DNA of 64,000 bases, taken from assembly GCF_018987265.1 (NCBI RefSeq), contig NZ_CP076854.1, positions 62,001 through 126,000 on the forward strand, given 5' to 3'. Of this stretch, positions 1-64,000 are shown in pieces. Position numbers and translations under genes: made by a program. The first letter of the stretch is position 1. Every line of letters begins with the position of its first letter. The notes under the pieces were generated by a model that saw nothing but the letters and a program-made list of their open reading frames with translations, was not told the DNA's origin and did not search any database. Source of the stretch: Rhizobium sp. WYJ-E13. GTDB taxonomy: Bacteria; Pseudomonadota; Alphaproteobacteria; Rhizobiales; Rhizobiaceae.

Positions 1-475
1 CCTTAACCGCGGCGTAGGTCGCGTAGAATGGAGCACCGATCAACGCGATGCCGGAGGTGACGTTGACGACAAGCCCGTCGCCGGACGCGCGCAGGTGGGG
101 GAGAGCAGCCTGCGTCAACAGAATAGGAGCAACAAGGTCGACCTCGACCATCGTCCTTATTTCTGCCTCCGTCGTCTTTTCAATACGACCGGCGCGCACC
201 CCGCCCGCGTTATTGACGAGAACATCGAGCCCGCCAAGTGCCGCAATTGCCTGGTCCAGAGACCGGGACCGACCCTCCGGGGTAGCCACATCCGCCTGGA
301 CGCCGCTGACCGGCAATCCCCTTTCCTGGAGATCCCTGACAGCCTGAACCAGCCGCTCGAAGTTTCGCCCGGTAACGATGACCCGAGCTCCTTTCGCCAG
401 CATGGCACGTGCAATGGCGAAGCCGATGCCACTGGAGCCACCGGTGATGAGAACGCGCTTACCTTCGAGATTCAT
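1..475 (-). CDS. SDR-family oxidoreductase, partial (3' end cut by window)
   Basis: NAD(P)-dependent short-chain dehydrogenase; about 158 residues are visible from the ATG at 475 and the frame stays open to the window edge. The N-terminus carries the Rossmann nucleotide motif TGGSSGIG right after the first beta strand, followed by VNNAGG near residue 90; the catalytic YxxxK region falls at the cut (YATYAAVKA). It lies 34 bp downstream of the peroxiredoxin gene on the same strand, so the two probably form an operon. The substrate cannot be read from the sequence. Confidence 0.85.
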   Translation of the reverse strand, partial: MNLEGKRVLITGGSSGIGFAIARAMLAKGARVIVTGRNFERLVQAVRDLQERGLPVSGVQADVATPEGRSRSLDQAIAALGGLDVLVNNAGGVRAGRIEKTTEAEIRTMVEVDLVAPILLTQAALPHLRASGDGLVVNVTSGIALIGAPFYATYAAVK

Positions 476-509
476 GGTTCTACCTCGCTTCTTCTTTAGG
501 GCATTCTGT

Positions 510-1163
510 CTACGCAGTTTCAGCTGCCCTTAGGGCTGCTACTATTGCTTCAGGCGCGAGACGCTTGCGGTAGTCCGCTTCGGCGCGTGCAAGCTGCACA
601 CGGCCATTGCGACCGATCACGAACGTTGCGGGTATCGGTAGCTCCCAGCTGTCATCTCCATTGATCGCTGCGAGATCGATGCCAAAGGAGGAATAAGCTG
701 CCTTGAGATCCTCGGGCAATGTGTAGACGAGGCCGAATTTCCGAGCGACCACATTGCCGGTGTCGCTGAGGACGTCGAAAGTGAGACTATTCTTCTCCGT
801 CATCGACAGCGAGCCGTCCGGCTTTTGCGGCGAAATGGCGATGAGAGAGCCGCCGGCTTCCGTAATCGCGGGTAAGGCATGCTCGTAGGCAGCGAGCTGA
901 ATGTTACAGTACGGGCACCAGGCGCCGCGATAGAAGCTGAGAACAACGGGACCACTTGCCAGTGTCTCCAGCAACGAGATCGTTTCGCCCGTCACACCAG
1001 GCAACGAGAATTCAGGAGCGAGATCACCAGGTTTGGGAACGCGATCGAACGGAAAGCCAGAAGTGAGCACCTCGATCTTCGTGTTCAAAAACGCTGCTGC
1101 ACCGGGAGGCGCGCTTGCCTCGAACTTCGCGTTGAAATCAGCAAGCTCCTGCTCAAGACCCAT
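510..1163 (-). CDS. Peroxiredoxin-like (AhpC/TSA family) protein
   Basis: A 217-residue thioredoxin-fold peroxiredoxin-like protein expected to reduce peroxides in the cytoplasm. The redox motif FYRGAWCPYC puts the two cysteines at about residues 83 and 86 (CxxC), typical of the peroxiredoxin-like subgroup with a helical N-terminal extension. I chose the ATG at 1163 because AGGGAGAC lies 8 bases upstream; an in-frame start at 1202 would add 13 residues without support. The next gene downstream is an SDR oxidoreductase, and a TetR gene is divergent, a common arrangement for stress-responsive reductase loci. A second, now truncated, gene start of the same family lies at 4788-4952. Confidence 0.85.
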   Translation of the reverse strand: MGLEQELADFNAKFEASAPPGAAAFLNTKIEVLTSGFPFDRVPKPGDLAPEFSLPGVTGETISLLETLASGPVVLSFYRGAWCPYCNIQLAAYEHALPAITEAGGSLIAISPQKPDGSLSMTEKNSLTFDVLSDTGNVVARKFGLVYTLPEDLKAAYSSFGIDLAAINGDDSWELPIPATFVIGRNGRVQLARAEADYRKRLAPEAIVAALRAAETA

Positions 1164-1320
1164 TTCGTTTGTCTCCCTGTATGTTGAGCACGTCCCAACC
1201 ATGCAAAAAAGCGTGTGTGGGCGGACGTGCGATTGCGTTTTAAATCACTCGTTATAAAATGTATCGCAGAAAGTTCCCGGCTGTCGCGGAGCCGTAATCA
1301 CGTTATCGAGAGACAAACAG
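1164..1320. promoter_or_regulatory. Divergent intergenic region between peroxiredoxin and TetR genes
   Basis: This 157-bp gap separates two divergently transcribed genes and must hold both promoters and, by the usual TetR arrangement, the operator. An AT-rich stretch around 1240-1265 is the likeliest core. I could not find a convincing long palindrome by eye, so no operator is claimed. Confidence 0.5.
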
Positions 1321-1929
1321 ATGGCCCGGCCCAGAGAATTCGACGAAGAAAAAGTGCTGGAGCTCGCCATGGAGCAGTTTTGGGAACGGGGATGTGAAAC
1401 AACCTCGATCCGGGATCTTGCCCAGGCCATGGGGCTGACGACCGCCAGCATCTACAACGCCTTCGGCGACAAGCGGGCGATTTATCGCCGAGCGCTGGAT
1501 TTTTACATCGAGCGAAGTTTCGGGGATCGGGTCGGGCGTTTTGAATCGAAACCACCACGGCAGGCGATCAATGCCTTCTTTGGCGAAATCATCGAGCGAT
1601 CCTTGGCCGACACAAAGAGGAAAGGCTGCATGCTCGTCAATTCGGCTCTTGAAGTGGCGCCGCATGACGAAGAGTTCCAGCGTGTCGTTGCCAGCGTGCT
1701 TGTGCAAGTCGAGGCCTTCTTCCTACGCTGCGTGGAAAGAGGCCAGGAAGATGGCTCCATCGGCCGGCGCCAACGCGCCGCCGATCTGGCCGGAACGCTG
1801 CTTGGAACCCTGCTTGGCATCCGTGTCCTGGCACGCGCACGCCCGGAAAAAGAGTTGCTCGAAGGCTTGATAAAGCCTGTTTTCGCACTCCTTGAGCCCG
1901 ACGGCGCGAAGCAACTGGAACCTGCATGA
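1321..1929 (+). CDS. TetR/AcrR-family transcriptional regulator
   Basis: A 202-residue repressor-type protein. The N-terminal helix-turn-helix (about residues 27-57) reads SIRDLAQAMGLTTASIYNAF, which is classical TetR, followed by a helical ligand-binding domain with a TetR_C-like pattern (the KGCMLVNSALEV segment around residue 100). It is divergent from the peroxiredoxin/SDR pair and probably regulates that pair and itself. The ligand is unknown; electrophiles or oxidants are plausible from the neighbours but this is inference. Confidence 0.9.
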   Translation: MARPREFDEEKVLELAMEQFWERGCETTSIRDLAQAMGLTTASIYNAFGDKRAIYRRALDFYIERSFGDRVGRFESKPPRQAINAFFGEIIERSLADTKRKGCMLVNSALEVAPHDEEFQRVVASVLVQVEAFFLRCVERGQEDGSIGRRQRAADLAGTLLGTLLGIRVLARARPEKELLEGLIKPVFALLEPDGAKQLEPA

Positions 1930-1995
1930 GCATGAACGAGGGGCGCAGCATGCAAGCTATCTCGTCGGCTTGGCAGGAAATTTCCGTCCGCTCAT

Positions 1996-2021
1996 GTAAC
2001 GACCCGAGCTTTTTCTTCGAA
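1996..2021 (+). promoter_or_regulatory. Putative SigF-type ECF promoter of the sigma/anti-sigma operon
   Basis: GTAACG at 1996-2001, a spacer of exactly 16 bases, then CGAA at 2018-2021. The same geometry (GTAACC, 16 bases, CGAA) stands before the bufferin-type operon at 59444-59469. It resembles the element I recall for Caulobacter SigF. Its position directly before the sigma gene suggests autoregulation. The CGAA box ends only 14 bases before the annotated ATG, so the transcript leader would be very short, or the true start is slightly downstream. Confidence 0.6.
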
Positions 2022-2035
2022 CTGGAATATGTCGG

Positions 2036-2593
2036 ATGAAGAATTCGGCGCGCGAAGAAGAGTGGGCCTCCTGGATGCGATCAGCAGTCGCGGGCGATGG
2101 ACGCGCCTACCACAGATTGCTGACAGCCGTCACGCCTCATCTGCGCGTGATTGCTCGCAAGCGCTGCGAACAATTTGGTGCGCCGGCAAGTGAGGCTGAG
2201 GACGTGGTTCAGGAAGTGTTGCTGGCTATTCATCTCAAGCGGGGCACATGGGATCCATCCCGGCCCCTGGGCCCGTGGATGGCTGCCCTGGTGCGGAACA
2301 AGTTGATCGACAGCCTGCGACGCAGAGGCAGGCAGGCCGCCGTTCCCCTGGAGGACGTAATTGCGACCCTGGAAGGAGATGACGGAGTAGGGGTGGCGGA
2401 CCGGATGGACATCGAACAGATACTGAGCCGCCTGAAGGATCCTCAGCGGACGATCGTCCAATCGATTTCGATAGAAGGTTCGAGCGTTCGCGAGACGGCG
2501 GAGCGTCTGAAGATGACCGAAGTGGCTGTACGTGTGGCGCTGCACCGTGCGCTCAAGTCGTTGTCGGCTCTCTACTCCGAGCCACTGAAATGA
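2036..2593 (+). CDS. sigF: ECF sigma-70 factor, SigF-like
   Basis: A 185-residue ECF sigma factor. Region 2 spans about residues 25-95, with EDVVQEVLLAIH and the DNA-melting segment WMAALVRNKLIDSLRRR; region 4 (about residues 130-180) ends with the helix-turn-helix ETAERLKMTEVAVRVALHRA. The following DUF1109 gene overlaps its stop (ATGA at 2590), the diagnostic sigF-nrsF arrangement known from Caulobacter, where the pair responds to chromium, cadmium and copper-type stress. A SigF-type promoter precedes it. No typical target gene is adjacent here, so targets are probably elsewhere, possibly the operon at 54.5-59.4 kb. A paralogue is at 55154-55774. Confidence 0.85.
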   Translation: MKNSAREEEWASWMRSAVAGDGRAYHRLLTAVTPHLRVIARKRCEQFGAPASEAEDVVQEVLLAIHLKRGTWDPSRPLGPWMAALVRNKLIDSLRRRGRQAAVPLEDVIATLEGDDGVGVADRMDIEQILSRLKDPQRTIVQSISIEGSSVRETAERLKMTEVAVRVALHRALKSLSALYSEPLK

Positions 2594-3225
2594 AGACAGA
2601 AACTCTCATAGAATTGCTCGCCCAGGACGCGCCGGTGAGGTCAAGCCTCACTCACATGCTCCAACAGGCAAGCATCGCGGCCGTTCTGATCGTTGCAATT
2701 GCCTTTTTCTCGGTAATCGGTTTCCGGCATGACATTGGTGCTGCTTTGAACACCGGTCGTTTTCTGTTCAAATTCGTCATCACGGTCGCTCTCGCGATCA
2801 CCGGCAGCCTCGTGATGTATCGTATAGGAAAGCCCGGCGTGCCCTTGCGCTGGTCGGGTTGGGCTTTGCTGGTGCCGTTGGCATTGGCTGTCGGTGCGGC
2901 AGTGTTCGAGCTTTCGGTCATGCCGCCCGAGACGTGGGTGACACGGATGATTGGGCACAATTCCAGGCTCTGTCTGACGATCATTCCGTCTCTGGCGGTC
3001 GGCCCCCTTGCCTGTTTTCTTCTGGCGCTACGACATGGAGCACCGACACGTCCTGCACTTGCCGGGGCGGCTGCGGGTCTGGCGGCAGCCGGGATCGCCG
3101 CCACGTTCTATGCCGCGAATTGCGACGACGACAGCCCGCTCTTCGTCCTCCTCTGGTACCCGATCGCCATTTCCGCCGTCACAGGAGTTGGCGCTTTAGC
3201 TGGTCAAAAGCTGTTGCGATGGTAG
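2590..3225 (+). CDS. nrsF: NrsF-like anti-sigma factor (DUF1109)
   Basis: A 211-residue inner-membrane protein with about six hydrophobic segments, expected to hold the SigF-like factor inactive until metal or oxidative stress. It contains both cysteine positions of the family: RLCLTIIPSL in the fourth-segment region and YAANCDDDSPLF before the last segment. In Caulobacter NrsF two such cysteines are needed for signalling. The start overlaps the sigma gene stop by 4 bp, indicating translational coupling. A second very similar gene of the same length follows 126 bp downstream. Confidence 0.85.
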   Translation: MKTETLIELLAQDAPVRSSLTHMLQQASIAAVLIVAIAFFSVIGFRHDIGAALNTGRFLFKFVITVALAITGSLVMYRIGKPGVPLRWSGWALLVPLALAVGAAVFELSVMPPETWVTRMIGHNSRLCLTIIPSLAVGPLACFLLALRHGAPTRPALAGAAAGLAAAGIAATFYAANCDDDSPLFVLLWYPIAISAVTGVGALAGQKLLRW

Positions 3226-3289
3226 ATCCTTACGTGACGAAAGTCGAATGAGCGGCGCATCGCTTGATGCTTCGACAGGAGAACATCAT

Positions 3290-3310
3290 ATGAACGATTG
3301 CAGGCTTTGA
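3290..3310 (+). other. Six-codon mini-ORF between the two nrsF-like genes
   Basis: ATG AAC GAT TGC AGG CTT TGA (MNDCRL), preceded by AGGAGA about 8 bases upstream, an unusually good ribosome site. It could be a leader peptide, the start of a gene destroyed by deletion, or chance. It sits in the 126-bp gap before the second nrsF-like gene. Confidence 0.25.
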
Positions 3311-3351
3311 TGGTGGACAGGTCTGCTTAAATATTGAGTAGGATTGGCAGC

Positions 3352-3987
3352 GTGAAAACAGAAGACCTGATAACCCTGATAGCGCAGGACACGCGCCGAT
3401 CGGTCAATCTAACATCCGTGCTTTGGGCTGCCGTAGTAGCCGGTGCCTTGGTTTCCGGCCTTGTTTTCTTTTTGACACTGGGATTTCGACATGACATCGG
3501 CCAGGCGATCGAGACAGTGCGCTTCGGCTTTAAGTTCGTTGTCACCCTCTCCCTTTTTGCCGCCGCGTTATCCCTGACTGGGCCTGTCGTTCGACCGGGC
3601 AGCGACATCGCATGCAGACTGTGGCTGCTGTTGATCGCGCCAGTTCTTCTACTTTCAGCGACCGCCTTGGAATTGTTCGTCACGCCGCCCGATGTCTGGC
3701 TGGATAAATTAATTGGCCATAACGCATTGCATTGCCTGACGATCATACCGGCGCTATCCGCATTCCCCGGCACATTTCTCTTCCTCGCCATGCGGGAGGG
3801 CGCACCCGAAAACCCAGGTCTTGCCGGCGCGCTCGCGGGTCTCATATCAGCCGGGATCGCTGCGACGTTCTATGCGACCAACTGTTTCGACGACAGTCCT
3901 CTGTTCGTCGCGACTTGGTATCCTCTGGCGACGCTCATCGTGGTGACTGTCGGCTATTTCGCGGGAAAACGGTTCCTACGATGGTAG
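3352..3987 (+). CDS. Second NrsF-like anti-sigma factor (DUF1109), tandem paralogue
   Basis: A membrane protein of 211 residues, the same length as the preceding gene product. Shared segments include GFRHDIG, HCLTIIPAL and FYATNCFDDSPLF, so both conserved cysteines are kept. I chose the GTG at 3352 because it gives MKTEDLITLIAQD, matching the paralogue start MKTETLIELLAQD; the TTG at 3334 is less likely. It follows the sigma/nrsF pair on the same strand after 126 bp, so it may be co-transcribed. Its partner could be the local sigma, the sigma at 55 kb, or a third one outside the window. Confidence 0.8.
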   Translation: MKTEDLITLIAQDTRRSVNLTSVLWAAVVAGALVSGLVFFLTLGFRHDIGQAIETVRFGFKFVVTLSLFAAALSLTGPVVRPGSDIACRLWLLLIAPVLLLSATALELFVTPPDVWLDKLIGHNALHCLTIIPALSAFPGTFLFLAMREGAPENPGLAGALAGLISAGIAATFYATNCFDDSPLFVATWYPLATLIVVTVGYFAGKRFLRW

Positions 3988-4241
3988 ACGCTCGGGCGGC
4001 AAGCTTCGACATCACTTATGGTAACCCCCGAGAGGGCAGATGTTCCACAGATCGCCGCTCTGTCGCTAGCGCATTCGCGGGTCGATGCTTCTGATCTCCT
4101 TCAAAGCATCAATTGAAGGGAAAACGTTTCTACGCTGCTCGCTTAGCCTGTCAGGAATGGCACGCGTAGCAGGTAGAGCGGCAGCATTGATCTGGAAAGC
4201 TTTCCGGTTAGCTTTCGCAGATTGACCGTCGAACGGCTCAG
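3988..4241. other. Gene-free gap between convergent genes
   Basis: These 254 bp lie between the second nrsF-like gene (+) and the peroxiredoxin::LysR fusion (-). I see no gene. GTAACC occurs at about 4021 but is not followed by CGAA at the right distance. Confidence 0.5.
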
Positions 4242-4952
4242 CTAATCGGCGCGGCCCAGTAGCCTTGAACAGAGATCGGTGAACACACGGACTTTCGCAG
4301 CGCGATGACGTCGCGAAGGGAAGATGGCATAAAGAGAAAAGATCTCGTCGGGCCAGTCAGATAAGAGCTCGACGAGCTTGCCACTTGCCATGATGTGCTG
4401 CGACCCGAGTTCCATGATCTGCGCGATGCCTGCCCCCTCACAGCACGCTCCGATCATTGTCTCGACGTCCGAGACCATCAATCGCGCCGACTGGCGGATC
4501 GGAAACACCTCACTTCCGTGGTGAAACTCCCATTTGAAGGCGCGCCCGGTGGCGGGATCCTGATAATCTATGCAGGTGTGATTGATGAGGTCGCGCGGAT
4601 GCTCAGGCTTGCCGTGTTTGTCCAGGTAGGCCGGGGACGCGACTGTCAAAATCCGGGTCTCCAATATTTTCCGATTGGTGAAACCCGCTACGGGTGGCTC
4701 TCCAAATCGTAAAGCCATATCGAAAGCGTCCGCAACCAGATCACCGACATGATCGCGCATGATCAACTCAAGCCGCAGGTCTGGATGCTTGTCGCCGGCC
4801 TTCAGCGCTTTCTGGGCGGCCCCAGAGGCGATCAGCTCCGCGGTGGCGCGGTGCATCGTCTCGATCACCGAGTAGGGGACGTTGTACGGCGGCTTGCCTG
4901 CTTCAAAATCTGCCTTGAATGCGTCGAGCTTGGATTGCAGGGTCACGGTCAT
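4242..4952 (-). pseudogene. Fusion remnant: peroxiredoxin-like N-terminus joined to LysR effector domain
   Basis: The frame is open, but the protein joins two unrelated families. The first 55 residues (LQSKLDAFKADFEAGKPPYN through KALKAGDK) are the N-terminal helical part of a peroxiredoxin-like protein, lacking all of the catalytic thioredoxin fold. From HPDLRLEL (junction near 4787) to the end it is the effector-binding domain of a LysR regulator, lacking the entire DNA-binding half (TVASPAYLDKHGKPEHPRDL, IDYQDPATG, PSRRHRAAKVR). A deletion between two tandem same-strand genes explains it. A GTG at 4946 is the better-spaced start after AAGGAG. Neither enzyme nor regulator function is expected. 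Confidence 0.8.
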
Positions 4953-5037
4953 TCTCCTTGGATTGAGGTGAGTTTCGGTTTCGAGCATGCCGGACTTCGG
5001 GAACTGCCCTGAAGTCCGGAGATGAAGGGGGGATTGC

Positions 5038-5808
5038 TCAGCCGTTGGCAGCCATGGAGCGGGCGACTTCGGCGGCACTGATGCCTTCAAGCGCCAGACC
5101 ATAGCCACCGTCCTTGTCGACGATCCGGCGCAGCTTCTGGGTCAGTGCGATGCGGGTGTAGCTCGAGGTCAGCGGCGGAAGGGCCGCAATGCCCTCGGCA
5201 ATCTGGTGGGCACGGGCAAGAAGCCTGTCTGCCGGCACGATCTCATTGACGACGCCCCAATCCTTGGCGGTTGCAGCATCCAGCACCTGGCGAGTGAGAA
5301 TGAAGTAGCGGCCACGGATGCTGCCGATCACTTCCGGCCAGAGCAGATTGACGCCATCACCGGGCACGATGCCGAACTCGAAATGCGGCTTGTCCTGGAA
5401 GACCGTTTCCGGCGTCGCAAGAATGATGTCGGTCAAAAGCGCGTATTCGGAATGCAACAGGACGGGACCGTTCAGCGCCGTGATCATTGGCACCTCGATG
5501 TCGAGGATGTTCATGAGAACTTTGCGGCCTTCGCGAAAGATCTTGTCGTAGCCGCGCGGCGAGAAGAAATCGAAGCCTTCGGGGCTAATGGCGTCCATGA
5601 AGGCGTCACCCGAGCCGGTGAGGATCACGACGCGGTTCTCACTATCAGCACCGATCTGGTGGAAGAGATCGACGAACTGCTCATGCGTGTGGCCGTTGAA
5701 GACGAGTTTGCCGCCGTCTGTGTGCAGCGCGACCTCAAGCACGCCGCTTGCCGAGCGGGTCAGGCGGGCATTTGGGAAACTGTTCTTGTAAGATTCGAAT
5801 TTGGACAT
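5038..5808 (-). CDS. Crotonase-family hydrolase, 6-oxocamphor hydrolase-like
   Basis: A 256-residue enoyl-CoA hydratase/isomerase-fold protein. It resembles the beta-diketone C-C hydrolase branch (6-oxocamphor hydrolase) more than true enoyl-CoA hydratases: it has ITALNGPVLLHSEY (His119), GIVPGDG (Asp151) and a Glu near residue 243, which line up with the His/Asp/Glu set I recall for 6-oxocamphor hydrolase. The usual CoA-enzyme oxyanion motifs are only partly kept. If so it would cleave a cyclic diketone rather than hydrate an enoyl-CoA. It sits between a GST and the fused gene on the same strand, 45 bp after the GST gene. The substrate is unproven. Confidence 0.7.
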   Translation of the reverse strand: MSKFESYKNSFPNARLTRSASGVLEVALHTDGGKLVFNGHTHEQFVDLFHQIGADSENRVVILTGSGDAFMDAISPEGFDFFSPRGYDKIFREGRKVLMNILDIEVPMITALNGPVLLHSEYALLTDIILATPETVFQDKPHFEFGIVPGDGVNLLWPEVIGSIRGRYFILTRQVLDAATAKDWGVVNEIVPADRLLARAHQIAEGIAALPPLTSSYTRIALTQKLRRIVDKDGGYGLALEGISAAEVARSMAANG

Positions 5809-5852
5809 GGGTGTACTCCTGTATGTCTCGGTAGGATTGGTGGATGAAAGGA

Positions 5853-6473
5853 TCAGGCGGCTGGCACGAGGGCTTCGGCCATGGCGGTGGCCCGTTGGAC
5901 GGCGGGGCGTGCAGCGACGGCTTCATACCAGCGAGAAAGGTTGGGATGGCCTTCAAGTCTCAGGCCGGGGAATTGTATCCGCCACATCCAGCCGAAATGG
6001 GCGATGTCGGCGATCGTGAACTCTTCTCCAGCCATAAAGGGCTGCGAGGCGAGCCTGGCGTCGAGCAGGCCGAGGATCCGCTCGGCTTCGGTGACGAAGC
6101 GGGCTTCGGCAATCGGCTGCGGCTCGGGCGACGAGCGCTTGAAGAAGCCGGCATTGCCGAAGGCTGGGCTCAAGCCCGAAGCATGGAAGAAGAGCTGTTC
6201 GAAGACGCGAGCTCGGCTGGCACTTTCCTGCGGCAGCAGCTTGCCAGTCTTCTCGGCGAGATAAACGAGGATGGCGGCGCTCTCGGTCAAGACGAAATCG
6301 TCATCGACCAGAACCGGCACTTTGCCGTTCGGGTTGAGAGCGAGGAATGCCTCAGCCTTCTGCTCACCCTTGCGCACATTGACCGGCTTCAGCGTGTAAG
6401 GCAGCCCCATCTCTTCGAGCGCGATCAGCACTTTGACGCTGTTCGGAGTGGCAAAGGCGTGGACTTCGATCAT
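5853..6473 (-). CDS. Glutathione S-transferase family protein
   Basis: A 206-residue cytosolic GST. The N-terminal thioredoxin-like domain begins MIEVHAFATPNSVKVLIAL, with NPNGKVPVL and the gamma-glutamyl-binding pair ESAAILVYLAE (about residues 64-74). The helical C-terminal domain ends in the N-capping motif FTIADIAHFGW. It is the first gene of a minus-strand set with the crotonase and is divergent from a LysR gene 108 bp away, which probably controls it. Confidence 0.85.
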   Translation of the reverse strand: MIEVHAFATPNSVKVLIALEEMGLPYTLKPVNVRKGEQKAEAFLALNPNGKVPVLVDDDFVLTESAAILVYLAEKTGKLLPQESASRARVFEQLFFHASGLSPAFGNAGFFKRSSPEPQPIAEARFVTEAERILGLLDARLASQPFMAGEEFTIADIAHFGWMWRIQFPGLRLEGHPNLSRWYEAVAARPAVQRATAMAEALVPAA

Positions 6474-6581
6474 CGTTCATCTCCATCGGATCGTGTTCCG
6501 TTGGAGGCAGTTATGACCATTCCTCTCACCTTGCGGCAGGCGCGTTGAGGCGATAACGCTTATTCCGAAGGAGAATAGGCA

Positions 6582-7460
6582 ATGGACAGACTACAGGCGA
6601 TGACCGCCTTTGTGCGGGTGGTGGAGACGGGGTCGTTCTCAGCGGCGGCTCGCCAGATCGGCGTCGGCCAGCCGGCGATCTCGAAAACAATCGCGCAACT
6701 GGAGGATCGCCTGCAGGTCCGCCTTCTCATCCGCTCCACCCACGGCCTGACGCCGACCGATGCAGGCTTGCGTTTCTTTGAGCGGGCAAGAACAGCAATC
6801 CAGGAAGCCGACGAGGCGGAGCTGGAAGCAAAGGGCTCTGGCGCGGGCCTGTCGGGCCGCCTCCGGATCTGCGCAGCGACCACCTTTGCCAGGATCATGG
6901 TCCTGCCGCATCTGTCACAGTTCATGGACAGCCATCCGGATCTCGACGTCGACGTCCTCCTGGACGATCGCGTCATCGACCTCATATCCGAGGGTATAGA
7001 CGTGGCGCTGAGAATGGGCGAGCTCGCCGATTCCTCTGCCGTAGCGAGGAGGCTCGCCACCGGTCGCCGCTCCGTGATGGCGACGCCCGCCTATCTCGAA
7101 CGTCACGGCATGCCGCTCGTGCCGGCTGATCTCGCGGCCCATCAGGCCGTCGTCTATACCCAGCTTGGCAACAACTGGATCTTCAGCCGTGAGGGAACGG
7201 AAGCTTCCGTGGCCGTCACCGGCAGGGCCCGTTTCAGTGCCGCGGAAGGCATCCGAACCGCCGTCTTGTCGCATATGGGCCTGGCGGTTGCTTCCGACTG
7301 GATGTTTGCGCCGGAATTAGCCGACGGCACGGTGCGGCGTGTCCTGGAGGACTGGGACCTTCCGCCTATCGATCTTTGGACCGTCTTCCCAACCGGCAGG
7401 TTGGCGAGCGCAAAGGCGAGGGCGTTCACCGATTTCGCGGAATCGATGGTCGCTGGGTAA
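6582..7460 (+). CDS. LysR-family transcriptional regulator
   Basis: A 292-residue LysR protein: N-terminal winged helix-turn-helix in residues 1-60 (MTAFVRVVETGSFSAAARQI, then a typical recognition helix) and a C-terminal substrate-binding domain with VALRMGEL and MATPAYLERHG. It belongs to the DsdC/CrgA-like branch that often controls a neighbouring oxidoreductase or GST. It is divergent from the GST/crotonase set; GAAGGAGAAT precedes the ATG. Confidence 0.9.
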   Translation: MDRLQAMTAFVRVVETGSFSAAARQIGVGQPAISKTIAQLEDRLQVRLLIRSTHGLTPTDAGLRFFERARTAIQEADEAELEAKGSGAGLSGRLRICAATTFARIMVLPHLSQFMDSHPDLDVDVLLDDRVIDLISEGIDVALRMGELADSSAVARRLATGRRSVMATPAYLERHGMPLVPADLAAHQAVVYTQLGNNWIFSREGTEASVAVTGRARFSAAEGIRTAVLSHMGLAVASDWMFAPELADGTVRRVLEDWDLPPIDLWTVFPTGRLASAKARAFTDFAESMVAG

Positions 7461-7576
7461 AGCGTGTGATAGAGAATGACTGACGTCTCGTCCTCTGCAG
7501 ATGAAGGCAGAGGTTTCGGTGTAACTCAAGTGCTAAAATGGCGATCAGCTGGCAGCTATCGGAAGTCCGCGACGTC

Positions 7577-8500
7577 CTAAAGCCGGGGAGCTTGGCCATC
7601 CTCGATCGACGGTGCGCGAGGGCTATCGCCCTTGAGCAGGCGAATGTCCTGGATGGGTGGTCGACCGAACAGACGACGGTATTCGCGGGTGAACTGGGTT
7701 TGACTTTCATACCCGACGTCGAAACCCACGGCTCTGGCATTCGAACGTCCGATCAGCAACAATTTACGGGCTTCATGAAGTCTGACATGCATCCGGTATT
7801 CCAGCGGCGTCATCAGTGTCGTCGCTTTAAAGTGGCGATGGAGCGATGTCGGGCTCATGCCCGCGAGATCGGCGAGAAAGCCGATCGACATCGGCTCGCG
7901 ATAATGCTCCTTCAGCCAGGAGGTCACCCGCCCAATCTGAGCGAGCTTCGTATTGCCGGTGGCGAAATCTCTCAGGGTTGCGCCACTCTCACCCTGTAGA
8001 AGCCGATAATAGAGTTCCGTGGTGGCGGGCCTCAGGAGCGCTCCGAGATCTTCTGGCCGGTCAACAAGTGCCAGTACCCGATAAAGTGCGTTCAGGATAT
8101 CGTCTGTCTGCGCAGACACGGAGAGACCTTCGCGATGGGGTGCGAGGGGCACGGCCGAGACGTAGGGAAGCAATTCGGCCATCGCGTTACCATCAAGTTC
8201 GAACGACACTGCGAAGTGTGGATAGTTCGTCGATGCCTCGGTAATCCGCGCAGAAACGGGCAAGTTTACAGAGGCAATAAAATACTTGTCGTCGTCGACG
8301 TCGAACATATGGCCGCCAAGCGAAATCTCCTTGCGCCCTTGAAGAACGACGCAAAGGCGCGGCGTGTAAATGCTTTCCGCCGGAAGTGTCGGGGCGACGA
8401 CCTTGAAGATCGTGAGCCCGGCGATGGGAGTTTCCTGTTTGGGCGTCGAAGCGTGGCGATCAATGATTGCGACGAGCTCATCCTTGATCTTCAAGACCAT
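7577..8500 (-). CDS. AraC-family regulator with AraC_N domain
   Basis: A 307-residue protein. The N-terminal two-thirds match the AraC-type N-terminal domain (TPRLCVVLQGRKEISLGG, about residues 45-65). The C-terminal double helix-turn-helix (residues 195-290) includes MSIGFLADLAGMSPTSLHRH and AVGFDVGYESQTQFTREYRR. The family typically regulates an adjacent SDR or aldo-keto reductase, and here it is divergent from an SDR gene (8686-9522). Its inducer is unknown. Confidence 0.9.
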   Translation of the reverse strand: MVLKIKDELVAIIDRHASTPKQETPIAGLTIFKVVAPTLPAESIYTPRLCVVLQGRKEISLGGHMFDVDDDKYFIASVNLPVSARITEASTNYPHFAVSFELDGNAMAELLPYVSAVPLAPHREGLSVSAQTDDILNALYRVLALVDRPEDLGALLRPATTELYYRLLQGESGATLRDFATGNTKLAQIGRVTSWLKEHYREPMSIGFLADLAGMSPTSLHRHFKATTLMTPLEYRMHVRLHEARKLLLIGRSNARAVGFDVGYESQTQFTREYRRLFGRPPIQDIRLLKGDSPRAPSIEDGQAPRL

Positions 8501-8685
8501 TCCTCCAACAACACCTTACAGAGCATCTAAGTAGGTGCGAACTCTGTGTTTGGTAGGATCGTATGAATGTTTGGGGATTTTGGCATAACGGCCGACTCCG
8601 CTCTTTCGTATCTTTTTCGACAAGCGGCGATGGAAATTCTCCGTCGAAGCCTTGTGGTCTCTCTGCAATCGAAAAGGAAGAAAAA

Positions 8686-9522
8686 ATGACCGATAAACCT
8701 GTATGGTTCATCACCGGAGCGTCGAGCGGCCTCGGACTGGAGCTCGCAAAACACCTGCTGGATTCGGGTTATCGTGTGGTCCTTGGGGTCCGTCGTCCAG
8801 AAGGCCTGGCGAACCTGGCGGCGCAGTTCAACGGTCGCGCTCTCGTCCTAAAACTCGACGTGACTGATCGCGCGACGATCAAAAGCGCAGTCGCTGAAGC
8901 CATCTCAACCTTTGATCGGATCGACGTCCTGGTCAACAATGCGGGCTATGGCTATCTCGCCGCGATCGAGGAGGGCGACGACGAAGGCGTTCGCAAACAG
9001 TTCGACACGAACCTCTTCGGCCTCATCGATGTCACGAAGGAAGTTTTGCCGTTCATGCGGTTGCGCAGAAGCGGTCATATCGTCAACATTTCTTCGCTAG
9101 GCGGTCTCATGGCGTTCGCAGCAACGGGCTACTATCATGCGACCAAATTCGCGGTCGAGGCGATTTCGGAGTCATTGAGCCAGGAGGTGACCCCGCTCGG
9201 CATCAAGGTAACCATCGTGGAGCCGGGCGCGTTTCGGACCGACTGGGCCGGACGCTCCATGGTGGAATCGCCGATCGAGATCGACGACTACGCCCAGACG
9301 TCGGGCAAGCGCCGGTCATCGACCAAAGCGGTGTCGGGCAATCAGCCAGGCGATCCGGCGCGCGCTGCTGTGGCCATCCGTGGCGCGGTGGAATCAGCCC
9401 AACCTCCGCTGCGCTTGCTGCTGGGCGGCTCGGCCCTCGATCTTGCGTATAAGCGCCTTGAGGCACTGAAGGAAAACTTTGACGCATGGAGCGAGGTCAC
9501 CCGCAGCGCGGATTTCCAATGA
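8686..9522 (+). CDS. SDR-family oxidoreductase
   Basis: A 278-residue classical SDR: TGASSGLG at residues 10-17, VNNAGYG near residue 85, and the catalytic Ser with YYHATKFA (Tyr-x-x-x-Lys) near residue 150. I chose the ATG at 8686, with AAGGAAG 7 bases upstream; the longer open frame from 8563 adds 41 unrelated residues. It is divergent from the AraC regulator. The NADP(H)-type substrate is unknown. Confidence 0.9.
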   Translation: MTDKPVWFITGASSGLGLELAKHLLDSGYRVVLGVRRPEGLANLAAQFNGRALVLKLDVTDRATIKSAVAEAISTFDRIDVLVNNAGYGYLAAIEEGDDEGVRKQFDTNLFGLIDVTKEVLPFMRLRRSGHIVNISSLGGLMAFAATGYYHATKFAVEAISESLSQEVTPLGIKVTIVEPGAFRTDWAGRSMVESPIEIDDYAQTSGKRRSSTKAVSGNQPGDPARAAVAIRGAVESAQPPLRLLLGGSALDLAYKRLEALKENFDAWSEVTRSADFQ

Positions 9523-9787
9523 TTTTCAGCGGCGGCCGGTTTGACGAAACAAATACCTCGCCGCCCCAACTACCTCGCATGTAATTGAAGCCATTTCTCT
9601 CGTCGCATGCTGGCCAGTCGACTACGAACGGCTTAGATACGTACGGAGAAGTCAGATGATAAACCTTTCAATATACAAACGGAAATGCTCCCACCGGGTT
9701 GCGTCGCTAGGCTCGGCAACGTTTTGTTCAGCAAAGCCTCTAAATGTCTGATTACGGATAAGCAATTTGCAACCTTAACTCGTTTCA
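9523..9787. other. Gene-free gap before the GGDEF-EAL pseudogene
   Basis: These 265 bp between two plus-strand genes have no supported coding frame. They presumably hold the promoter of the dead GGDEF-EAL gene. Confidence 0.4.
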
Positions 9788-11661
9788 ATGCTTTCCAGCG
9801 GCATGGAGACACCGATGTTACTGGGCCTGCAGAACCTCATACTAAGAATGGTTGCGCAGGGCGACGAGCTACAAGCAACCTTGGAGAGACTTTGCGTTGA
9901 AGTCGAGCGCCTTTTGCCGGGCACGGTCGCATCGGTGCTGACGCTGGACGACGAGGGATGCCTGCACCCATGCGCCGCGCCGGGCTTGCCTTCAAGCTAC
10001 TCGATGGCGCTCGACAATCTCAAATTGGCCCGATGGTTGGCTCGTGTGGTGCAGCCGCATTCCACGGCGAGGCAGTGATTATCGATGACATCGAAAATGA
10101 TCCGCGATGGGCGCAGTTTAAATCCCTTGCACTGCCTCACGGTCTTAGAGCTTGCTATTCGAACCCGATCTTCAGCAGCAAAGGCAAGATTTTAGGCACT
10201 TTTGCGTTATACTTCCGGGAAGCACGGGCTCCAGCCGTCCTTGAGCAAACCATTGTCGAAGGCTGCCTGCCGCTATGCATGATCGCGTTGGAGCGTCACG
10301 AGCGGCTGCGGGAACACCGCCGGCTTGCCTTCACCGACGTCCTGACCGGACTACCGAACCGCGCGAAGTTCAACGTGACAATGGAGGAAAAGCCGCCCGG
10401 TGACTGGGCGCTTTTGCTTGTCGACGTCGACAACCTGAAAGTTATCAACGACACGTTCGGCCACGCAGCCGGTGACGACTTGATAGCCTCAACCGCACGT
10501 GGATTGCTGAGCGTCGTCAGTCCTCGGGAAGTCTATCGTCTAGGTGGCGACGAGTTCGCAATCGTCCTTGATCCTACCACGGCCAGTGACTCGGAGAACA
10601 TCGCAACAGAGCTGGCCCGGAAAGTCCATCATCCTACCTTATGCGCTGGCCATACTGCGTTTCCTTCCATCACCGTTGGAATTGCCCATTCTGGGCGGAG
10701 GTACTCAGCAAACGAAATCCGCCATTTTGCCGATCTCGCGCTTTACCATGCCAAGGACACAGCGCGCGGTGGCTTCGTGACCTATAATGCGGCACTGACC
10801 TCGACAATCGCGAAGCGCTATGAAGTTGTGCAGACCGTCGCGGCCGCGTTGAAAGACGAACGCATCGAAGCCTGGTATCAACCAATCGTTCGCATCGATA
10901 CCGGAGAGATTGTCGGCGTCGAAGCGCTGGCGCGCATGCGTCTTGCGACCGGAGAAATGGTACCGGCCGCCGTGTTCCATGAAGCCACGAAAGACGCCCA
11001 TGTTGCGGCGTCGTTGACACGCACAATGATTGACCGGATCTCGATGGACCTTGGTCATTGGCTGAGATCAGGCATCCCGATCCAGCACGTCGGAATCAAT
11101 CTCTCGGCTGCAGATTTTCAATGTGAGGATTTTCCCGAGAGCCTCTAGGCCGCATTTGAGAAGCAGGGTGTTCCGCTCCATCACGCAATTCTTGAGGTGA
11201 CGGAATCTGTTTATCTCGGCGGTAGAGATCAGATCGTCGCAAAAAAGATTGCCGCGATGCGTGCGGCGGGCCTCAAGGTTGCGCTGGATGATTTCGGGAC
11301 CGGCTTTGCGTCACTCACCCACCTGATCACAGTCCCCGTCGACGTCATCAAGATCGACAAATCGTTTACCGACCGGCTGGGCGACGATAATGTCGGAGTG
11401 GCCATTATTGAGGGTATTCTTCATATCGCCAAGTGCATGGGGGTCCGCGTGGTCGCGGAGGGCGTCGAGACGGCACCGTAAGCAGAAATGCTCCTTTCGC
11501 GTGGCTGTGTCCTTGGCCAGGGGTATCTTTATGCAAAGGCGATGCCCACGTCGGAAATGGCCGCGTTGCTCCGAGCCCATGGTCAACAGGCGGAAATGAG
11601 CGTCGGTCAGAAGCCACAGGGGCGAAGTTTCGCGGAAAGAAACTTGCGATCCAAGGGTTGA
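9788..11661 (+). pseudogene. Broken GAF-GGDEF-EAL cyclic-di-GMP enzyme gene
   Basis: The ancestral protein would be about 620 residues: a GAF sensor (9.8-10.3 kb), a GGDEF cyclase with intact LGGDEFAIVL, and an EAL phosphodiesterase with VEALARMR and DDFGTGFASL. One base is missing near 10024 in the GAF part (NLK | IGPMVGSCG continues in another frame). An in-frame TAG at 11146-11148 and a TAA after VETAP at 11479-11481 then interrupt the EAL domain; the second falls where EAL proteins normally have Gln. All three lesions lie in otherwise well-preserved code, so inactivation looks recent. A GGDEF fragment could still be made. Confidence 0.85.
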
Positions 11662-11768
11662 ATGAGATCAGACTGTTGTGTGATTTCATGTCGCTCGCGC
11701 ACGAATGATATTGCTATCAAATTCGCTGATGCCTCAACGGCACGATCTCCATAGTCCTCACAACGGCG

Positions 11769-11922
11769 TCAGGTCCTATTCCTGGCTCTCGAGATGATAT
11801 CCGCCAAGCCATCGACCGTGAAGGGCTTTGACAGCTGTAGTGCATCAGAGATGCCGGAAGCCGATGTGGCGCTATCGTCGCCACTCGCGAAGACGATGCG
11901 AACGGTCGGCCACGAACCAACC
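11769..11922 (-). pseudogene. Truncated response-regulator receiver domain fragment
   Basis: Reading leftwards from 11921, the last ~50 residues of a CheY-like receiver are present: TVRIVFASGDD, then LSKPFTVDGLADII with the conserved Lys-Pro-Phe, and a stop at 11769-11771. The frame is cut off exactly at the outer end of the Tn3-type inverted repeat (11923). The missing N-terminal part is not found directly beyond the element at 15138, so insertion was followed by deletion or rearrangement. Confidence 0.7.
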
Positions 11923-11961
11923 GGGGTCAGAACAAGAGCAGTGCGAAATCGTACGCTAAGG
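11923..11961 (+). repeat. Tn3-type terminal inverted repeat, left end
   Basis: Begins GGGGTCAGAACAAGAGCAGT and ends CGTACGCTAAGG. It is perfectly inverted at 15099-15137 over about 38 bases. Confidence 0.9.
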
Positions 11962-11978
11962 GCGAACGGAATGAGAAC

Positions 11979-14953
11979 TTACGCAGCGTCCCTTAGCCTA
12001 GCCGGAAGTCTGAGCGACCGGAAGCCTTCGGGCATCTGATGTTCCGCGTCCCAGGTGTAGATGCCGGTAAGGTTGATATGCTCCCAACTCAGAGGCGAGA
12101 CGTGCTTGAGCACATGATCAGGAATCTCGCGACGCGCTTTGCGTAAGTGGGTGATGGCCCGTTCGATATAGACCGTATTCCAGTGGACGATTGCGCTGAC
12201 GACAAGGTTGAGACCAGAGGCGCGGAACGCCTGGCTTTCGTACGACCGGTCGCGGATCTCGCCCCGCTCATGGAAGAAGACAGCGCGCTTCAGTTTATGG
12301 GGGGCCTCGCCCTTGTTGAGACCGGCTTGGCATCTTCGCCGTAGTGCCGGGCTTGAGTACCATTCGATCATGAAGAGCGAACGCTCAATCCGACCGAGTT
12401 CGCGGAGCGCCCTCGCCAGATGGCTTTGCTTTGGAGATGCGGACAGCTTCTTCAAGATCGTAGACGGCACCACGGACCGCGTCGTGATCGACGCCGCGAG
12501 ATGGAGCAGATCGTCCCAATGGTCGAGAATCAGGGTAGTGTTGATCGGCGCCCCGATATGGTTCGACAGGACCGGATATGCATCGCCCTTCTCAAACGTG
12601 TGGAACTTCCGGTCTTTGAGATTGCGCAGTCGCGGTGCGAACCGCTTGCCGATCAGGGCGAATAGCCCGAAGATGTGATCACTCGCGCCGCCCGTATCGG
12701 TAAAGTGTTCCTGGATCTCGAGGACCGTGTCCTGATCGAATAGTCCGTCAAGCACATAGGCCGCCTCGCTTTCGGTCGGACTGATGGGCAAAATGCTGAA
12801 GTAGCCGTATTGATCTGACAGATGGCTGTAGAATTTCGATCCGGGTTCGCTGCCGTAATGCAAATTGATGTCTCCGCGTTTTGCAGCTCGGTCGCTCGCT
12901 CGGAAGAATTGACCGTCTGAGGAAGATGTCGTGCCGTTGCCCCAAAGGCGGGAATGCGGATGGCGGGTGTGCGCATCGGTGATGCACGCCTGTGCCGCGC
13001 GATAGGTCTCTGACCGAGCATGGAAGGTGCGCATCCAGCCGATCTGGTGAGCGCTGATCCCCTTGGATGCGCCCGCCATTCGTTTCGGGCCGAGGTTGGT
13101 CGCATCCGCCAGCACGCCAGCCAACATCGCAGAGACATTTTTCGGGATGTCACCGGTGCGAACATGCGTGAAGTGATCCGCAAAGCCGGTCCATTCATGC
13201 ACTTCCCTTAACAAGTCGGGAACCTCGACCAACGGATACATGTCGCTGATCTCGGCATTCAGTTCCTCTGCTTCCACGGGGACTTCGCCGACGGTCGGTG
13301 TGACGATCAACGTTCCGGCCTCAAGACGAACTCCTTCGAGCTTTCCGGATCGTGCTCTGTGCGCCAGACGCTGCAGGTTGAACTCGAGCATCTGACAGGC
13401 TTCGGCAAGCCACTGTGCGCCGTCACCTTCGACCCCCAAACCGAGACGATCTTCTTCCTTCATCGCGATGAATGTCGACCGCGGCATCAGATGCTCGTCA
13501 ATCGGACGAAAAGATCGGCTGCCGTCGACCCAAATGTCCGCAGATCTAAGCCGGTCTCGCAAAACCGCTAGCGTGGCGATCTCGAAGAGACGGCGATCAG
13601 GTTTCCCTTGTTCGAAGATAAGCCGTCGATCGGTTTGGCTGAGGTGGGTGAGCGGCACGCGATCCGGAAGTGTCCGCCGCTTCTCGGCATAAAGCCGTTT
13701 CAGCAGCGCAATTGCCGCCAGAAGCGGGTCGTGAAGATACGCCGAGCGGAACGTGAAGGCCTGAAGGAACGCACCAGTGTATTTGTCGACGGTCGCATAC
13801 TGCTCGGCTGCCACGGACAACGGCGGTGCCTCGTTGTCGTCGACCATCGACTAAAGCTCAGGCTTCATCCGAAGCAGCCGGTCCCAGCCAACTCTTTGGT
13901 CGAGAACATCCAATGCGTTCCGACATAGTCGTTGGCGGATTGCAGTGCGGTGATCGTATCTAAAAACATGCGCAGCGCTTTGGCGATATTCGCTCTGCAG
14001 TCCATCTGTCGCTGCTTCTTTCGATTGTTGGCTTGCGAGAACAACTTGCCCATCAGTTTGATGAACATCGTTACCGCATCGTCCGTGAGCTTCTGGCAGA
14101 GCTTGATGACCTGAGCCACGATCAGAGCGTGGCGGCGGCTGGCGTTGAAGTCGTTGGCAAGCCAGGCCGGCGTTGCGTTGCCCTCCCGGATCATCTGGTC
14201 CCACCGTCCGGATGACACGCGCGCCTGCAGTTCCGGATCGATCTCCAGCCGACGCAGAAAAGCTATCCGCTCGGTCAGCCCGACGAGGTTCGCCGCAGCC
14301 GGCGCTTCTGGCGCCGAACGCAGCCAATGAAATCGCGTCTGGCCGATCGACGGGTCAACCTCTAACAGCCTATCCAGTGATTGAAGCCTATCGAGTGGGA
14401 TGTCTTCAATCAGGGTTTTTTCTGCCCGGCGCCGGGCTATGGCACGGCCGGCAAGGCCGATGCGTTCGATCGTGTCGATCGCCGGCAAAAGAGCTCCGCG
14501 TTCGCGAAACGTTGCGACAAGCGAACTGGCTATCACAGCACCGTCGTCGGACATGGTCGCCGCTTGAATTGCCGCCAATAGCGCGGCGCGGCGATCTTGC
14601 ACCGTCGCGCTTCTCGTATCGAGATACACCATTAGCCGCGCCATATGATCCCGACGGGTTTCTTCACGGCGTGCATAGAGGGCAAATTCGTCTGGGGCGG
14701 CGCCGATCTGATCAGCAACATATCTCAGCATCGCGCCAGGCGGAGTTTCTTCTGCTCCAAGCACTCGACCCGGGTATCGCATTAGACATAGCTGGATGGC
14801 AAAGCCGAGCCGATTGTGATTACGTCTCCGCAGTTCGATCTCCAGGCGATCCGCTAATGACAACGAATAGTGGCGGATCAAGCTGTCCTCGTCGACTGGG
14901 ATATCGACAAGCTTCCGTCGATCTTGATCTTTGAGAAGCTTGCGCTTTGCCAT
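11979..14953 (-). pseudogene. tnpA: Tn3-family transposase gene, inactivated
   Basis: It would encode about 990 residues from MAKRKLLKDQDRRKL (ATG 14953). The N-terminal DUF4158-type region and the C-terminal DDE transposase core are both recognisable (SAMLAGVLADATNLGPKRMA, LWGNGTTSSSDGQFF, HIGAPINTTLILDHW). Two lesions separate them: a one-base deletion near 13917-13922 (SANDYVG | NALDVLDQRVGW) and an in-frame TAG at 13851-13853 just before MVDDNEAPPL. Both halves are otherwise open. The element cannot move by itself unless helped by another copy. Confidence 0.85.
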
Positions 14954-15098
14954 CGCCCGACTCCATTCATGACCAATCTGCGTGAAGCGTTGTCGAGTCG
15001 GGCCGAACAGAGAAATCAAAACTGGCGCATGTCGATGGCAATCCACAGAGATCGGATGTTGCACATCCGATCTAAGGCATCGTTCCGGTTTCGTTCGA

Positions 15099-15137
15099 CC
15101 TTAGCGTACGATTTCGCACTGCTCTTGTTCTGACCCC
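15099..15137 (-). repeat. Tn3-type terminal inverted repeat, right end
   Basis: Plus-strand sequence ends TTGTTCTGACCCC; inverted copy of 11923-11961. Confidence 0.9.
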
Positions 15138-15343
15138 ATGGAGTCGCGCGTTGGAGGGGGGAGTTCATTGTGCTGACCTCGTACCGCGTCCATCACGTCT
15201 CTTGACGACGTGGCGTTTCTCCGTGCGACTATGATACCGGCCGGACAAATCACTCATTGCCGCCGCTGGATCTTAGCGTTTTTGCGGCTCCAAGCTGCAG
15301 CTGTAAAATTCCATGCATCGCAACACATGGATCACTACCATTA
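15138..15343. other. Gap between Tn3 element and catabolic/transport operon
   Basis: These 206 bp are the downstream end of the eight-gene minus-strand operon. They hold no gene that I recognise and no continuation of the receiver fragment cut at 11922. The inverted stretch ACGTCTC...GACGTGG near 15195-15210 is short and not a clear terminator. Confidence 0.4.
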
Positions 15344-16372
15344 CTAGAGTGGGCGCCGTATAAACTTCGAAATCAACCCCACCAACCCTTCGCGGAATGA
15401 AAGCACGCAGCCAACGAATACGACACCCTGCACGACCGTCACCCATGCGCCCAAAGGTGCCAGGTAGTTCTGCATTGCGACCACAACCAAAGCTCCGGCT
15501 ACAGGTCCGAAAATCGTACCCAGGCCTCCGACTAGGGTCATCAACACCACCTCCCCCGAGGTAGACCAATGAATATCGGTCAGTGACGCCAGTTGAAAAA
15601 CGATGGCTTTCGTCGCACCAGCCAATCCGGCGAGTGTAGCAGAGAGAGCGAACATCAAAAGTTTGTACCGGTCGACGTCATAACCGAGGGAAATACAGCG
15701 CGGCTCGTTATCTCGAATAGCCTTGCACAACTGGCCGAAAGGCGAGTGCACGATACGATAGACGACACACAGGCCGGCAAGAAAAATGACAACCACCGCG
15801 ATATAGAGAACCCGATCGTTACCCAGATCGAAAATATTGAACAGGCGGCCGCGAGGCACCGACTGTATCCCGTCCTCGCCTCCGGTAAAACCAGGGGTCT
15901 GCAGCGCGAAGAAATAGAGCATCTGGGCAAGCGCCAGCGTGATCATCGCAAAGTAAATCCCCTGCCGCCGAATGGCGATCGCGCCAAAGACAAGCCCAAT
16001 AGCTGCCGCTACCATGGTCCCCGCTAGAATTGCCAGTTCGGGAGGAAGGTGCCAGGCTTTCGCGGAGTATGCGCTCACGTAGCTGGCGACCCCAAAAAAG
16101 GCCGCGTGACCGAAAGATAGCAACCCGCCAAAACCCAGGAGTAGATTGAAAGCCAGTGCGAAGAGCGCAAAACAAAGGACTTTCATGATGAAAATCGGAT
16201 ACGCGACGAACGGCGCAAGTGCCAGCACGATCGCCAATCCAAGGATGACGCCACGGTGAAGACGAGCGGTCTTTCTTTCCTCGTCGCGTGCGGAAGTTAT
16301 CGGCACGAATGCTGCCGGCGCGCTGGTGTCTGCCATGATGTTCCCCTTTTTTTGTAATGTGGCGCCGCTCAT
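15344..16372 (-). CDS. Branched-chain-type ABC transporter permease (LivM family)
   Basis: A 342-residue inner-membrane permease with about nine hydrophobic segments and the family core LLSFGHAAFFGVASYVSAY near residue 85 and GLGTIFGPVAGA near residue 290. Last gene of the operon; its ATG overlaps the LivH-type stop by 4 bp. In this context it probably imports an aromatic acid rather than leucine; Liv-type importers for protocatechuate (PcaMNVWX) and coumarate (CouPSTU) are known precedents. Confidence 0.9.
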   Translation of the reverse strand: MSGATLQKKGNIMADTSAPAAFVPITSARDEERKTARLHRGVILGLAIVLALAPFVAYPIFIMKVLCFALFALAFNLLLGFGGLLSFGHAAFFGVASYVSAYSAKAWHLPPELAILAGTMVAAAIGLVFGAIAIRRQGIYFAMITLALAQMLYFFALQTPGFTGGEDGIQSVPRGRLFNIFDLGNDRVLYIAVVVIFLAGLCVVYRIVHSPFGQLCKAIRDNEPRCISLGYDVDRYKLLMFALSATLAGLAGATKAIVFQLASLTDIHWSTSGEVVLMTLVGGLGTIFGPVAGALVVVAMQNYLAPLGAWVTVVQGVVFVGCVLSFREGLVGLISKFIRRPL

Positions 16373-17256
16373 GCGACGCGCCCGAACAGACCGGCCGGCT
16401 TCGCAAGCAAGACGATGACCATGATGGTGAAGATCACCGTTGCAGATCCCTCGGGATAGAAGACCTTGGTAAGCCCTTCGACCACACCCAGGCCAAAGCC
16501 AGTCACGATAGCGCCCATGATGGATCCCATTCCACCAATGACGACGACCGCGAACACGACGATGATGAGATCTCCACCCATGTTCGGATTGACGGAATAG
16601 ATCGGCGCTGCGAGTACGCCGGCAAATGCAGCGAGAGCCACGCCAAACCCGTAGGTTAACGTTACAAGCAGAGGCACATTAATGCCGAATGCCTGGGTCA
16701 ACGCCGGATCCTCCGTGGCCGCTCGCAGATTGGCTCCGAGTTTTGTCTTTTCGATCATGAACCAGGTTGCCAGGCAGACAACAAGCGAGATTGCGACAAC
16801 CCATCCGCGGTAGATCGGCAGGATCATGAAGCCGAGGTTCCAGGCTCCCTGTAACGCACGTGGAATTTGGTACGGAAGCCCCGTAGAACCGAACTCATTC
16901 CGGAAAAGACCCTGAACGATCAACGCAACACCGAACGTCAGCAACAACCCGTAGAGGTGATCGATATGAGCGATCCGGGCGATCAGCAGACGCTGAATCA
17001 GAATGCCAAAGGCCCCGACAACGAGTGGCGCGATTACGAGAGCCGCCCAGTAGTTGATACCCAGGTAATTCAAACAAATCCAGGCGACGAATGCTCCCAT
17101 CATATAGAGCGCGCCGTGAGCGAAATTGATAATGTTGAGCAAGCCAAAAATGATAGCGAGCCCGAGACTGAGAGTTGCATAGAAGGAACCGTTGATCAGA
17201 CCCAGGAGGAGCTGCCCGAGAAGAACTTGAGGCGGAATACCGAGAAGATCCTGCAT
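16369..17256 (-). CDS. Branched-chain-type ABC transporter permease (LivH family)
   Basis: A 295-residue permease, mostly hydrophobic, with NIINFAHGALYMMGAF around residues 40-55 and GGMGSIMGAIVTGFGLG near residue 250, both typical of LivH. Pairs with the LivM-type protein to form the membrane channel. Starts 4 bp after the LivF-type stop, so it is tightly within the operon. Confidence 0.9.
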   Translation of the reverse strand: MQDLLGIPPQVLLGQLLLGLINGSFYATLSLGLAIIFGLLNIINFAHGALYMMGAFVAWICLNYLGINYWAALVIAPLVVGAFGILIQRLLIARIAHIDHLYGLLLTFGVALIVQGLFRNEFGSTGLPYQIPRALQGAWNLGFMILPIYRGWVVAISLVVCLATWFMIEKTKLGANLRAATEDPALTQAFGINVPLLVTLTYGFGVALAAFAGVLAAPIYSVNPNMGGDLIIVVFAVVVIGGMGSIMGAIVTGFGLGVVEGLTKVFYPEGSATVIFTIMVIVLLAKPAGLFGRVA

Positions 17257-17259
17257 CGC

Positions 17260-18009
17260 CTACACTCCGAGATAGCTGTGAAGCTTGTTGACATTGACGG
17301 CAAGCTCGGCGTTCGGGATCATGTCAACCACATGCCCCTCCTCGACCACGTAGTGTCGATCCGCCAGTGTTGCCGCAAAATGGAAATTCTGCTCGACGAG
17401 AACGATGGTGTAGCCTTCGTTCTTAAGCTCTGTGATCGTTCTTCCAATTTGATCGATGATCACAGGGGCCAGCCCTTCGGTCGGTTCGTCGAGCAGCAAG
17501 AGCCGGGCGCCAGTACGAAGAATTCGTCCTATGGCAAGCATTTGCTGCTCGCCGCCTGAAAGCTTCTTCCCGTGACTGTTGATCCGCTCCTTGAGGTTTG
17601 GAAACATTGCGAAGACGCGTTCCGTGCTCATCCCGCCAGGTTTGACCTGCGGCGGCAGGAGAAGGTTCTCTTCCACCGACAATGAAGCGTAGATACCCCG
17701 ATCCTCAGGAACATAGCCGATCCCCAGTCTTGCAATTCGACGGGATGGGAGGCTGATGGTCTGCTGTCCTTCGAACAGGATGGAGCCGCGTCGTCGACCC
17801 AACATCCCCATGATAGCTTTCAACGTTGTGCTCTTGCCGGCGCCGTTTCTTCCGAGGAGGGTTACGACTTCGCCGGGCAAGACTTCAAAATTCATCCCGT
17901 GGAGAACGTGGCTCTCGCCATACCAGCCCTGGAGGCCGCTAACCTTGAGCAGAGGGGCAAGACTGGATTTTTGCGAACCGTTTAAAACCGAGGTGTTGTC
18001 AGTGGACAT
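17260..18009 (-). CDS. ABC transporter ATP-binding protein (LivF family)
   Basis: A 249-residue ATPase with Walker A GRNGAGKST (about residues 54-62), signature LSGGEQQML and Walker B LLLLDEPTEGL. The motif set IGYVPEDRGIYASLSVEENL is LivF-like. Overlaps the LivG-type gene end by 11 bp. Confidence 0.92.
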   Translation of the reverse strand: MSTDNTSVLNGSQKSSLAPLLKVSGLQGWYGESHVLHGMNFEVLPGEVVTLLGRNGAGKSTTLKAIMGMLGRRRGSILFEGQQTISLPSRRIARLGIGYVPEDRGIYASLSVEENLLLPPQVKPGGMSTERVFAMFPNLKERINSHGKKLSGGEQQMLAIGRILRTGARLLLLDEPTEGLAPVIIDQIGRTITELKNEGYTIVLVEQNFHFAATLADRHYVVEEGHVVDMIPNAELAVNVNKLHSYLGV

Positions 18010-18760
18010 GGCCGCCTCCCGAACCGATATAAGCCTCGATCACTCTTGGATCTTTCGAGACGGTCGCATAATCGCCTTCTGCGAGGATCTGGCCCCGCGC
18101 AAGGACGGTGATACGATCGGAGAGCGATGCAACGACGGAGAGATTGTGCTCGACCATCAACACTGTCCGATTGGCGGCAACACGTTTGATGAGCGCTTCG
18201 ATCCTCTGAATATCCTCCCGGCCAAGCCCCGCCATAGGCTCATCCAGCAGGAGCATTTCCGGATCAAGCGCGAGCGTCGTGGCGATCTCAAGGGCGCGTT
18301 TGCGCCCATAGGACAGCTCTCCAGCCGGAACTTCGGCGTAGGAGGTAAGACCGACTGCCTCGATCAGCCGCAGGGCTTCGTCATCGAGCTCCTCCAGTGT
18401 TTTCTCGGAGCGCCAGAAGTAGAAGGAGTCGCCGCGTTTGCGTTGCAGGGCCACGCGCACGTTCTCGCGTGCCGACAATTTGGGAAACACCGCGGAAATC
18501 TGAAACGAACGGACGAGTCCAAGCCTTGCGACCTCCGCAGGCTTCCTGCCGGTTACGTCCTTGCCATTATAAGTGATCGAGCCGCTTGTTGGCGTGTAGA
18601 ACTTTGTCAGCAGGTTGAAGCATGTTGTCTTGCCTGCGCCGTTCGGACCGATCAGGGCGTGTAAGGAACCACGCCGAACTTCCAGATTGACACCTTTGAC
18701 CGCGGAGAAGCCGGCAAACTCCTTCGTGAGGCCCGAGGTGGATAATATTATGTCGCTCAC
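17999..18760 (-). CDS. ABC transporter ATP-binding protein (LivG family)
   Basis: A 253-residue ATPase: Walker A GPNGAGKTT (about residues 38-46), FQISAVFPKLSARENV after the Q-loop, signature LSYGRKRALEIA and Walker B MLLLDEPMAGL. The signature lacks the common SGGQ but LSYG is usual in LivG. First transport gene after the aldehyde dehydrogenase, from which it is separated by 101 bp. Confidence 0.92.
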   Translation of the reverse strand: MSDIILSTSGLTKEFAGFSAVKGVNLEVRRGSLHALIGPNGAGKTTCFNLLTKFYTPTSGSITYNGKDVTGRKPAEVARLGLVRSFQISAVFPKLSARENVRVALQRKRGDSFYFWRSEKTLEELDDEALRLIEAVGLTSYAEVPAGELSYGRKRALEIATTLALDPEMLLLDEPMAGLGREDIQRIEALIKRVAANRTVLMVEHNLSVVASLSDRITVLARGQILAEGDYATVSKDPRVIEAYIGSGGGHVH

Positions 18761-18861
18761 GGATCACACTCCCGCCTCGTCGGCTCTGATTTCAAAACAG
18801 CTCTTCCCGCAATGCGGGATCGAAACGTCGACCCCCCCTTCGCTTTTCCGCCGGCCAGCAA

Positions 18862-20301
18862 CTACAGCGCCATCCGATGTGAGACGGTCTTGACATGCGT
18901 ATAGTGTGAAAGCCCCTCGGCTCCGCCTTCCCGCCCGTATCCACTGTCCTTTACGCCACCGAACGGGGTTTCCGCGACAGAGGCCTCCAACGTATTGATC
19001 GATACATTGCCTGCCTCGATACCGCTCGCAAGGCGATCGACATTGGCTGCGGAGTGCGTGAACCCATATGCTGCAAGACCGAAAGGAAGAGAATTCGCTT
19101 TCTCGATTGCTTCGTCAATCGATCCGACAGGATTGATCACGGCCAGAGGCCCAAAGGGTTCTTCTGACAGCACCCGTGCGTCGGGGGGTACGTCCGCAAG
19201 AACCGTCACGGGGAAGAAGTATCCCCGATTGGACGATTTCTCGCCACCGGCGAGAACCTTCGCGCCTTTTGACCGCGCGTCCTCCACGAGCGCCGTCAGC
19301 GCATCAATTCGGCGGTGGTTTGCGACAGGTCCCATCTGCGTGTTGGGATCGAAGCCATTCCCAATCGTCACTGCGCGCGCGCGCTCCGCGAAAGCAGCGG
19401 CAAAGGCCTCGTACAGGCGTTCCTGAACGAAGAACCGCGTCGGTGAGGTGCAAACCTGGCCAGCGTTTCTTGCCTTGCGCATTGCTGAAAGGTTGGCCGC
19501 TGCCACCGGATCGACGTCGTCGCAAACGATGACGGGAGCGTGCCCACCAAGTTCCATGAGCACGGGTTTGAGATTACGTGCGGCAAGTTCGGTCAGATGC
19601 TTGCCGACAGATGTCGAGCCCGTAAAGGCGATAAGGCCGGTCTGCTTCTGAGGAATGAGGTATTGTGATACTTCGGCGGGGACGCCGAAGACAAGGTTGA
19701 AAACGCCTCGGGGCAGCCCGGCATCGTGTAATGCCCTGGCGATATGGTAGGCTCCGGCCGGCGTTTCCTCTGCTGCCTTGATGATGATCGAGCACCCGGC
19801 CGCGAGAGCGCCGGCGATTTTCCGTGACGGCTGGCTCATCGGGAAATTCCAGGGCGAGAATGCCGCAACCATACCGACGGGCTCATGAACGACGATGTAG
19901 CGAATTCCGGGTTCGCTCGGAATCACCCGGCCGTAGGTACGCTGGGCCTCTCCGGCGTCCCATTCGAAAAACTCGCAGCCGCGAATGACTTCGAGGCGAG
20001 ACTCGGAAAGCGGCTTACCTTGCTCCATGGTGATGGCTGCGGCGATCTCTTCGATACGTTCCCGCATCAAGGCGGCCGCCTTCATCATGATTTGAGCCCT
20101 GTGCCGGGGGGCGGTTCGGCTCCAGACCTTGAAGCCGTGGTCTGCGGCATGAAGGGCGTCATCCAGATCAGCCTTGGCGGCGACCGGTAGCGCTCCAAGG
20201 ACCGCCTCGTCGGCGGGATTGAGCACCGGCACAGTGTCGGCCGTCTTGCGCCAACCACCATCGATGTAGAGGTGAAGGTCGGGATAAGCATACGCTTTCA
20301 T
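18862..20301 (-). CDS. NAD(P)-dependent aldehyde dehydrogenase
   Basis: A 479-residue enzyme of the succinate-semialdehyde/muconic-semialdehyde dehydrogenase type. Catalytic Cys284 lies in GQVCTSPTRFF and the general base Glu250 in LMELGG; the coenzyme-binding FTGSTSVGKHL is present. In this operon it most likely oxidises an aldehyde formed after ring cleavage, for example the semialdehyde carbon of 2-amino-3-carboxymuconate semialdehyde or a later aldehyde. It is between the aspartate-dehydrogenase-like gene and the Liv genes. The exact substrate cannot be told from sequence. Confidence 0.88.
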   Translation of the reverse strand: MKAYAYPDLHLYIDGGWRKTADTVPVLNPADEAVLGALPVAAKADLDDALHAADHGFKVWSRTAPRHRAQIMMKAAALMRERIEEIAAAITMEQGKPLSESRLEVIRGCEFFEWDAGEAQRTYGRVIPSEPGIRYIVVHEPVGMVAAFSPWNFPMSQPSRKIAGALAAGCSIIIKAAEETPAGAYHIARALHDAGLPRGVFNLVFGVPAEVSQYLIPQKQTGLIAFTGSTSVGKHLTELAARNLKPVLMELGGHAPVIVCDDVDPVAAANLSAMRKARNAGQVCTSPTRFFVQERLYEAFAAAFAERARAVTIGNGFDPNTQMGPVANHRRIDALTALVEDARSKGAKVLAGGEKSSNRGYFFPVTVLADVPPDARVLSEEPFGPLAVINPVGSIDEAIEKANSLPFGLAAYGFTHSAANVDRLASGIEAGNVSINTLEASVAETPFGGVKDSGYGREGGAEGLSHYTHVKTVSHRMAL

Positions 20302-20351
20302 TTCGGCTCCTAGAGTTGTTTGAGCACCGGATCATGGGTGCAAGAAACGGA

Positions 20352-20369
20352 CCCGACGCGAGCGTCGGG
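20352..20369. other. Perfect 18-bp palindrome between two operon genes
   Basis: CCCGACGC-GA-GCGTCGGG, in the 109-bp gap between the aspartate-dehydrogenase-like stop (20411) and the aldehyde dehydrogenase start (20301). The arms pair over 8 GC-rich bases. No T-run follows in the minus-strand direction, so it is not a standard terminator; an RNA processing or stability hairpin, or a protein site, are possible. Confidence 0.4.
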
Positions 20370-20410
20370 CGGATATGCGGGTCTGCTGCTAACTCGGAAG
20401 CGAGAAAGCC

Positions 20411-21226
20411 TTACAGGACGAACGGGAGGAACCTGCTCTCGACCAGGCGCACCAGTGAAAGCGCGGCAAGCTCGGATGATTTCGGGTTTGTCGCCAGCGG
20501 GCGGTTCTCGATCGATACGTTCATCGTGCCGAAATCTCCGCGGGCGAAAAGCTCGTGACGATTGCCCCTCGCGCCCGGATCTGCCACCAGCTCGACTTGG
20601 GTCTTGTCGAGGCCGAGGCCGGAAAGAGCAATGATTGCCGCCACATTGGCGTTCTGCGGGAACCGGGCTGCGGCGTCTCGCGCAGTCCCCGAGAAGAAGG
20701 TTTCGGAAACTCTGATATCATCGAGGTGTATCAGCCTCTCCGCTTCTGTTCCTTGCCATGCAGTCGGTGGCTTGACGATACGATGGATAACCTCATCAAG
20801 CGCGAGAACCGAGGCAGCCGCGACCGCGTCCACTCCCGCCAGTGCTCCAGGCGGGACCAAGAGCTGACTTCCATTCGTAGCTGCCGTCGAGACAAGGCGC
20901 GAGAGCAACTCGTCGTCACAAAATGCACTGGCGGATGCGATTATGACCGCCTTGGCATGCTTTAGTGCGGCTTCGCCCCATTCGCTGACAGCACCGCGGC
21001 CAGCAGCCTCTACGAGAAGATCAAGTGCCAGGTTCTCAAGGTGTGCGGGATCGGTGACAACAGCGGTGCCCGCAGGCACATTCTGAGCGTCTGCAGGGTC
21101 CTTCAGACAGATCACTGCGAAGGTGATTTGCTCGCCGCGGCGTTGGCGAACTAGCTCGGCAACTCGCTGATTGATGGCTCCCCAGCCGATGAAGCCAATC
21201 CGTAGGGGTCTATGAAGATGGGTCAT
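20411..21226 (-). CDS. Aspartate dehydrogenase-like NAD(P)-dependent enzyme
   Basis: A 271-residue protein of the NadX/L-aspartate dehydrogenase family: Rossmann motif GFIGWGAINQRVAELV at the N-terminus, LVEAAGRGAVSEWG in the middle and the C-terminal dimer region with SGLGLDKTQVELVADPGA. Family members deaminate aspartate or act on related amino/imino acids. No nadA or nadC is present, so NAD synthesis is unlikely here. Sitting between the ring-cleavage dioxygenase and the aldehyde dehydrogenase, it may deaminate the amino group of the ring-opened product; that is inference. Confidence 0.75.
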   Translation of the reverse strand: MTHLHRPLRIGFIGWGAINQRVAELVRQRRGEQITFAVICLKDPADAQNVPAGTAVVTDPAHLENLALDLLVEAAGRGAVSEWGEAALKHAKAVIIASASAFCDDELLSRLVSTAATNGSQLLVPPGALAGVDAVAAASVLALDEVIHRIVKPPTAWQGTEAERLIHLDDIRVSETFFSGTARDAAARFPQNANVAAIIALSGLGLDKTQVELVADPGARGNRHELFARGDFGTMNVSIENRPLATNPKSSELAALSLVRLVESRFLPFVL

Positions 21227-21313
21227 CGTTCTCTTGATCCTGACAATATGGGTGAGCTCTTGTGAACAAGCTGCCGAACATTCGAAGGCTCACGGGGAGC
21301 ACGTTCGTCGGGT

Positions 21314-21874
<561 letters not shown>

Positions 21875-21917
21875 TCATTTGTTGTCTCCGCTTCACGCGG
21901 ATTTCAGGATTGCCAGT

Positions 21918-22871
21918 TCAAAGCTTCAGCCCGCTCGCATCAAACGCCGCGCGAGTGTTTGCTTTTTCTGCTTCGGTGAGTTCGAGCATGGGAGGCCGCA
22001 CGCGCCCTCCGACCTGGCCAAGAAGTTGCTGCCAGTATTTCTGGTGCGAGTGCGGCTTCTCGGCAGGCCGCGTCTTACGCAGGGCGTCGCGCACCGGCTG
22101 CAGGCTGTCGCGGACCGTACGGGCCTTTTCAGCTTCGCCCGCGAAGGCGAGATCTGTGTATTCGCGCATTCGCAAATCGTTCGCGGTTTGGATAAGGTAA
22201 GGCGGCGACGAGCAAAGATAGAGCTGCCATCCAAGTTCGAGAATGTTGTCCAACCATTCTTCCTCGGAAGCCGTGCTGATCAGGATACGGTCCGACGCGA
22301 GTCTCGTCAGTTCCGCATACATGGGCCTTGGCACGCTATACTTGATCGCGACCACGTTCTCGATATCGGCGAGACGATTGCAAAGCTCCGGCGAAAGCAG
22401 GTATCCACTGTCCGGATGGCTCCAGAGAGCGATACCGATATCGACCTTGTCAGCGATCGCCTTGTAATATTCATAAACCGTCTGTTCCTGCTCCTTGAAG
22501 AAGTGAAGCACTGGCGCGTGAACGACGATGTAATCAGCACCGATCTTTTGTGCGTGCTTCGCCAAATCGATTACGACGTCCATGTTCTGATCAGAGCATG
22601 ACATGATTGTTGAAGCCCGGTCGCCCGCCGCCTTGACCGCAAGCTCGAAGTTTCGTTTGCGCTCATCGAGCGACATCGAAAAGAACTCACCCTGCTTGCC
22701 GGCAATGAAGAAGCCATCGATCTTCAGATCGTCAATCCAGTGCTGAATGTTTTTGCGGAAGCCGTCTTCGTCAACCTCGAGCTCTTCCGTAAAAGGCATG
22801 AGGGCCGCAGCCCAGATACCCTTCATATGCTGGCGCGCGTATGCCTTTGCGTCCTTCTTAGCGTACTTCAT
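21918..22871 (-). CDS. Dihydrodipicolinate synthase-family lyase/aldolase
   Basis: A 317-residue class I aldolase-fold protein. The Schiff-base lysine is in VVAIKYSVPRPMY, about residue 185. The pyruvate-carboxylate loop reads GKQGEFFSMS instead of the usual GTTGES, and the DHDPS tyrosine region reads IALWSHPDSGY, so it is not a lysine-biosynthesis enzyme. Related proteins (NahE, PhdJ) split aromatic-pathway pyruvate adducts. First gene of the eight-gene operon, divergent from a LysR gene. Start at 22871 has AAGGGA upstream; 31 residues of open frame upstream are not similar to the family. Confidence 0.8.
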   Translation of the reverse strand: MKYAKKDAKAYARQHMKGIWAAALMPFTEELEVDEDGFRKNIQHWIDDLKIDGFFIAGKQGEFFSMSLDERKRNFELAVKAAGDRASTIMSCSDQNMDVVIDLAKHAQKIGADYIVVHAPVLHFFKEQEQTVYEYYKAIADKVDIGIALWSHPDSGYLLSPELCNRLADIENVVAIKYSVPRPMYAELTRLASDRILISTASEEEWLDNILELGWQLYLCSSPPYLIQTANDLRMREYTDLAFAGEAEKARTVRDSLQPVRDALRKTRPAEKPHSHQKYWQQLLGQVGGRVRPPMLELTEAEKANTRAAFDASGLKL

Positions 22872-23182
22872 GAATTCTGGTCCCTTATAGGCTGTCCAAC
22901 CTCTTGTTCCTCGAGGAAGACATGGCTCTTGCTGCACAACGCAATCGGGCATGTCCGGCCACATTCTGCGCAGTCACGGCGGCCTTCAGGGCCGGTCGGA
23001 CTGGTTTCGGAATGTTGGTTTACCTTATGCGAGGTGACTGACCGTTCGGTTGGCTCAACTGTCATAGCGGGTGTGAGCCTCCATCTCCGATCTGTTGCAA
23101 GGATGATGACAGGGAGCGGCCTATACAACAATGCAGGGTATTGTTATTAATTAAGATGATTTCCATATAAATAGAGTCACTT
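22872..23182. promoter_or_regulatory. Divergent control region between lyase operon and LysR gene
   Basis: These 311 bp hold the promoters of the eight-gene minus-strand operon and of the LysR gene. The final 45 bp before the LysR start are strongly AT-rich (TTATTAATTAAGATGAT near 23144-23160) and contain the palindrome TTAATTAA. LysR sites of T-N11-A form can be drawn in several places but none stands out enough to claim. Confidence 0.5.
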
Positions 23183-24079
23183 ATGGCGATTACCCTTCGA
23201 CAGATCGATGCGTTTCTGGCAGTTGCGGCACAGGGGACATTTACGAAAGCAGCAGAAATGCTGCGGGTCGCCCAACCCGCGCTCTCTCAGCTTGTTCGGG
23301 AGCTTGAAGCCGAACTTGGAGTGCGGCTCCTCGACAGAACGACCCGGCGCGTCGAACTCACCGAGGCCGGGCGGGAGTTTCAGGGGGCAGCAAGCAAAAT
23401 CAGGGAGGATCTGGATCTTGCGGTTGAAAACGCTGGGCAGCTGGCCGAGCGTCGGCGTGGGCGGATCATCGTTGCAGCACCGCCGCTGCTGGCTGCGGTT
23501 CTTTTGCCTTCGGCGATCGCCGAGCTTCAAAGAAGCTATCCTGGACTGACGGTCAGTATCATGGACGCCCGCAACGACATCATCATCGAAGCTGTCCGCA
23601 ACGGACAGGTCGATTGCGGCATCGGCACGTTTTCGGCGCTCGAAGGCAATATTGAGCGTTCCTCGTTGGCGCGCGATCAGCTGCTGTTGTTCTGCCCGGC
23701 AGAAAGCCCGTTCGCGAGACAAGACACTGTGACCTGGAGCCAGTTGGCAAATCAGCAGATTGTCACGCTCTCCCGAGAGAGCGCCATCCGACTTCTCGTC
23801 GAGGTTGGTTTCGAGAACGCCCAAATCGAACTCAACCCAGCGTATGAGGTCACCCAAATCACGACAGCGCTTGCGCTGGTGACGGCCGGCCTGGGGGTCG
23901 CCGTGCTTCCGACATACGCTCGAACTGTTGCAAATCCGAAGATCGTCGTCAGGCCGCTCCTCGAGCCAATCTCTCGAGACATCATCATGATACGCCCCAG
24001 TGGACGATCGATGTCCCCTGCCCTCGCGAGCTTCGAAGGCATCGTTAAACGACATACCAGGCAGATTGTGCCGGACTGA
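23183..24079 (+). CDS. LysR-family regulator of the catabolic operon
   Basis: A 298-residue LysR protein; helix-turn-helix in residues 3-60 (LRQIDAFLAVAAQGTFTKAA, QPALSQLVRELE) and a complete effector domain. Divergent from the lyase/dioxygenase/transport operon and convergent with the nitroreductase operon, a position fitting a regulator of one or both. CbnR/NbaR-type regulators of aromatic catabolism are of this class. Effector unknown. Confidence 0.88.
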   Translation: MAITLRQIDAFLAVAAQGTFTKAAEMLRVAQPALSQLVRELEAELGVRLLDRTTRRVELTEAGREFQGAASKIREDLDLAVENAGQLAERRRGRIIVAAPPLLAAVLLPSAIAELQRSYPGLTVSIMDARNDIIIEAVRNGQVDCGIGTFSALEGNIERSSLARDQLLLFCPAESPFARQDTVTWSQLANQQIVTLSRESAIRLLVEVGFENAQIELNPAYEVTQITTALALVTAGLGVAVLPTYARTVANPKIVVRPLLEPISRDIIMIRPSGRSMSPALASFEGIVKRHTRQIVPD

Positions 24080-24138
24080 GCACACTTTTAACGCCGAGAA
24101 CAGATTAGAGTGGCGTGCAACGGTTCCCGGCATGACAT

Positions 24139-24786
24139 CTACTCCCTCGGCGTCCCCTTGGTGTCGTAAGGAGGAACCGGAACGACGAGCCGGTCGGACG
24201 AGCGACAGTAGTTCGGTCCACCCAAGCGCCCGATCGGCTGGTAACGCTCGACACGCACGCGCATCTTTTGCTCGTCCAGGAGGTCATCACGGAAATACAT
24301 GCCGACGATCTCTCCAAGGATGATCGAACGGAATTTTGCGTATTCCAGCACCTTGAAAAGCCGGCACTCCCAAGCGATCGGTGCCTCCTCGATCCGGGGC
24401 ACCGATATCTGGTCGGAAGGAGCAAGTCGCAGCCCGACCTCGTCGGCCTCACAGACGTGCGATGGATGATCCGTACCGCAGCGAACCGCTCGCTCGAGTA
24501 TGGGTTCGTCGACCATGTTCACCACGAACTCACCGCGAGCCTCGATATTGGCTAATGTGTCCTTGCGCTCTCCTGGACGGTGGCTCTCGTCGCCATAGAG
24601 ATCGACCCCAATCATCAGAAGTGCCGGTTCTTCACTTAGATAATTAAAGGCACTGAACGGAGCAGCATTACAATGACCGTCTTCGCGCAGACTGGTTACC
24701 AGACCGATGGGACGCGGACCGACGCTTCCGGTAATCAACCAATAGCGCTGCCGCGTCGTGAGATCGCGAAGAGAGACATGAGTCAT
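24139..24786 (-). CDS. Flavin reductase-fold protein, candidate nitrobenzoate nitroreductase (NbaA-like)
   Basis: A 215-residue FMN-binding split-barrel protein (flavin reductase/DIM6 family): TGSVGPRPIGLVTSLREDG near the N-terminus, NAAPFSAFNYLSEEPALL, and the C-terminal RLGGPNYCR. The 2-nitrobenzoate nitroreductase NbaA/OnbA belongs to this fold and size class. Its ATG overlaps the FMN-reductase stop (ATGA), after the DUF4863 gene. On these grounds I propose reduction of a nitrobenzoate to the hydroxylaminobenzoate. The fold also includes many plain flavin reductases, so the role is inferred. Confidence 0.65.
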   Translation of the reverse strand: MTHVSLRDLTTRQRYWLITGSVGPRPIGLVTSLREDGHCNAAPFSAFNYLSEEPALLMIGVDLYGDESHRPGERKDTLANIEARGEFVVNMVDEPILERAVRCGTDHPSHVCEADEVGLRLAPSDQISVPRIEEAPIAWECRLFKVLEYAKFRSIILGEIVGMYFRDDLLDEQKMRVRVERYQPIGRLGGPNYCRSSDRLVVPVPPYDTKGTPRE

Positions 24787-25409
24787 CTGACAGCCTCGCG
24801 GAAGTTTGCCAGTTGCTGGGCAAAAACGCCGGCAAGCCGGTGAAGGAAGTCAGTATTGGCACCCCCGACTAGCTCGCCATTCGCGAAAGCTCTTTGAGCA
24901 TTCGGGATCGCCAGATCCTCAGGAAAAACCGTAGCCCCCATCTTGCTCAGGATCGCCCGTAAGTGCCCAATCGCGCGAATTCCGCCAAAAGGACCGATCG
25001 ACGTTCCGACGATCAGCGATGGCTTGAGCCTGAACGGTTCAAGAGGTGCCATTCCGTCGCCAGGCCGAGAGCACCAATCCAATGTGTTCTTCAGCAAAGG
25101 AGTGACGGATCCATTGTACTCCGGGCAGGCGAACAGGAGGCCATCATGCTCCTTGATGATGCGCCGTAGCGAAAGCACCTGTGAGGGAACGCCATCTTTG
25201 CTCTCAAGATCACCGTCATAGATCGGAAACGGATAGTCGCGCAGATTGATTTCCCGCACGTCCACGCCTTGTGACCTGAGCGCCTCAGCTGCAATTCCGA
25301 GAAGGACTGAATTCCACGATCCCGCCCGGGTGCTGCCAGAAAAGGCCAATACGCGCGCGAGTGCCCCATCAGCCGGTGCTCTACCGGTGATCGTCTCAAT
25401 GTTCGTCAT
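24783..25409 (-). CDS. NADPH-dependent FMN reductase
   Basis: A 208-residue flavodoxin-like reductase with the FMN phosphate loop GSTRAGSWNSVLL (about residues 25-37) and CPEYNGSVTPLLKNTLDW (about residues 100-117), the ArsH/SsuE-like pattern. It probably supplies reduced flavin to the neighbouring split-barrel protein or itself acts on the nitro group. Overlaps the genes on both sides by 4-14 bp, so it is translationally coupled. Confidence 0.85.
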   Translation of the reverse strand: MTNIETITGRAPADGALARVLAFSGSTRAGSWNSVLLGIAAEALRSQGVDVREINLRDYPFPIYDGDLESKDGVPSQVLSLRRIIKEHDGLLFACPEYNGSVTPLLKNTLDWCSRPGDGMAPLEPFRLKPSLIVGTSIGPFGGIRAIGHLRAILSKMGATVFPEDLAIPNAQRAFANGELVGGANTDFLHRLAGVFAQQLANFREAVR

Positions 25410-25902
25410 GATATTCGATCGCTCCCTTCGGCAACAGGAAAATGAAGGTGCAAGCGCCGCCGGTTACGGTCGGGTAGTGGCTGGTACCGGGCGCAAACAC
25501 TTTCCAGCCCTCTCCCTTCCCGCAGAACTGCCCCTCAGGATCGACGGGCTGGATCATGTTGATCTCGCCGAGCGGATGGGTGTGGAAGTTGCCCTTCACA
25601 TTTTTCAGCTTTGCGCTCTCGACGACGAAGTCGTGGTGTCCGTCGGCAACGACACCAAGGCGCCCGCGGCAATAGTCGGGACCGTCAATGATCTTGTAGC
25701 AGGCCCATTGCTCGTCAATTCCGGTCCGAAGAAGCCGCTTCATCTCCTGAAAACTCTCGGTATGAGGACCGAATACGTCATTCAGGCGGGCCTCAAGTTC
25801 CTGGTCGAGTGCACTCTCTCCAATGAAGCTGATAAGCTGTTCGAGGTGCCGGATCAGTTCCGGTTTGTGTTTGCCCGTGGGAAGGTCTGTTTCATCAATC
25901 AT
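25396..25902 (-). CDS. DUF4863 protein, hydroxylaminobenzoate lyase/mutase-like (PnbB/NbaB type)
   Basis: A 168-residue protein of the DUF4863 family, whose known members include 4-hydroxylaminobenzoate lyase (PnbB, giving protocatechuate and ammonia) and the related 2-hydroxylaminobenzoate mutase (NbaB, giving 3-hydroxyanthranilate). Conserved-looking metal/active-site stretches are GNFHTHPLGEINMI and APGTSHYPTVTGG. Start chosen at 25902, with AGGAGA 8 bases upstream. First gene of the reductive operon. The co-resident 3-hydroxyanthranilate-type dioxygenase favours the mutase reading. Confidence 0.72.
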   Translation of the reverse strand: MIDETDLPTGKHKPELIRHLEQLISFIGESALDQELEARLNDVFGPHTESFQEMKRLLRTGIDEQWACYKIIDGPDYCRGRLGVVADGHHDFVVESAKLKNVKGNFHTHPLGEINMIQPVDPEGQFCGKGEGWKVFAPGTSHYPTVTGGACTFIFLLPKGAIEYHDEH

Positions 25903-26110
25903 CTCTGTTCTCCTCTTCGGTTTTTCCGGTCTGCCGCGCCGGATCCCCATGATGGTATTGAGATGACAGCCGAGATTTTGCGCCGGATTGATCCACTTGT
26001 TGCTGAATTGATATGAAGTGCGGCAAGCGGCCTGAAATTTTGGAAAGGCCGTTGCACTGCCGCCGTTCCCCTGCCTTCATCGAAGGATCAAATAAAAAAG
26101 AGGGGTTCCC
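25903..26110. promoter_or_regulatory. Divergent promoter region: reductive operon and binding-protein gene
   Basis: These 208 bp lie between the DUF4863 gene (-) and the Liv-type binding-protein gene (+). AT-rich TCAAATAAAAAAGAGGGGTT at about 26088-26107 directly precedes the plus-strand start and holds its ribosome site. Confidence 0.5.
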
Positions 26111-27316
26111 ATGCGTAAGCTTGCTACAGCTTTGTTGGCATTCACGGCTTTGAGCTGCACGAATGCATTCGCAGAAATATCGAAGAACACGGTCCGGATT
26201 GGCGTGCTGACCGATTATACCGGCATGTTCGCGGGCCTGTCCGGGCCGGGCGGCGAAATTGCTGCGCGGATGGCAGTCGAGGATTACGGTAGTAAAGTCG
26301 CAGGCGCACCGATCGAAGTCATTTCCGCCGACCATCAAAACAAGGCGGACCTTGGTTCGGCGCTCGTCAGGCGCTGGTATGATGAAGAAGGCGTCGACCT
26401 TGTCATGGACGTGCCAAACTCTTCGGTGGCACTCGCCGTACAATCGATCGCCAACGAGCGCCATAAGCTGGTGATTTATGCTGGCGCCGGTACTGCGGAT
26501 CTGACCGGAAAGGCGTGCATGCCGACGGGATTCCAATGGGTATGGGACACCTACTCTGTAGCCATTTCCACTGGTCGCGCGATGCTGGATGAGGGCCTTA
26601 AGAACTGGTACATCATCGCCGCCGACTATGCGTTTGGGCAGACGATGACGTCCGACATTACCAAGATCGTCGAAGGCCGTGGAGGAAAAATCGTCGGCAC
26701 GGTGAAGCACCCGCTTAATTCTCCGGATTTGTCCTCTTTCATTCTGCAGGCACAAGGAGCGAGTCCAGACGTGATCGCGCTTGCGAATGGGGGCGCGGAT
26801 ACAATCAATACGGTCAAGCAGTTCGCCGAGTTCGGCGGCACTTCCAGCGGTGTCAAGCTTGCGGGTCTTGCGGTCTTTATCTCGGACATCCACGGTATCG
26901 GTCTCGAAAGCGCCCAGGGGATGCGGCTGACCACAGGCTTCTATTGGGATCGAACCGACGAGACGCGCGCCTGGTCCAAGCGCTTTTTCGAGAAACACGG
27001 ATCCATGCCGACTATGGCCCAGGCGGGAGTCTATTCGGCCGTTACCCACTACCTGCGGGCCGTGGAGGCCTTGAAGGACGACGATCCGGTCAAGGTCGCA
27101 GAACAGATGCGCAAGACGAAAGTGAACGACGTCTTCACGAAGGACGGCTTCATTCGAGAAGATGGCCGCTTGGTTCACGACATGTACCTGGTCGAGGTGA
27201 AGAAGCCTGACGAGGTCCGCTATCCCTGGGACTATTACAAGGTCCTCTCCACCATACCGGCACAAGATACCGTACGACCGCTCGCAGAAAGCGCCTGCCC
27301 ATTGGTAAAAAAGTAG
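26111..27316 (+). CDS. Liv-type ABC transporter substrate-binding protein
   Basis: A 401-residue periplasmic type I binding protein with a signal peptide (MRKLATALLAFTALSCTNAF, cleavage after AFA near residue 22). The mature start ISKNTVRIGVLTDYTGMF and GAPIEVISADHQNKADLG are typical of the branched-chain amino acid/aromatic acid binding family (Peripla_BP_6). It is the only binding protein near the LivGFHM genes, which lack one in their own operon, so they likely work together. Divergent from the reductive operon and followed by an AraC gene. Confidence 0.9.
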   Translation: MRKLATALLAFTALSCTNAFAEISKNTVRIGVLTDYTGMFAGLSGPGGEIAARMAVEDYGSKVAGAPIEVISADHQNKADLGSALVRRWYDEEGVDLVMDVPNSSVALAVQSIANERHKLVIYAGAGTADLTGKACMPTGFQWVWDTYSVAISTGRAMLDEGLKNWYIIAADYAFGQTMTSDITKIVEGRGGKIVGTVKHPLNSPDLSSFILQAQGASPDVIALANGGADTINTVKQFAEFGGTSSGVKLAGLAVFISDIHGIGLESAQGMRLTTGFYWDRTDETRAWSKRFFEKHGSMPTMAQAGVYSAVTHYLRAVEALKDDDPVKVAEQMRKTKVNDVFTKDGFIREDGRLVHDMYLVEVKKPDEVRYPWDYYKVLSTIPAQDTVRPLAESACPLVKK

Positions 27317-27432
27317 GGCCTTTACCAACGCGACGCTCGTTCGACCTCGTTATGCAGCGACGGCGAAGCGATCTTGCCGTCTCTGGACGACGTGATATCC
27401 TCTCCGACGTCGGATTTTCTGGCGGGGGCAAC

Positions 27433-28326
27433 ATGATATCGCGTGAGGAGCTGCCGAAGAGAGAGGGCGTGGAGCTTTTGGACTGGGCGGGAGTCGATGG
27501 CTCTTGGCCTATGCCGGTGGCAATTTGGGACGCCCCGAAAGGCTTCAACACCTGCACTCGCCCCGACCATCAGCCTTGCCACGTCATTGCCGTGCGTTTG
27601 TCCGGTGCGCTTGTCGAGCGGGTGCGTCCCGACGCCTTTAAGTCCGAGCGCTTGCGGCCACGAGGGTTTTCGGTTCACCCAGCAGGGCGCGAACTCAGGT
27701 TTGTGGCTTCGTCCGCGATACGGTTTGCGCATCTTTACGTAAGCCAGGCTTTTCTTCAGGATATATACGGTAAAACAACGACTTCCGGCTCACCAGACGC
27801 TGCTCTCGTTCGCAGTGACAGGGTGATGTACCTTGATGCCGAAATGAGTAGCCAGCTCGACGCGTATGTCCATCGAGCGTTTCAGCGCAGCGATCCACCG
27901 TCGAAGCTCGAAATGGAAAGTCGTGCTAATCTGATCGCTTTAAGATTGCTGCGATATAAATCAATGGAACCGCTTTCTTCGTCCCAAAGCGAAAGCAATC
28001 TGGCGCCATGGCAATTACGGCGGGTGTGCAACCATCTTGAAGCGAACCTTGATCGTACGGTCCGGCTTACGGAATTGGCGGAATTGATCGGGATCTCCAA
28101 GGAACATCTCTGTCGCGCGTTCCATCTGACTACAGGCAGGCCTCCTCTGAGGTGGCATTTGGAAAAGCGGATCGAGCGCGCTTGTGAACTCCTGGCCAGG
28201 AACCAATCAACACTCACAAGCATCGCGCAGGATGTCGGCTACTCTGGCCAAAGCTCTTTCGGGACAGCATTCAAAGAATTGATGGGGATGACGCCTGATC
28301 AGTATCGACGTTTAAGACAAAACTGA
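27433..28326 (+). CDS. AraC-family transcriptional regulator
   Basis: A 297-residue regulator. The C-terminal 100 residues carry two helix-turn-helix motifs: VRLTELAELIGISKEHLCRA and LTSIAQDVGYSGQSSFGTAF. The N-terminal part is poorly conserved. I take the ATG at 27433, preceded by GGCGGGGG; an in-frame start at 27352 adds 27 residues. It lies after the binding-protein gene within the catabolic island and is a likely activator of its genes. Confidence 0.85.
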   Translation: MISREELPKREGVELLDWAGVDGSWPMPVAIWDAPKGFNTCTRPDHQPCHVIAVRLSGALVERVRPDAFKSERLRPRGFSVHPAGRELRFVASSAIRFAHLYVSQAFLQDIYGKTTTSGSPDAALVRSDRVMYLDAEMSSQLDAYVHRAFQRSDPPSKLEMESRANLIALRLLRYKSMEPLSSSQSESNLAPWQLRRVCNHLEANLDRTVRLTELAELIGISKEHLCRAFHLTTGRPPLRWHLEKRIERACELLARNQSTLTSIAQDVGYSGQSSFGTAFKELMGMTPDQYRRLRQN

Positions 28327-28508
28327 TTGCAAGCCGCCAAGTCGATGAAGATCTCCGCCCAACACATGGAGATTGCAACTGAGATTGTTCCAGACAATGT
28401 CAGCTGGTGAAAATCCTAAGGCATTTGTCATCCGGCCAGAAAAAGCAAACAAGTGGTGTCGCGCGTGCGGGCGTTCGGGCAATCCGGACGATATTACGTC
28501 CGCCTACA
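28327..28508. other. Gap between AraC gene and miniature element
   Basis: These 182 bp hold no gene that I can support. Confidence 0.4.
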
Positions 28509-28704
28509 GGGGTCAGAACAAGATCAGTGCGAAATCGTACGCTTAGGCGGGAAAGTGATGCTGGAGACCGACATTCGTTTCCTAAAATGCGCGCTAAATA
28601 GGATTTCACCCTAAAAGGTCATGTTTCAGCACAGGCCGTAAGTTACGGAAAATCTGCACGAATTCTGTTAGCGTACGATTTCGCACTGATCTTGTTCTGA
28701 CCCC
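28509..28704. mobile_element. Tn3-derived miniature inverted-repeat element (TIME-like)
   Basis: A 196-bp unit without coding capacity, flanked by about 37-bp inverted repeats starting GGGGTCAGAACAAGATCAGT. They differ from the ends of the Tn3 element at 11923-15137 at only one or two positions (GATCAG instead of GAGCAG, and TTAGG or TAACAG at the inner end). This is the layout of Tn3-derived inverted-repeat miniature elements. No 5-bp duplication is visible (CTACA left, AGGAA right). Confidence 0.75.
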
Positions 28705-28737
28705 AGGAACAGGGGAGCATGAGGATTTGTGGGGCGA

Positions 28738-30153
28738 TCACGCGGCGCGGGGTGTTTCGTCGTTCTCATGATTGTCGTTGGCCAGGCCTGGATACCACTG
28801 CCGGAAGGTCGAGTGCAGTGAGCCGTCGAGGGTCTGTGTTCGGGTTTGCAGCAGAAGATGCGCACCGGTCCTGCTCCATTGCATCTGTTGCTTCTTGGCA
28901 AAACGCTTGGAGATAACGGCGTTGACGGTCGCCTCAACGAAGGCCGAGGAGATGCGCTCTCCAGAGCGATAGCGCTCGCCGTAATTGATCAGGCTCGCGC
29001 TGTTGGAGGCAATGTAGGCCTGGAACTCTCCGATCGCCGTCAGGAACTTGCGCATGTTCGGATAGTCCGTCTCGGTTCCTTCCGCATCGAATTGCAGGTC
29101 GGCAATTTCATCCCGGGCACGATAGCTATTGCCATGCCACAGATACCATTTGATCTTGCGCAGAGTTTCGAGCATAGCCTGTCCAGCCTGCTCGTTGTGG
29201 TTTTCGAGCCCCTGGGCGAACTGGCGAAGGACCGTGATGCGCACGGTGATATGGAACCAGTCGAGGACATGCTCGCTCGCCGGTGCGATCATCTCGGCGA
29301 GCGAGCGCACTTCTTCGCCACCGTCGGTGATGAAGGTGATATCCTAATTGGCCTGAACACCCTGCTTCTTGAGGTGATCGAGGATGCGCCGCTGCGGCCT
29401 GCGGTCATAGCCATGGACGAAACCGATGTATCGCGGATCGCCGTCTTCGGGCAGCGAACGGCCGACAATCAGCTCGAAATTCTTCTTCCGGTCGTTGCGG
29501 TCGCGGATGTATCCGCCATCCAGGCCGATGACGATGCGGCCATCCGGAATGGGCAGGTTCATCCAGTCGCGCGGGCAGGCATCCTGCATGAAGGACACCC
29601 GCTCTTCCGTCAGTTCCCGCTCGATCCGGCACGCGGTGCGCAGCGCATGCTGCCGGACTGTGGTGGCGTTGGCGCCGCAATCAATCGGCAGCACGTCGGC
29701 CAGTAGTTCGGCCGCGGCGGCGTAGGGCACGAGTGAGGCCCACCGGGTCTCCAGATAAAGGCGTTCAGGTGCAATGTGGTCAGGGATCAGTTTCCGTAGA
29801 GGTGAGATCGTTGCTGGGCCGTTCCCTCCGGCCGTCCGTGGCAAGCAATAGCGCGGGCTCTTCAGCCGGATGTCGCCGAACAGCGTATGGAAGGTGACGG
29901 GATAACTTCCCTTGCTGCGCAGACGGCAACCATCCAGATCGCGGTTTTCCCTGAGCCACAATTCCACCTGCGTCTCCACCATCGCCTGCTGCAACTTGGC
30001 TAGCAGGGTCTTCGCCTCCGACAATGACAGTCCGAGATCCTCGGCGCCTTTCGTCACCTTCGCCAAATCCGCAACGGTCTCGGTCGCGATCGTCTCGCCG
30101 TCACCATCCATCATCTGCAATACCAACCGCGCCCGCATGTCGTCTTCCCGCAT
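28738..30153 (-). pseudogene. ISKra4-family transposase, interrupted by a stop codon
   Basis: About 470 residues with the ISKra4 hallmarks IVIGLDGGYIRDRN, KKNFELIVGRS, DITFITDGGEEVR and EHVLDWFHITVRITVL. An in-frame TAG at 29344-29346 follows GVQAN; relatives have Gln there (NQ-ITF), so a single C-to-T change explains it. Both halves remain open. The frame also stays open for about 30 codons upstream of the first ATG, so the true N-terminus may be a little longer. Confidence 0.85.
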
Positions 30154-30499
30154 CGAGTTTTCCAGAATGGCCGGAGTGGAAAATCGGATGCTTGCAAAAC
30201 AGCCGTTTCCGCTCTTCGTGCCGGAAACAGTGATATCGAATACGGGTTAGCAATCCGAAAATCATCTGGTAAACCGCCATGACTTCGATCGAGCGTGCCG
30301 CCAATGCCGTCGCCAACATTCTCATTTGGGAGGGTATCGACTATCTTCGAAACAACCGTGGCGACCCTGCGCCGGAAATTCGATCAGGTCACCGGATCCG
30401 GCCGCTCGCGCTCTGCTTTCGGGCATCCGGCGCGATCGCGGTGATGATGCAGCTCTCCTGGCGGCTGATCTTCTTCGACGGATCGCAACAACAGACCGG
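30154..30499. other. Spacer inside the ISKra4-type element
   Basis: These 346 bp lie between the passenger remnant and the transposase. The transposase frame continues into about 30154-30245 without an ATG. I see nothing else supported. Confidence 0.4.
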
Positions 30500-31212
30500 T
30501 TACATCTGCTGGTGCATGAGTATCAGATATTCGCCCTGTTGCAGGCGTTCATTCGTCTTCCGGTGTTCGAAGCGCTCTCCCAGCCAACTTGCGCGCTCCC
30601 TCAGTCTATCCAGTGCCCCGCGCAGTTCCTCCGAGCGGCCGGGATCGTCCAGCGCAGCAAGGGATTTCGTTTCGGCAGCCTCCTGCAAAAACTCCGTCGT
30701 GATCTCCAGGTCGTGCATCGTCTCATAGCCGAAGGCGTTGTCGTGCCGCCACATCCAAGCCTCGGGTCCGCCGCAGTCTTCCTTCGGACAGTCGCAGCCG
30801 CCTCCCATGCATGCCGGATAGTGAGCACCCGGTTTGACTGGCTGGCGCTCCTCCAGCCGGATCTCGTGCTCCCATAGAATGTTGAGGTCGTACTCGTAAA
30901 GGAACCGGCTGCCTTTGCGCAGCTTCAATTCGCCAAGCGTCTTGGCGGGGACCGGGCTCCCGTCTCCCACGAGCCGTACCGCGCGGCGTGAATGATGAAC
31001 TGATAAAGGTGGATGCCTTCCCATCCCATTACGACCTGAAGGACGCCATGAAATTCGCGCAGGCTGATTGTCGAGAGAACCTGGACCCTGCGCCACACCA
31101 TCGGGCTTACGTCTTTCAACCAGATACGGAATTGCAGGCCGAAAACTTCATCCTCAGAGGTCGCCGTGTCCCCGCGAGCTCTCGTTGTTCGTCTTGCCCT
31201 CTTCACGCTCAC
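30500..31212 (-). pseudogene. Plasmid pRiA4b ORF-3 family gene, frameshifted
   Basis: The N-terminal part (FGLQFRIWLKDVSPMVWRRV, VMGWEGIHLYQF) and the C-terminal part (LRKGSRFLYEYDLNILWEHE, DCPKEDCGG) are both typical of the pRiA4b ORF-3 family but lie in different frames. The shift is near 30965-30975, at GYGSW | VGDGS. The function of the family is unknown; it is often carried by plasmids and insertion elements. Here it is inside the ISKra4-type element. Confidence 0.8.
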
Positions 31213-31282
31213 CAGTTCCGTCGAAATTCAATGGCGACGACATACTCCGTTCCGGCCCACCCCACAAATCCTTATGCTCCCC

Positions 31283-31503
31283 ATAATGCTGGGGTCTGCA
31301 AGCCTGCGACTTGTGGTTACTTCAGAGCTGTTTGATTCGGCTGTCGAGCCCACAGCCGGTCATGACGATAAATGAATGAATTTCAAGGTTTAGCAAATTC
31401 AAGATTCGAGCGTCGTAGGTTCGAATCCGTTCAAGAGCTTAAATCATCGCCGAACGGTAATGGAAAGTATGAGCTGTTTCACGCAAGGGCCAAGTTCGGA
31501 GTG
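31283..31503. other. Gap between insertion element and GntR gene
   Basis: These 221 bp show no supported gene. GGTTCGAATCC at about 31422 looks like a tRNA T-loop but no tRNA can be folded around it. Confidence 0.4.
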
Positions 31504-32250
31504 CTACGAAAAGTTCTCCAGCACCGCCATAAACGTATGTCGGTCGCCCTGTCCCTCAGTCAGCCGCACCCGGCCTTCGATGTCCGCGAGGTGATGATCC
31601 ATCAAGTCCTGCGCCTTGCTGAGGTCCTTCGCCTTCAGTGCCGTAACGATCATGCGGTGGTGATCCGCGCCGCAGTCGTCCTTGCGATCCTCCTCGTAGA
31701 GCGACATAACGAGCGAGAGGCGTGCGACGATCTTGGAGAGCATTTCGGTCAGCACCGGGTTGCCAGCGAGATCGGCCAGCACGATGTGGAATTTACCCGA
31801 CAGGACCGTCTTCGATTTCTCGTCGCCGTGATGATGGATGTGTTCTTCCTCGTCCGTCAGCTTCTGCAATGCGTCGAGCTGGTCTGTCGTTGCGCGGAGG
31901 ATGACGAGTTCGAGCAGCATCCGTTCCAGCTTCCGGCGCGCCTCGAAGAGGTTCTTGGCCTGCTCGATGCTCGGTTCGGCGACGAAGGTGCCGCGGTTGC
32001 GCTTGCGTTCCAGCAGATGGTCGCTCTCAAGCACGCCGAGTGCGCCGCGGACGACGGTGCGGCTTACGCCGAAATGCTCGGCGATCGCCTCTTCAAGGAT
32101 CTTGGTGCCTGGCTTGAGCGCGCCTTCGCCGATCGCCGCTGCCAGCGTGTTGCGGATGCGTTCGGATACGTCGTCATTGTCGACGGTGTCCGCCGTGCCA
32201 TTGGCGGTCGTGGACGGTTTCAGGCTTTGACGGCGCATCTTCTTCATCAT
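31504..32250 (-). CDS. GntR-family regulator, FCD domain
   Basis: A 248-residue FadR-subfamily repressor. The winged helix is in residues 25-95 (ILEEAIAEHFGVSRTVVRGA, then LERKRNRGTFVAEPS), and the C-terminal FCD helical domain has metal-ligand-like histidines (HIVLADLAGN, CGADHHRMI, DLMDHHL). It follows the TIM-barrel and amino-acid transporter genes on the same strand and probably controls them and the divergent polyamine-type operon. The second ATG (32247) is slightly better spaced from GGAG. Confidence 0.88.
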   Translation of the reverse strand: MMKKMRRQSLKPSTTANGTADTVDNDDVSERIRNTLAAAIGEGALKPGTKILEEAIAEHFGVSRTVVRGALGVLESDHLLERKRNRGTFVAEPSIEQAKNLFEARRKLERMLLELVILRATTDQLDALQKLTDEEEHIHHHGDEKSKTVLSGKFHIVLADLAGNPVLTEMLSKIVARLSLVMSLYEEDRKDDCGADHHRMIVTALKAKDLSKAQDLMDHHLADIEGRVRLTEGQGDRHTFMAVLENFS

Positions 32251-32412
32251 TTCTCTCCAGGCTCGGCAACAGCCTCTGCGTCAGACCGGACGCCGCGAGA
32301 TATCCGATATCTGCACGCTGTAATTTTTTCCATAAGAAAGTTTGTACGCAACTCGATGTTTCCACCGTGGGCTGGCGAGATCGGGCGGCCGAAGCCGCCG
32401 TTATTCGGCCCG

Positions 32413-33543
32413 TTAGGCCGCCCTTCGCTCCGACACTGCCGAATTCAGTGCGATGCCTTGGTCCTTGCAGATGGTCTCGATGTGCCGTGCCGACTGCTTA
32501 ATAAAGACGATCGCCTCGTCGAAGCCGTAGGACTGGTGCTCGTAGGTCGGATAGCCGTACTGGCTGGCTTCGTAGGTCTCCCAGTCCGGAACCGCGCCGG
32601 ACGCGACGCGCTTTTCGTAGCCATCGACCAGCGCCATGTAGGCGTCGAGTTCTTCGGCCGTGAGATCGGGATGGCCGGCGCGCCAGATCGGATCGTCGAT
32701 CTGGATGCACTGGCGTGGGTTGGCCTTGCGCGGCTTGTCGGCGACGGAGGCTGCGACCTCCAGCGAGAGGTTGAGCGCGGGGTTTGCCTCGGCGAGGATC
32801 GGCAAGATCGTCTCGAAATCGACGATGCCGCCGCCGACCGGGCGGGTCTGGAAATCGAGGCCGCCGGGCGCGCGGCCGACGTAGGCGTCCTTTATGTGCG
32901 TCTGGCGAACGAAAGGCGCGAGGCGTTTCGCCGCAAAGACCGGATGCTCGGCCCGCTGCAGGCCATTGGCCGTGTCGAAGACGGCGCCGACGCAATCGGC
33001 GCCGACCTTCTCGATCAGCCGCAGGATTTCGAAGGAGGTGATCTCGTCATGGGTCTCGATATTCAGATGCGCGCCATGCGCACGGGCAACGGGCGCAAGC
33101 TTCTGCAGCACCTTCTCGATGCCGATCAACTGGTCTTCCCAGGTGATGTCGGTGCGGAAGCGGTCATTGGCGAGACGGCCGCAATATTCGGACTTGAAGT
33201 TGCCGGGCGCGACCCAGAGCTCGAAGCAGCCGATAGCGGCGCTCGCCTCGATCATCCGCGTGAATCCGGCAATAATGTCCCCGTTACCGGCCGCTCTCAG
33301 GGCGGGTTCCTCGGCGCTGCAGTAAGGGTTGATCTTGCCAACCCCGCTTTCGAGGTAAAGGCCGAGCTCATCTGCCTTCGCCCTGATGTCACGCAGCTCA
33401 CCCAAGTCGAGCGTCGGGCTCATGTCCAGCGCGGTGGAGAAGAAGATGCCTGAAAGGCCCAGTTCCTTGACGTGGTCGAGGCTACCGAGCGGGCCGCGCT
33501 TCTTCGATTCCGGCAGTTTGATGTTGTCGATGCCAAGCTTCAT
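32413..33543 (-). CDS. Sugar phosphate isomerase/epimerase-like TIM-barrel protein
   Basis: A 376-residue AP-endonuclease-2-type TIM barrel (xylose isomerase-like superfamily). Barrel strands carry LNIETHDEITSFE with a Glu/His pair, VGAVFDTANGL and RQTHIKDAYVGR, the expected metal-binding positions. Substrate unknown; family members isomerise or epimerise sugars, inositols or hydroxypyruvate-like compounds. It lies 68 bp after the ABC permease gene on the same strand, so the imported compound is a candidate substrate. Confidence 0.8.
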   Translation of the reverse strand: MKLGIDNIKLPESKKRGPLGSLDHVKELGLSGIFFSTALDMSPTLDLGELRDIRAKADELGLYLESGVGKINPYCSAEEPALRAAGNGDIIAGFTRMIEASAAIGCFELWVAPGNFKSEYCGRLANDRFRTDITWEDQLIGIEKVLQKLAPVARAHGAHLNIETHDEITSFEILRLIEKVGADCVGAVFDTANGLQRAEHPVFAAKRLAPFVRQTHIKDAYVGRAPGGLDFQTRPVGGGIVDFETILPILAEANPALNLSLEVAASVADKPRKANPRQCIQIDDPIWRAGHPDLTAEELDAYMALVDGYEKRVASGAVPDWETYEASQYGYPTYEHQSYGFDEAIVFIKQSARHIETICKDQGIALNSAVSERRAA

Positions 33544-33611
33544 TGTGTGCTCCTTGTCGTTTCCTGACAGGCGCCGCTGCTCTGGCGACGCCCTTTATTG
33601 TTGATCTATCC

Positions 33612-34487
33612 TCAACCGCGTTTCGCCGTGCGGGATCTGTCGGCGCCGCTGCGGTATTTCGGCTGGAGGCTCTTTTCGAGATAGTGCTGGCCGATCGACG
33701 CGATCGTCGTAATCGCGAGGTACCAGATGGAGGCGACGAACAGCAGTTCGATCACCAGGAAGTTGCGGGCGTAGATAACCTGCGCCTGCGTCAGCAAGTC
33801 CTGCATGCCGATGACGGAGACGATGGCGCTGGCCTTCAGCATGCCGATCGCCTGGTTGCCGGTCGGGGGCACGATAAGGCGCGCCGCCTGCGGCAGGATG
33901 ACGGTGCGGAATGTTTGCCGGGGCTTCAGTCCGAGTGCTGTCGCCGCCTCCCGCTGTCCACGGTCGATGGCAAGCAGGCCACTGCGGATGATTTCAGACA
34001 TGTTGGCGGCCTCGTGCAGCCCGAGGGCCAGGAAGCCCGCCAGCGCCGGTGTGACGAGATCGTTGATCGAGATGCTGTAGTGGCCCACCCCGACCTGCGG
34101 AATGAAGAGCGCGATATTGAACCAGAGGAAGATCTGGACGATCAGCGGCACGCCGCGAAACCACCAGACGAAGCCTGCGGCAATCGCCTTCAGAACGATG
34201 TTCGTCGACGTTGCCATGACGGCGAGCGGGCAGCCGAGGCCGATGCCGAAGATCATGGCGCCGGCCGTCAGTTCCAGCGTCAGCAGCACGCCGCGCAGGA
34301 TCTGGGGGTGCACGAGATAGCGAGGGATTTCGGACCATTGCACGCTCTGGCTTTGCGCGACGACGCTGCCGAGGAGCACCAGCGCGAGGATCGCGCTGGC
34401 ACCAGTTGCGAACTGTCCCCACTTGATCGACCGCATGGCCGGTGGCGGCAGGCTCATTGTCGTTGTCTGTGCGGAGAACAGTGTCAT
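33612..34487 (-). CDS. Amino-acid-type ABC transporter permease (HisM/GlnP family)
   Basis: A 291-residue inner-membrane permease with about five hydrophobic segments. The family EAA loop reads EAATALGLKPRQTFRTVILPQA (about residues 185-206) and GVLLTLELTAGAMIFG is the typical TM1 start. ATG at 34487, 6 bp after the binding-protein stop, with GGAG upstream. Only one permease is encoded and no ATPase is adjacent on this strand. Confidence 0.88.
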   Translation of the reverse strand: MTLFSAQTTTMSLPPPAMRSIKWGQFATGASAILALVLLGSVVAQSQSVQWSEIPRYLVHPQILRGVLLTLELTAGAMIFGIGLGCPLAVMATSTNIVLKAIAAGFVWWFRGVPLIVQIFLWFNIALFIPQVGVGHYSISINDLVTPALAGFLALGLHEAANMSEIIRSGLLAIDRGQREAATALGLKPRQTFRTVILPQAARLIVPPTGNQAIGMLKASAIVSVIGMQDLLTQAQVIYARNFLVIELLFVASIWYLAITTIASIGQHYLEKSLQPKYRSGADRSRTAKRG

Positions 34488-34492
34488 GAGGT

Positions 34493-35422
34493 TTACTCCG
34501 CAGGCATGCTGGCGGCGTCGTTGACCTTGACGGTCTTCACCGCGAGCGGGCCGAGGCTCCACTTCTTCATGATCGTCTCGTAGGCGCCGCTGTCGACCAT
34601 CTGCTGCAGGGCGGCGGCGACGGTGTCGCGGAGTTCCGGATTGTCCTTCGATATCAGCATACCGAGATAGCCGACAGCGAGGCGGATTTCGGGAAGCGCC
34701 TGCAGGCCCTTGCCGTTGCCGGTCTGGTGCTCGGTCGTATAGACGCTGGTCGCATAGCCGTTGACGGTGGCATCGGCGCGACCGGTGCGCACGGCCTGCA
34801 GCACGTCCGGCATCTTCGGGATCGCCATGATGTCAATCGGCGTCTTGCACTTCGCCGAAGCGGCCTCGACCATCTTGCCCTGGAAGGTACCGACCGGAAC
34901 GGCAACCTTCTTGCCGCAGAGGTCTTCCATGCTTTTGATGCCGAGCGGGTTGTCCTTGATCGTCATGATCGTCGTGGCGTCATACATATAGTCGATGACA
35001 TCTACCTGCTTTTCCAGTTCGACGTCGTCGTTGATGCCAGAGATCGTCATGTCGAACCGCTTGGACAGGATTGCGGGAACGATGGCGGCGCCGGCGCCGA
35101 CATCCGTCATCTGGACGTCGAGGCCGAGGATAACACCGAGGGCCGCGGCGATATCGGCGTCGATGCCCACGAGCTTGCCGTCATCGTCATGGAAACTGAT
35201 CGGCGGGGTCAGATCCGTTGCCACCTTCAGCGTGCCGGATGCCTTGATCGACGCGGGAAGGCCGTCTACCAGCTTCGGTGTCAGCACCACTCCGGGGAGC
35301 TTTGCAACGTCAGTCGCTTCCATCTTCTCGGCCGCGCTCTCTGCGGCGTGGCCGGAGAGCGCCATGAGAGTGACGAGCGCGGTGGCGATGCCGGCCTTCA
35401 GGATTGTCTGCACGTTCTTCAT
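34493..35422 (-). CDS. Amino-acid-type ABC transporter substrate-binding protein
   Basis: A 309-residue periplasmic type II binding protein (SBP_bac_3). It has a signal peptide (MKNVQTILKAGIATALVTLM, cleavage after SGHAA) and the core motifs LKVATDLTPPISFHDDDGKL, GIDADIAAALG and RFDMTISGI. Start at 35422, with AAGGGGA upstream. First gene of the minus-strand set with the permease, TIM-barrel protein and GntR regulator. Confidence 0.9.
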   Translation of the reverse strand: MKNVQTILKAGIATALVTLMALSGHAAESAAEKMEATDVAKLPGVVLTPKLVDGLPASIKASGTLKVATDLTPPISFHDDDGKLVGIDADIAAALGVILGLDVQMTDVGAGAAIVPAILSKRFDMTISGINDDVELEKQVDVIDYMYDATTIMTIKDNPLGIKSMEDLCGKKVAVPVGTFQGKMVEAASAKCKTPIDIMAIPKMPDVLQAVRTGRADATVNGYATSVYTTEHQTGNGKGLQALPEIRLAVGYLGMLISKDNPELRDTVAAALQQMVDSGAYETIMKKWSLGPLAVKTVKVNDAASMPAE

Positions 35423-35998
35423 GGGATCCCCTTTTTCGATTTTGCCATGCATGAATTCTCTGGGATCTTCCAAGCAATCACTGTGCCAGTTTCACCTTCG
35501 CGGCATCAAGCGATTGAATATGAACGAATAAATCTTCCTCATCGTTTGTCCGAATAAAGTTTCGCATATTATTTCGCATACTTGTTCGAAATAACAATGA
35601 TTAAAAAATCGCCCTTGCGTCGATTTTCTGGGCGAAAACTGCCTCAAGTCTCGCCTTTTCCCTCATCCCCATTCTTCTCACGATGCTGGTGGCCGGGGAA
35701 ATTGCCTGTTTCTCGCCAGACGCTGGAGATATCCGGCCGATAAATGTGCAGAATTCTGCACGACATCGAACCTTAATGGCAAAACTTTAGACAAATAATC
35801 TTCCGCAATAAATGCCGGAAGTTCATGATAAGAAAGTTTCGAAACTTTATAAATCATAAAAAGCAACTTTTAATCAGTGACTTGAGTTTGTCTCGATCAA
35901 CGGACTCCGAATCTGGCACGGCCCTTGCAATTCCCTTTTCATGAACATGCTCCGGCGTCGGAGCGCTCATTGCCACCACGCAGGATCAGGGAAGCGAC
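35423..35998. promoter_or_regulatory. Long AT-rich divergent region between two transport operons
   Basis: These 576 bp are clearly more AT-rich than the flanking genes, especially 35520-35620 and 35760-35880, and hold the promoters of two divergent ABC operons. The element TAAGAAAGTTTC-GAAACTTTATAAA at about 35828-35853 contains the inverted pair AAAGTTTC/GAAACTTT and is a plausible operator, perhaps for the GntR regulator. No gene seen. Confidence 0.5.
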
Positions 35999-37111
35999 AT
36001 GCTGGACATCGCAAAGACTAACGATCGCAAGCGGCTCAGTGTTCGGGGCGTCACCCATAGCTATGGCGGGCAGAATGCCGTCAGCGACATATCCTTCGAT
36101 ATCGAGGCCGGCGAGATCGTTGCGCTTCTGGGGCCGAGCGGCTGCGGCAAGTCGACGGTGCTGAGGGCGATCGCCGGCCTCATTCAGCCGAAGGCAGGCA
36201 GGATCGTGCTGGGCGACGACGACCTTGCCAATGTCTCTGCCCGTGCACGCGGCATCGGCATGGTCTTCCAGAACTATGCCCTGTTCCCGCATCTGACCGT
36301 CGCGGAAAACATCGCCTATCCGCTCGCCTGCCAAAAGGTGTCGCGCGCGGAACGAAACGCTCGGGTCGAGGAGATGCTCTCGCTCGTCCGCCTCGATGGT
36401 TATGGCAACCGCCTGCCGCGCGAGCTCTCCGGAGGCCAGCAGCAGCGTGTCGCCGTCGCCCGCGCCATCGCCGGTCGTCCGTCGCTGCTGCTTCTCGACG
36501 AACCCTTCGGCGCTCTCGACCGGGCGCTGCGCTTCGACCTGGAGGTCGAACTCCTTCATCTGCAGAAGACGCTCGGCATCACCACGCTGATCGTCACCCA
36601 CGACCAGGAGGAGGCCCAGAGCCTCGCCAGCCGTCTGGTGCTGATGAACAAGGGCAATGTCGAGCAGATCGACACGCCGATGGCCGTCTACGACCGGCCG
36701 AAGACCCTGTTCGTCAACACCTTCATCGGCCAGACCAACGTTCTCCAGGGCACTGTTGCCGAACTCGGCGAAGGCAGCACGGTCATCGCTCTGAAGAGCG
36801 GCGGAAACCTCGTCCTGCCGCGCCGCCTGAGCTTCACCACGGGCTCGGATGTCACCATCACCTTCCGGCCCGAAGAGGTCCGCCTGATGACGCAGCCGGG
36901 CGTGAATGCGCCCGCCGTGCGTGTCACCGTTTCCGTGCCGCTCGGCCCGACGCTGATCCACGACCTCGTGCTCGATGACGGTACTAGCCTGCGCGCCTCC
37001 GAGGTTCGCGGTCCCGGCACGGCCATTCCCGATATCGGTGCCCAACTTTTCGCAGAGATCGACACCCGCAGGTGTCACGCATTTCCGGCCGAACCGGAAA
37101 GCATCCAGTGA
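35999..37111 (+). CDS. Spermidine/putrescine-type ABC transporter ATPase (PotA family)
   Basis: A 370-residue ATPase: Walker A GPSGCGKST (about residues 46-54), Q-loop MVFQNYALFPHLTV, signature LSGGQQQRVAVARA, Walker B LLLLDEPFGALD, H-loop VTHDQEEA, then a C-terminal TOBE-type regulatory domain from about residue 270. Starts the plus-strand operon of binding protein, two permeases, M24 protein and flavin reductase. It may also serve the orphan permease on the other strand, but that is speculative. Confidence 0.92.
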   Translation: MLDIAKTNDRKRLSVRGVTHSYGGQNAVSDISFDIEAGEIVALLGPSGCGKSTVLRAIAGLIQPKAGRIVLGDDDLANVSARARGIGMVFQNYALFPHLTVAENIAYPLACQKVSRAERNARVEEMLSLVRLDGYGNRLPRELSGGQQQRVAVARAIAGRPSLLLLDEPFGALDRALRFDLEVELLHLQKTLGITTLIVTHDQEEAQSLASRLVLMNKGNVEQIDTPMAVYDRPKTLFVNTFIGQTNVLQGTVAELGEGSTVIALKSGGNLVLPRRLSFTTGSDVTITFRPEEVRLMTQPGVNAPAVRVTVSVPLGPTLIHDLVLDDGTSLRASEVRGPGTAIPDIGAQLFAEIDTRRCHAFPAEPESIQ

Positions 37112-37166
37112 ATACCCCCTTTGAATGCCCAGAGAATGAACAACGACAACCAACAGAGGTGACAGC

Positions 37167-38210
37167 ATGAACGACTTCAAAATGACCCGCCGCCATTTCG
37201 GCCTTCTCGCTGCCGGCGTTGCCGCAGCCTCCGCAATGCCCTTCGCTGCCCGTGCAGCAGCAGGCGAAACCGCGATCGCCGCGACCTTTCCGGGCAACTG
37301 GGAAGACGGCTATCGCAGCGTTCTCAGCCCACTCGTCAAGGAAGCCGGCTACAGCCTGACCATCGCCCCCTCGATGGCGCAGGACCAGCTTGCCAAGGTC
37401 ATGGCGAGCCCCGGCAACCCGCCCTACGACACGCTGCTGATGTCGCCCGGCCAGATGGCCGTCGCCATCGAGAACGACATCATCCAGAAGATCGATCCGA
37501 GCCGCCTGAAGAACTGGTCGATGCTCGATCCGGCGTTCCAGGGTGAATACGGCCCGACCGTGACCATCGAAGTCAACGGCATTGCCTACAATCCCGACCT
37601 CGTGCCGCGCCCGAGGGGCTATCGCGACCTGTTCGAGAACAAGGCCTATAGCGGCCTCGTCTCCTGGACCGGTTTCGGCTCGAACACGGCCGTCATGGCT
37701 TATACGGAAATGGCGAAGATCTTCGGCTCGGGTCCGAACGACATGGATGCCGTCTTCAAGCTGTTCAAGGACCATCCTGAACATCTGAAGGGCGTCGTCG
37801 ACAGCACCAACCACCAGATGACGCTGTTCCAGCAGGGCGAAATCGCGGTCTTCATGTGCTCGACCGGCAATGTCGCCCGCCTGAAGTCGATGGGCCTCAA
37901 GGCCGAATATGTCGCTCCGGAAACCGGCGCTCCGGCAGCGCCTGTCAACATCCACCTCACCAAGGGAGCAAAGAACCTCGATGCGGCCTATGCCTATATG
38001 GACGCCGCCATCTCCAAGGCTGCGCAGGACAAGCTGAAGCTGCCGCCGACCGAGATGTTTCCGACCAACAAGGACGTCGCGCTCACCCCTGAGATCGAGG
38101 CCTATGTGACCCGCGAGCAACTCGGCAACATGGTCTATCCAGACTGGGTCGCCATCAACAAGAACCGCGCCGACTGGATCCGCCAGTTCGACGCACTCGT
38201 GGCAGGCTGA
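37167..38210 (+). CDS. Polyamine-type ABC transporter substrate-binding protein, Tat-exported
   Basis: A 347-residue extracellular solute-binding protein (family 1, PotD/AfuA-like). The N-terminus MTRRHFGLLAAGVAAASAMP carries a twin-arginine motif and cleavage after ARAA, so it is probably exported folded by Tat. Body motifs include VTIEVNGIAYNPDLV and SGLVSWTGFGSN. Substrate could be a polyamine, an opine-like compound or a metal complex. Confidence 0.88.
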   Translation: MNDFKMTRRHFGLLAAGVAAASAMPFAARAAAGETAIAATFPGNWEDGYRSVLSPLVKEAGYSLTIAPSMAQDQLAKVMASPGNPPYDTLLMSPGQMAVAIENDIIQKIDPSRLKNWSMLDPAFQGEYGPTVTIEVNGIAYNPDLVPRPRGYRDLFENKAYSGLVSWTGFGSNTAVMAYTEMAKIFGSGPNDMDAVFKLFKDHPEHLKGVVDSTNHQMTLFQQGEIAVFMCSTGNVARLKSMGLKAEYVAPETGAPAAPVNIHLTKGAKNLDAAYAYMDAAISKAAQDKLKLPPTEMFPTNKDVALTPEIEAYVTREQLGNMVYPDWVAINKNRADWIRQFDALVAG

Positions 38211-38220
38211 GGAGTAGACG

Positions 38221-39048
38221 ATGAAGGCGGGCGGTTTTCCATACGTTGTACCGATGCTGTTGCTCTCGGTGGCGTTCTTTGCGACGCCGCTCGCCGTTCT
38301 CGTTGGTTTCAGCTTCACAGGTCCTGAAGGGGCAACGCTAGCCAATTATATCAGGTTCTTCGGGGACGCGTTCAATTTTCGCGTCCTCATCAATACCGCA
38401 CGGCTGGGGCTGGAGACAGTTCTCGCCACGACGCTGCTCGGCGTGCCGATCGCGCTTCTCTACTGGCACAGTGGCAAGACCGCACGGCAGGTGATCATCT
38501 TCCTGACGCTCATCCCAATGCTGACCAGCAATGTGGTGCGGACCTTTGCCTGGATCATCATCCTTGGGCGGCAAGGGCCGATCAGCCAGGCGCTTATGGG
38601 GCTCGGCCTGACCGGCAGCCCGATCAGCCTGATGTTCACAGAACTCGGTCTAGTCATGGCCATGTGCCAGATCGACCTGCCGTTGATCATCCTGCCGCTC
38701 GTCGCCATTCTGTCGCGCACGCCGGTTCAATATACCGAAGCGGCGCAGGTCTCCGGTGCCGGCCCGTGGCGCATCTTCGTGACCGTGCTCATCCCGCTCA
38801 TGCTGCCGGGGTTGTTGGCCGGCTGGATTCTCGTCTTTGCCAGCACCAGCAGTTCCTTCGTCACGCAGGCCGTCATCGGCGGTGCGCGCAATGTCTATGT
38901 TCCGCAGCTCATCTACCGCGAGGTCGGCACGCTGTTCGACTGGCCTCTGGCCTCGGCGATTGCCGTCGTCCTGCTGCTCTCCACCGGCTGCCTGCTCGTC
39001 GCAATGACCATGATTTCCCGTCACAGGAGGCTTGTCGGCCATGGCTGA
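38221..39048 (+). CDS. Polyamine-type ABC transporter permease (PotB family)
   Basis: A 275-residue inner-membrane permease with six hydrophobic segments and the EAA loop YTEAAQVSGAGPWRIFVTVL (about residues 178-197). Starts 10 bp after the binding-protein stop, with GAGGAG upstream. Confidence 0.9.
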   Translation: MKAGGFPYVVPMLLLSVAFFATPLAVLVGFSFTGPEGATLANYIRFFGDAFNFRVLINTARLGLETVLATTLLGVPIALLYWHSGKTARQVIIFLTLIPMLTSNVVRTFAWIIILGRQGPISQALMGLGLTGSPISLMFTELGLVMAMCQIDLPLIILPLVAILSRTPVQYTEAAQVSGAGPWRIFVTVLIPLMLPGLLAGWILVFASTSSSFVTQAVIGGARNVYVPQLIYREVGTLFDWPLASAIAVVLLLSTGCLLVAMTMISRHRRLVGHG

Positions 39049-39874
39049 TAGAAGCGAAAACCCGATCCCAGGTCTGCTCTACAAGCTCTTCGTCTTCGGT
39101 TTCGGCACTTTTGCCGTGATCTATCTGGTGGCGCCGATCGTCATTGCGCTCACCATGTCCTTCACCTCGGGCCAGACCCTGAAATACCCGCCCGAGGGCT
39201 GCTCACTCCGCTGGTACGAGGCGCTGCTCGATCCCGTCCGCTCGGCAACGGAACATGCTGCGGCCTTCAACTCGCTGAAGATCGCCGGCCTTGCGGTTCT
39301 CGGCTCGCTGCTCTTTGCCGTGCCCGCCACCATCGGCATGAGCCGGATGCGGAAGGGCACCGTCGGCGCCATCGAACCGCTGCTTCTGTCGCCGCTGGTG
39401 CTGCCAAGCCTCGTCTACGGTCTGGCGGCGTTGATCGTCGCCAACTTCGTCGGGGTACAACCCTCGCTCTGGCTGACAGTCGCCGGCCATGTCGTCGTCT
39501 TCGGGCCGCTAATGTACCGCGCCGCCTCTGTCGTCGCGCAAGGACTCAATCCTTCGCTCGCCGAGGCATCGACCGTCATGGGCGCGTCCTGGTTCACCAC
39601 GCTTCGCCGGGTGACGCTGCCGCTGCTGATGCCGGGCATTCTCGCCGGCGCGTTCCTGGTCTTTATCCAGTCGCTGGACAACGTCTCGATCTCGCTCTTC
39701 CTCGCCGATGCCGAAACCACCGTCCTGCCGCTGCGCATGTTCGCGTTGATCGAGGAATCGCTCGACGTTCGCGTCGCCGCGATCTCGGGTATCCTCATCG
39801 GCCTCACCCTGATCGTCATGCTTGTCGCAAGGCGCGTTCTCGCGCCGCGGCAGGCCTTACCAACTCGACAATAA
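39041..39874 (+). CDS. Polyamine-type ABC transporter permease (PotC family)
   Basis: A 277-residue permease with six hydrophobic segments and the EAA loop LAEASTVMGASWFTTLRRVT (about residues 175-194). I chose the ATG at 39041, 10 bases after AGGAGG, over a TTG at 39032 that is too close. It overlaps the preceding gene by 8 bp. Confidence 0.9.
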   Translation: MADRSENPIPGLLYKLFVFGFGTFAVIYLVAPIVIALTMSFTSGQTLKYPPEGCSLRWYEALLDPVRSATEHAAAFNSLKIAGLAVLGSLLFAVPATIGMSRMRKGTVGAIEPLLLSPLVLPSLVYGLAALIVANFVGVQPSLWLTVAGHVVVFGPLMYRAASVVAQGLNPSLAEASTVMGASWFTTLRRVTLPLLMPGILAGAFLVFIQSLDNVSISLFLADAETTVLPLRMFALIEESLDVRVAAISGILIGLTLIVMLVARRVLAPRQALPTRQ

Positions 39875-39891
39875 TCTGGAAGGAAACACCC

Positions 39892-41316
39892 ATGACCCCT
39901 AGCGCAAACAAGTCAGGCTCCTACCGCGTCGGATCGCTGCTCGCCGATTTCCAGCCGGACTTCGATTTCGATGCGCCTCTGCCGCTACCGGTCGAGGAGT
40001 TCGAGGATCGCTTGCGCCGCATCCGCCGTCAGGCCGTGGAAGCCGGGCATGATGCGTTGATCGTCCACACCGGCAGCGTCGGCTGGTTCCATGCCTCCAA
40101 CCACTATCTGCGCTATATCTGCGACTGGATGCGCGAAGGCGTTCTGATCATACCCACAGACAGCGACAAGCCGCTGACGCTTCTGTCCTTCTTCACCCAG
40201 TCGGTGCTGCTGCCGCCGGGCGGTGAACCTGTTCTGGTCGAGGATATCTGGCAGATCGGCCCGATCGGCCGCGAATATGCCGACCGTCCGGGCGACAGCG
40301 TCGTCAAGACGGCGGAGAAATGCGCCGAACTCATCGCCGGCATGGGGCTCGGCAAAGCCCAGATCGGCCGAATCGGCGACCGGACGTCGCTGACCTTCTG
40401 GGCGGCACTCGATGAATTAATGCCGAAGACCAAATTCGTCGCCGACAACGCCATTCTCGACCGGATGCAGAAGGTCCGCTCGCCACGCGAGATCACCATG
40501 TTCCGCGCCGCAGCCCAGCTTATCAGCATCGCCACCCAGGCGGCCTTTCATGTGGCGAAGCCGGGCGTGACCGACCATGAGATCTACGCCGCCTTCACCC
40601 AGGCGCAGCTCACTTATGGCGGGGAGACCGGCGACGGCTACCAGATCGGCATCAACGAGTTCGGCACCCATTGCGGCAAGCCCTACGGCCATGTCGTGCG
40701 GCCGGGCGACCTGATCAATCTCTACGTCTCCAACATCACCTATCGCGGCTACACGGCCCAGACCGCCCGCATGATCGCGGTCGGCGCGATCACCAAGCGG
40801 CAGGAAGAGGTGCTCGCCGCCTGCACCGAGGGCGTCAAGCGGGCCGAAAAGCTGATCCGGCCCGGCGCCCTGATGCGCGACGTCAACAACGCCGCCTTCG
40901 AGCCGATCATCGAGCGTGGCATGCTGGCTTCGCCCGAGGCGCGCACCATGCCCTACAACTGGGCTCCGATGGATGACGGCAGCGCCCGCCTTATCCCGCA
41001 CCAGTACCTTAAGAACATCGACTGGGAGGCCCAAGGGCGCAAGTTGATGCACGTCTACCCAGCGACCCACGGGCCGCATAATCCCAACCTCGGCCACTCG
41101 GTTGGCATGGCCGGCGGTCAGAACAGCTTCAACATCTCCTCCCACAATTACGACCTGATGGAAGAGGGCATGGTCTTTGTGCTCCACACGCAATGGCTCG
41201 AGCCGCTGTCGGCCGGCTGCAATGTCGGCGACATGTATGTCGTCACCAGGGATGGCTTCGAAAACCTGTCCCGTCACACTCCGCTTGAAACCCATCGCAT
41301 TGCTGCCGAGGCCTGA
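39892..41316 (+). CDS. M24-fold (creatinase/aminopeptidase-like) protein lacking metal ligands
   Basis: A 474-residue pita-bread-fold protein with an N-terminal creatinase-like domain. The catalytic domain keeps RSPREITMFRAAAQL and GHSVGMAGG, but the usual two metal Asp positions read NLYVSN and GYTAQTAR, and the two Glu positions read VLHTQW and NVGD. So the di-metal site of aminopeptidases is lost; creatinase itself is also metal-free, so a C-N hydrolase of that kind is possible. Follows the polyamine-type transporter genes by 17 bp, suggesting it acts on the imported compound. Confidence 0.8.
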   Translation: MTPSANKSGSYRVGSLLADFQPDFDFDAPLPLPVEEFEDRLRRIRRQAVEAGHDALIVHTGSVGWFHASNHYLRYICDWMREGVLIIPTDSDKPLTLLSFFTQSVLLPPGGEPVLVEDIWQIGPIGREYADRPGDSVVKTAEKCAELIAGMGLGKAQIGRIGDRTSLTFWAALDELMPKTKFVADNAILDRMQKVRSPREITMFRAAAQLISIATQAAFHVAKPGVTDHEIYAAFTQAQLTYGGETGDGYQIGINEFGTHCGKPYGHVVRPGDLINLYVSNITYRGYTAQTARMIAVGAITKRQEEVLAACTEGVKRAEKLIRPGALMRDVNNAAFEPIIERGMLASPEARTMPYNWAPMDDGSARLIPHQYLKNIDWEAQGRKLMHVYPATHGPHNPNLGHSVGMAGGQNSFNISSHNYDLMEEGMVFVLHTQWLEPLSAGCNVGDMYVVTRDGFENLSRHTPLETHRIAAEA

Positions 41317-41317
41317 T

Positions 41318-41980
41318 ATGTACGATCATACCCATTTCGACTTCTCAAGGCTCAACGAGCGCGAGCGCTACAAGATCCTGATCGGCACCGTGATCCCGCG
41401 CCCGATCGCGCTGGTGACGACCGTCAGCAAGGCCGGCCAGCCGAATGCCGGCCCCTTCAGCTTCTTCAACGTCCTGACCCACGATCCGGCTATCGTCGCG
41501 ATCGGCGTCGAGAACTACGCCGACATGCGCTTCAACGATACCGCCCGCAACATCCGCGAGACCGGCGAGTTCACCGTCCACATCTGCGATGATGCGCTGG
41601 TGGATCAGATGGAGGTCTGCGCCATCAAGTTCGCCGCCGAGGTGAACGAGATGGACGAGGCGGGTCTTGCGACTGTGCCCGGCCGGATGGTGCGAAGCCC
41701 CCGCATCCTCGCGGCCCCGGCCGCACTTGAATGCCGGCGCCACACGACTCTGCAGGTCGGCCCGGCCCGCGAGATCATCCTCGGCGAGGTCGTCGGTGTC
41801 TTCGTTCGCAGCGATGCGGTCAACGCATCGAATCTGCATATCGACCAGCACCTGATGGACGCCGTCGGCCGTATGGGCGGTCACACCTATGCCCGAACGC
41901 GCGACCAGTTCGACATCAAGACGCTGACCCCTCAGGAGTGGGAAGGGCGTAAGGCGGGGGAGCAAGCAGCGGCAGAGTGA
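41318..41980 (+). CDS. Flavin reductase-family protein
   Basis: A 220-residue FMN split-barrel protein: IGTVIPRPIALVTTVSKAG near the N-terminus, NAGPFSFFNVLTHDPAIVAI, then GRMGGHTYARTRD. ATG at 41318 is one base after the M24 gene stop (TGATATG), so it is translationally coupled; a longer frame upstream lies inside the M24 gene. It may provide reduced flavin or be an FMN oxidoreductase in the pathway of the transported compound. It resembles the split-barrel protein at 24139 in fold only. Confidence 0.85.
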   Translation: MYDHTHFDFSRLNERERYKILIGTVIPRPIALVTTVSKAGQPNAGPFSFFNVLTHDPAIVAIGVENYADMRFNDTARNIRETGEFTVHICDDALVDQMEVCAIKFAAEVNEMDEAGLATVPGRMVRSPRILAAPAALECRRHTTLQVGPAREIILGEVVGVFVRSDAVNASNLHIDQHLMDAVGRMGGHTYARTRDQFDIKTLTPQEWEGRKAGEQAAAE

Positions 41981-42276
41981 GGGCGCTCCGTGCATTCGTA
42001 ATTATTGAGAGGTTTAGGGGTGAGGGACGTGGCTGGCCGCAGGGATCGAAGGTTCACATCCCATCAAGAGCTTAGGTAGGCGGATCGGCATCTTCTTGGG
42101 CATAGCCGGCCTGTACAAGCGACATTTCCCAAAGGCTGTGGCCGCTTTATTCACCGGCGCTGATTGCCGGCGGATTGCAGAAATCGCCCAGTGTAGCACA
42201 GCGGGCGTTTGCGTATCTGGAATCTGGTTGAAAGTGGTTGCAGGGACGCAGGCCTTCAGACGGTCGGACGGGTCTC
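41981..42276. other. Gene-free gap between convergent genes
   Basis: About 296 bp between the flavin reductase (+) and PHA depolymerase (-) genes. I see no gene and no clear terminator hairpin. GGTTCACATCCCATCAAGAG near 42048 resembles stretches at 31422 and 44450. Confidence 0.4.
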
Positions 42277-43482
42277 CTACTCCATCGCCAGGATCATGTT
42301 GCGCACGACAGGGTAGATCTCCTTCTCCCAGCGGCGGCCGTTGAAGACGCCGTAATGTCCGACGTTGGCCTGCAGGTGGTGGCGCTTCAGGTGAGGGCGC
42401 AGCGAACGACAGAGGTCGTGGGCGGCGGAAGTCTGGCCCAGAGCGCAGATGTCGTCGCGCCCGCCCTCGACCGTCAGGAGTGCCGTGTTGCGGATCAGGC
42501 CAGGATCGACCTTGCGCCCGCGATGGGTATACTCGCCCATCGCCAGTTCGGCCTTCTGGAAGACGCGGTCGATCGTCTCGAGATAGAATTCTTCCGTAAG
42601 GTCGAGCACTGCGAAATATTCGTTGTAAAAGGTCTTGATCTTCCCGGCTTCCGCCGTCTCGCCCTTTGCCAGATGCTCGAAGAGCTTGCGATGGGCGGTC
42701 TGGTGGCGCTCGATGTTCATGCTCATGAAGGCGCTGAGCTGGACGACGCCCGGATAGACCCGCCGCCCGCCGCCGGCAAAGCGCAACGGAACGTAGCTGA
42801 TCAGCGAATTCTCGAACCATGCGAGCGATTTCGAGACGGCGAGTTCGTTGACCTTCGTGGGGCTCTCGCGCGGGTCCACCGGACCGGCCATCAGCGTCAT
42901 TGTTCTTGGCGTGGCGGGATGCCTAGCTTCCGACATCAAGGCAACCGCCACGAGCGCCTGAACGCAGGGCTGGCAGATGGCAAGGATATGTCCGCCGGGG
43001 CCGATCTCCTCCAGGAAGCGGATGATATAGTCCACGTAATCGTCCATGCCGAAGCGTCCGGCGGAAAGCGGGACGTCGCGGGCGTTGGCCCAGTCGGTGA
43101 TATAGACGTCGTGGTCGCGCAGCAGCGTCTGCACCGTACCCCTTAGAAGTGTCGAGAAATGGCCGGAGAGCGGGGCGATGACGAGCACCCGTGGCCGTCT
43201 CGTATCGACATCCGCGGAAAAATGCAGCAGCTTGCCGAAAGGCAGATCGAGGGCTGTCTCCAGGGTGATCGGCACATCGCGATTGCCGATCGTTACCGAT
43301 GTTATGGCGAAATCCGGACGTTCGTGGGTTAGCTGGAACCGGGAGATCATCTCCATCGCCGCCTCGAAGTAGCGGCTCAGGTCACCGCTCCAGAAGCTCG
43401 AGGAAAACATCTCGAGGCGTCGCGCCCAGTCGCGCATCGGGGCGAAGAGGTCTTCCTGGAACTGATAGGCTTGGTAGAGCAT
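42277..43482 (-). CDS. phaZ: Intracellular polyhydroxyalkanoate depolymerase
   Basis: A 401-residue alpha/beta-hydrolase that degrades stored polyhydroxybutyrate granules. MLYQAYQFQEDLFAPMRDWA is the typical start. The nucleophile is the Cys in ILAICQPC (Cys170 or Cys173, as in intracellular PhaZ enzymes), with DVYITDWANARDVP, EGGRDDICALGQT and the final His region NVGHYGVFNG. ATG at 43482 has AGGAGA upstream. Stands alone. Confidence 0.92.
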   Translation of the reverse strand: MLYQAYQFQEDLFAPMRDWARRLEMFSSSFWSGDLSRYFEAAMEMISRFQLTHERPDFAITSVTIGNRDVPITLETALDLPFGKLLHFSADVDTRRPRVLVIAPLSGHFSTLLRGTVQTLLRDHDVYITDWANARDVPLSAGRFGMDDYVDYIIRFLEEIGPGGHILAICQPCVQALVAVALMSEARHPATPRTMTLMAGPVDPRESPTKVNELAVSKSLAWFENSLISYVPLRFAGGGRRVYPGVVQLSAFMSMNIERHQTAHRKLFEHLAKGETAEAGKIKTFYNEYFAVLDLTEEFYLETIDRVFQKAELAMGEYTHRGRKVDPGLIRNTALLTVEGGRDDICALGQTSAAHDLCRSLRPHLKRHHLQANVGHYGVFNGRRWEKEIYPVVRNMILAME

Positions 43483-43597
43483 GACGCATCTCCTGCATCG
43501 CAACAGAATTTCGCGATGCAAAAATGCTAGTGCAATATTTCTTGCGATGCGAGAAGATTGTCTGCGAAAGCAATGTTGTTCGAAGGATGTGGGTAGG

Positions 43598-44250
43598 ATG
43601 ACGCAAGCGACATTGACGATTTCCTCGAAGAACTATTCCTCGTGGTCGCTGCGCGGCTGGCTCCTGTGCCGGATGGCGGGGCTAGATTTCACCGAAGTGC
43701 TCGTCGAACTGGATGACAATGCCCGCCAGGAGCTTCTGTTGCTTTCGCCTTCGGTGCTCGTCCCAAGGCTGACCCACGACGATGTCACTGTGTGGGATAC
43801 GTTGGCGATTGCCGAATATCTGCACGAGATCGCTCCCAAGGCTGGCCTCTGGCCCGCCGCGCAGGCAATACGTGCCCGCTGCCGATCCGTCTCCGGCGAG
43901 ATGCATTCGGGCTTCCACAATCTGCGTTCGGCACTGCCGATGAACTTGAAGTCAAGCACGAGAGCTTCAAGATCTTCTCGGGCGCGCGGCCGGATGTCGA
44001 GCGCGTCAAGACGATCTGGACCGAATGCCTGGATGCCAGCGGCGGCCCCTGGCTCTTCGGTGGTGCTCCGACCGTTGCCGACGCCATGTACGCGCCTGTC
44101 TGCACGCGTTTCCGCACCTATGCCGTGGAACTCGAACCGCAACTGGCAGCTTATGCCGAGACCGTCTTGTCCTGGCCGCTCATGATCGAATGGACGGACG
44201 GCGCGATTGCCGAACCGGACGAAATCGTCGAGCTGGAAGTGGAATTCTGA
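43598..44250 (+). pseudogene. Glutathione S-transferase gene with one frameshift
   Basis: The first part MTQATLTISSKNYSSWSLRG to SALPMNLK and the second part VKHESFKIFSGARPDVERVK to the end match one continuous GST but lie in different frames. A single missing base at about 43948-43952 (AAG-TCAAGCAC, expected AAG-GTC-AAG-CAC) explains it. The C-terminal PTVADAMYAPVCTRF is intact. It could be a real mutation or a sequence error; in the corrected frame it is 217 residues. Confidence 0.8.
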
Positions 44251-44685
44251 GGGGAGCGGGATTCGCCTGCCCAAACAGCAGTGGTTTTCGCGGAGTGCAC
44301 AAGTTCAGATTGTGTCGTTTATGTTGCCGCGCAACTCATGCGGCGATCAGCAAATTTACCGATGACTTGGTCAACGCGCATGCGAAAGCGGCGGTTCGAA
44401 TTGGTTCGACTGCAAGATCGTATCAAGATCGTGTAATGGCGAGGTCGGCGGTCCAGATCCCTCAAGAGCATTCAATCAGACTTGCCGTCATCCTGTGAAA
44501 CTGAATATCGAACTGAATGAATTTCTTGCGCTGCTCAGCTTCGACGAAGCAACCGCTGACCAATGGCGGCAATAGCATCCTATCTCGGCGCCCCGTAACT
44601 TCGTAGGTATTCCGAGGATCAATAACGATCTCAGCCACGTCCGCGGACAGCCGCGCGGCGCATAGCCAACGCTGTTTGCGGGGGG
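44251..44685. other. Gene-free region before the quinol oxidase operon
   Basis: These 435 bp contain no supported gene. They must hold the promoter of the oxidase operon. Confidence 0.45.
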
Positions 44686-45690
44686 GTGACAAAGTTGTCT
44701 CGGGTACTGATCTCTCAATCCTTTGCCAAAGTGTCAACCGTATCGACACGACTTCGACCGCGCCCATTTGAAAAATATCTAGGAGCGACGGCCGCGAAAC
44801 CGATTGCGAACGTTATCCTCACGCTGCTCTTCCTTGATGTTCTGTCGGGGTGCTCCGGAGGGATTATGGATCCGCACGGCCCGACAACGGCAGCCGAACG
44901 CCAGATCCTTCTGAATTCCGTCGTGATCATGCTTTGCATCATCGTACCTGTTATCGCTGCCACGCTTCTGGTCGCGTGGTGGTATCGCGAGGGAAATCGC
45001 CAGGCCTGCTACCGTCCCGAATGGACCTATTCCGGAAAGGTCGAGATCGTCATCTGGGGCATTCCTGCGATGGTCATCATGCTGCTCGGCGGCATCGCAT
45101 GGATCGGAAGTCACGAGCTGGACCCTGCACGTGCGCTGGACTCCCGCAAGACGCCGCTGAACGTCGAGGTGGTGGCGCTCGATTGGAAATGGCTTTTCAT
45201 CTATCCCGACCAGGGATTGGCGAGCGTCAACCGGCTAGTCGTACCCGTTGGCAGGCCTGTCTCGCTCAAGATCACGTCGGCGACGGTGATGAATAGCTTC
45301 TTCGTCCCGCAGCTTGCGGGTCAGATCTATGCGATGTCCGGCATGACCACCCGACTCCACATGCTCGCCAACCGGCAGGGACAGTTCCAGGGACTATCGG
45401 CGCAATTTAGCGGCGACGGCTTTTCGGGAATGCGATTCAATGTCGATGCCGTCGAAACTGCCGAGTTCGACGGGTGGATTTCGAGCGTCCGGCAGGGCGG
45501 GCGCGCTCTCGACGCCGCCGGCTATGCCGAACTGGCCAGACCGAGTCCTAATGTCCAGCCGGTGACATTCGGAAACGTCGCCAGCGGTCTGTTCGACAAC
45601 ATCATTCATACGACGACGACCATGACCCAGGAAGACGCTGCCTTGGGCATTTGCCGCGGTGTCAGCTCGATTTCCAACGAAAGGCTATAG
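44686..45690 (+). CDS. cyoA: Quinol oxidase subunit II (CyoA-like)
   Basis: A 334-residue membrane-anchored subunit. A lipobox LSGCSG near residue 55 suggests lipid attachment, then two membrane helices, then the cupredoxin domain with VEVVALDWKWLFIYPDQGLA. The CuA ligand motif is replaced by QFSGDGFSGMRF, as in bo-type quinol oxidases, so it cannot take electrons from cytochrome c. The start is a GTG after a run of G. The next gene begins one base after its stop. Confidence 0.88.
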   Translation: MTKLSRVLISQSFAKVSTVSTRLRPRPFEKYLGATAAKPIANVILTLLFLDVLSGCSGGIMDPHGPTTAAERQILLNSVVIMLCIIVPVIAATLLVAWWYREGNRQACYRPEWTYSGKVEIVIWGIPAMVIMLLGGIAWIGSHELDPARALDSRKTPLNVEVVALDWKWLFIYPDQGLASVNRLVVPVGRPVSLKITSATVMNSFFVPQLAGQIYAMSGMTTRLHMLANRQGQFQGLSAQFSGDGFSGMRFNVDAVETAEFDGWISSVRQGGRALDAAGYAELARPSPNVQPVTFGNVASGLFDNIIHTTTTMTQEDAALGICRGVSSISNERL

Positions 45691-45691
45691 G

Positions 45692-48370
45692 ATGCTGCTC
45701 GGCAGACTGACATGGGACGCAATTCCTTTTAATGAGCCAATTCCCCTTGTTACTTCCCTCGTTGTCATAATCGCCATTGCGGCAATCCTGGGCGTCATAT
45801 CGATTAAAGGTCTCTGGCCTTACCTTTGGCGCGAGTGGATCACGTCGGTCGATCACAAGCGGATCGGCATCATGTATAGCATCCTCGGCCTGGTCATGCT
45901 GCTTCGCGGTTTCTCCGACGCGATATTGATGCGCTCACATCTCGCGTTCGCGGCGGGCGAGGGGCAGGGGTATCTTCCCCCCGATCACTACAACCAGATT
46001 TTCACGGCCCACGGCGCGATCATGATCTTCTTCGTCGCGATGCCACTTGTCATCGGCCTGATGAATTTCGTCGTGCCGCTCCAGCTTGGGGTGAGGGATG
46101 TCGCGTTCCCCACGCTCAATTCCGTGAGCTTCTGGCTGAGTGCGTCGGGAGCCCTGCTGATCAATCTCAGCCTGTTCGTCGGTAACTTCGCGCGGACCGG
46201 GTGGCTCGTCTACCCGCCGTTGAGCGAGCTGCAATTCTCGCCTGACGTCGGGGTGGACTACTACCTGTGGGCCGTTCAGATATCCGGGGTCGGAACACTG
46301 CTTTCTGCGGTCAATCTCGTCACGACGATATTGAAGCTGCGGGCACCCGGAATGAGCTACGGCAGAATGACGGTTTTCTGCTGGACCGCGCTGGCCTCCA
46401 ATCTGGTCATGCTGGCCGTATTTCCGGTGCTGACCGCGACGCTGGCGATGCTGACGCTCGATCGGTATCTCGGTTTCCACTTCTTCACGAACGACGGAGG
46501 CGGAAGCGCCATGATGTTCGTGAACCTGATCTGGATCTGGGGGCATCCGGAAGTCTACATTCTGGTGCTGCCTGCATTCGGCGTATACTCGGAGGTCGTC
46601 TCGACATTCTCCAGCAAGCCTCTGTTCGGATATCGCACTATGGTGATCGCCACGATGGCGATCTGCGTTCTCTCCTGCATGGTTTGGCTCCATCATTTCT
46701 TCACGATGGGAGCGAGTGCGGACGTCAACGGCTTCTTCGGGATCATGACGATGATCATCGCGGTTCCGACCGGCGCCAAGATCTTCAACTGGCTCTTCAC
46801 GATGTATGGCGGACGCGTCCGCTTCACCGTGCCGATGCTGTGGTCCATCGGCTTCATGGTCACCTTCGTGATTGGCGGGATGACGGGCGTGCTGCTTGCT
46901 ATCCCACCCGTCGATTTCCAGCTTCACAATTCACTGTTCCTCGTCGCCCATTTCCACAATGTGATCATCGGCGGCGTCGTCTTCGGCATCTTTGCCGGCT
47001 ACACCTACTGGTTTCCGAAGGCATTCGGGTTCAGGCTTCATGACGGATGGGGCAGAGCTGCGTTCTGGTTCTGGATCGTCGGCTTCTATATCGCGTTCAT
47101 GCCGCTCTACGTTCTCGGTCTAATGGGCGCGACGCGCCGGATGCAGCACTACGAAGATCTCGGGTGGCAGCCCTACAACATTGTCGCGTTCATCGGAGCA
47201 ATTTGTATTCTTATCGGCGTCGTCTGCCAGACAGTACAGCTGATCGTGTCCATTCTCCAGCGCCACAGCCTGAAGGATACGCTGGGCGACCCATGGGATG
47301 GCCGGTCGCTCGAATGGGCAACGACCTCACCGCCGCCCGCGTTCAATTTCGCTGTTCTGCCCAACGTAAAGGGCGAGGAGGCTTACTGGGGAATGAAGCA
47401 GCGGGCCATCGCTCAACAGCGCCTTGCGGAAGAGCCGGCCTATGAGAACATCGAGCTGCCACGCAATAGTCCGCTCGGGTTTACCATCGCCTTCTTCGGA
47501 AGTTTTGTCGGCTTTGCCCTGATCTGGCATATCTGGTGGCTGGCGATCATGGGCACGGCCGGAACTTTCGCTGCGTTTGTCGCCTTCGCCTGGCGTCGCG
47601 AGTCCGAAACGATAATCCCGGCCGGCGATATCGCGCGCTCTGACCGAGAGCGTCGCACATTGCTCGCGGCCGCTTTGGGCAGTATGCCGCCTCAGCGTAT
47701 CGCGGAAGCCGCCTTCCAGAGGGGCGACCAGGATCCGCACCGCCTGGGACATAGAAAGAGCGCCGACGGCGACGCTGCCCCGATCTCGCCCTCGGCGTCC
47801 GGACCTGCCAGCAAGCATATCGTCGCTGGCTTCGGCTTCTGGCTGTTCCTTCTTTCGGACATCATCATGTTCTCGGCGTTGTTTGCCACATACGCCGTCC
47901 TCAAGAATGCGACGGCAGGAGGGCCGGCAGCCTCGCAATTGCTTGACATGCGCAACGTCGGCATCGAGACGGTGGTGCTCGTATTTTCGAGTTTCACTTG
48001 CGGCGTCGCGTCATTGGCGGCAAAGCACAAGTCGATCGCTGTCGCACAGCTGTCTCTCGTGGTCACCGGCATTCTCGGTCTCATCTTTCTCGTTCTCGAG
48101 GTCAGGGAGTTCAGTCATCTCCTTGCGATCGGGGCCGGGCCGGATCGTTCCGCTTTCCTGTCGGCGTTCTTCACCCTCGTCGGATGCCACGGTCTCCATG
48201 TGCTGGCCGGCCTGATCTGGCTGGCGGTCATGCTGATGCAGATCCGGGTGCGAGGTTTCCGCCCCGAGGTAGGCCGCCGGCTGATGTGCTTCAGCCTGTT
48301 CTGGCATGCCCTGGATATCATCTGGGTCGCGGTATTCACCCTTGTCTATCTTTACGGAGTGCTTCCATGA
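45692..48370 (+). CDS. cyoB: Quinol oxidase subunit I fused to subunit III (CyoB-CyoC)
   Basis: An 892-residue fusion. Residues 1-690 are heme-copper oxidase subunit I of bo type: the quinol-site residues Arg72, Asp76, His99 and Gln102 follow the E. coli pattern with a shift of one, heme ligand His107 is in FTAHG, the cross-linked His-Tyr is in HPEVYILVLPAFG, and CuB histidines are in WLHHFF and AHFHNVI. From about residue 705 (ASKHIVAGFGFWLFLLSDII) the remainder is a complete CyoC-like subunit III. In E. coli these are separate genes. It reduces oxygen to water and pumps protons. Confidence 0.9.
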   Translation: MLLGRLTWDAIPFNEPIPLVTSLVVIIAIAAILGVISIKGLWPYLWREWITSVDHKRIGIMYSILGLVMLLRGFSDAILMRSHLAFAAGEGQGYLPPDHYNQIFTAHGAIMIFFVAMPLVIGLMNFVVPLQLGVRDVAFPTLNSVSFWLSASGALLINLSLFVGNFARTGWLVYPPLSELQFSPDVGVDYYLWAVQISGVGTLLSAVNLVTTILKLRAPGMSYGRMTVFCWTALASNLVMLAVFPVLTATLAMLTLDRYLGFHFFTNDGGGSAMMFVNLIWIWGHPEVYILVLPAFGVYSEVVSTFSSKPLFGYRTMVIATMAICVLSCMVWLHHFFTMGASADVNGFFGIMTMIIAVPTGAKIFNWLFTMYGGRVRFTVPMLWSIGFMVTFVIGGMTGVLLAIPPVDFQLHNSLFLVAHFHNVIIGGVVFGIFAGYTYWFPKAFGFRLHDGWGRAAFWFWIVGFYIAFMPLYVLGLMGATRRMQHYEDLGWQPYNIVAFIGAICILIGVVCQTVQLIVSILQRHSLKDTLGDPWDGRSLEWATTSPPPAFNFAVLPNVKGEEAYWGMKQRAIAQQRLAEEPAYENIELPRNSPLGFTIAFFGSFVGFALIWHIWWLAIMGTAGTFAAFVAFAWRRESETIIPAGDIARSDRERRTLLAAALGSMPPQRIAEAAFQRGDQDPHRLGHRKSADGDAAPISPSASGPASKHIVAGFGFWLFLLSDIIMFSALFATYAVLKNATAGGPAASQLLDMRNVGIETVVLVFSSFTCGVASLAAKHKSIAVAQLSLVVTGILGLIFLVLEVREFSHLLAIGAGPDRSAFLSAFFTLVGCHGLHVLAGLIWLAVMLMQIRVRGFRPEVGRRLMCFSLFWHALDIIWVAVFTLVYLYGVLP

Positions 48371-48747
48371 CCGAGCATGACCAAACCACGACACCGAACG
48401 ATCTGGCGCCCGGCGACGAGCATGACAGCTTTCTGTCGGGACTGACGACCAATGTCGTCGGATTGTTTCTGGCACTGCTGCTGACGGCGTTATCCTTCTG
48501 GATAGCACGCAGCGACTTTCTTTGGATGTCCGGAATACCCGTGGGCCTGGCGGTGCTGGCGATCGCCCAAATCGGCATCCATCTTGTTTTCTTTCTCCAT
48601 ATCACGACAGGCCCGGACAACACGAACAACGCGCTGGCGCTGGCATTTGGAATTCTGATCGTCTTCCTGATCGTCGTCGGATCGCTGTGGATTATGTCCA
48701 ACCTGAACGGCAATCTTATGCCTATGGATCACATGATCCAGCCTTAA
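48367..48747 (+). CDS. cyoD: Quinol oxidase subunit IV (CyoD-like)
   Basis: A 126-residue protein with three membrane helices and the CyoD core AIAQIGIHLVFFLHI. ATG overlaps the preceding stop (ATGA). Last gene of the operon; no cyoE heme O synthase follows, so heme O must come from elsewhere. Confidence 0.88.
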   Translation: MTEHDQTTTPNDLAPGDEHDSFLSGLTTNVVGLFLALLLTALSFWIARSDFLWMSGIPVGLAVLAIAQIGIHLVFFLHITTGPDNTNNALALAFGILIVFLIVVGSLWIMSNLNGNLMPMDHMIQP

Positions 48748-48855
48748 TGATCTAAGCAGAGGCCCCAAGATTAAGGCGCAGTCAGAGCCCCAAGATATGG
48801 GGAATCATCGTTCAGTTTTAATGGCGGACGTGAGTGCGCCATCGGAGAAATATTC

Positions 48856-49281
48856 ATGTTCGCAGAATTTCTGCCTGCTCTCTCGCGCGTTGATCTGGTC
48901 CCGAAAATCTGCGTGGCGTCGCTAACGCTGCTGTTCTTCTGTCTAAGCTTGGCCATCACCTTCGTGCGTCTTCGCACCAAGGTGCTTTTCTTCGGCGCCC
49001 CCGCCGATCCAACCAGCCTTTTGACGAAGCTGGTGCGGGCGCACGGGAACACAGCGGAATATGTCGGCTTACTCGCCGTCCTGATCCTGTCGCTTGGAGG
49101 CGGGACGAGATCCAATATTGTGACCGGGTTGATGGTGTTGGCATTGCTGGCTCGTCTGCTGTTCGTCTTCGCCATATTGAGATGCCGCAGCCTGGAGATT
49201 TTCGATCCGCTAAGAGCTCTCGCTGTAACGGGGACTTACGTAGCAGGCTTGGGTCTCGGAGTGGCGCTGCTCGTCTCGTGA
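48856..49281 (+). CDS. MAPEG-family membrane protein
   Basis: A 141-residue protein with four membrane helices, of the MAPEG superfamily (microsomal glutathione transferase-like). The motif RAHGNTAEYVGLL near residue 62 is characteristic. Substrate unknown. Stands alone after the oxidase operon, with a 108-bp gap. Confidence 0.85.
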   Translation: MFAEFLPALSRVDLVPKICVASLTLLFFCLSLAITFVRLRTKVLFFGAPADPTSLLTKLVRAHGNTAEYVGLLAVLILSLGGGTRSNIVTGLMVLALLARLLFVFAILRCRSLEIFDPLRALAVTGTYVAGLGLGVALLVS

Positions 49282-49350
49282 AAAGCGATTGAATACCAAC
49301 AGCGGGTACGCTCACGGCTCAGGAACCTATTCTGCATTCAGTGGCCTGCG

Positions 49351-50340
49351 TCAACTCCTACTCCGTAACGTACGTCTGCGGCCATGATCCCTTGAATATG
49401 CCGCGGGTGTACATCCTACACGATCGCGGAAGCGCCTGGTAAAGTGGCTCTGGTCGGCGAACCCCGTCATCAAAGCGATCTCTGCAAGCGGTATATTCGT
49501 ATCGGTGATGAGTGACCGCGCCCGCTCGATCCTACTTTGCTCAACGAAATCGATTGGCGTCATCCCTGTGCTACGCTTGAACAGGCGGATGAAATGAAAC
49601 CGGCTCACGTTGACAACCCCTGCGAGTTCCGCGAGCCCAATGGAACGATCGAGATTGTCTTCGATATATTCCGTCAGCCGCGTGATCTCATGTTTGCCAA
49701 GGCGAGCCTCGCCACTGCGCTCGACTGCCTCGAAAGTATTGTACGTTCGCAGAAGGTGGATAGCCAATGCAGCCGATAGAGTGTCAACCATCAACCTCTG
49801 GGTCGCGTGAGGGCTTTTTTGCGCCTCTAACAACAAGGTCAGCCCGAGATGCATGATCGTCGCGTCCCGTGCTTCGAAGACGTTGCGGAGTTCTACCGGT
49901 AAAGGTCCCCGCCAATCGCATTCCTCCGCCGCGTTGGCGACCAACGAAATGGGAATTCTGAGGCGTGCCGACTGGCCCGTGTCCCCTTCCCAGGTTGAGT
50001 CGTATCCCGCCGGCATAAGCAGCGACATTCCTGTCGACATGACCCCTCGATGCACTTTGCCTTCCCGAATTTGCGTCAACTTGGACGACCCGGAAGGGCA
50101 GAAGGTTATCATGTGATGGTCGAGTCCTGCATAGCTCTCGGAGATGTTGAAATGTGGGCTATGCACGTCCAGGGTGACGCCGCCCCAGCCTCGGTCGCGT
50201 GTTGTAATGACAGGCTTGTAAGGGCGGCGATGGAGAATATCGTCGATACTCAGCAGCGGTAGCGCTTCGTCCTGTGACGACAAACGACGAACGCCGTCGC
50301 TGGTGGCGTGTCTCATTTTGGCGTGCGGGTTAAACTTCAT
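49351..50340 (-). CDS. AraC-family transcriptional regulator
   Basis: A 329-residue regulator. The C-terminal 100 residues carry SIGLAELAGVVNVSRFHFIR and IALMTGFADQSHFTRRFRDR, and the N-terminal half is a cupin-like sensor (GGVTLDVHSPHFNISESYAG). Lies 129 bp downstream of the YdeP-type gene on the same strand and may regulate it. Effector unknown. Confidence 0.9.
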   Translation of the reverse strand: MKFNPHAKMRHATSDGVRRLSSQDEALPLLSIDDILHRRPYKPVITTRDRGWGGVTLDVHSPHFNISESYAGLDHHMITFCPSGSSKLTQIREGKVHRGVMSTGMSLLMPAGYDSTWEGDTGQSARLRIPISLVANAAEECDWRGPLPVELRNVFEARDATIMHLGLTLLLEAQKSPHATQRLMVDTLSAALAIHLLRTYNTFEAVERSGEARLGKHEITRLTEYIEDNLDRSIGLAELAGVVNVSRFHFIRLFKRSTGMTPIDFVEQSRIERARSLITDTNIPLAEIALMTGFADQSHFTRRFRDRVGCTPAAYSRDHGRRRTLRSRS

Positions 50341-50469
50341 CGTAATGGCCCCCAGCGTGTTCTCGATTACAAAATAAGGTAATATTTTGAAAAGTACTAT
50401 TTATTCCCGTTCGCTCCAAAGCGGTCTCAGGCGATGGGATTATGTCGGTTTTCGACATGCCAATAACGT

Positions 50470-52785
50470 TTAGTCATCGGCGCTTCTCCGCACGTCTACA
50501 TGCACGCCCTTGTATGATGGAGTGCCAGATTTCCTGTCATGGTGATCAAGCGACACGACGACGTTAAGTTCGGGATAATACCCCGCGATCGATCCGACAG
50601 GAATGTTGTATTCTACCGCGGTAAGCCTTCGCGCGGCCCGCACATTTCCTTTTCCGAAACCGGCGTTGCCCGCACCAACCACATCGACTCTGTCGCCTTC
50701 TTTCAGACCTCTCGCCATGAGATCGATGCGGTTCATGAAGATGATATCTCGGCGCCCGAAGACGCCACGATATCGGTCATCAAGGCTATAGACGGTCGTG
50801 TTATACTGATCGTGACTCCGGATCGTCATGAGTACGAGAGCGCCGGGGTGGTTCAAAGCCGGATCCTCATCCAGACCGGATGACACGATAAAATTTGCCC
50901 TTCCATTGGCCGTGTTCCAAAGACGCTCCGAGGCGGCGACGGTGAGACGGAAGCCACCTTTCGCACGGACCCGTCGATTGAAATCTTGAAACTCGGGAAA
51001 GACAATCTCGATTTTGTCGCGGATCGCGTCGTAATTGGCGACCAGTCCGTCCCAGTCGATGCCGTATCGGTCACCCAGGGTAGCCTTCGCAATACCCGCA
51101 ATGATCGACGGTTCCGAGCGGAGCTGGGGACTTGGCGGCCGAAGGAAGCCGCGAGAGGCGTGAACCATGGACATCGAGTCCTCGACCGTGGTCGATTGCG
51201 GCCCTCCAGCCTGGATATCGATATCGGTCCTGCCGAGGACAGGCAGCACGATCGTCGTCTTCGCGGTCAGGAGATGGGTTCGATTGAGCTTGGTCGCGAG
51301 ATGGACGGCGAGATCGAGCTTCCGGATCGCGGGATAGGTGGCGTCCGGATCTGCCATCGCAACCGCGAAATTGCCTCCGAGGCAAATGAGTGCCTTCGAG
51401 CGTCCCGCGATGATGGCCTGCATGGTCTCCACGGCATTGTGGCCCTTGGCCGCTGGCGGCCGGAATCCGAAGGCACGCTCGATTCCGTCGAGGAGCGCCT
51501 GGTTCGGGATTTCCGTTATGCCGACCGTCCGATCACCCTGGACGTTCGAATGCCCGCGGATCGGAGCAATGCCTGCGCCCTGCCGGCCCATGTTGCCCCT
51601 GAGCAGAAGCAGGTTGGCGAGTTGCTGGACGTTGCCGGTCCCGTTGAGATGCTGTGTCAGGCCCATCCCGTAGCATGCAATGACGTTTTTCGCTTTCAGA
51701 TAGACATCCACCGCACTCTCGATGGCTTCTCTCGTCAGGCCGGATACCGTCAGGATGGTCTCCCACGAGGTCGTTTCGATATTGCGTCGGAGTTCGTCGA
51801 AGCCAGCGGTGTGTTCGGCGATGAAGGCACGATCAAGGACCCCCGTGCCCCCCGAGCCAATGTCGGCGGCATCTCGTTCGAAGATCGATTTCATCATGCC
51901 CTTCAGGACGGCGAGATCCCCTCCGGCTCTGACCTGATGGTAGGCGGATGCGATGTCTGTCGATGAGAAGGTCGCCATCTCGATCGGGTTCTGCGGCGCG
52001 GCAAAACGCTCGAGCGCCCGTTCCTTCAGCGGATTGAAGACGATGATCGGCGTTCCGCGCCGCGCCGCGTCGTGAAGCGTTGTCATCATCCGGGGATGGT
52101 TAGTGCCGGGATTGTGCCCGAAACTGAAGATCGCATCGGCATGATCGAAGTCTTCCAGCGTCACCGTTCCCTTTCCGACCCCGATCGACTGCGGCAATCC
52201 CACGCTTGTCGCCTCATGGCACATGTTCGAGCAGTCCGGAAAGTTGTTGGTGCCATAGGCACGAACGAAGAGCTGGTAGAGGAATGCGGCCTCGTTGGAA
52301 GCCCTGCCGGACGTGTAGAATTCTGCCATGTTCGGGTCCGGTAGGGCGCGGAGGGCATCGCCGATCAGCACGAATGCCTCATCCCATCCTATCTGGCGAT
52401 AGCGATCCGTACCGGCATCGTAGATCATCGGATCCGTCAGCCGTCCCTGATCTTCGAGCTTATGGTCCGGCCATTCCCACAGTTCGGATACAGGATGCTC
52501 ACTGAAGAATTCAGGCGTTACACGTTTGGCTGTCGACTCCCATGTGATAGCCTTGGCACCATTTTCGCAGAATTCGAATGAGGACGTGTGCTTGGGATCC
52601 GGCCAGGCACAGCCGGGGCAGTCAAATCCCTCGGGCTGGTTTGCCTTGAGCAGCATCGCAGTGCCTTCTGCCACGACCTGCTGGTGCTTCAGTGTCTTCG
52701 CCACCGCGAGCAGGGCGCCCCAGCCACCAGCCGGTTCGCTATAGGTTTTTATGCCTTCAGGGCGTTTCTTCTTCATCGTTTTCAC
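50470..52785 (-). CDS. FdhF/YdeP-family molybdopterin oxidoreductase
   Basis: A 771-residue protein of the formate-dehydrogenase-alpha-like group. The N-terminal FDCPGCAWPDP and a cysteine in NMCHEATSVG, at the usual molybdenum-ligand position, are typical of YdeP-type proteins, and the C-terminal MopB_C domain has RSHDQYNTTVYSLDDRYRGV and GDRVDVVG. Catalytic activity of the family is poorly known; in E. coli YdeP contributes to acid resistance. It is followed on the same strand by the AraC gene and preceded by a CPA1 antiporter. Confidence 0.88.
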   Translation of the reverse strand: MKTMKKKRPEGIKTYSEPAGGWGALLAVAKTLKHQQVVAEGTAMLLKANQPEGFDCPGCAWPDPKHTSSFEFCENGAKAITWESTAKRVTPEFFSEHPVSELWEWPDHKLEDQGRLTDPMIYDAGTDRYRQIGWDEAFVLIGDALRALPDPNMAEFYTSGRASNEAAFLYQLFVRAYGTNNFPDCSNMCHEATSVGLPQSIGVGKGTVTLEDFDHADAIFSFGHNPGTNHPRMMTTLHDAARRGTPIIVFNPLKERALERFAAPQNPIEMATFSSTDIASAYHQVRAGGDLAVLKGMMKSIFERDAADIGSGGTGVLDRAFIAEHTAGFDELRRNIETTSWETILTVSGLTREAIESAVDVYLKAKNVIACYGMGLTQHLNGTGNVQQLANLLLLRGNMGRQGAGIAPIRGHSNVQGDRTVGITEIPNQALLDGIERAFGFRPPAAKGHNAVETMQAIIAGRSKALICLGGNFAVAMADPDATYPAIRKLDLAVHLATKLNRTHLLTAKTTIVLPVLGRTDIDIQAGGPQSTTVEDSMSMVHASRGFLRPPSPQLRSEPSIIAGIAKATLGDRYGIDWDGLVANYDAIRDKIEIVFPEFQDFNRRVRAKGGFRLTVAASERLWNTANGRANFIVSSGLDEDPALNHPGALVLMTIRSHDQYNTTVYSLDDRYRGVFGRRDIIFMNRIDLMARGLKEGDRVDVVGAGNAGFGKGNVRAARRLTAVEYNIPVGSIAGYYPELNVVVSLDHHDRKSGTPSYKGVHVDVRRSADD

Positions 52786-52818
52786 TCACGGTTGGGAGGC
52801 AGGCCAGGGCTAGCAGAG

Positions 52819-54447
52819 TCAAGAAGAACTGAAACGGGACTCCATGAGGTCCACTTCGCGGATCAGGCGGGAAGCGATTTCTTCAGGGAGCTGGTTGGAG
52901 CGGGCTGCCTTGTAGATTTCGATGCGTTCGGCGCGTATGGCCGCTAGATGGAGCTCGCGTTCGATATCCCTGATATCTGTGTCTTCGAGCTCGGTGGGGT
53001 CCGATGGCGCAGCGGAATGCTGACGATAGGCAGACAAGACTCTTGCCGCTGTGTCGCGATGGAGATCGTCGGCGAGGCCGGGAGCCAGCTCACGAAGTTT
53101 CTGTTCTACCGCGGAAATCGCTGCCTGTGTCGCCGCGGCGCGCGCCTGAACCTCTTCCTGGTGGACCTTGTATTGGGATTGAAGCCGCACGCCTTTGAGG
53201 ACCATGGGAAGGCCGAGGTTTGCCACGACAAGCGATAGCACGATGACGCCGGCCGCAAGGAAGATGACAAGATCCCGCGATGGAAACGGCGATCCATTGT
53301 CGAGCGTGATCGGGAGCGCGAACGCGCCGGCCAATGTGACTGCGCCGCGGACGCCCGCAAGCGAGGTCGCCGCGACGAGCCTCCAGTGCGGCATTGCGAA
53401 ACTGGCATCGGCCTTCGCTTCGCGAAACAGCAACATCCGCAATGTTACCCACGCCCAGGTCGCCCGCAGGACCAGAAGTGCAAGCAATATCGCGACGACG
53501 TAGATCGCGAGCCAGAAAGTGCCTGGATTTCCTGTCTCCTGCACGGCCTCCGATGCGGCGACAAAAATTGACGGAAGTTGCTGCCCTAGAACGACGAATA
53601 TGGCACCGTTGCCGGCAAATTGGAGCGCGTCCCACACTGCCGCCCGCTGCAGCCGTGTGACTGGCAACGCTCGTCCCGATCGCTCTTCCCAACCCATAAC
53701 AACGCCGGCGGCGACTGCTGCCAGGATTCCGGACGCGTCCGCCCGTTCCGCCAGCATATAGGCGGCGAAGGGAATCAAAAGGCTGATGAGGATCTGCGAT
53801 CCGGTTTCCTCGCCGAAACGCCGTGATATCAAGTCCTTGCCCGTCGTGGCCACAAGCGCCACGGCCGCTCCAATCGCTACCCCTACGATGGCGATCCAGA
53901 CAAACGTTGTCGATGCTTCCAGCAACGAGAAGGTGCCTGTCGTCGCGGCGGCGATCGCGAAGCGCATGCAAACCAGACCGGAAGCATCGTTGAGAAGCGA
54001 CTCTCCTTCTAGGATGTGGATCAGCCGCTTTGTAATGGGTAACCGGCTCACGATGGCGGACACGGCGACCGCGTCCGTTGGCGAAATAGCTGATGCGAGA
54101 GCGAATGCGACGGCCAATGGCATGGACGGGATCATCCAGTGGATGAAAGTACCTGCTCCAAGGACCGTGAAAAACACCAGACCGAAAGCAAGAGCCGCGA
54201 TCGTGCCCTTATCCCGCAGAAGACCCTCCTTGGGAGTTCGCCAGCCGTCAAGAAAGAGCAGGGGCGCGAGAAACAGAAGGAATGTCGGCGGATCAAGCTC
54301 TACACGAAGGTCAAATGCGAGCGCGGCGACAGCCCCGAGCAAGATCTGCACAAAAGGAATAGGAAGGCGGAGCGGCAGCATTCTCGCCAGGATACTGCTG
54401 ACGACGACAAGGGCGATCAGAACAAGGCTAACGGCAATGGCTTCCAC
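52819..54447 (-). CDS. Na+/H+ antiporter, CPA1 family
   Basis: A 542-residue membrane protein with about 12 hydrophobic segments in its first 400 residues. The ion-binding helix motif ISPTDAVAVSAI (about residue 122) and LLNDASGLVCMRFA are typical of CPA1/NhaP-type exchangers. The cytoplasmic C-terminal tail of about 130 residues is helical. 33 bp upstream of the YdeP-type gene on the same strand; both may take part in pH stress. Confidence 0.9.
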   Translation of the reverse strand: MEAIAVSLVLIALVVVSSILARMLPLRLPIPFVQILLGAVAALAFDLRVELDPPTFLLFLAPLLFLDGWRTPKEGLLRDKGTIAALAFGLVFFTVLGAGTFIHWMIPSMPLAVAFALASAISPTDAVAVSAIVSRLPITKRLIHILEGESLLNDASGLVCMRFAIAAATTGTFSLLEASTTFVWIAIVGVAIGAAVALVATTGKDLISRRFGEETGSQILISLLIPFAAYMLAERADASGILAAVAAGVVMGWEERSGRALPVTRLQRAAVWDALQFAGNGAIFVVLGQQLPSIFVAASEAVQETGNPGTFWLAIYVVAILLALLVLRATWAWVTLRMLLFREAKADASFAMPHWRLVAATSLAGVRGAVTLAGAFALPITLDNGSPFPSRDLVIFLAAGVIVLSLVVANLGLPMVLKGVRLQSQYKVHQEEVQARAAATQAAISAVEQKLRELAPGLADDLHRDTAARVLSAYRQHSAAPSDPTELEDTDIRDIERELHLAAIRAERIEIYKAARSNQLPEEIASRLIREVDLMESRFSSS

Positions 54448-54503
54448 CCGATGTCCCTTATTTTACAGAGTTAATCGTTCGTTGTTGCCGGCACGACACA
54501 CGT

Positions 54504-55154
54504 TCAATCAGTTGGATGGCGACGCGAAACCTTTCGGCTCAGCAGCGAGGCTATTCCCGCAAGCAAGGCTGCTGTTCCGAGGTTCCATCCGAGAACCATG
54601 ATTGTCGCGTCCAGTGGATGAAACATGGCGAGCGCCGAGCAGGTGACCCCGGATACGGCCAGACTTCCAAGCAGTGTGACGCCGACCGGCCGGAGAAGCG
54701 CCGCGTAGCGAAGCATGGAGATCATCATCAGCGAGAGTGGAACGCTGGTCACAACAAGGGTGAGCAGGCACCCGGACGCCGCTTCAACTGTGACCGCGCT
54801 GGGCGGCAGATCGACCCATCCCGCAAAACATTGGTAGCCGATGGTGGACATCCAGACGACAAGGGCTGGAAGCGGCAACACCACCCAGAGCCTCGAGCGA
54901 TCGGGCAGGCTGACGAAGAAGGTCGCGACCGCCGCCAGCATGCCCGTGACAAGCGACGACAGCATACCCGTTATGAACACTACATCCTTCAGCCGCTCGC
55001 CGAACTGGGGACGCGGACCATGGATTGCCGTCAGAAGCAGCATCAGTCCAAGCGCCATCAGCACCCACGCGGCCGAGCGGATCAGCGGCGGCCGAAGTCG
55101 CTTCACCGGTTTGACATTGTCCGCAAGAGAGCGGATCAGTTCGGCGGTCTCCAT
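54504..55154 (-). CDS. NrsF-like anti-sigma factor (DUF1109), second copy
   Basis: A 216-residue membrane protein, ATG overlapping the sigma gene stop. The first family cysteine is present (EAASGCLLTLVV), but at the second position, where the paralogues have ANCDDDSP or TNCFDDSP, it reads MFHPLDATI with no cysteine; one cysteine is instead five residues earlier (GVTCSALAM). It is thus a diverged NrsF whose sensing may differ. Last gene of the bufferin-type operon. Confidence 0.8.
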   Translation of the reverse strand: METAELIRSLADNVKPVKRLRPPLIRSAAWVLMALGLMLLLTAIHGPRPQFGERLKDVVFITGMLSSLVTGMLAAVATFFVSLPDRSRLWVVLPLPALVVWMSTIGYQCFAGWVDLPPSAVTVEAASGCLLTLVVTSVPLSLMMISMLRYAALLRPVGVTLLGSLAVSGVTCSALAMFHPLDATIMVLGWNLGTAALLAGIASLLSRKVSRRHPTD

Positions 55155-55774
55155 CAGCGGTCACCCCGATCCAACAGAATTCGCCGCAGGCTGTTGAGGG
55201 CGCGGTGCGTTGCCGTCTTCAGCGAATTGATCGACATGCCGCTTTCCTCAGAAGCGTCCTTCAGGGACATCTCCTCGAGCTTCAGCATCCTGATCGCCTG
55301 CCGTTGTGCAGGAGGGAGATCGTCGATCGCGCTGTGCAGTCGCACTCTGTTTGCGGTCTCCTCGACATTTTCTTGAGTCGTAACCGCGTCATGGTCTCGC
55401 GACAATGGATATTCCCGTGCGCGTTGACGTCCCTGCCGCCGAAGCCGGTCGATCGCGCGCCGGTTTGCTATTCCAAGGAGCCACGGCCCGAACGGTCGAG
55501 TAGGATCATAGGTTTCGCGGATCGAATGTACCGTGAGAAGAATGTCCTGCACGGTGTCTTCGATATCGCGGGAGTCCCGATGATATCTGGCAGATATGGC
55601 CCGAAGATAGGGCGCAATTTCCTGCAGCAGACGTAGATATGCGGCGGAATCTCCGGTCTGGGCGCGCGCCATGAGGATGGTCCAGTCCAGATCGAGGCGT
55701 TGCGCCCGTTCGGCTTCAGTGGCCGCCGATCCGGATGACACCAAAGTCAGTCGATCGCCGCGCTCTTCACTCAT
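55154..55774 (-). CDS. ECF sigma-70 factor, SigF-like, second copy
   Basis: A 206-residue ECF sigma factor: region 2 with DIEDTVQDILLTVH and WLLGIANRRAIDRLRRQGRQ, region 4 with SLKDASEESGMSINSLKTAT. It overlaps both neighbours (DoxX stop and nrsF start) with ATGA junctions, so it is made from the same transcript as the bufferin genes. It probably drives the promoter at 59444-59469 in an autoactivating loop. Confidence 0.88.
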   Translation of the reverse strand: MSEERGDRLTLVSSGSAATEAERAQRLDLDWTILMARAQTGDSAAYLRLLQEIAPYLRAISARYHRDSRDIEDTVQDILLTVHSIRETYDPTRPFGPWLLGIANRRAIDRLRRQGRQRAREYPLSRDHDAVTTQENVEETANRVRLHSAIDDLPPAQRQAIRMLKLEEMSLKDASEESGMSINSLKTATHRALNSLRRILLDRGDR

Positions 55775-56277
55775 GAAAGGGTGCTGTCAGCGCGATGCCA
55801 AAGCTTGGCGATCAGGCAGTCGAGTGACATCGGACCAGCGCCCAAGGCCATGATCGCGAGTGCAATGGATGCCCAGTAGAGGTGGAAATTTGCCCACCCG
55901 TCCGGGAAGGTCAGCTGGATCACACCGGTCATGATAAGCAGGGCCGTGGCTGTGAATCGCGTGGCAAGGCCAGCGAGAAGAAGGAGCGGCAGAGCGATCT
56001 CCGCGATCGCCACGATGAATGCAGTGATATCGGGCGCCGGAAAGGGATATTCGCCGCCGAGGATGTGAAGTTTGAACTGCTCCTTGAAAAGGAACTGCGT
56101 GCCGGCCGAGATCGACAGGAAACCGTCCCACCGCGTGAAGCCGGACCGGAAAAAGGGGAGCGCCAGGGCGATCCTGAGAACGGGAGGAGCCACTGCATGG
56201 CCGATGCGAGCGATCATTGCCGAGACGGCCTCGATGAAGGTGCCGAGTCCTCGTTGCCGATGTTGCGAGATGGTCAT
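55771..56277 (-). CDS. DoxX-family membrane protein (BufD/GigD-like)
   Basis: A 168-residue inner-membrane protein with four hydrophobic segments and the DoxX core LRIALALPFFRSGFTRWDGF. In gig/buf operons of Caulobacter and others a DoxX gene accompanies DUF2282, DUF692 and DUF2063 genes. The start overlaps the DUF2063 stop (TAATG). Role in the pathway is not established. Confidence 0.82.
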   Translation of the reverse strand: MTISQHRQRGLGTFIEAVSAMIARIGHAVAPPVLRIALALPFFRSGFTRWDGFLSISAGTQFLFKEQFKLHILGGEYPFPAPDITAFIVAIAEIALPLLLLAGLATRFTATALLIMTGVIQLTFPDGWANFHLYWASIALAIMALGAGPMSLDCLIAKLWHRADSTLS

Positions 56278-57086
56278 TAAACGTCCTCGAAGAGCGGCCT
56301 GCCGCCAGGTGACAGGCCGTATGTGATAAAAGCTCTCGTGGTCATGAGCGCCGACAGACAGCTGGACAGGTCGAACGCAGTGTCCTCGCTCATCGCATCC
56401 TTCATCGCCTCGATGATCGTTTCTCCCGTCGCGATGCTTTCCACGAACCGGACAGCGCTCGATCGCAGAGGTCGCACTTCGACGTCCGCCCCGGAGCGGA
56501 TGATGAATGCGTTTTCCCCGCCCTGTCGCAGACTGATCTCGCCGACCGGTCCTTCCGATACATTCATCTGCCAGATGCTCACCGCCGGAAACGTCGATCG
56601 CACAAGTCTGCATGACGGATGCAGGATGACGCGTACATTGGGCAGATCCTCCGCCGCGATATGCGTGAAGACCTCCGGATCGAGGGGCTCCACATCAGGG
56701 GAATGATAGGCTTCGACCCACGCCCTTTCGATCCTCGCGACATCGGCCAGATAGGGGACCGAGCCGGCCGGCTCGAAGGTTCCGATGAATTCGGGAAAAG
56801 TCGCACCGTAGTCCAGCATGATGGGGCTGCGCGGCGGCCGCACCGCGACGTAAATCCGCGCCATCGCCGCGAAGAATTCGTCGCCGACGATCCTGGCGAC
56901 GGCAGGATAGGCGTCCCGCAGCGTGGATGTCAGGCCCGCAACGACGTTGTTGCGATAGACGTTGAAACGCCGCTGGCTTGGCAGACCGTCGGGCCCGACC
57001 AGTCCGACAGGGACCGGCCGCTCTGGATCGAGCAGGGCCAAGGCGAATTCCCGCAATCTGTTGGTCAGTGCGTCCGACACGATCAT
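56277..57086 (-). CDS. bufC: DUF2063 partner protein (BufC/GigC-like)
   Basis: A 269-residue protein with the DUF2063 N-terminal domain (FNVYRNNVVAGLTSTLRDAY, ADVARIERAWVEAYHSPDVE) and a C-terminal helical part. In bufferin systems the DUF2063 protein is the partner that presents the precursor peptide to the MNIO enzyme. I chose the ATG at 57086, which overlaps the preceding stop as ATGA. Next in the operon after the unrecognised 326-residue protein. Confidence 0.85.
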   Translation of the reverse strand: MIVSDALTNRLREFALALLDPERPVPVGLVGPDGLPSQRRFNVYRNNVVAGLTSTLRDAYPAVARIVGDEFFAAMARIYVAVRPPRSPIMLDYGATFPEFIGTFEPAGSVPYLADVARIERAWVEAYHSPDVEPLDPEVFTHIAAEDLPNVRVILHPSCRLVRSTFPAVSIWQMNVSEGPVGEISLRQGGENAFIIRSGADVEVRPLRSSAVRFVESIATGETIIEAMKDAMSEDTAFDLSSCLSALMTTRAFITYGLSPGGRPLFEDV

Positions 57087-58063
57087 GAATGTCGCCCACG
57101 CGAGACGACATTCGTCCACAGCCGGCGCAGGCTCTCCAAGCCGCCGGCGGTCGAGCTCCACAGCGTCGCATCGCCGACAAGGAGATCGCCTTTGAAGACA
57201 CCACGCTTCGACTGCAAAAGAGCGTCAAGTGTAAACCGTCCGTCACGCGTGAACGGATGGGACGGTGCGTTCGGATCGATGGGCTGACGAGCAAGCACGC
57301 TCATCTTGTCGATTGCTTCGCCGAACCTTTCCATATGCGGGAGGTGCGGGTGCAGATTGAAGGTTTCAACGCGCGAAAGCAGGCCGAGCCGGTCCAGTTG
57401 ATGTTCTGCGACAATCGGTGCCGGGGAGCCGTCCGGCAGCGCCGCCGGGTGAAGGCCGAACCGGTTCTCGATCGGTGTGCCCAGGCCGGCAAGCAGGGTT
57501 CGCGCAAATCCGCCAAATCGCTGCTGGGGTGGAATGGTCCTGTCGCCGTGGTGGAGGAAATGCTCGGTCTGGACTTCGGTCCGATCGGCCGGGGAAGCGT
57601 CATCGACATCACCGATGTCGTGATGGGGGCAGACGAACATGAGATTCCCCGGCTTGTCCAGAAACGAACGCGCAGCGGCAATCTCGTCTGCGCCGGCATG
57701 CTGGCCGCTTCTGATCGAATCGAAGCTGATGACGATCAGCGTATCGACATCGTCCAGCGGCAGATCGCTTAGCCTGCGGATCGTGCCGCTGCCGTCCCCG
57801 CGTTCGACCTGTTCGACGCCGGTGCCGGTTACTTCCGTGGCTGTCTCCACGAACTCGACGAAATTCCTCTTCAGAATCTGGTCCATGAAGCCGGCGATCC
57901 CCTGATCGAAGCGATCGGGATCGGCCAACTCTTCGTAATGCGGAAACAGAATTCGCCGGGTTTCGAAAAGCGAGGGGAATCGATTGTCGATAATCCCGAG
58001 CGGCGCTTCGATTTCGTCTGTGCGGTCCCACGTATAGTAAACCGCCACCTTGTGATTAACCAT
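57083..58063 (-). CDS. Unrecognised 326-residue protein inside the bufferin-type operon
   Basis: I do not recognise the family. The first 60 residues include VAVYYTWDRTDEIEAPLG; a middle part reads VDTLIVISFDSIRSGQHAGA followed by a turn and NLMFVCPHHDIGD, which looks like an alpha/beta amidotransferase-like (DUF4350-type) fold, and the C-terminal third is rich in His and Pro (FNLHPHLPHME, HPFTRDGRFTL). No signal peptide or membrane segment, so cytoplasmic. It lies between MNIO and DUF2063 genes and overlaps the latter by 4 bp, so it should take part in the same process. GGAG precedes the ATG by 8 bases. The textbook gig/buf operon has no gene here. Confidence 0.75.
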   Translation of the reverse strand: MVNHKVAVYYTWDRTDEIEAPLGIIDNRFPSLFETRRILFPHYEELADPDRFDQGIAGFMDQILKRNFVEFVETATEVTGTGVEQVERGDGSGTIRRLSDLPLDDVDTLIVISFDSIRSGQHAGADEIAAARSFLDKPGNLMFVCPHHDIGDVDDASPADRTEVQTEHFLHHGDRTIPPQQRFGGFARTLLAGLGTPIENRFGLHPAALPDGSPAPIVAEHQLDRLGLLSRVETFNLHPHLPHMERFGEAIDKMSVLARQPIDPNAPSHPFTRDGRFTLDALLQSKRGVFKGDLLVGDATLWSSTAGGLESLRRLWTNVVSRGRHS

Positions 58064-58096
58064 GAGATTTATTCTCCGCAGCGAGGTCCATGCAAG

Positions 58097-58984
58097 TCAT
58101 TCCGCCGCTGGGCGGCTGTCGATGAGGCCGATCGCATTCATCAGATTTTCAGCTCGCTTGGCTTCTGCCGCGAGCACCGGCCAGGAAGGAACGTTGGCGT
58201 CCCACTCGATCAGTGTCGGCACCGGGCCGAGGCGTTCCAGCGCGTGTGCGTAAAGCGCCCATACGAGGTCATCGACAGGGCGGTCATGGGTATCGATGAG
58301 TAGCGGCCTTTCCGCCTCGTCCTTTTCCGTGGCATGGCCGGCGAGATGAATTTCGGCCACATGGTAGAGTGGATAGGCGTCGATATACTGAAAGGGATCC
58401 CAGAGCTGGTTCGCTGACGCTACATGGACGTTATTGACGTCGAGGAGCAGGCCACATCCGGTACGGCGGGCGATCTCGGCGATAAAATCGGTCTCGGAAT
58501 AGGTGCTTTCGGAAAAGGTGAGATAGGTCGAGGGATTCTCAAGGAGCATCTGCCTGCCGAGTGTCTCCTGCACTTCGTCGATATGCTCCACCACCCGCCG
58601 CAGGGTCTCGGACGTGTAGGGCACTGGCAAGAGATCGTTGAAGAAATCGACGTCGTGCGTCGACCATGCGAGATGCTCTGAAAAAAGCGAAGGCTCGTAC
58701 CGCTCGACAAGGCTCTTCAGCCGTCTCAGGTGATCCTTGTCGAGAGGCCGTGCCCCGCCGATGGAAAGACCGACCCCGTGAAGCGAAAGGGGATATCGCT
58801 CGCGGATTGCCGAAAGGTACCGGTGTGGCGGTCCGCCATCGCCCATATAGTTCTCGGCATGAACCTCGAAGAAGCCGATATCCGGCGAGGTGTCGAGTAT
58901 GAGCCGATAGTGCTCGGCCTTCAGGCCGACGCCCGCGCGTCCGTGCATGGCTGTCTTTGGAAAGCGACTCATTGAAGATGTCAT
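58097..58984 (-). CDS. bufB: MNIO-family peptide-modifying oxidase (DUF692, BufB/GigB-like)
   Basis: A 295-residue TIM-barrel multinuclear non-heme iron oxidase that converts cysteines of the precursor into thiooxazole-type groups in bufferin systems. Metal-ligand-type motifs are complete: [60 protein letters not shown] and LIDTHDRPV. The start at 58984 ([10 protein letters not shown]) has GGGAG 8 bases upstream and is better than the GTG at 58993. 63 bp after the precursor gene. Confidence 0.9.
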
Positions 58985-59047
58985 TCGTTCCACTCCCGTT
59001 GCACTCGGCTGGCCGGCCCCGCCGAGCGGGACCGGCTTTCTTTCACA

Positions 59048-59380
59048 TCATGCCTTGGGAGTGAGGCTGCCTGCGCCGTTCGGCGTGGACATCGTCGTGC
59101 AGGTGCCCTTCGGCACGAGCTTGAAAGCGTTGCCCTGATAATCCACCGTGCTTGTTCCTGCGCAGGTCGTGCCGGCACCGGCGTAGCAATCGTTCTGGCC
59201 CTTCAGTGCCGTGCCGAAGCATGGCTCCACCTTGCCGGACTTCACGAGTGCGGTATGTTCCGCCTGGATTTTCTTCTGAGCGGCGGTGAATTCTTCCGCG
59301 CTTGCAGGAGAAGTGGCGAGCGCACCGACTGCGCTTGCGAAGGCACCGATGACGAACGTCGAGAGCATACGATTGGACAT
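59048..59380 (-). CDS. bufA1: Bufferin-type precursor peptide (DUF2282, BufA1-like)
   Basis: A 110-residue exported peptide. The signal peptide [20 protein letters not shown] ends at SPASA-EE (about residue 28). The mature part has four cysteines (54, 65, 73, 94) in the DUF2282 pattern EPCFG-x5-[23 protein letters not shown] and GTC. In Caulobacter such peptides are modified by the MNIO enzyme and bind copper in the periplasm. ATG at 59380 has GGAG upstream; the frame is open for 10 more codons without a ribosome site. Confidence 0.9.
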
Positions 59381-59443
59381 TGCTTTCTCCATTTGATTGA
59401 ACCAGACCACGGTCTGGAGTGGCGATTAGCGCCGGTTTGAAGG

Positions 59444-59469
59444 TTCGCTGCATCGGCCGAAAAGGTTAC
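59444..59469 (-). promoter_or_regulatory. Putative SigF-type promoter of the bufferin operon
   Basis: On the minus strand GTAACC (59469-59464), exactly 16 bases, then CGAA (59447-59444), 63 bases before the precursor ATG. This is the same geometry as the element before the sigma gene at 1996-2021 and fits the SigF-type consensus as I recall it. It implies that one of the SigF-like factors activates the whole seven-gene operon. Confidence 0.7.
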
Positions 59470-59494
59470 GCCGCCGCCGCAATTATTTTCTGAG

Positions 59495-59797
59495 CTAGGT
59501 TTTCGAAGCAGTTATCGTCGCCGCGTGAACAACCGGCGGCTCGGCCAAATGCGGCGGAACGGTCGCGAAGATTTGTTTGGCTGCCTCGCCGCTCAGGTGA
59601 GCGGTTCGGCTTGCCGTGTTCGCGAACAGATCGACAACGAACACGAGATCCGGATCGGCCTCCGAACGCAGGACCAGCCACGTCAATGTGCCGGGCTCTT
59701 GCTCGACGTGAGGCAGCGCGTTTGCGATCAGCCTCGCGACATCCTCACCCCGTCCGGGCTTTGCCTTGAAGGGTATCACCCCGGCAACATTGCTCAC
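59495..59797 (-). CDS. ABM-domain protein (putative quinol monooxygenase family)
   Basis: A 100-residue antibiotic-biosynthesis-monooxygenase domain protein: IPFKAKPGRGEDVARLI near the start and EPGTLTWLVLRSEADPDLVF in the middle. Starts at a GTG after GGGGGTGGGAA. Small cytoplasmic dimeric alpha/beta proteins of this kind oxidise quinols or act as scavengers; function here unknown. Upstream of the bufferin promoter on the same strand but its own unit. Confidence 0.78.
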   Translation of the reverse strand: MSNVAGVIPFKAKPGRGEDVARLIANALPHVEQEPGTLTWLVLRSEADPDLVFVVDLFANTASRTAHLSGEAAKQIFATVPPHLAEPPVVHAATITASKT

Positions 59798-59957
59798 TTC
59801 CCACCCCCTTTCTCTTTCCTGGACTTCGTCGCAGGTGTTTGAGGAGGTTAGGAAACGCTCTCGGTTCCGTATTGTATGGCGTTGCTTTCGTTGGCCGGTC
59901 GTTGCGCGCTGCTCCGCTTCAGGCGCGTGTTTGAGACCCGGAAACCGCCGCCTGATG
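59798..59957. other. Gap between ABM gene and export operon
   Basis: These 160 bp hold no supported gene. Confidence 0.4.
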
Positions 59958-61091
59958 TTACCGGGCTTTTTCCAGCACAATGGCAATCAGCGCGTAGACA
60001 CCCGCAAGCGCCCAGAGGTCCAGAAAAGCCTGCCTGACATCCGGCAGCGACGCACCCAGCTGCGAAACCTCGACGATCCCGGCAATTGCGGTCGAGCTTG
60101 GCAGCAGCAGCGCGATCGTTCTGAGCGGATCGGGCACGGCCTCGATCGGCCATGTGAAGCCGGCTAGAAAGATGAAGGGCAGGCCGAGGGCACCGCCGAC
60201 GAGCTGCACCACGACAGGGTCCCGGAAGAGCCTCGCGATGACCAGGCCGAGCGCGGACACGGACAGAACGAAAGGGATTGAAAAGACCATAACCGTCCAG
60301 AGCGATCCGAGCCGTGGAATGCCGTACAGATAGGGCAGCACGATCAGGTAGAAGGGCAGAACCGCCGCTTCCACAACGAGATAGGCCAGCATCTTGCCGA
60401 TGACCGTCGATATGGAACCGGATGAGGGGGATGTCCGGCTTGACGCGGCGGGTTGCCCCCCGATCGTTCCGAGCAGCCCGACGCCCATCAGCAATGTCTG
60501 CTGCAAGATCAGCGCCAGTGCGGCAGGCAGGATGTAGGTCGCGTAGCCACCCTGCGGATTGAATAGCGCTACCGCGGTCAGCGGCATCGGATCGGACGCT
60601 GCGGCTGCGATGACCGGATCGACCCTCATTCCGATCAGCCGCGCCGTCTCCACCTCGGCACCGAATGCTCGGGCCACCGCCGTCACGGTCCCCGATATCC
60701 GCTGATAGATGAGGAAATAGCTCGCATCGCCGTACAAGGCGACGGGTGACTGGCGCCCGTGCAGCAGGTCGCGCTCGAAATGCTGCGGTATGACGAGGAT
60801 GCCATAGAGGCTGCGGGCATAGACTTCGCGCTCGGCGCTCTTCTCGTCGGGCAGGACCGCGGCGATCGCGACATCGCTGGAGGCGTCGAGCCGGCGGGCG
60901 AACTGCCTGCTGCTGTCCGTTCCGTCGAGGTCGACCAGCGCGATCGGCACATCGCGAAGGGCCTCGTTGCGATAGGGTTGGGGATAGTAGAGCGCGTAGA
61001 TCAGCGGACCAATGACGAGCGCGGCCAGCGCCGGCTTGATGGACAGGATCCGCAGCAGCTCTGTGCGAAACATGATGAGGAGAGCTCTCAC
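59958..61091 (-). CDS. ABC-2-type transporter permease
   Basis: A 377-residue permease of the ABC-2/YhgE type: one N-terminal helix (FRTELLRILSIKPALAALVI), a large extracytoplasmic domain with VPIALVDLDGTDSSRQFAR and YARSLYGILVIPQHFERD, then five to six C-terminal helices. The start is a GTG at 61091 overlapping the preceding stop (GTGA). Last gene of the HlyD-permease-permease set. A substrate such as a drug or small peptide is unknown. Confidence 0.85.
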   Translation of the reverse strand: MRALLIMFRTELLRILSIKPALAALVIGPLIYALYYPQPYRNEALRDVPIALVDLDGTDSSRQFARRLDASSDVAIAAVLPDEKSAEREVYARSLYGILVIPQHFERDLLHGRQSPVALYGDASYFLIYQRISGTVTAVARAFGAEVETARLIGMRVDPVIAAAASDPMPLTAVALFNPQGGYATYILPAALALILQQTLLMGVGLLGTIGGQPAASSRTSPSSGSISTVIGKMLAYLVVEAAVLPFYLIVLPYLYGIPRLGSLWTVMVFSIPFVLSVSALGLVIARLFRDPVVVQLVGGALGLPFIFLAGFTWPIEAVPDPLRTIALLLPSSTAIAGIVEVSQLGASLPDVRQAFLDLWALAGVYALIAIVLEKAR

Positions 61092-62305
61092 GTCGTCGCC
61101 TCCCGGTGCATGGTATCTTTCACGCGTTCCCGACGAGGGCTTGCCCGCAATGCGATGAGCCTGAGCGCCACAAGGCTTCCAAACACGATCACGAAGATGC
61201 CGAGGGAAGCGATCGGCCACCAGGAAAGGTCCACGGGCGTGCCCCGTATCGTCTGGTCGATGCGCGCCATCAGATACCAGGTGCCCGGAATGAGCTTTCC
61301 CCATTGATAGGCGAAATCGTTCATGCCGAGGCGCGGAAAGCCGATGCCCATATAGCCGAAGGACGGTGCAAAGATCAGCGTGCCGACGCTGATGGCGCTT
61401 GCTGCGGGGCGAAGAACGAGCGCGAGCAGGGTGCCGATCAGCTGCGTCGCAAGAATGAAGAGCACCGCCGCGAGAAGCAGGATGTAGCGGCTTCCTCGCA
61501 GAGGCATTTCGAAGACGCTGAAGAGCACGGCGTCGGAAATCCCGAGGACGACCAGGAAGAGCAGGGTGTAGGGCAGAATCTTGCCTGCGATCGCCGGCCA
61601 CAGCCCGCCCCCAAGGCGCCGCATTACCCGGAAGCGGTGGGGTGTGGCGGCATCGCGGCCGACGGTATAGGCCATGGTCGTCACGATGATCACCTGCAGA
61701 ACGGCGGGCAGCAGCGCCGCGAGAAGGAAGTGGGCGTAGTTCAGCGTCGGGTTGAACAGCGGATTTGCCTGGACCGGCACCGGCACAAGGTCGGCGCGGG
61801 CGGCATCGACGGGCTCGCCCTCGGCGGTGCGCAGCTGAAGGCGGATGCCGGCCTCGACGGAGGGGACCGCCGCGCTGACGCCGCGAAGCGTGAGGTTGCC
61901 GATGGTCAGCGTCTGGATGTTGTAGAAGAAGACGACTTCGGGGCGCCGCCCCGCGAAGACATCCCGCTCGAGATGCTCCGGCAGGTACAGCAGCCCATGC
62001 ATCTTGCCGCTCAGGATGAGCTTGCGGCCTTCGGAAAGATCCGCCACCCGGAACGCCACGGCAGTGTCTGGCGTCGCATCCACGGTGCGGACGATGGTGC
62101 GCGACAGGTCGCTCCCATCCAGATCGAGAACGGCAATGGGAAGCCGCGTGGCGAGCCCGGCGCTGAAGACGATGCCGAGCAGTCCCATCAGCAGCAGAGG
62201 CAGACCAACGGTCACAAAGATCAGGAAAGGCGTTCGGTAGAACCGGTCGAACTCCCGTCTGAACGCCAACAGAAAGCCTGGCCGCAAGTCGCGCCGCGAC
62301 GCCAT
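61088..62305 (-). CDS. ABC-2-type transporter permease
   Basis: A 405-residue paralogue of the next gene with the same layout: an N-terminal helix (TPFLIFVTVGLPLLLMGLLG), an extracytoplasmic domain (LPIAVLDLDGSDLSRTIVR, MHGLLYLPEHLERDVFAGR) and a C-terminal helix bundle (FLLAALLPAVLQVIIVTTMA). Starts one base after the HlyD stop. Neither permease carries an ATPase domain. Confidence 0.85.
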   Translation of the reverse strand: MASRRDLRPGFLLAFRREFDRFYRTPFLIFVTVGLPLLLMGLLGIVFSAGLATRLPIAVLDLDGSDLSRTIVRTVDATPDTAVAFRVADLSEGRKLILSGKMHGLLYLPEHLERDVFAGRRPEVVFFYNIQTLTIGNLTLRGVSAAVPSVEAGIRLQLRTAEGEPVDAARADLVPVPVQANPLFNPTLNYAHFLLAALLPAVLQVIIVTTMAYTVGRDAATPHRFRVMRRLGGGLWPAIAGKILPYTLLFLVVLGISDAVLFSVFEMPLRGSRYILLLAAVLFILATQLIGTLLALVLRPAASAISVGTLIFAPSFGYMGIGFPRLGMNDFAYQWGKLIPGTWYLMARIDQTIRGTPVDLSWWPIASLGIFVIVFGSLVALRLIALRASPRRERVKDTMHREATT

Positions 62306-62306
62306 C

Positions 62307-63287
62307 TCACAGGCCCTCGAAAGGCCATGACGCCAGGACGCTCATTCCGGGCCGAAGGCCCGCAGGCGGGGTGACGGGTTCCGCGCGAACCTCGAAGGTC
62401 CGAAGGTCGAAATCGCCCGTCGCACGCGTCGCTCTCCAGGTGGCATACTGGCCCTGCGCGTTCAGCACCGTGACCTTGACCTCGACCTTGTCAGGACCGA
62501 GGGCAGGGACCGTGACGTAGAAATGGTCGCCGATCTTCAGCCCCTTGAGCAGATCCTCGCGAAGATTGAAGGTGAACCACGGGTGGTCGATATCGACGAT
62601 GGCAAACAGCGGCGCACCCGCCGAGAAATTCTCTCCCAGCTCGGCAACGCGCGTCGTCACCTGTCCCGAGATGGAAGAGTGTATCGTCAGTTCGCCGACG
62701 TCGACCTGCTGTTGGTTCAGCGATGCGCGCGCCTGCTCGACCTGCGTGGCTGCCAGGGCCTTTTCCTCCTTGCTGGCGCCGGCGATGGCAAGCCGGAGGT
62801 TCGCATCCGCGGATTCCTTTTTGCGGATGGCGGCATCGAGGTTTCTGCTCGCCTGATCGACCAGCGCCTGGCTGGAGGCGCCGGTGCTGATGAGTCTCGC
62901 CTGCCGCGCCGACTCTTCCTGATAAAGCACCACATCGGCATTTGCGGCGGCCAGTTCCGCCTTGGCCGCGTCGATCGTCTCCGGCCGGGTGCTGTTGACG
63001 CGGACGAGGTCCGCCTCGGAGACGGCGAGGGCGGCTTCCGCCATATGCATGGATGCCATCAGCTGCGGGCTTTCCAGGGTGGCGATGACGTCGCCCTGCT
63101 TGACCATGTCGCCGACTTCGAGGTTGAGCTTCGCGACGCGCCCGCCGACGCGCGGGCTGATATCCACCCGATTTGCGGAAACTTCGCCTTGGACGACCAG
63201 TGGTGGCGGCCGCGTTGCAAACCAGAGAAGCACACCAAGCGCTGCAAGGACACAAATTCCAACGAGTGCTCTAACCGCCTTCTTCAT
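62307..63287 (-). CDS. HlyD-family membrane-fusion/secretion protein
   Basis: A 326-residue periplasmic adaptor: N-terminal membrane anchor (VGICVLAALGVLLWFA), lipoyl-like half domain (ANRVDISPRVGGRVAKLNLE), a coiled-coil hairpin rich in Ala/Glu (about residues 75-200), the second lipoyl half (HSSISGQVTTRVAELGENFS) and a beta-barrel domain. It starts the export operon with two ABC-2 permeases, as in YbhG/YhiI-type systems, but no ATPase gene is next to it. Confidence 0.88.
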   Translation of the reverse strand: MKKAVRALVGICVLAALGVLLWFATRPPPLVVQGEVSANRVDISPRVGGRVAKLNLEVGDMVKQGDVIATLESPQLMASMHMAEAALAVSEADLVRVNSTRPETIDAAKAELAAANADVVLYQEESARQARLISTGASSQALVDQASRNLDAAIRKKESADANLRLAIAGASKEEKALAATQVEQARASLNQQQVDVGELTIHSSISGQVTTRVAELGENFSAGAPLFAIVDIDHPWFTFNLREDLLKGLKIGDHFYVTVPALGPDKVEVKVTVLNAQGQYATWRATRATGDFDLRTFEVRAEPVTPPAGLRPGMSVLASWPFEGL

Positions 63288-63371
63288 CTGTTTCTTATGC
63301 CCTCTTCTGACCGCAACCCCTTTGCGGCATATTGAAAAAACACCTGTGTGAGCGGACGCATACCGACCCGG

Positions 63372-64000
63372 TCAGGCTCGGATTGCGAAAACCGCCTGTT
63401 CGGGTTCGATCCCCCGAAGCTTCTCCGTGAATCCTTCCGTGACGAGCCCGGATCCGTCGATGTATGCCCGAACGTCGTCATCCTCCATCACCGCTTCCGT
63501 CGCAAGTATTCGGTCGGATGCGATGCCCTGCAGGCGGGAAGCCATGTTGACCGTCTGGCCGAAGTAGTCCTGCCGGTCGTTCATCACGACAGCCAGGCAA
63601 GGCCCGCAATGGATACCGATCCGGGCCGACTGCTCGCGGGCGCCGCGCGCAACACTCAACTCCTGCAGTGCTTTCTTCATTGCGACCGCGGCACGAATTC
63701 CCTGCAGCGGGGCAGGGAAGGTGGCCATGACGGCGTCGCCGATCGTCTTTACCACTGCCCCGCCTTCGCTTTCGACGATCTGGCCGACGACGCGAAAATA
63801 GGCGCGTACGAAGTCGTATGCGGCAAGATCACCGACCCGGCCATAAAGCTGCGTGGACTCCTTGAGATCGATAAACAGGAAGCTCAACCTGGTGATCTTG
63901 AAGTGCTGATTGACATCCAGCACGCTGGATCCGTAGAGATCGCGAAAGGCCTGACTCGACATCAGCCGGCTCGCGGTCAGGACCGGCACGCGCCGCGAGA
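63372..64000 (-). CDS. Adenylate/guanylate cyclase, class III domain, partial (N-terminus cut)
   Basis: The visible C-terminal about 205 residues are a class III cyclase catalytic domain: FLFIDLKESTQLY with the first metal Asp, VKTIGDAVMATFP with the second Asp, and VNMASRLQG with the Asn and Arg of the transition-state site. All key residues are present, so it should be active. The segment before it (ASRLMSSQAFRDLYGSSVLD) resembles the end of a DUF5939 domain. The frame is open past 64000. Confidence 0.85.
   Translation of the reverse strand, partial: SRRVPVLTASRLMSSQAFRDLYGSSVLDVNQHFKITRLSFLFIDLKESTQLYGRVGDLAAYDFVRAYFRVVGQIVESEGGAVVKTIGDAVMATFPAPLQGIRAAVAMKKALQELSVARGAREQSARIGIHCGPCLAVVMNDRQDYFGQTVNMASRLQGIASDRILATEAVMEDDDVRAYIDGSGLVTEGFTEKLRGIEPEQAVFAIRA

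Follow-up and report, generated by a model that had tools for sequence, protein, structure and literature searches.

A nitrobenzoate-type gene island of Rhizobium sp. WYJ-E13 in which a DHDPS-superfamily module appears to take the place of ACMS decarboxylase

In the 64,000-nucleotide stretch of Rhizobium sp. WYJ-E13 DNA analysed here (the window), positions 15344-28326 carry an island of intact open frames for NbaA-, NbaB- and NbaC-like proteins, an FMN reductase, an aldehyde dehydrogenase (ALDH), an aspartate dehydrogenase (AspDH), a Liv importer and regulators. Together with AspDH and ALDH, a gene of the dihydrodipicolinate synthase (DHDPS) superfamily seems here to form a conserved substitute for ACMS decarboxylase (ACMSD), much wider in distribution than the nitrobenzoate part, and the putative replacement of ACMSD by a DHDPS-type module is well supported by genomics. 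The island may import and degrade 2-nitrobenzoate or a close analogue, 2-amino-3-carboxymuconate semialdehyde (ACMS) being split by the DHDPS-family enzyme into iminosuccinate and a C3 aldehyde; we place this reading just short of an even chance. 3-Hydroxyanthranilate and ACMS are central both to tryptophan/kynurenine breakdown and to the degradation of 2-nitrobenzoate, and all routes onward from ACMS that we know of lead through ACMSD or quinolinate. A literature search covering mainly open-access journal papers, PMC9302171, PMC5817917 and PMC13151070 among them, found no description of the proposed route.

The upper part of the island comprises three genes of the minus strand: an NbaA-like split-barrel nitroreductase (24139-24786; PF01613, flavin-reductase-like), an NAD(P)H-dependent FMN reductase (24783-25409; PF03358, FMN_red) and an NbaB-like hydroxylaminobenzoate mutase (PnbB/DUF4863; 25396-25902, start taken from homologues in a frame open to 25950), which scored 146 bits against PF16155 (cut-off 26.9). 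The importer genes of the minus strand (15344-18760) encode LivM-type (15344-16372) and LivH-type (16369-17256) permeases and LivF-type (17260-18009) and LivG-type (17999-18760) ATPases, assigned by match to sister-island genes whose annotations read branched-chain amino acid ABC permease or ATPase; the Liv-type binding protein (26111-27316; PF13458) is encoded on the plus strand. Two regulators had been predicted, and both were found on the plus strand, a LysR protein with profile matches (23183-24079) and an AraC protein (27433-28326, start set where similarity begins in a frame open from 27352). The remaining components of the original prediction were likewise recovered as open frames with family matches (DUF4863, split barrel, FMN_red, dioxygenase, the further dehydrogenases, here ALDH and AspDH, and binding protein). 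An AT-rich block between lysR and the DHDPS gene (23121-23156), kept in the alignment of all four sister islands, is a possible LysR site. The Liv importer, put forward originally as a special feature, is no mark of novelty, since the nba-type cluster of Polaromonas JS666 also has one; the passages of PMC5817917 consulted on the onb cluster make no mention of such an importer. Plasmids of Rhizobium bangladeshense and Sinorhizobium mexicanum carry the genes in the same order, as does Rhizobium sp. P32RR-XVIII, so that the island is more than a chance assembly; the plasmid regions compared (sister islands and other clusters) were chosen from hit lists and not drawn at random.

The NbaC-type enzyme, 3-hydroxyanthranilate 3,4-dioxygenase (HAO; 21314-21865, minus strand), was identified by profiles and residue alignment. 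It scored above both NCBIfam cut-offs (NF009763, 280 against 220 bits; TIGR03037, 266 against 146) and, aligned to 1yfu, keeps ten of ten residues that we take to have metal and substrate roles. As to the canonical lower pathway, queries for ACMSD, RidA and DmpG gave no hit anywhere in the window at 1e-10, and AMSDH as query found only the ALDH of the island, at 31%. The absence of the usual ACMSD and deaminase from the island is thus confirmed. The suggested genome search for ACMSD yielded only 31% and 27% matches, compared with 55-61% for the full-length ACMSDs of four other Alphaproteobacteria, and the DmpG query gave only a 30% match. We therefore rejected the reading of an ordinary nba cluster whose lower-pathway genes lie in another part of the genome, since ACMSD and DmpG were not found there. 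The predicted nba-type upper pathway, set in an unusually composed cluster without ACMSD, is supported, also by the NbaA and NbaB identities given below, but the lower pathway looks replaced rather than merely missing.

The key gene, left unnamed in the original prediction, encodes a DHDPS-superfamily protein (21918-22871, minus strand; start taken from homologues, frame open to 22964) for which we propose the role of ACMS lyase. It scored 128 bits against PF00701, and its closest solved relatives are N-acetylneuraminate lyase (NAL) and DapA; NahE was not among the best 60 of 90 matches. With the DHDPS/NAL superfamily, to which the NahE/PhdJ hydratase-aldolases also belong, it has in common the domain family, the Schiff-base lysine and the GxxGE motif. 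The sequence AIKYS, aligned with the lysine stretch of the lyase, is present in all 96 members of its subfamily. It differs in reading GKQGE, in apparently not keeping the site tyrosine and in belonging to a tight subfamily of its own beside HAO. The HxPxLxF stretch lacks Tyr in 95 of the 96 members, the exception being L127, and its register relative to NAL is uncertain; the tyrosine of the NAL/DapA site thus seems to be missing, and ordinary aldolase chemistry is therefore not to be assumed. We know of no activity described for this subfamily.

The gene neighbourhood was examined in the closest 80 of 284 relatives (L086 and L092 come from one MAG, and several contigs are short). HAO was located near the DHDPS gene in 76 loci, and AspDH was within 10 kb in 56 and not nearby in 24 (in 12 of the 59 long loci). 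ALDH was found in 48 and a molybdenum aldehyde oxidoreductase in 25, so that either occurred in 73, both in none and neither in seven; the two never occurred together at identity thresholds of 60% and 48%, but at 50% one locus (L072) has both. None of the 80 loci contained ACMSD, RidA, DmpG or AMSDH. In a sample of 289 alphaproteobacterial genomes, that of the strain among them, a strong HAO match (E < 1e-30) was present in 26 of 38 listed genomes, the 12 weaker ones being left out (31 of the 38 exceed the Pfam cut-off, some of these 12 among them). The DHDPS gene accompanied it in 17 genomes, spanning 12 families, and ACMSD in four; both were present in none and neither in five (Fisher 4.6e-20 for HAO with DHDPS, uncorrected for kinship). 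Nor was ACMSD found in 48 further DHDPS genomes. In a midpoint-rooted HAO tree, all 37 DHDPS-type sequences and one other formed one clade (100/96), and all six ACMSD-type sequences fell outside it. The conserved linkage and the mutual exclusion with ACMSD, like the genes and their families, are direct observations.

The weak link is AspDH, which is tied to the DHDPS pathway type by local linkage alone. It was found in 77 of the 289 genomes, among them 15 of 18 with DHDPS, four of four with HAO and ACMSD and four of five having HAO with neither. The genome-level association of AspDH with DHDPS (Fisher 3e-7) does not separate the pathway types, because HAO genomes of the ACMSD type have AspDH equally often, and was dropped as evidence; one ACMSD genome (G322) carries two AspDH-like genes, which lie roughly 9 kb and 16 kb away from its HAO gene. 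In the class sample AspDH lay inside five of ten longer DHDPS stretches, and an eleventh DHDPS stretch (L127, a 4 kb contig) had no HAO, ALDH or molybdenum oxidoreductase.

The AspDH of the island (20411-21226, minus strand) scored 111.5 bits against PF01958 (Asp_DH_C) and 256.7 against NF009828 (cut-off 177), and matched 2dc1 at 1.4e-29 with a conserved C-terminal motif. In domains, curated family score and this motif it resembles L-aspartate dehydrogenase (NadX), from which its aromatic-catabolism setting distinguishes it. The ALDH (18862-20301, minus strand), with catalytic Cys and Glu motifs, is nearest to SSADH and KGSADH; it falls below the SSADH model TIGR01780 (421.5 bits, cut-off 646.35) and resembles short-semialdehyde enzymes.

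In the route that we propose, NbaA with the FMN reductase would convert 2-nitrobenzoate to 2-hydroxylaminobenzoate, NbaB would rearrange this to 3-hydroxyanthranilate, and HAO would open the ring to form ACMS. Past HAO we infer every reaction, as we do the substrate and the cargo of the importer. The DHDPS-family enzyme, probably via its Schiff-base lysine, would add water onto C4 of ACMS and then cleave the C3-C4 bond, the hydratase-aldolase NahE serving as the chemical model. The products would be iminosuccinate together with malondialdehyde (or with malonate semialdehyde, should oxidation of the aldehyde come first), and the atom balance fits (ACMS, C7N, equals iminosuccinate, C4N, plus C3). 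AspDH would then reduce iminosuccinate to L-aspartate, and the nitro nitrogen would therefore be retained as amino acid. The C3 aldehyde may be oxidised by the SSADH-like ALDH, or by the molybdenum enzyme in relatives, and malonate semialdehyde would yield acetyl-CoA; MMSDH is over its cut-off in the genome of the strain, as it is in five of 14 control genomes.

The DHDPS-family protein might instead be a second kind of ACMS decarboxylase, with ALDH oxidising 2-aminomuconate semialdehyde, the later steps encoded elsewhere and AspDH in another role, such as the reduction of a muconate imine. The gene occupies the place of ACMSD beside HAO, and decarboxylating members such as KdgD exist in the superfamily. 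We nevertheless hold this unlikely, given that the ALDH is of the SSADH/KGSADH kind and far below the model for 2-hydroxymuconic/2-aminomuconic semialdehyde (TIGR03216; 300.2 bits, cut-off 693.25), that neither deaminase nor DmpG occurs in any of the 80 loci or DmpG in the genome of the strain, and that the AspDH linkage stays unaccounted for. Equally improbable is another reaction on ACMS or oxidised ACMS, for example by a deaminating hydratase giving oxaloacetate-type products via the C2 imine, with AspDH serving general nitrogen handling. Such a reaction agrees with an active site that departs from the known aldolases of the superfamily and with AspDH being loosely linked and common in every type of HAO genome, but fits poorly with an enzyme that occurs in just over a quarter of the genomes and yet lies no more than 10 kb away in 56 of the 80 loci.

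Cleavage of ACMS to iminosuccinate remains our preferred reading. As to the substrate of the front end, sequence cannot reveal it, and a substituted 2-nitrobenzoate, or 4-nitrobenzoate via 4-amino-3-hydroxybenzoate, is conceivable, but we think it less probable still. The NbaA-like protein is 62-63% identical to its counterparts in the ACMSD-containing clusters of Polaromonas JS666 (L014) and a Cupriavidus plasmid (L015), and the NbaB-like protein 58% and 45%, respectively, whose identity to six further members of the PnbB family from the genus is only 30-33%; these references are cluster proteins, none of them a characterised NbaA or NbaB. As NbaB sides with the ACMSD-cluster proteins and away from the six, the comparison, at the level of sequence, favours 2-nitrobenzoate over 4-nitrobenzoate; the HAO, moreover, reaches the scores of a genuine 3-hydroxyanthranilate enzyme and retains its metal and substrate residues. 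A role in NAD supply, with quinolinate arising from HAO and AspDH feeding NAD synthesis, was rejected as highly improbable: both enzymes do occur in NAD synthesis routes, but these routes have no use for the DHDPS gene, and an importer, an ALDH, regulators of catabolic type and a nitroreductase lie in the same cluster.

The nba/onb clusters of Pseudomonas KU-7, Cupriavidus ST-14 and Paraburkholderia terrae KU-15 share with the island the NbaA, NbaB and NbaC chemistry to ACMS, and the nba-type clusters L014 and L015 the FMN reductase as well. The island differs in lacking ACMSD, AMSDH, deaminase and NbaG-J type genes, and has instead the DHDPS-family enzyme, AspDH, the SSADH-like ALDH and the Liv importer, the last also present in Polaromonas. 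Similarly, the kynurenine/3-hydroxyanthranilate meta-cleavage route through ACMSD has the HAO step and ACMS in common with it, but here ACMSD and the 2-aminomuconate branch appear to be replaced, with aspartate and acetyl-CoA as proposed products. The NbaA/NbaB front end is present here and in three sister islands, while other DHDPS-type loci have different ones, kynureninase or a quinolone dioxygenase relative with a formamidase-like hydrolase, all leading to (hydroxy)anthranilate. Many Alphaproteobacteria may cleave ACMS in the proposed manner, with 3-hydroxyanthranilate arising from kynurenine, xanthurenate-like quinolones or 2-nitrobenzoate and the amino group passing to aspartate, and nbaAB may have joined a ready-made module on rhizobial plasmids; this broader view we hold somewhat more tentatively than the reading of the island itself. 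If true, 17 of the 26 HAO-bearing Alphaproteobacteria sampled would use another route from ACMS, the DHDPS superfamily would gain a new reaction, and a testable role would fall to genes that now carry the labels dihydrodipicolinate synthase family protein, aspartate dehydrogenase and succinate-semialdehyde dehydrogenase.

The genome containing the window (C2:62001-126000) comprises 6.9 Mb in three contigs, and its relatives place it probably in the Rhizobium group. The island at 15344-28326 holds fourteen genes that look like four transcription units. Two are on the minus strand: nbaB, an FMN reductase gene and nbaA, with overlapping ends (25902-24139), and a longer unit encoding a DHDPS-family protein, 3-hydroxyanthranilate 3,4-dioxygenase (HAO), aspartate dehydrogenase (AspDH), an aldehyde dehydrogenase (ALDH), LivG, LivF, LivH and LivM (22871-15344). 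A plus-strand LysR gene lies between them, and a Liv binding protein gene and an AraC gene, also on the plus strand, form the right end. The original prediction of a catabolic island here was confirmed, and the enzymes it named were borne out by family searches, which also revealed a DHDPS/NAL-superfamily protein that it had not named, directly before HAO (21918-22871). With 57.0% G+C, the island differs little from its left (58.3%) and right (60.3%) flanks. Directly left of it, two adjacent minus-strand ORFs (11979-15064), possibly one interrupted transposase gene, match the Tn3-family transposase DDE domain and DUF4158. On the right, two minus-strand ORFs (28738-30153) had no match in the Pfam search; they may resemble insertion-sequence transposases.

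NbaB is 66-77% identical to its counterparts in the sister islands. The DUF4863 proteins of Polaromonas JS666 and Cupriavidus pauculus, whose clusters also contain HAO and ACMS decarboxylase (ACMSD), match it at 58% and 45%, and six further PnbB-family proteins from the genus at 30-33%; L008, a seventh, weak match, gave no alignment. G093, a genome of the genus, has a gene of the PnbB type as well as one of the NbaB type (L006, L009). Since NbaA, too, is 62-63% identical to the proteins of the Polaromonas and Cupriavidus clusters, the front end is of the nba type, with the FMN reductase as a normal member, as these clusters carry one (45-51% identity). The nba cluster of Paraburkholderia terrae KU-15, in the order nbaFCTAREHGIJDB (PMC9302171), and the onb cluster of Cupriavidus ST-14 (PMC5817917) likewise encode the route as far as 2-amino-3-carboxymuconate semialdehyde (ACMS). 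For the front half, the reading as a nitrobenzoate island is probably correct; the back half appears to replace ACMSD and the meta pathway.

The gene order of the island is repeated in Rhizobium sp. P32RR-XVIII and on two plasmids typed as conjugative, those of Rhizobium bangladeshense PLR8-1a and Sinorhizobium mexicanum ITTG R7. All four islands share an AT-rich block that lies upstream of the DHDPS gene. In R. bangladeshense (L010), a single annotated gene of 1104 bases (7386-8489) spans the frames of NbaB and the FMN reductase, and the NbaB frame diverges from its relatives near its end. NbaA/NbaB accompany the DHDPS module in one of 80 genome loci and two of the seven plasmid regions read.

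These 80 loci are the closest of 284 relatives found by scanning one genome per species with a DHDPS-family alignment. HAO lies near the DHDPS gene in 76 of them and AspDH in 56, and none encodes ACMSD, RidA, DmpG or 2-aminomuconic semialdehyde dehydrogenase around it. An SSADH-like ALDH occurs in 48 loci, a Mo-binding subunit of aldehyde-oxidoreductase type in 25, neither in seven and both in none (at identity thresholds of 60% and 48%; at 50%, L072 has both). The Mo protein scores best against the glyceraldehyde dehydrogenase large subunit (605 bits, under the cut-off of 790), and therefore the aldehyde oxidants seem to be exchanged, one for another. Beside the Mo-binding subunits of L012 (10142-12427) and L013 (8701-10980), no small or medium subunit is annotated. 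Three of the four genomes without HAO near the DHDPS gene carry it elsewhere. In Paenochrobactrum gallinarii (L065), HAO is on another contig and the AspDH frame contains one in-frame TGA; this module is perhaps decaying. Among 85 clustered loci (the 80 and five plasmid loci), a LivH-type permease is found in 69, a LysR gene in 61 and an alpha/beta hydrolase in 57.

In an even sample of 289 Alphaproteobacteria, including the genome studied here, 26 carry a strong HAO match (E below 1e-30), 18 the DHDPS subfamily and five ACMSD. The HAO genomes divide into 17 with DHDPS, four with ACMSD, none with both and five with neither; HAO is missing from G371, which has the DHDPS gene, and from G373, which has ACMSD. 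Coordinates place HAO beside ACMSD in 4/4 genomes; in 12/17 it is no more than 5 kb from the DHDPS gene, the other five having the two on different contigs. All ten DHDPS stretches of at least 8 kb (L117-L126) contain HAO together with ALDH or the Mo protein, and ACMSD is in none of them; L127, a 4 kb contig, has the DHDPS gene alone. No DHDPS gene was found in the four ACMSD stretches examined, nor ACMSD in 48 further DHDPS-gene genomes, with a query that did match ACMSDs in the 289-genome sample. In a midpoint-rooted HAO tree of 48 rows, including 21 of the 80 loci, a single clade (100/96) unites all 37 DHDPS-type rows with one other, to the exclusion of all six ACMSD-type rows. The HAO of L115 (G355) belongs to this clade, yet its genome matches neither the DHDPS nor the ACMSD query.

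Other front ends also join the module. Kynureninase accompanies it in Ensifer PDNC004 and two Stappia loci. In 15 of the 85 loci (L035, L037, L040, L044-L050, L054, L057, L060, L064 and L073), a relative of 1H-3-hydroxy-4-oxoquinoline 2,4-dioxygenase (3ibt, 5e-81 for one representative) stands before the HAO module, with an MHPCO-type flavin monooxygenase and a hydrolase that resembles kynurenine formamidase (9e-14; lipase 9n8r is closer, 1e-27). This front end may yield 3-hydroxyanthranilate from the breakdown of a hydroxylated quinolone, xanthurenate for example, and the pathway may be undescribed. As these diverse front ends all lead to the substrate of HAO, the undescribed steps fall after it.

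For these steps we infer the following mechanism. ACMS is HOOC-C(NH2)=C(COOH)-CH=CH-CHO. Water would add to C4, and the C3-C4 bond would split to give iminosuccinate and malondialdehyde. If a lysine formed its imine with the C6 aldehyde (the usual mode in the DHDPS superfamily is an imine at C2), C4 would become activated towards water and the four-carbon fragment would retain the amino group. Iminosuccinate, a substrate of AspDH, would then be reduced, and the last step would fall to the methylmalonate/malonate-semialdehyde dehydrogenase of the same genome (655.8 bits, cut-off 448.5), a common enzyme that is over the cut-off in 5/14 control genomes. The Schiff-base lysine (AIKYS) is kept in all 96 subfamily members, GKQGE replaces the usual carboxylate-binding motif in 96/96, and the tyrosine is absent from the HxPxLxF stretch in 95/96. 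We would guess that the added lysine of GKQGE suits a substrate with an extra carboxylate. The reaction could instead be a decarboxylation.

Under the proposed C3-C4 cleavage, AspDH would be the most dispensable member of the module, because iminosuccinate hydrolyses unaided to oxaloacetate. It is away from the DHDPS gene in 24/80 loci and within only five of the ten longer DHDPS stretches of the alphaproteobacterial sample; all 12 genomes whose long loci lack it carry AspDH elsewhere, one with an in-frame stop. At the genome level AspDH is not specific to DHDPS genomes, occurring in 15/18 of these, in 4/4 with HAO and ACMSD and in 4/5 HAO genomes with neither. In the ACMSD genome G322, two AspDH-like genes are found at distances of about 9 and 16 kb to HAO.

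No description of such a replacement was found in the open-access literature (one library). The replacement is widely conserved, and it is in this back half that the interest of the island lies.
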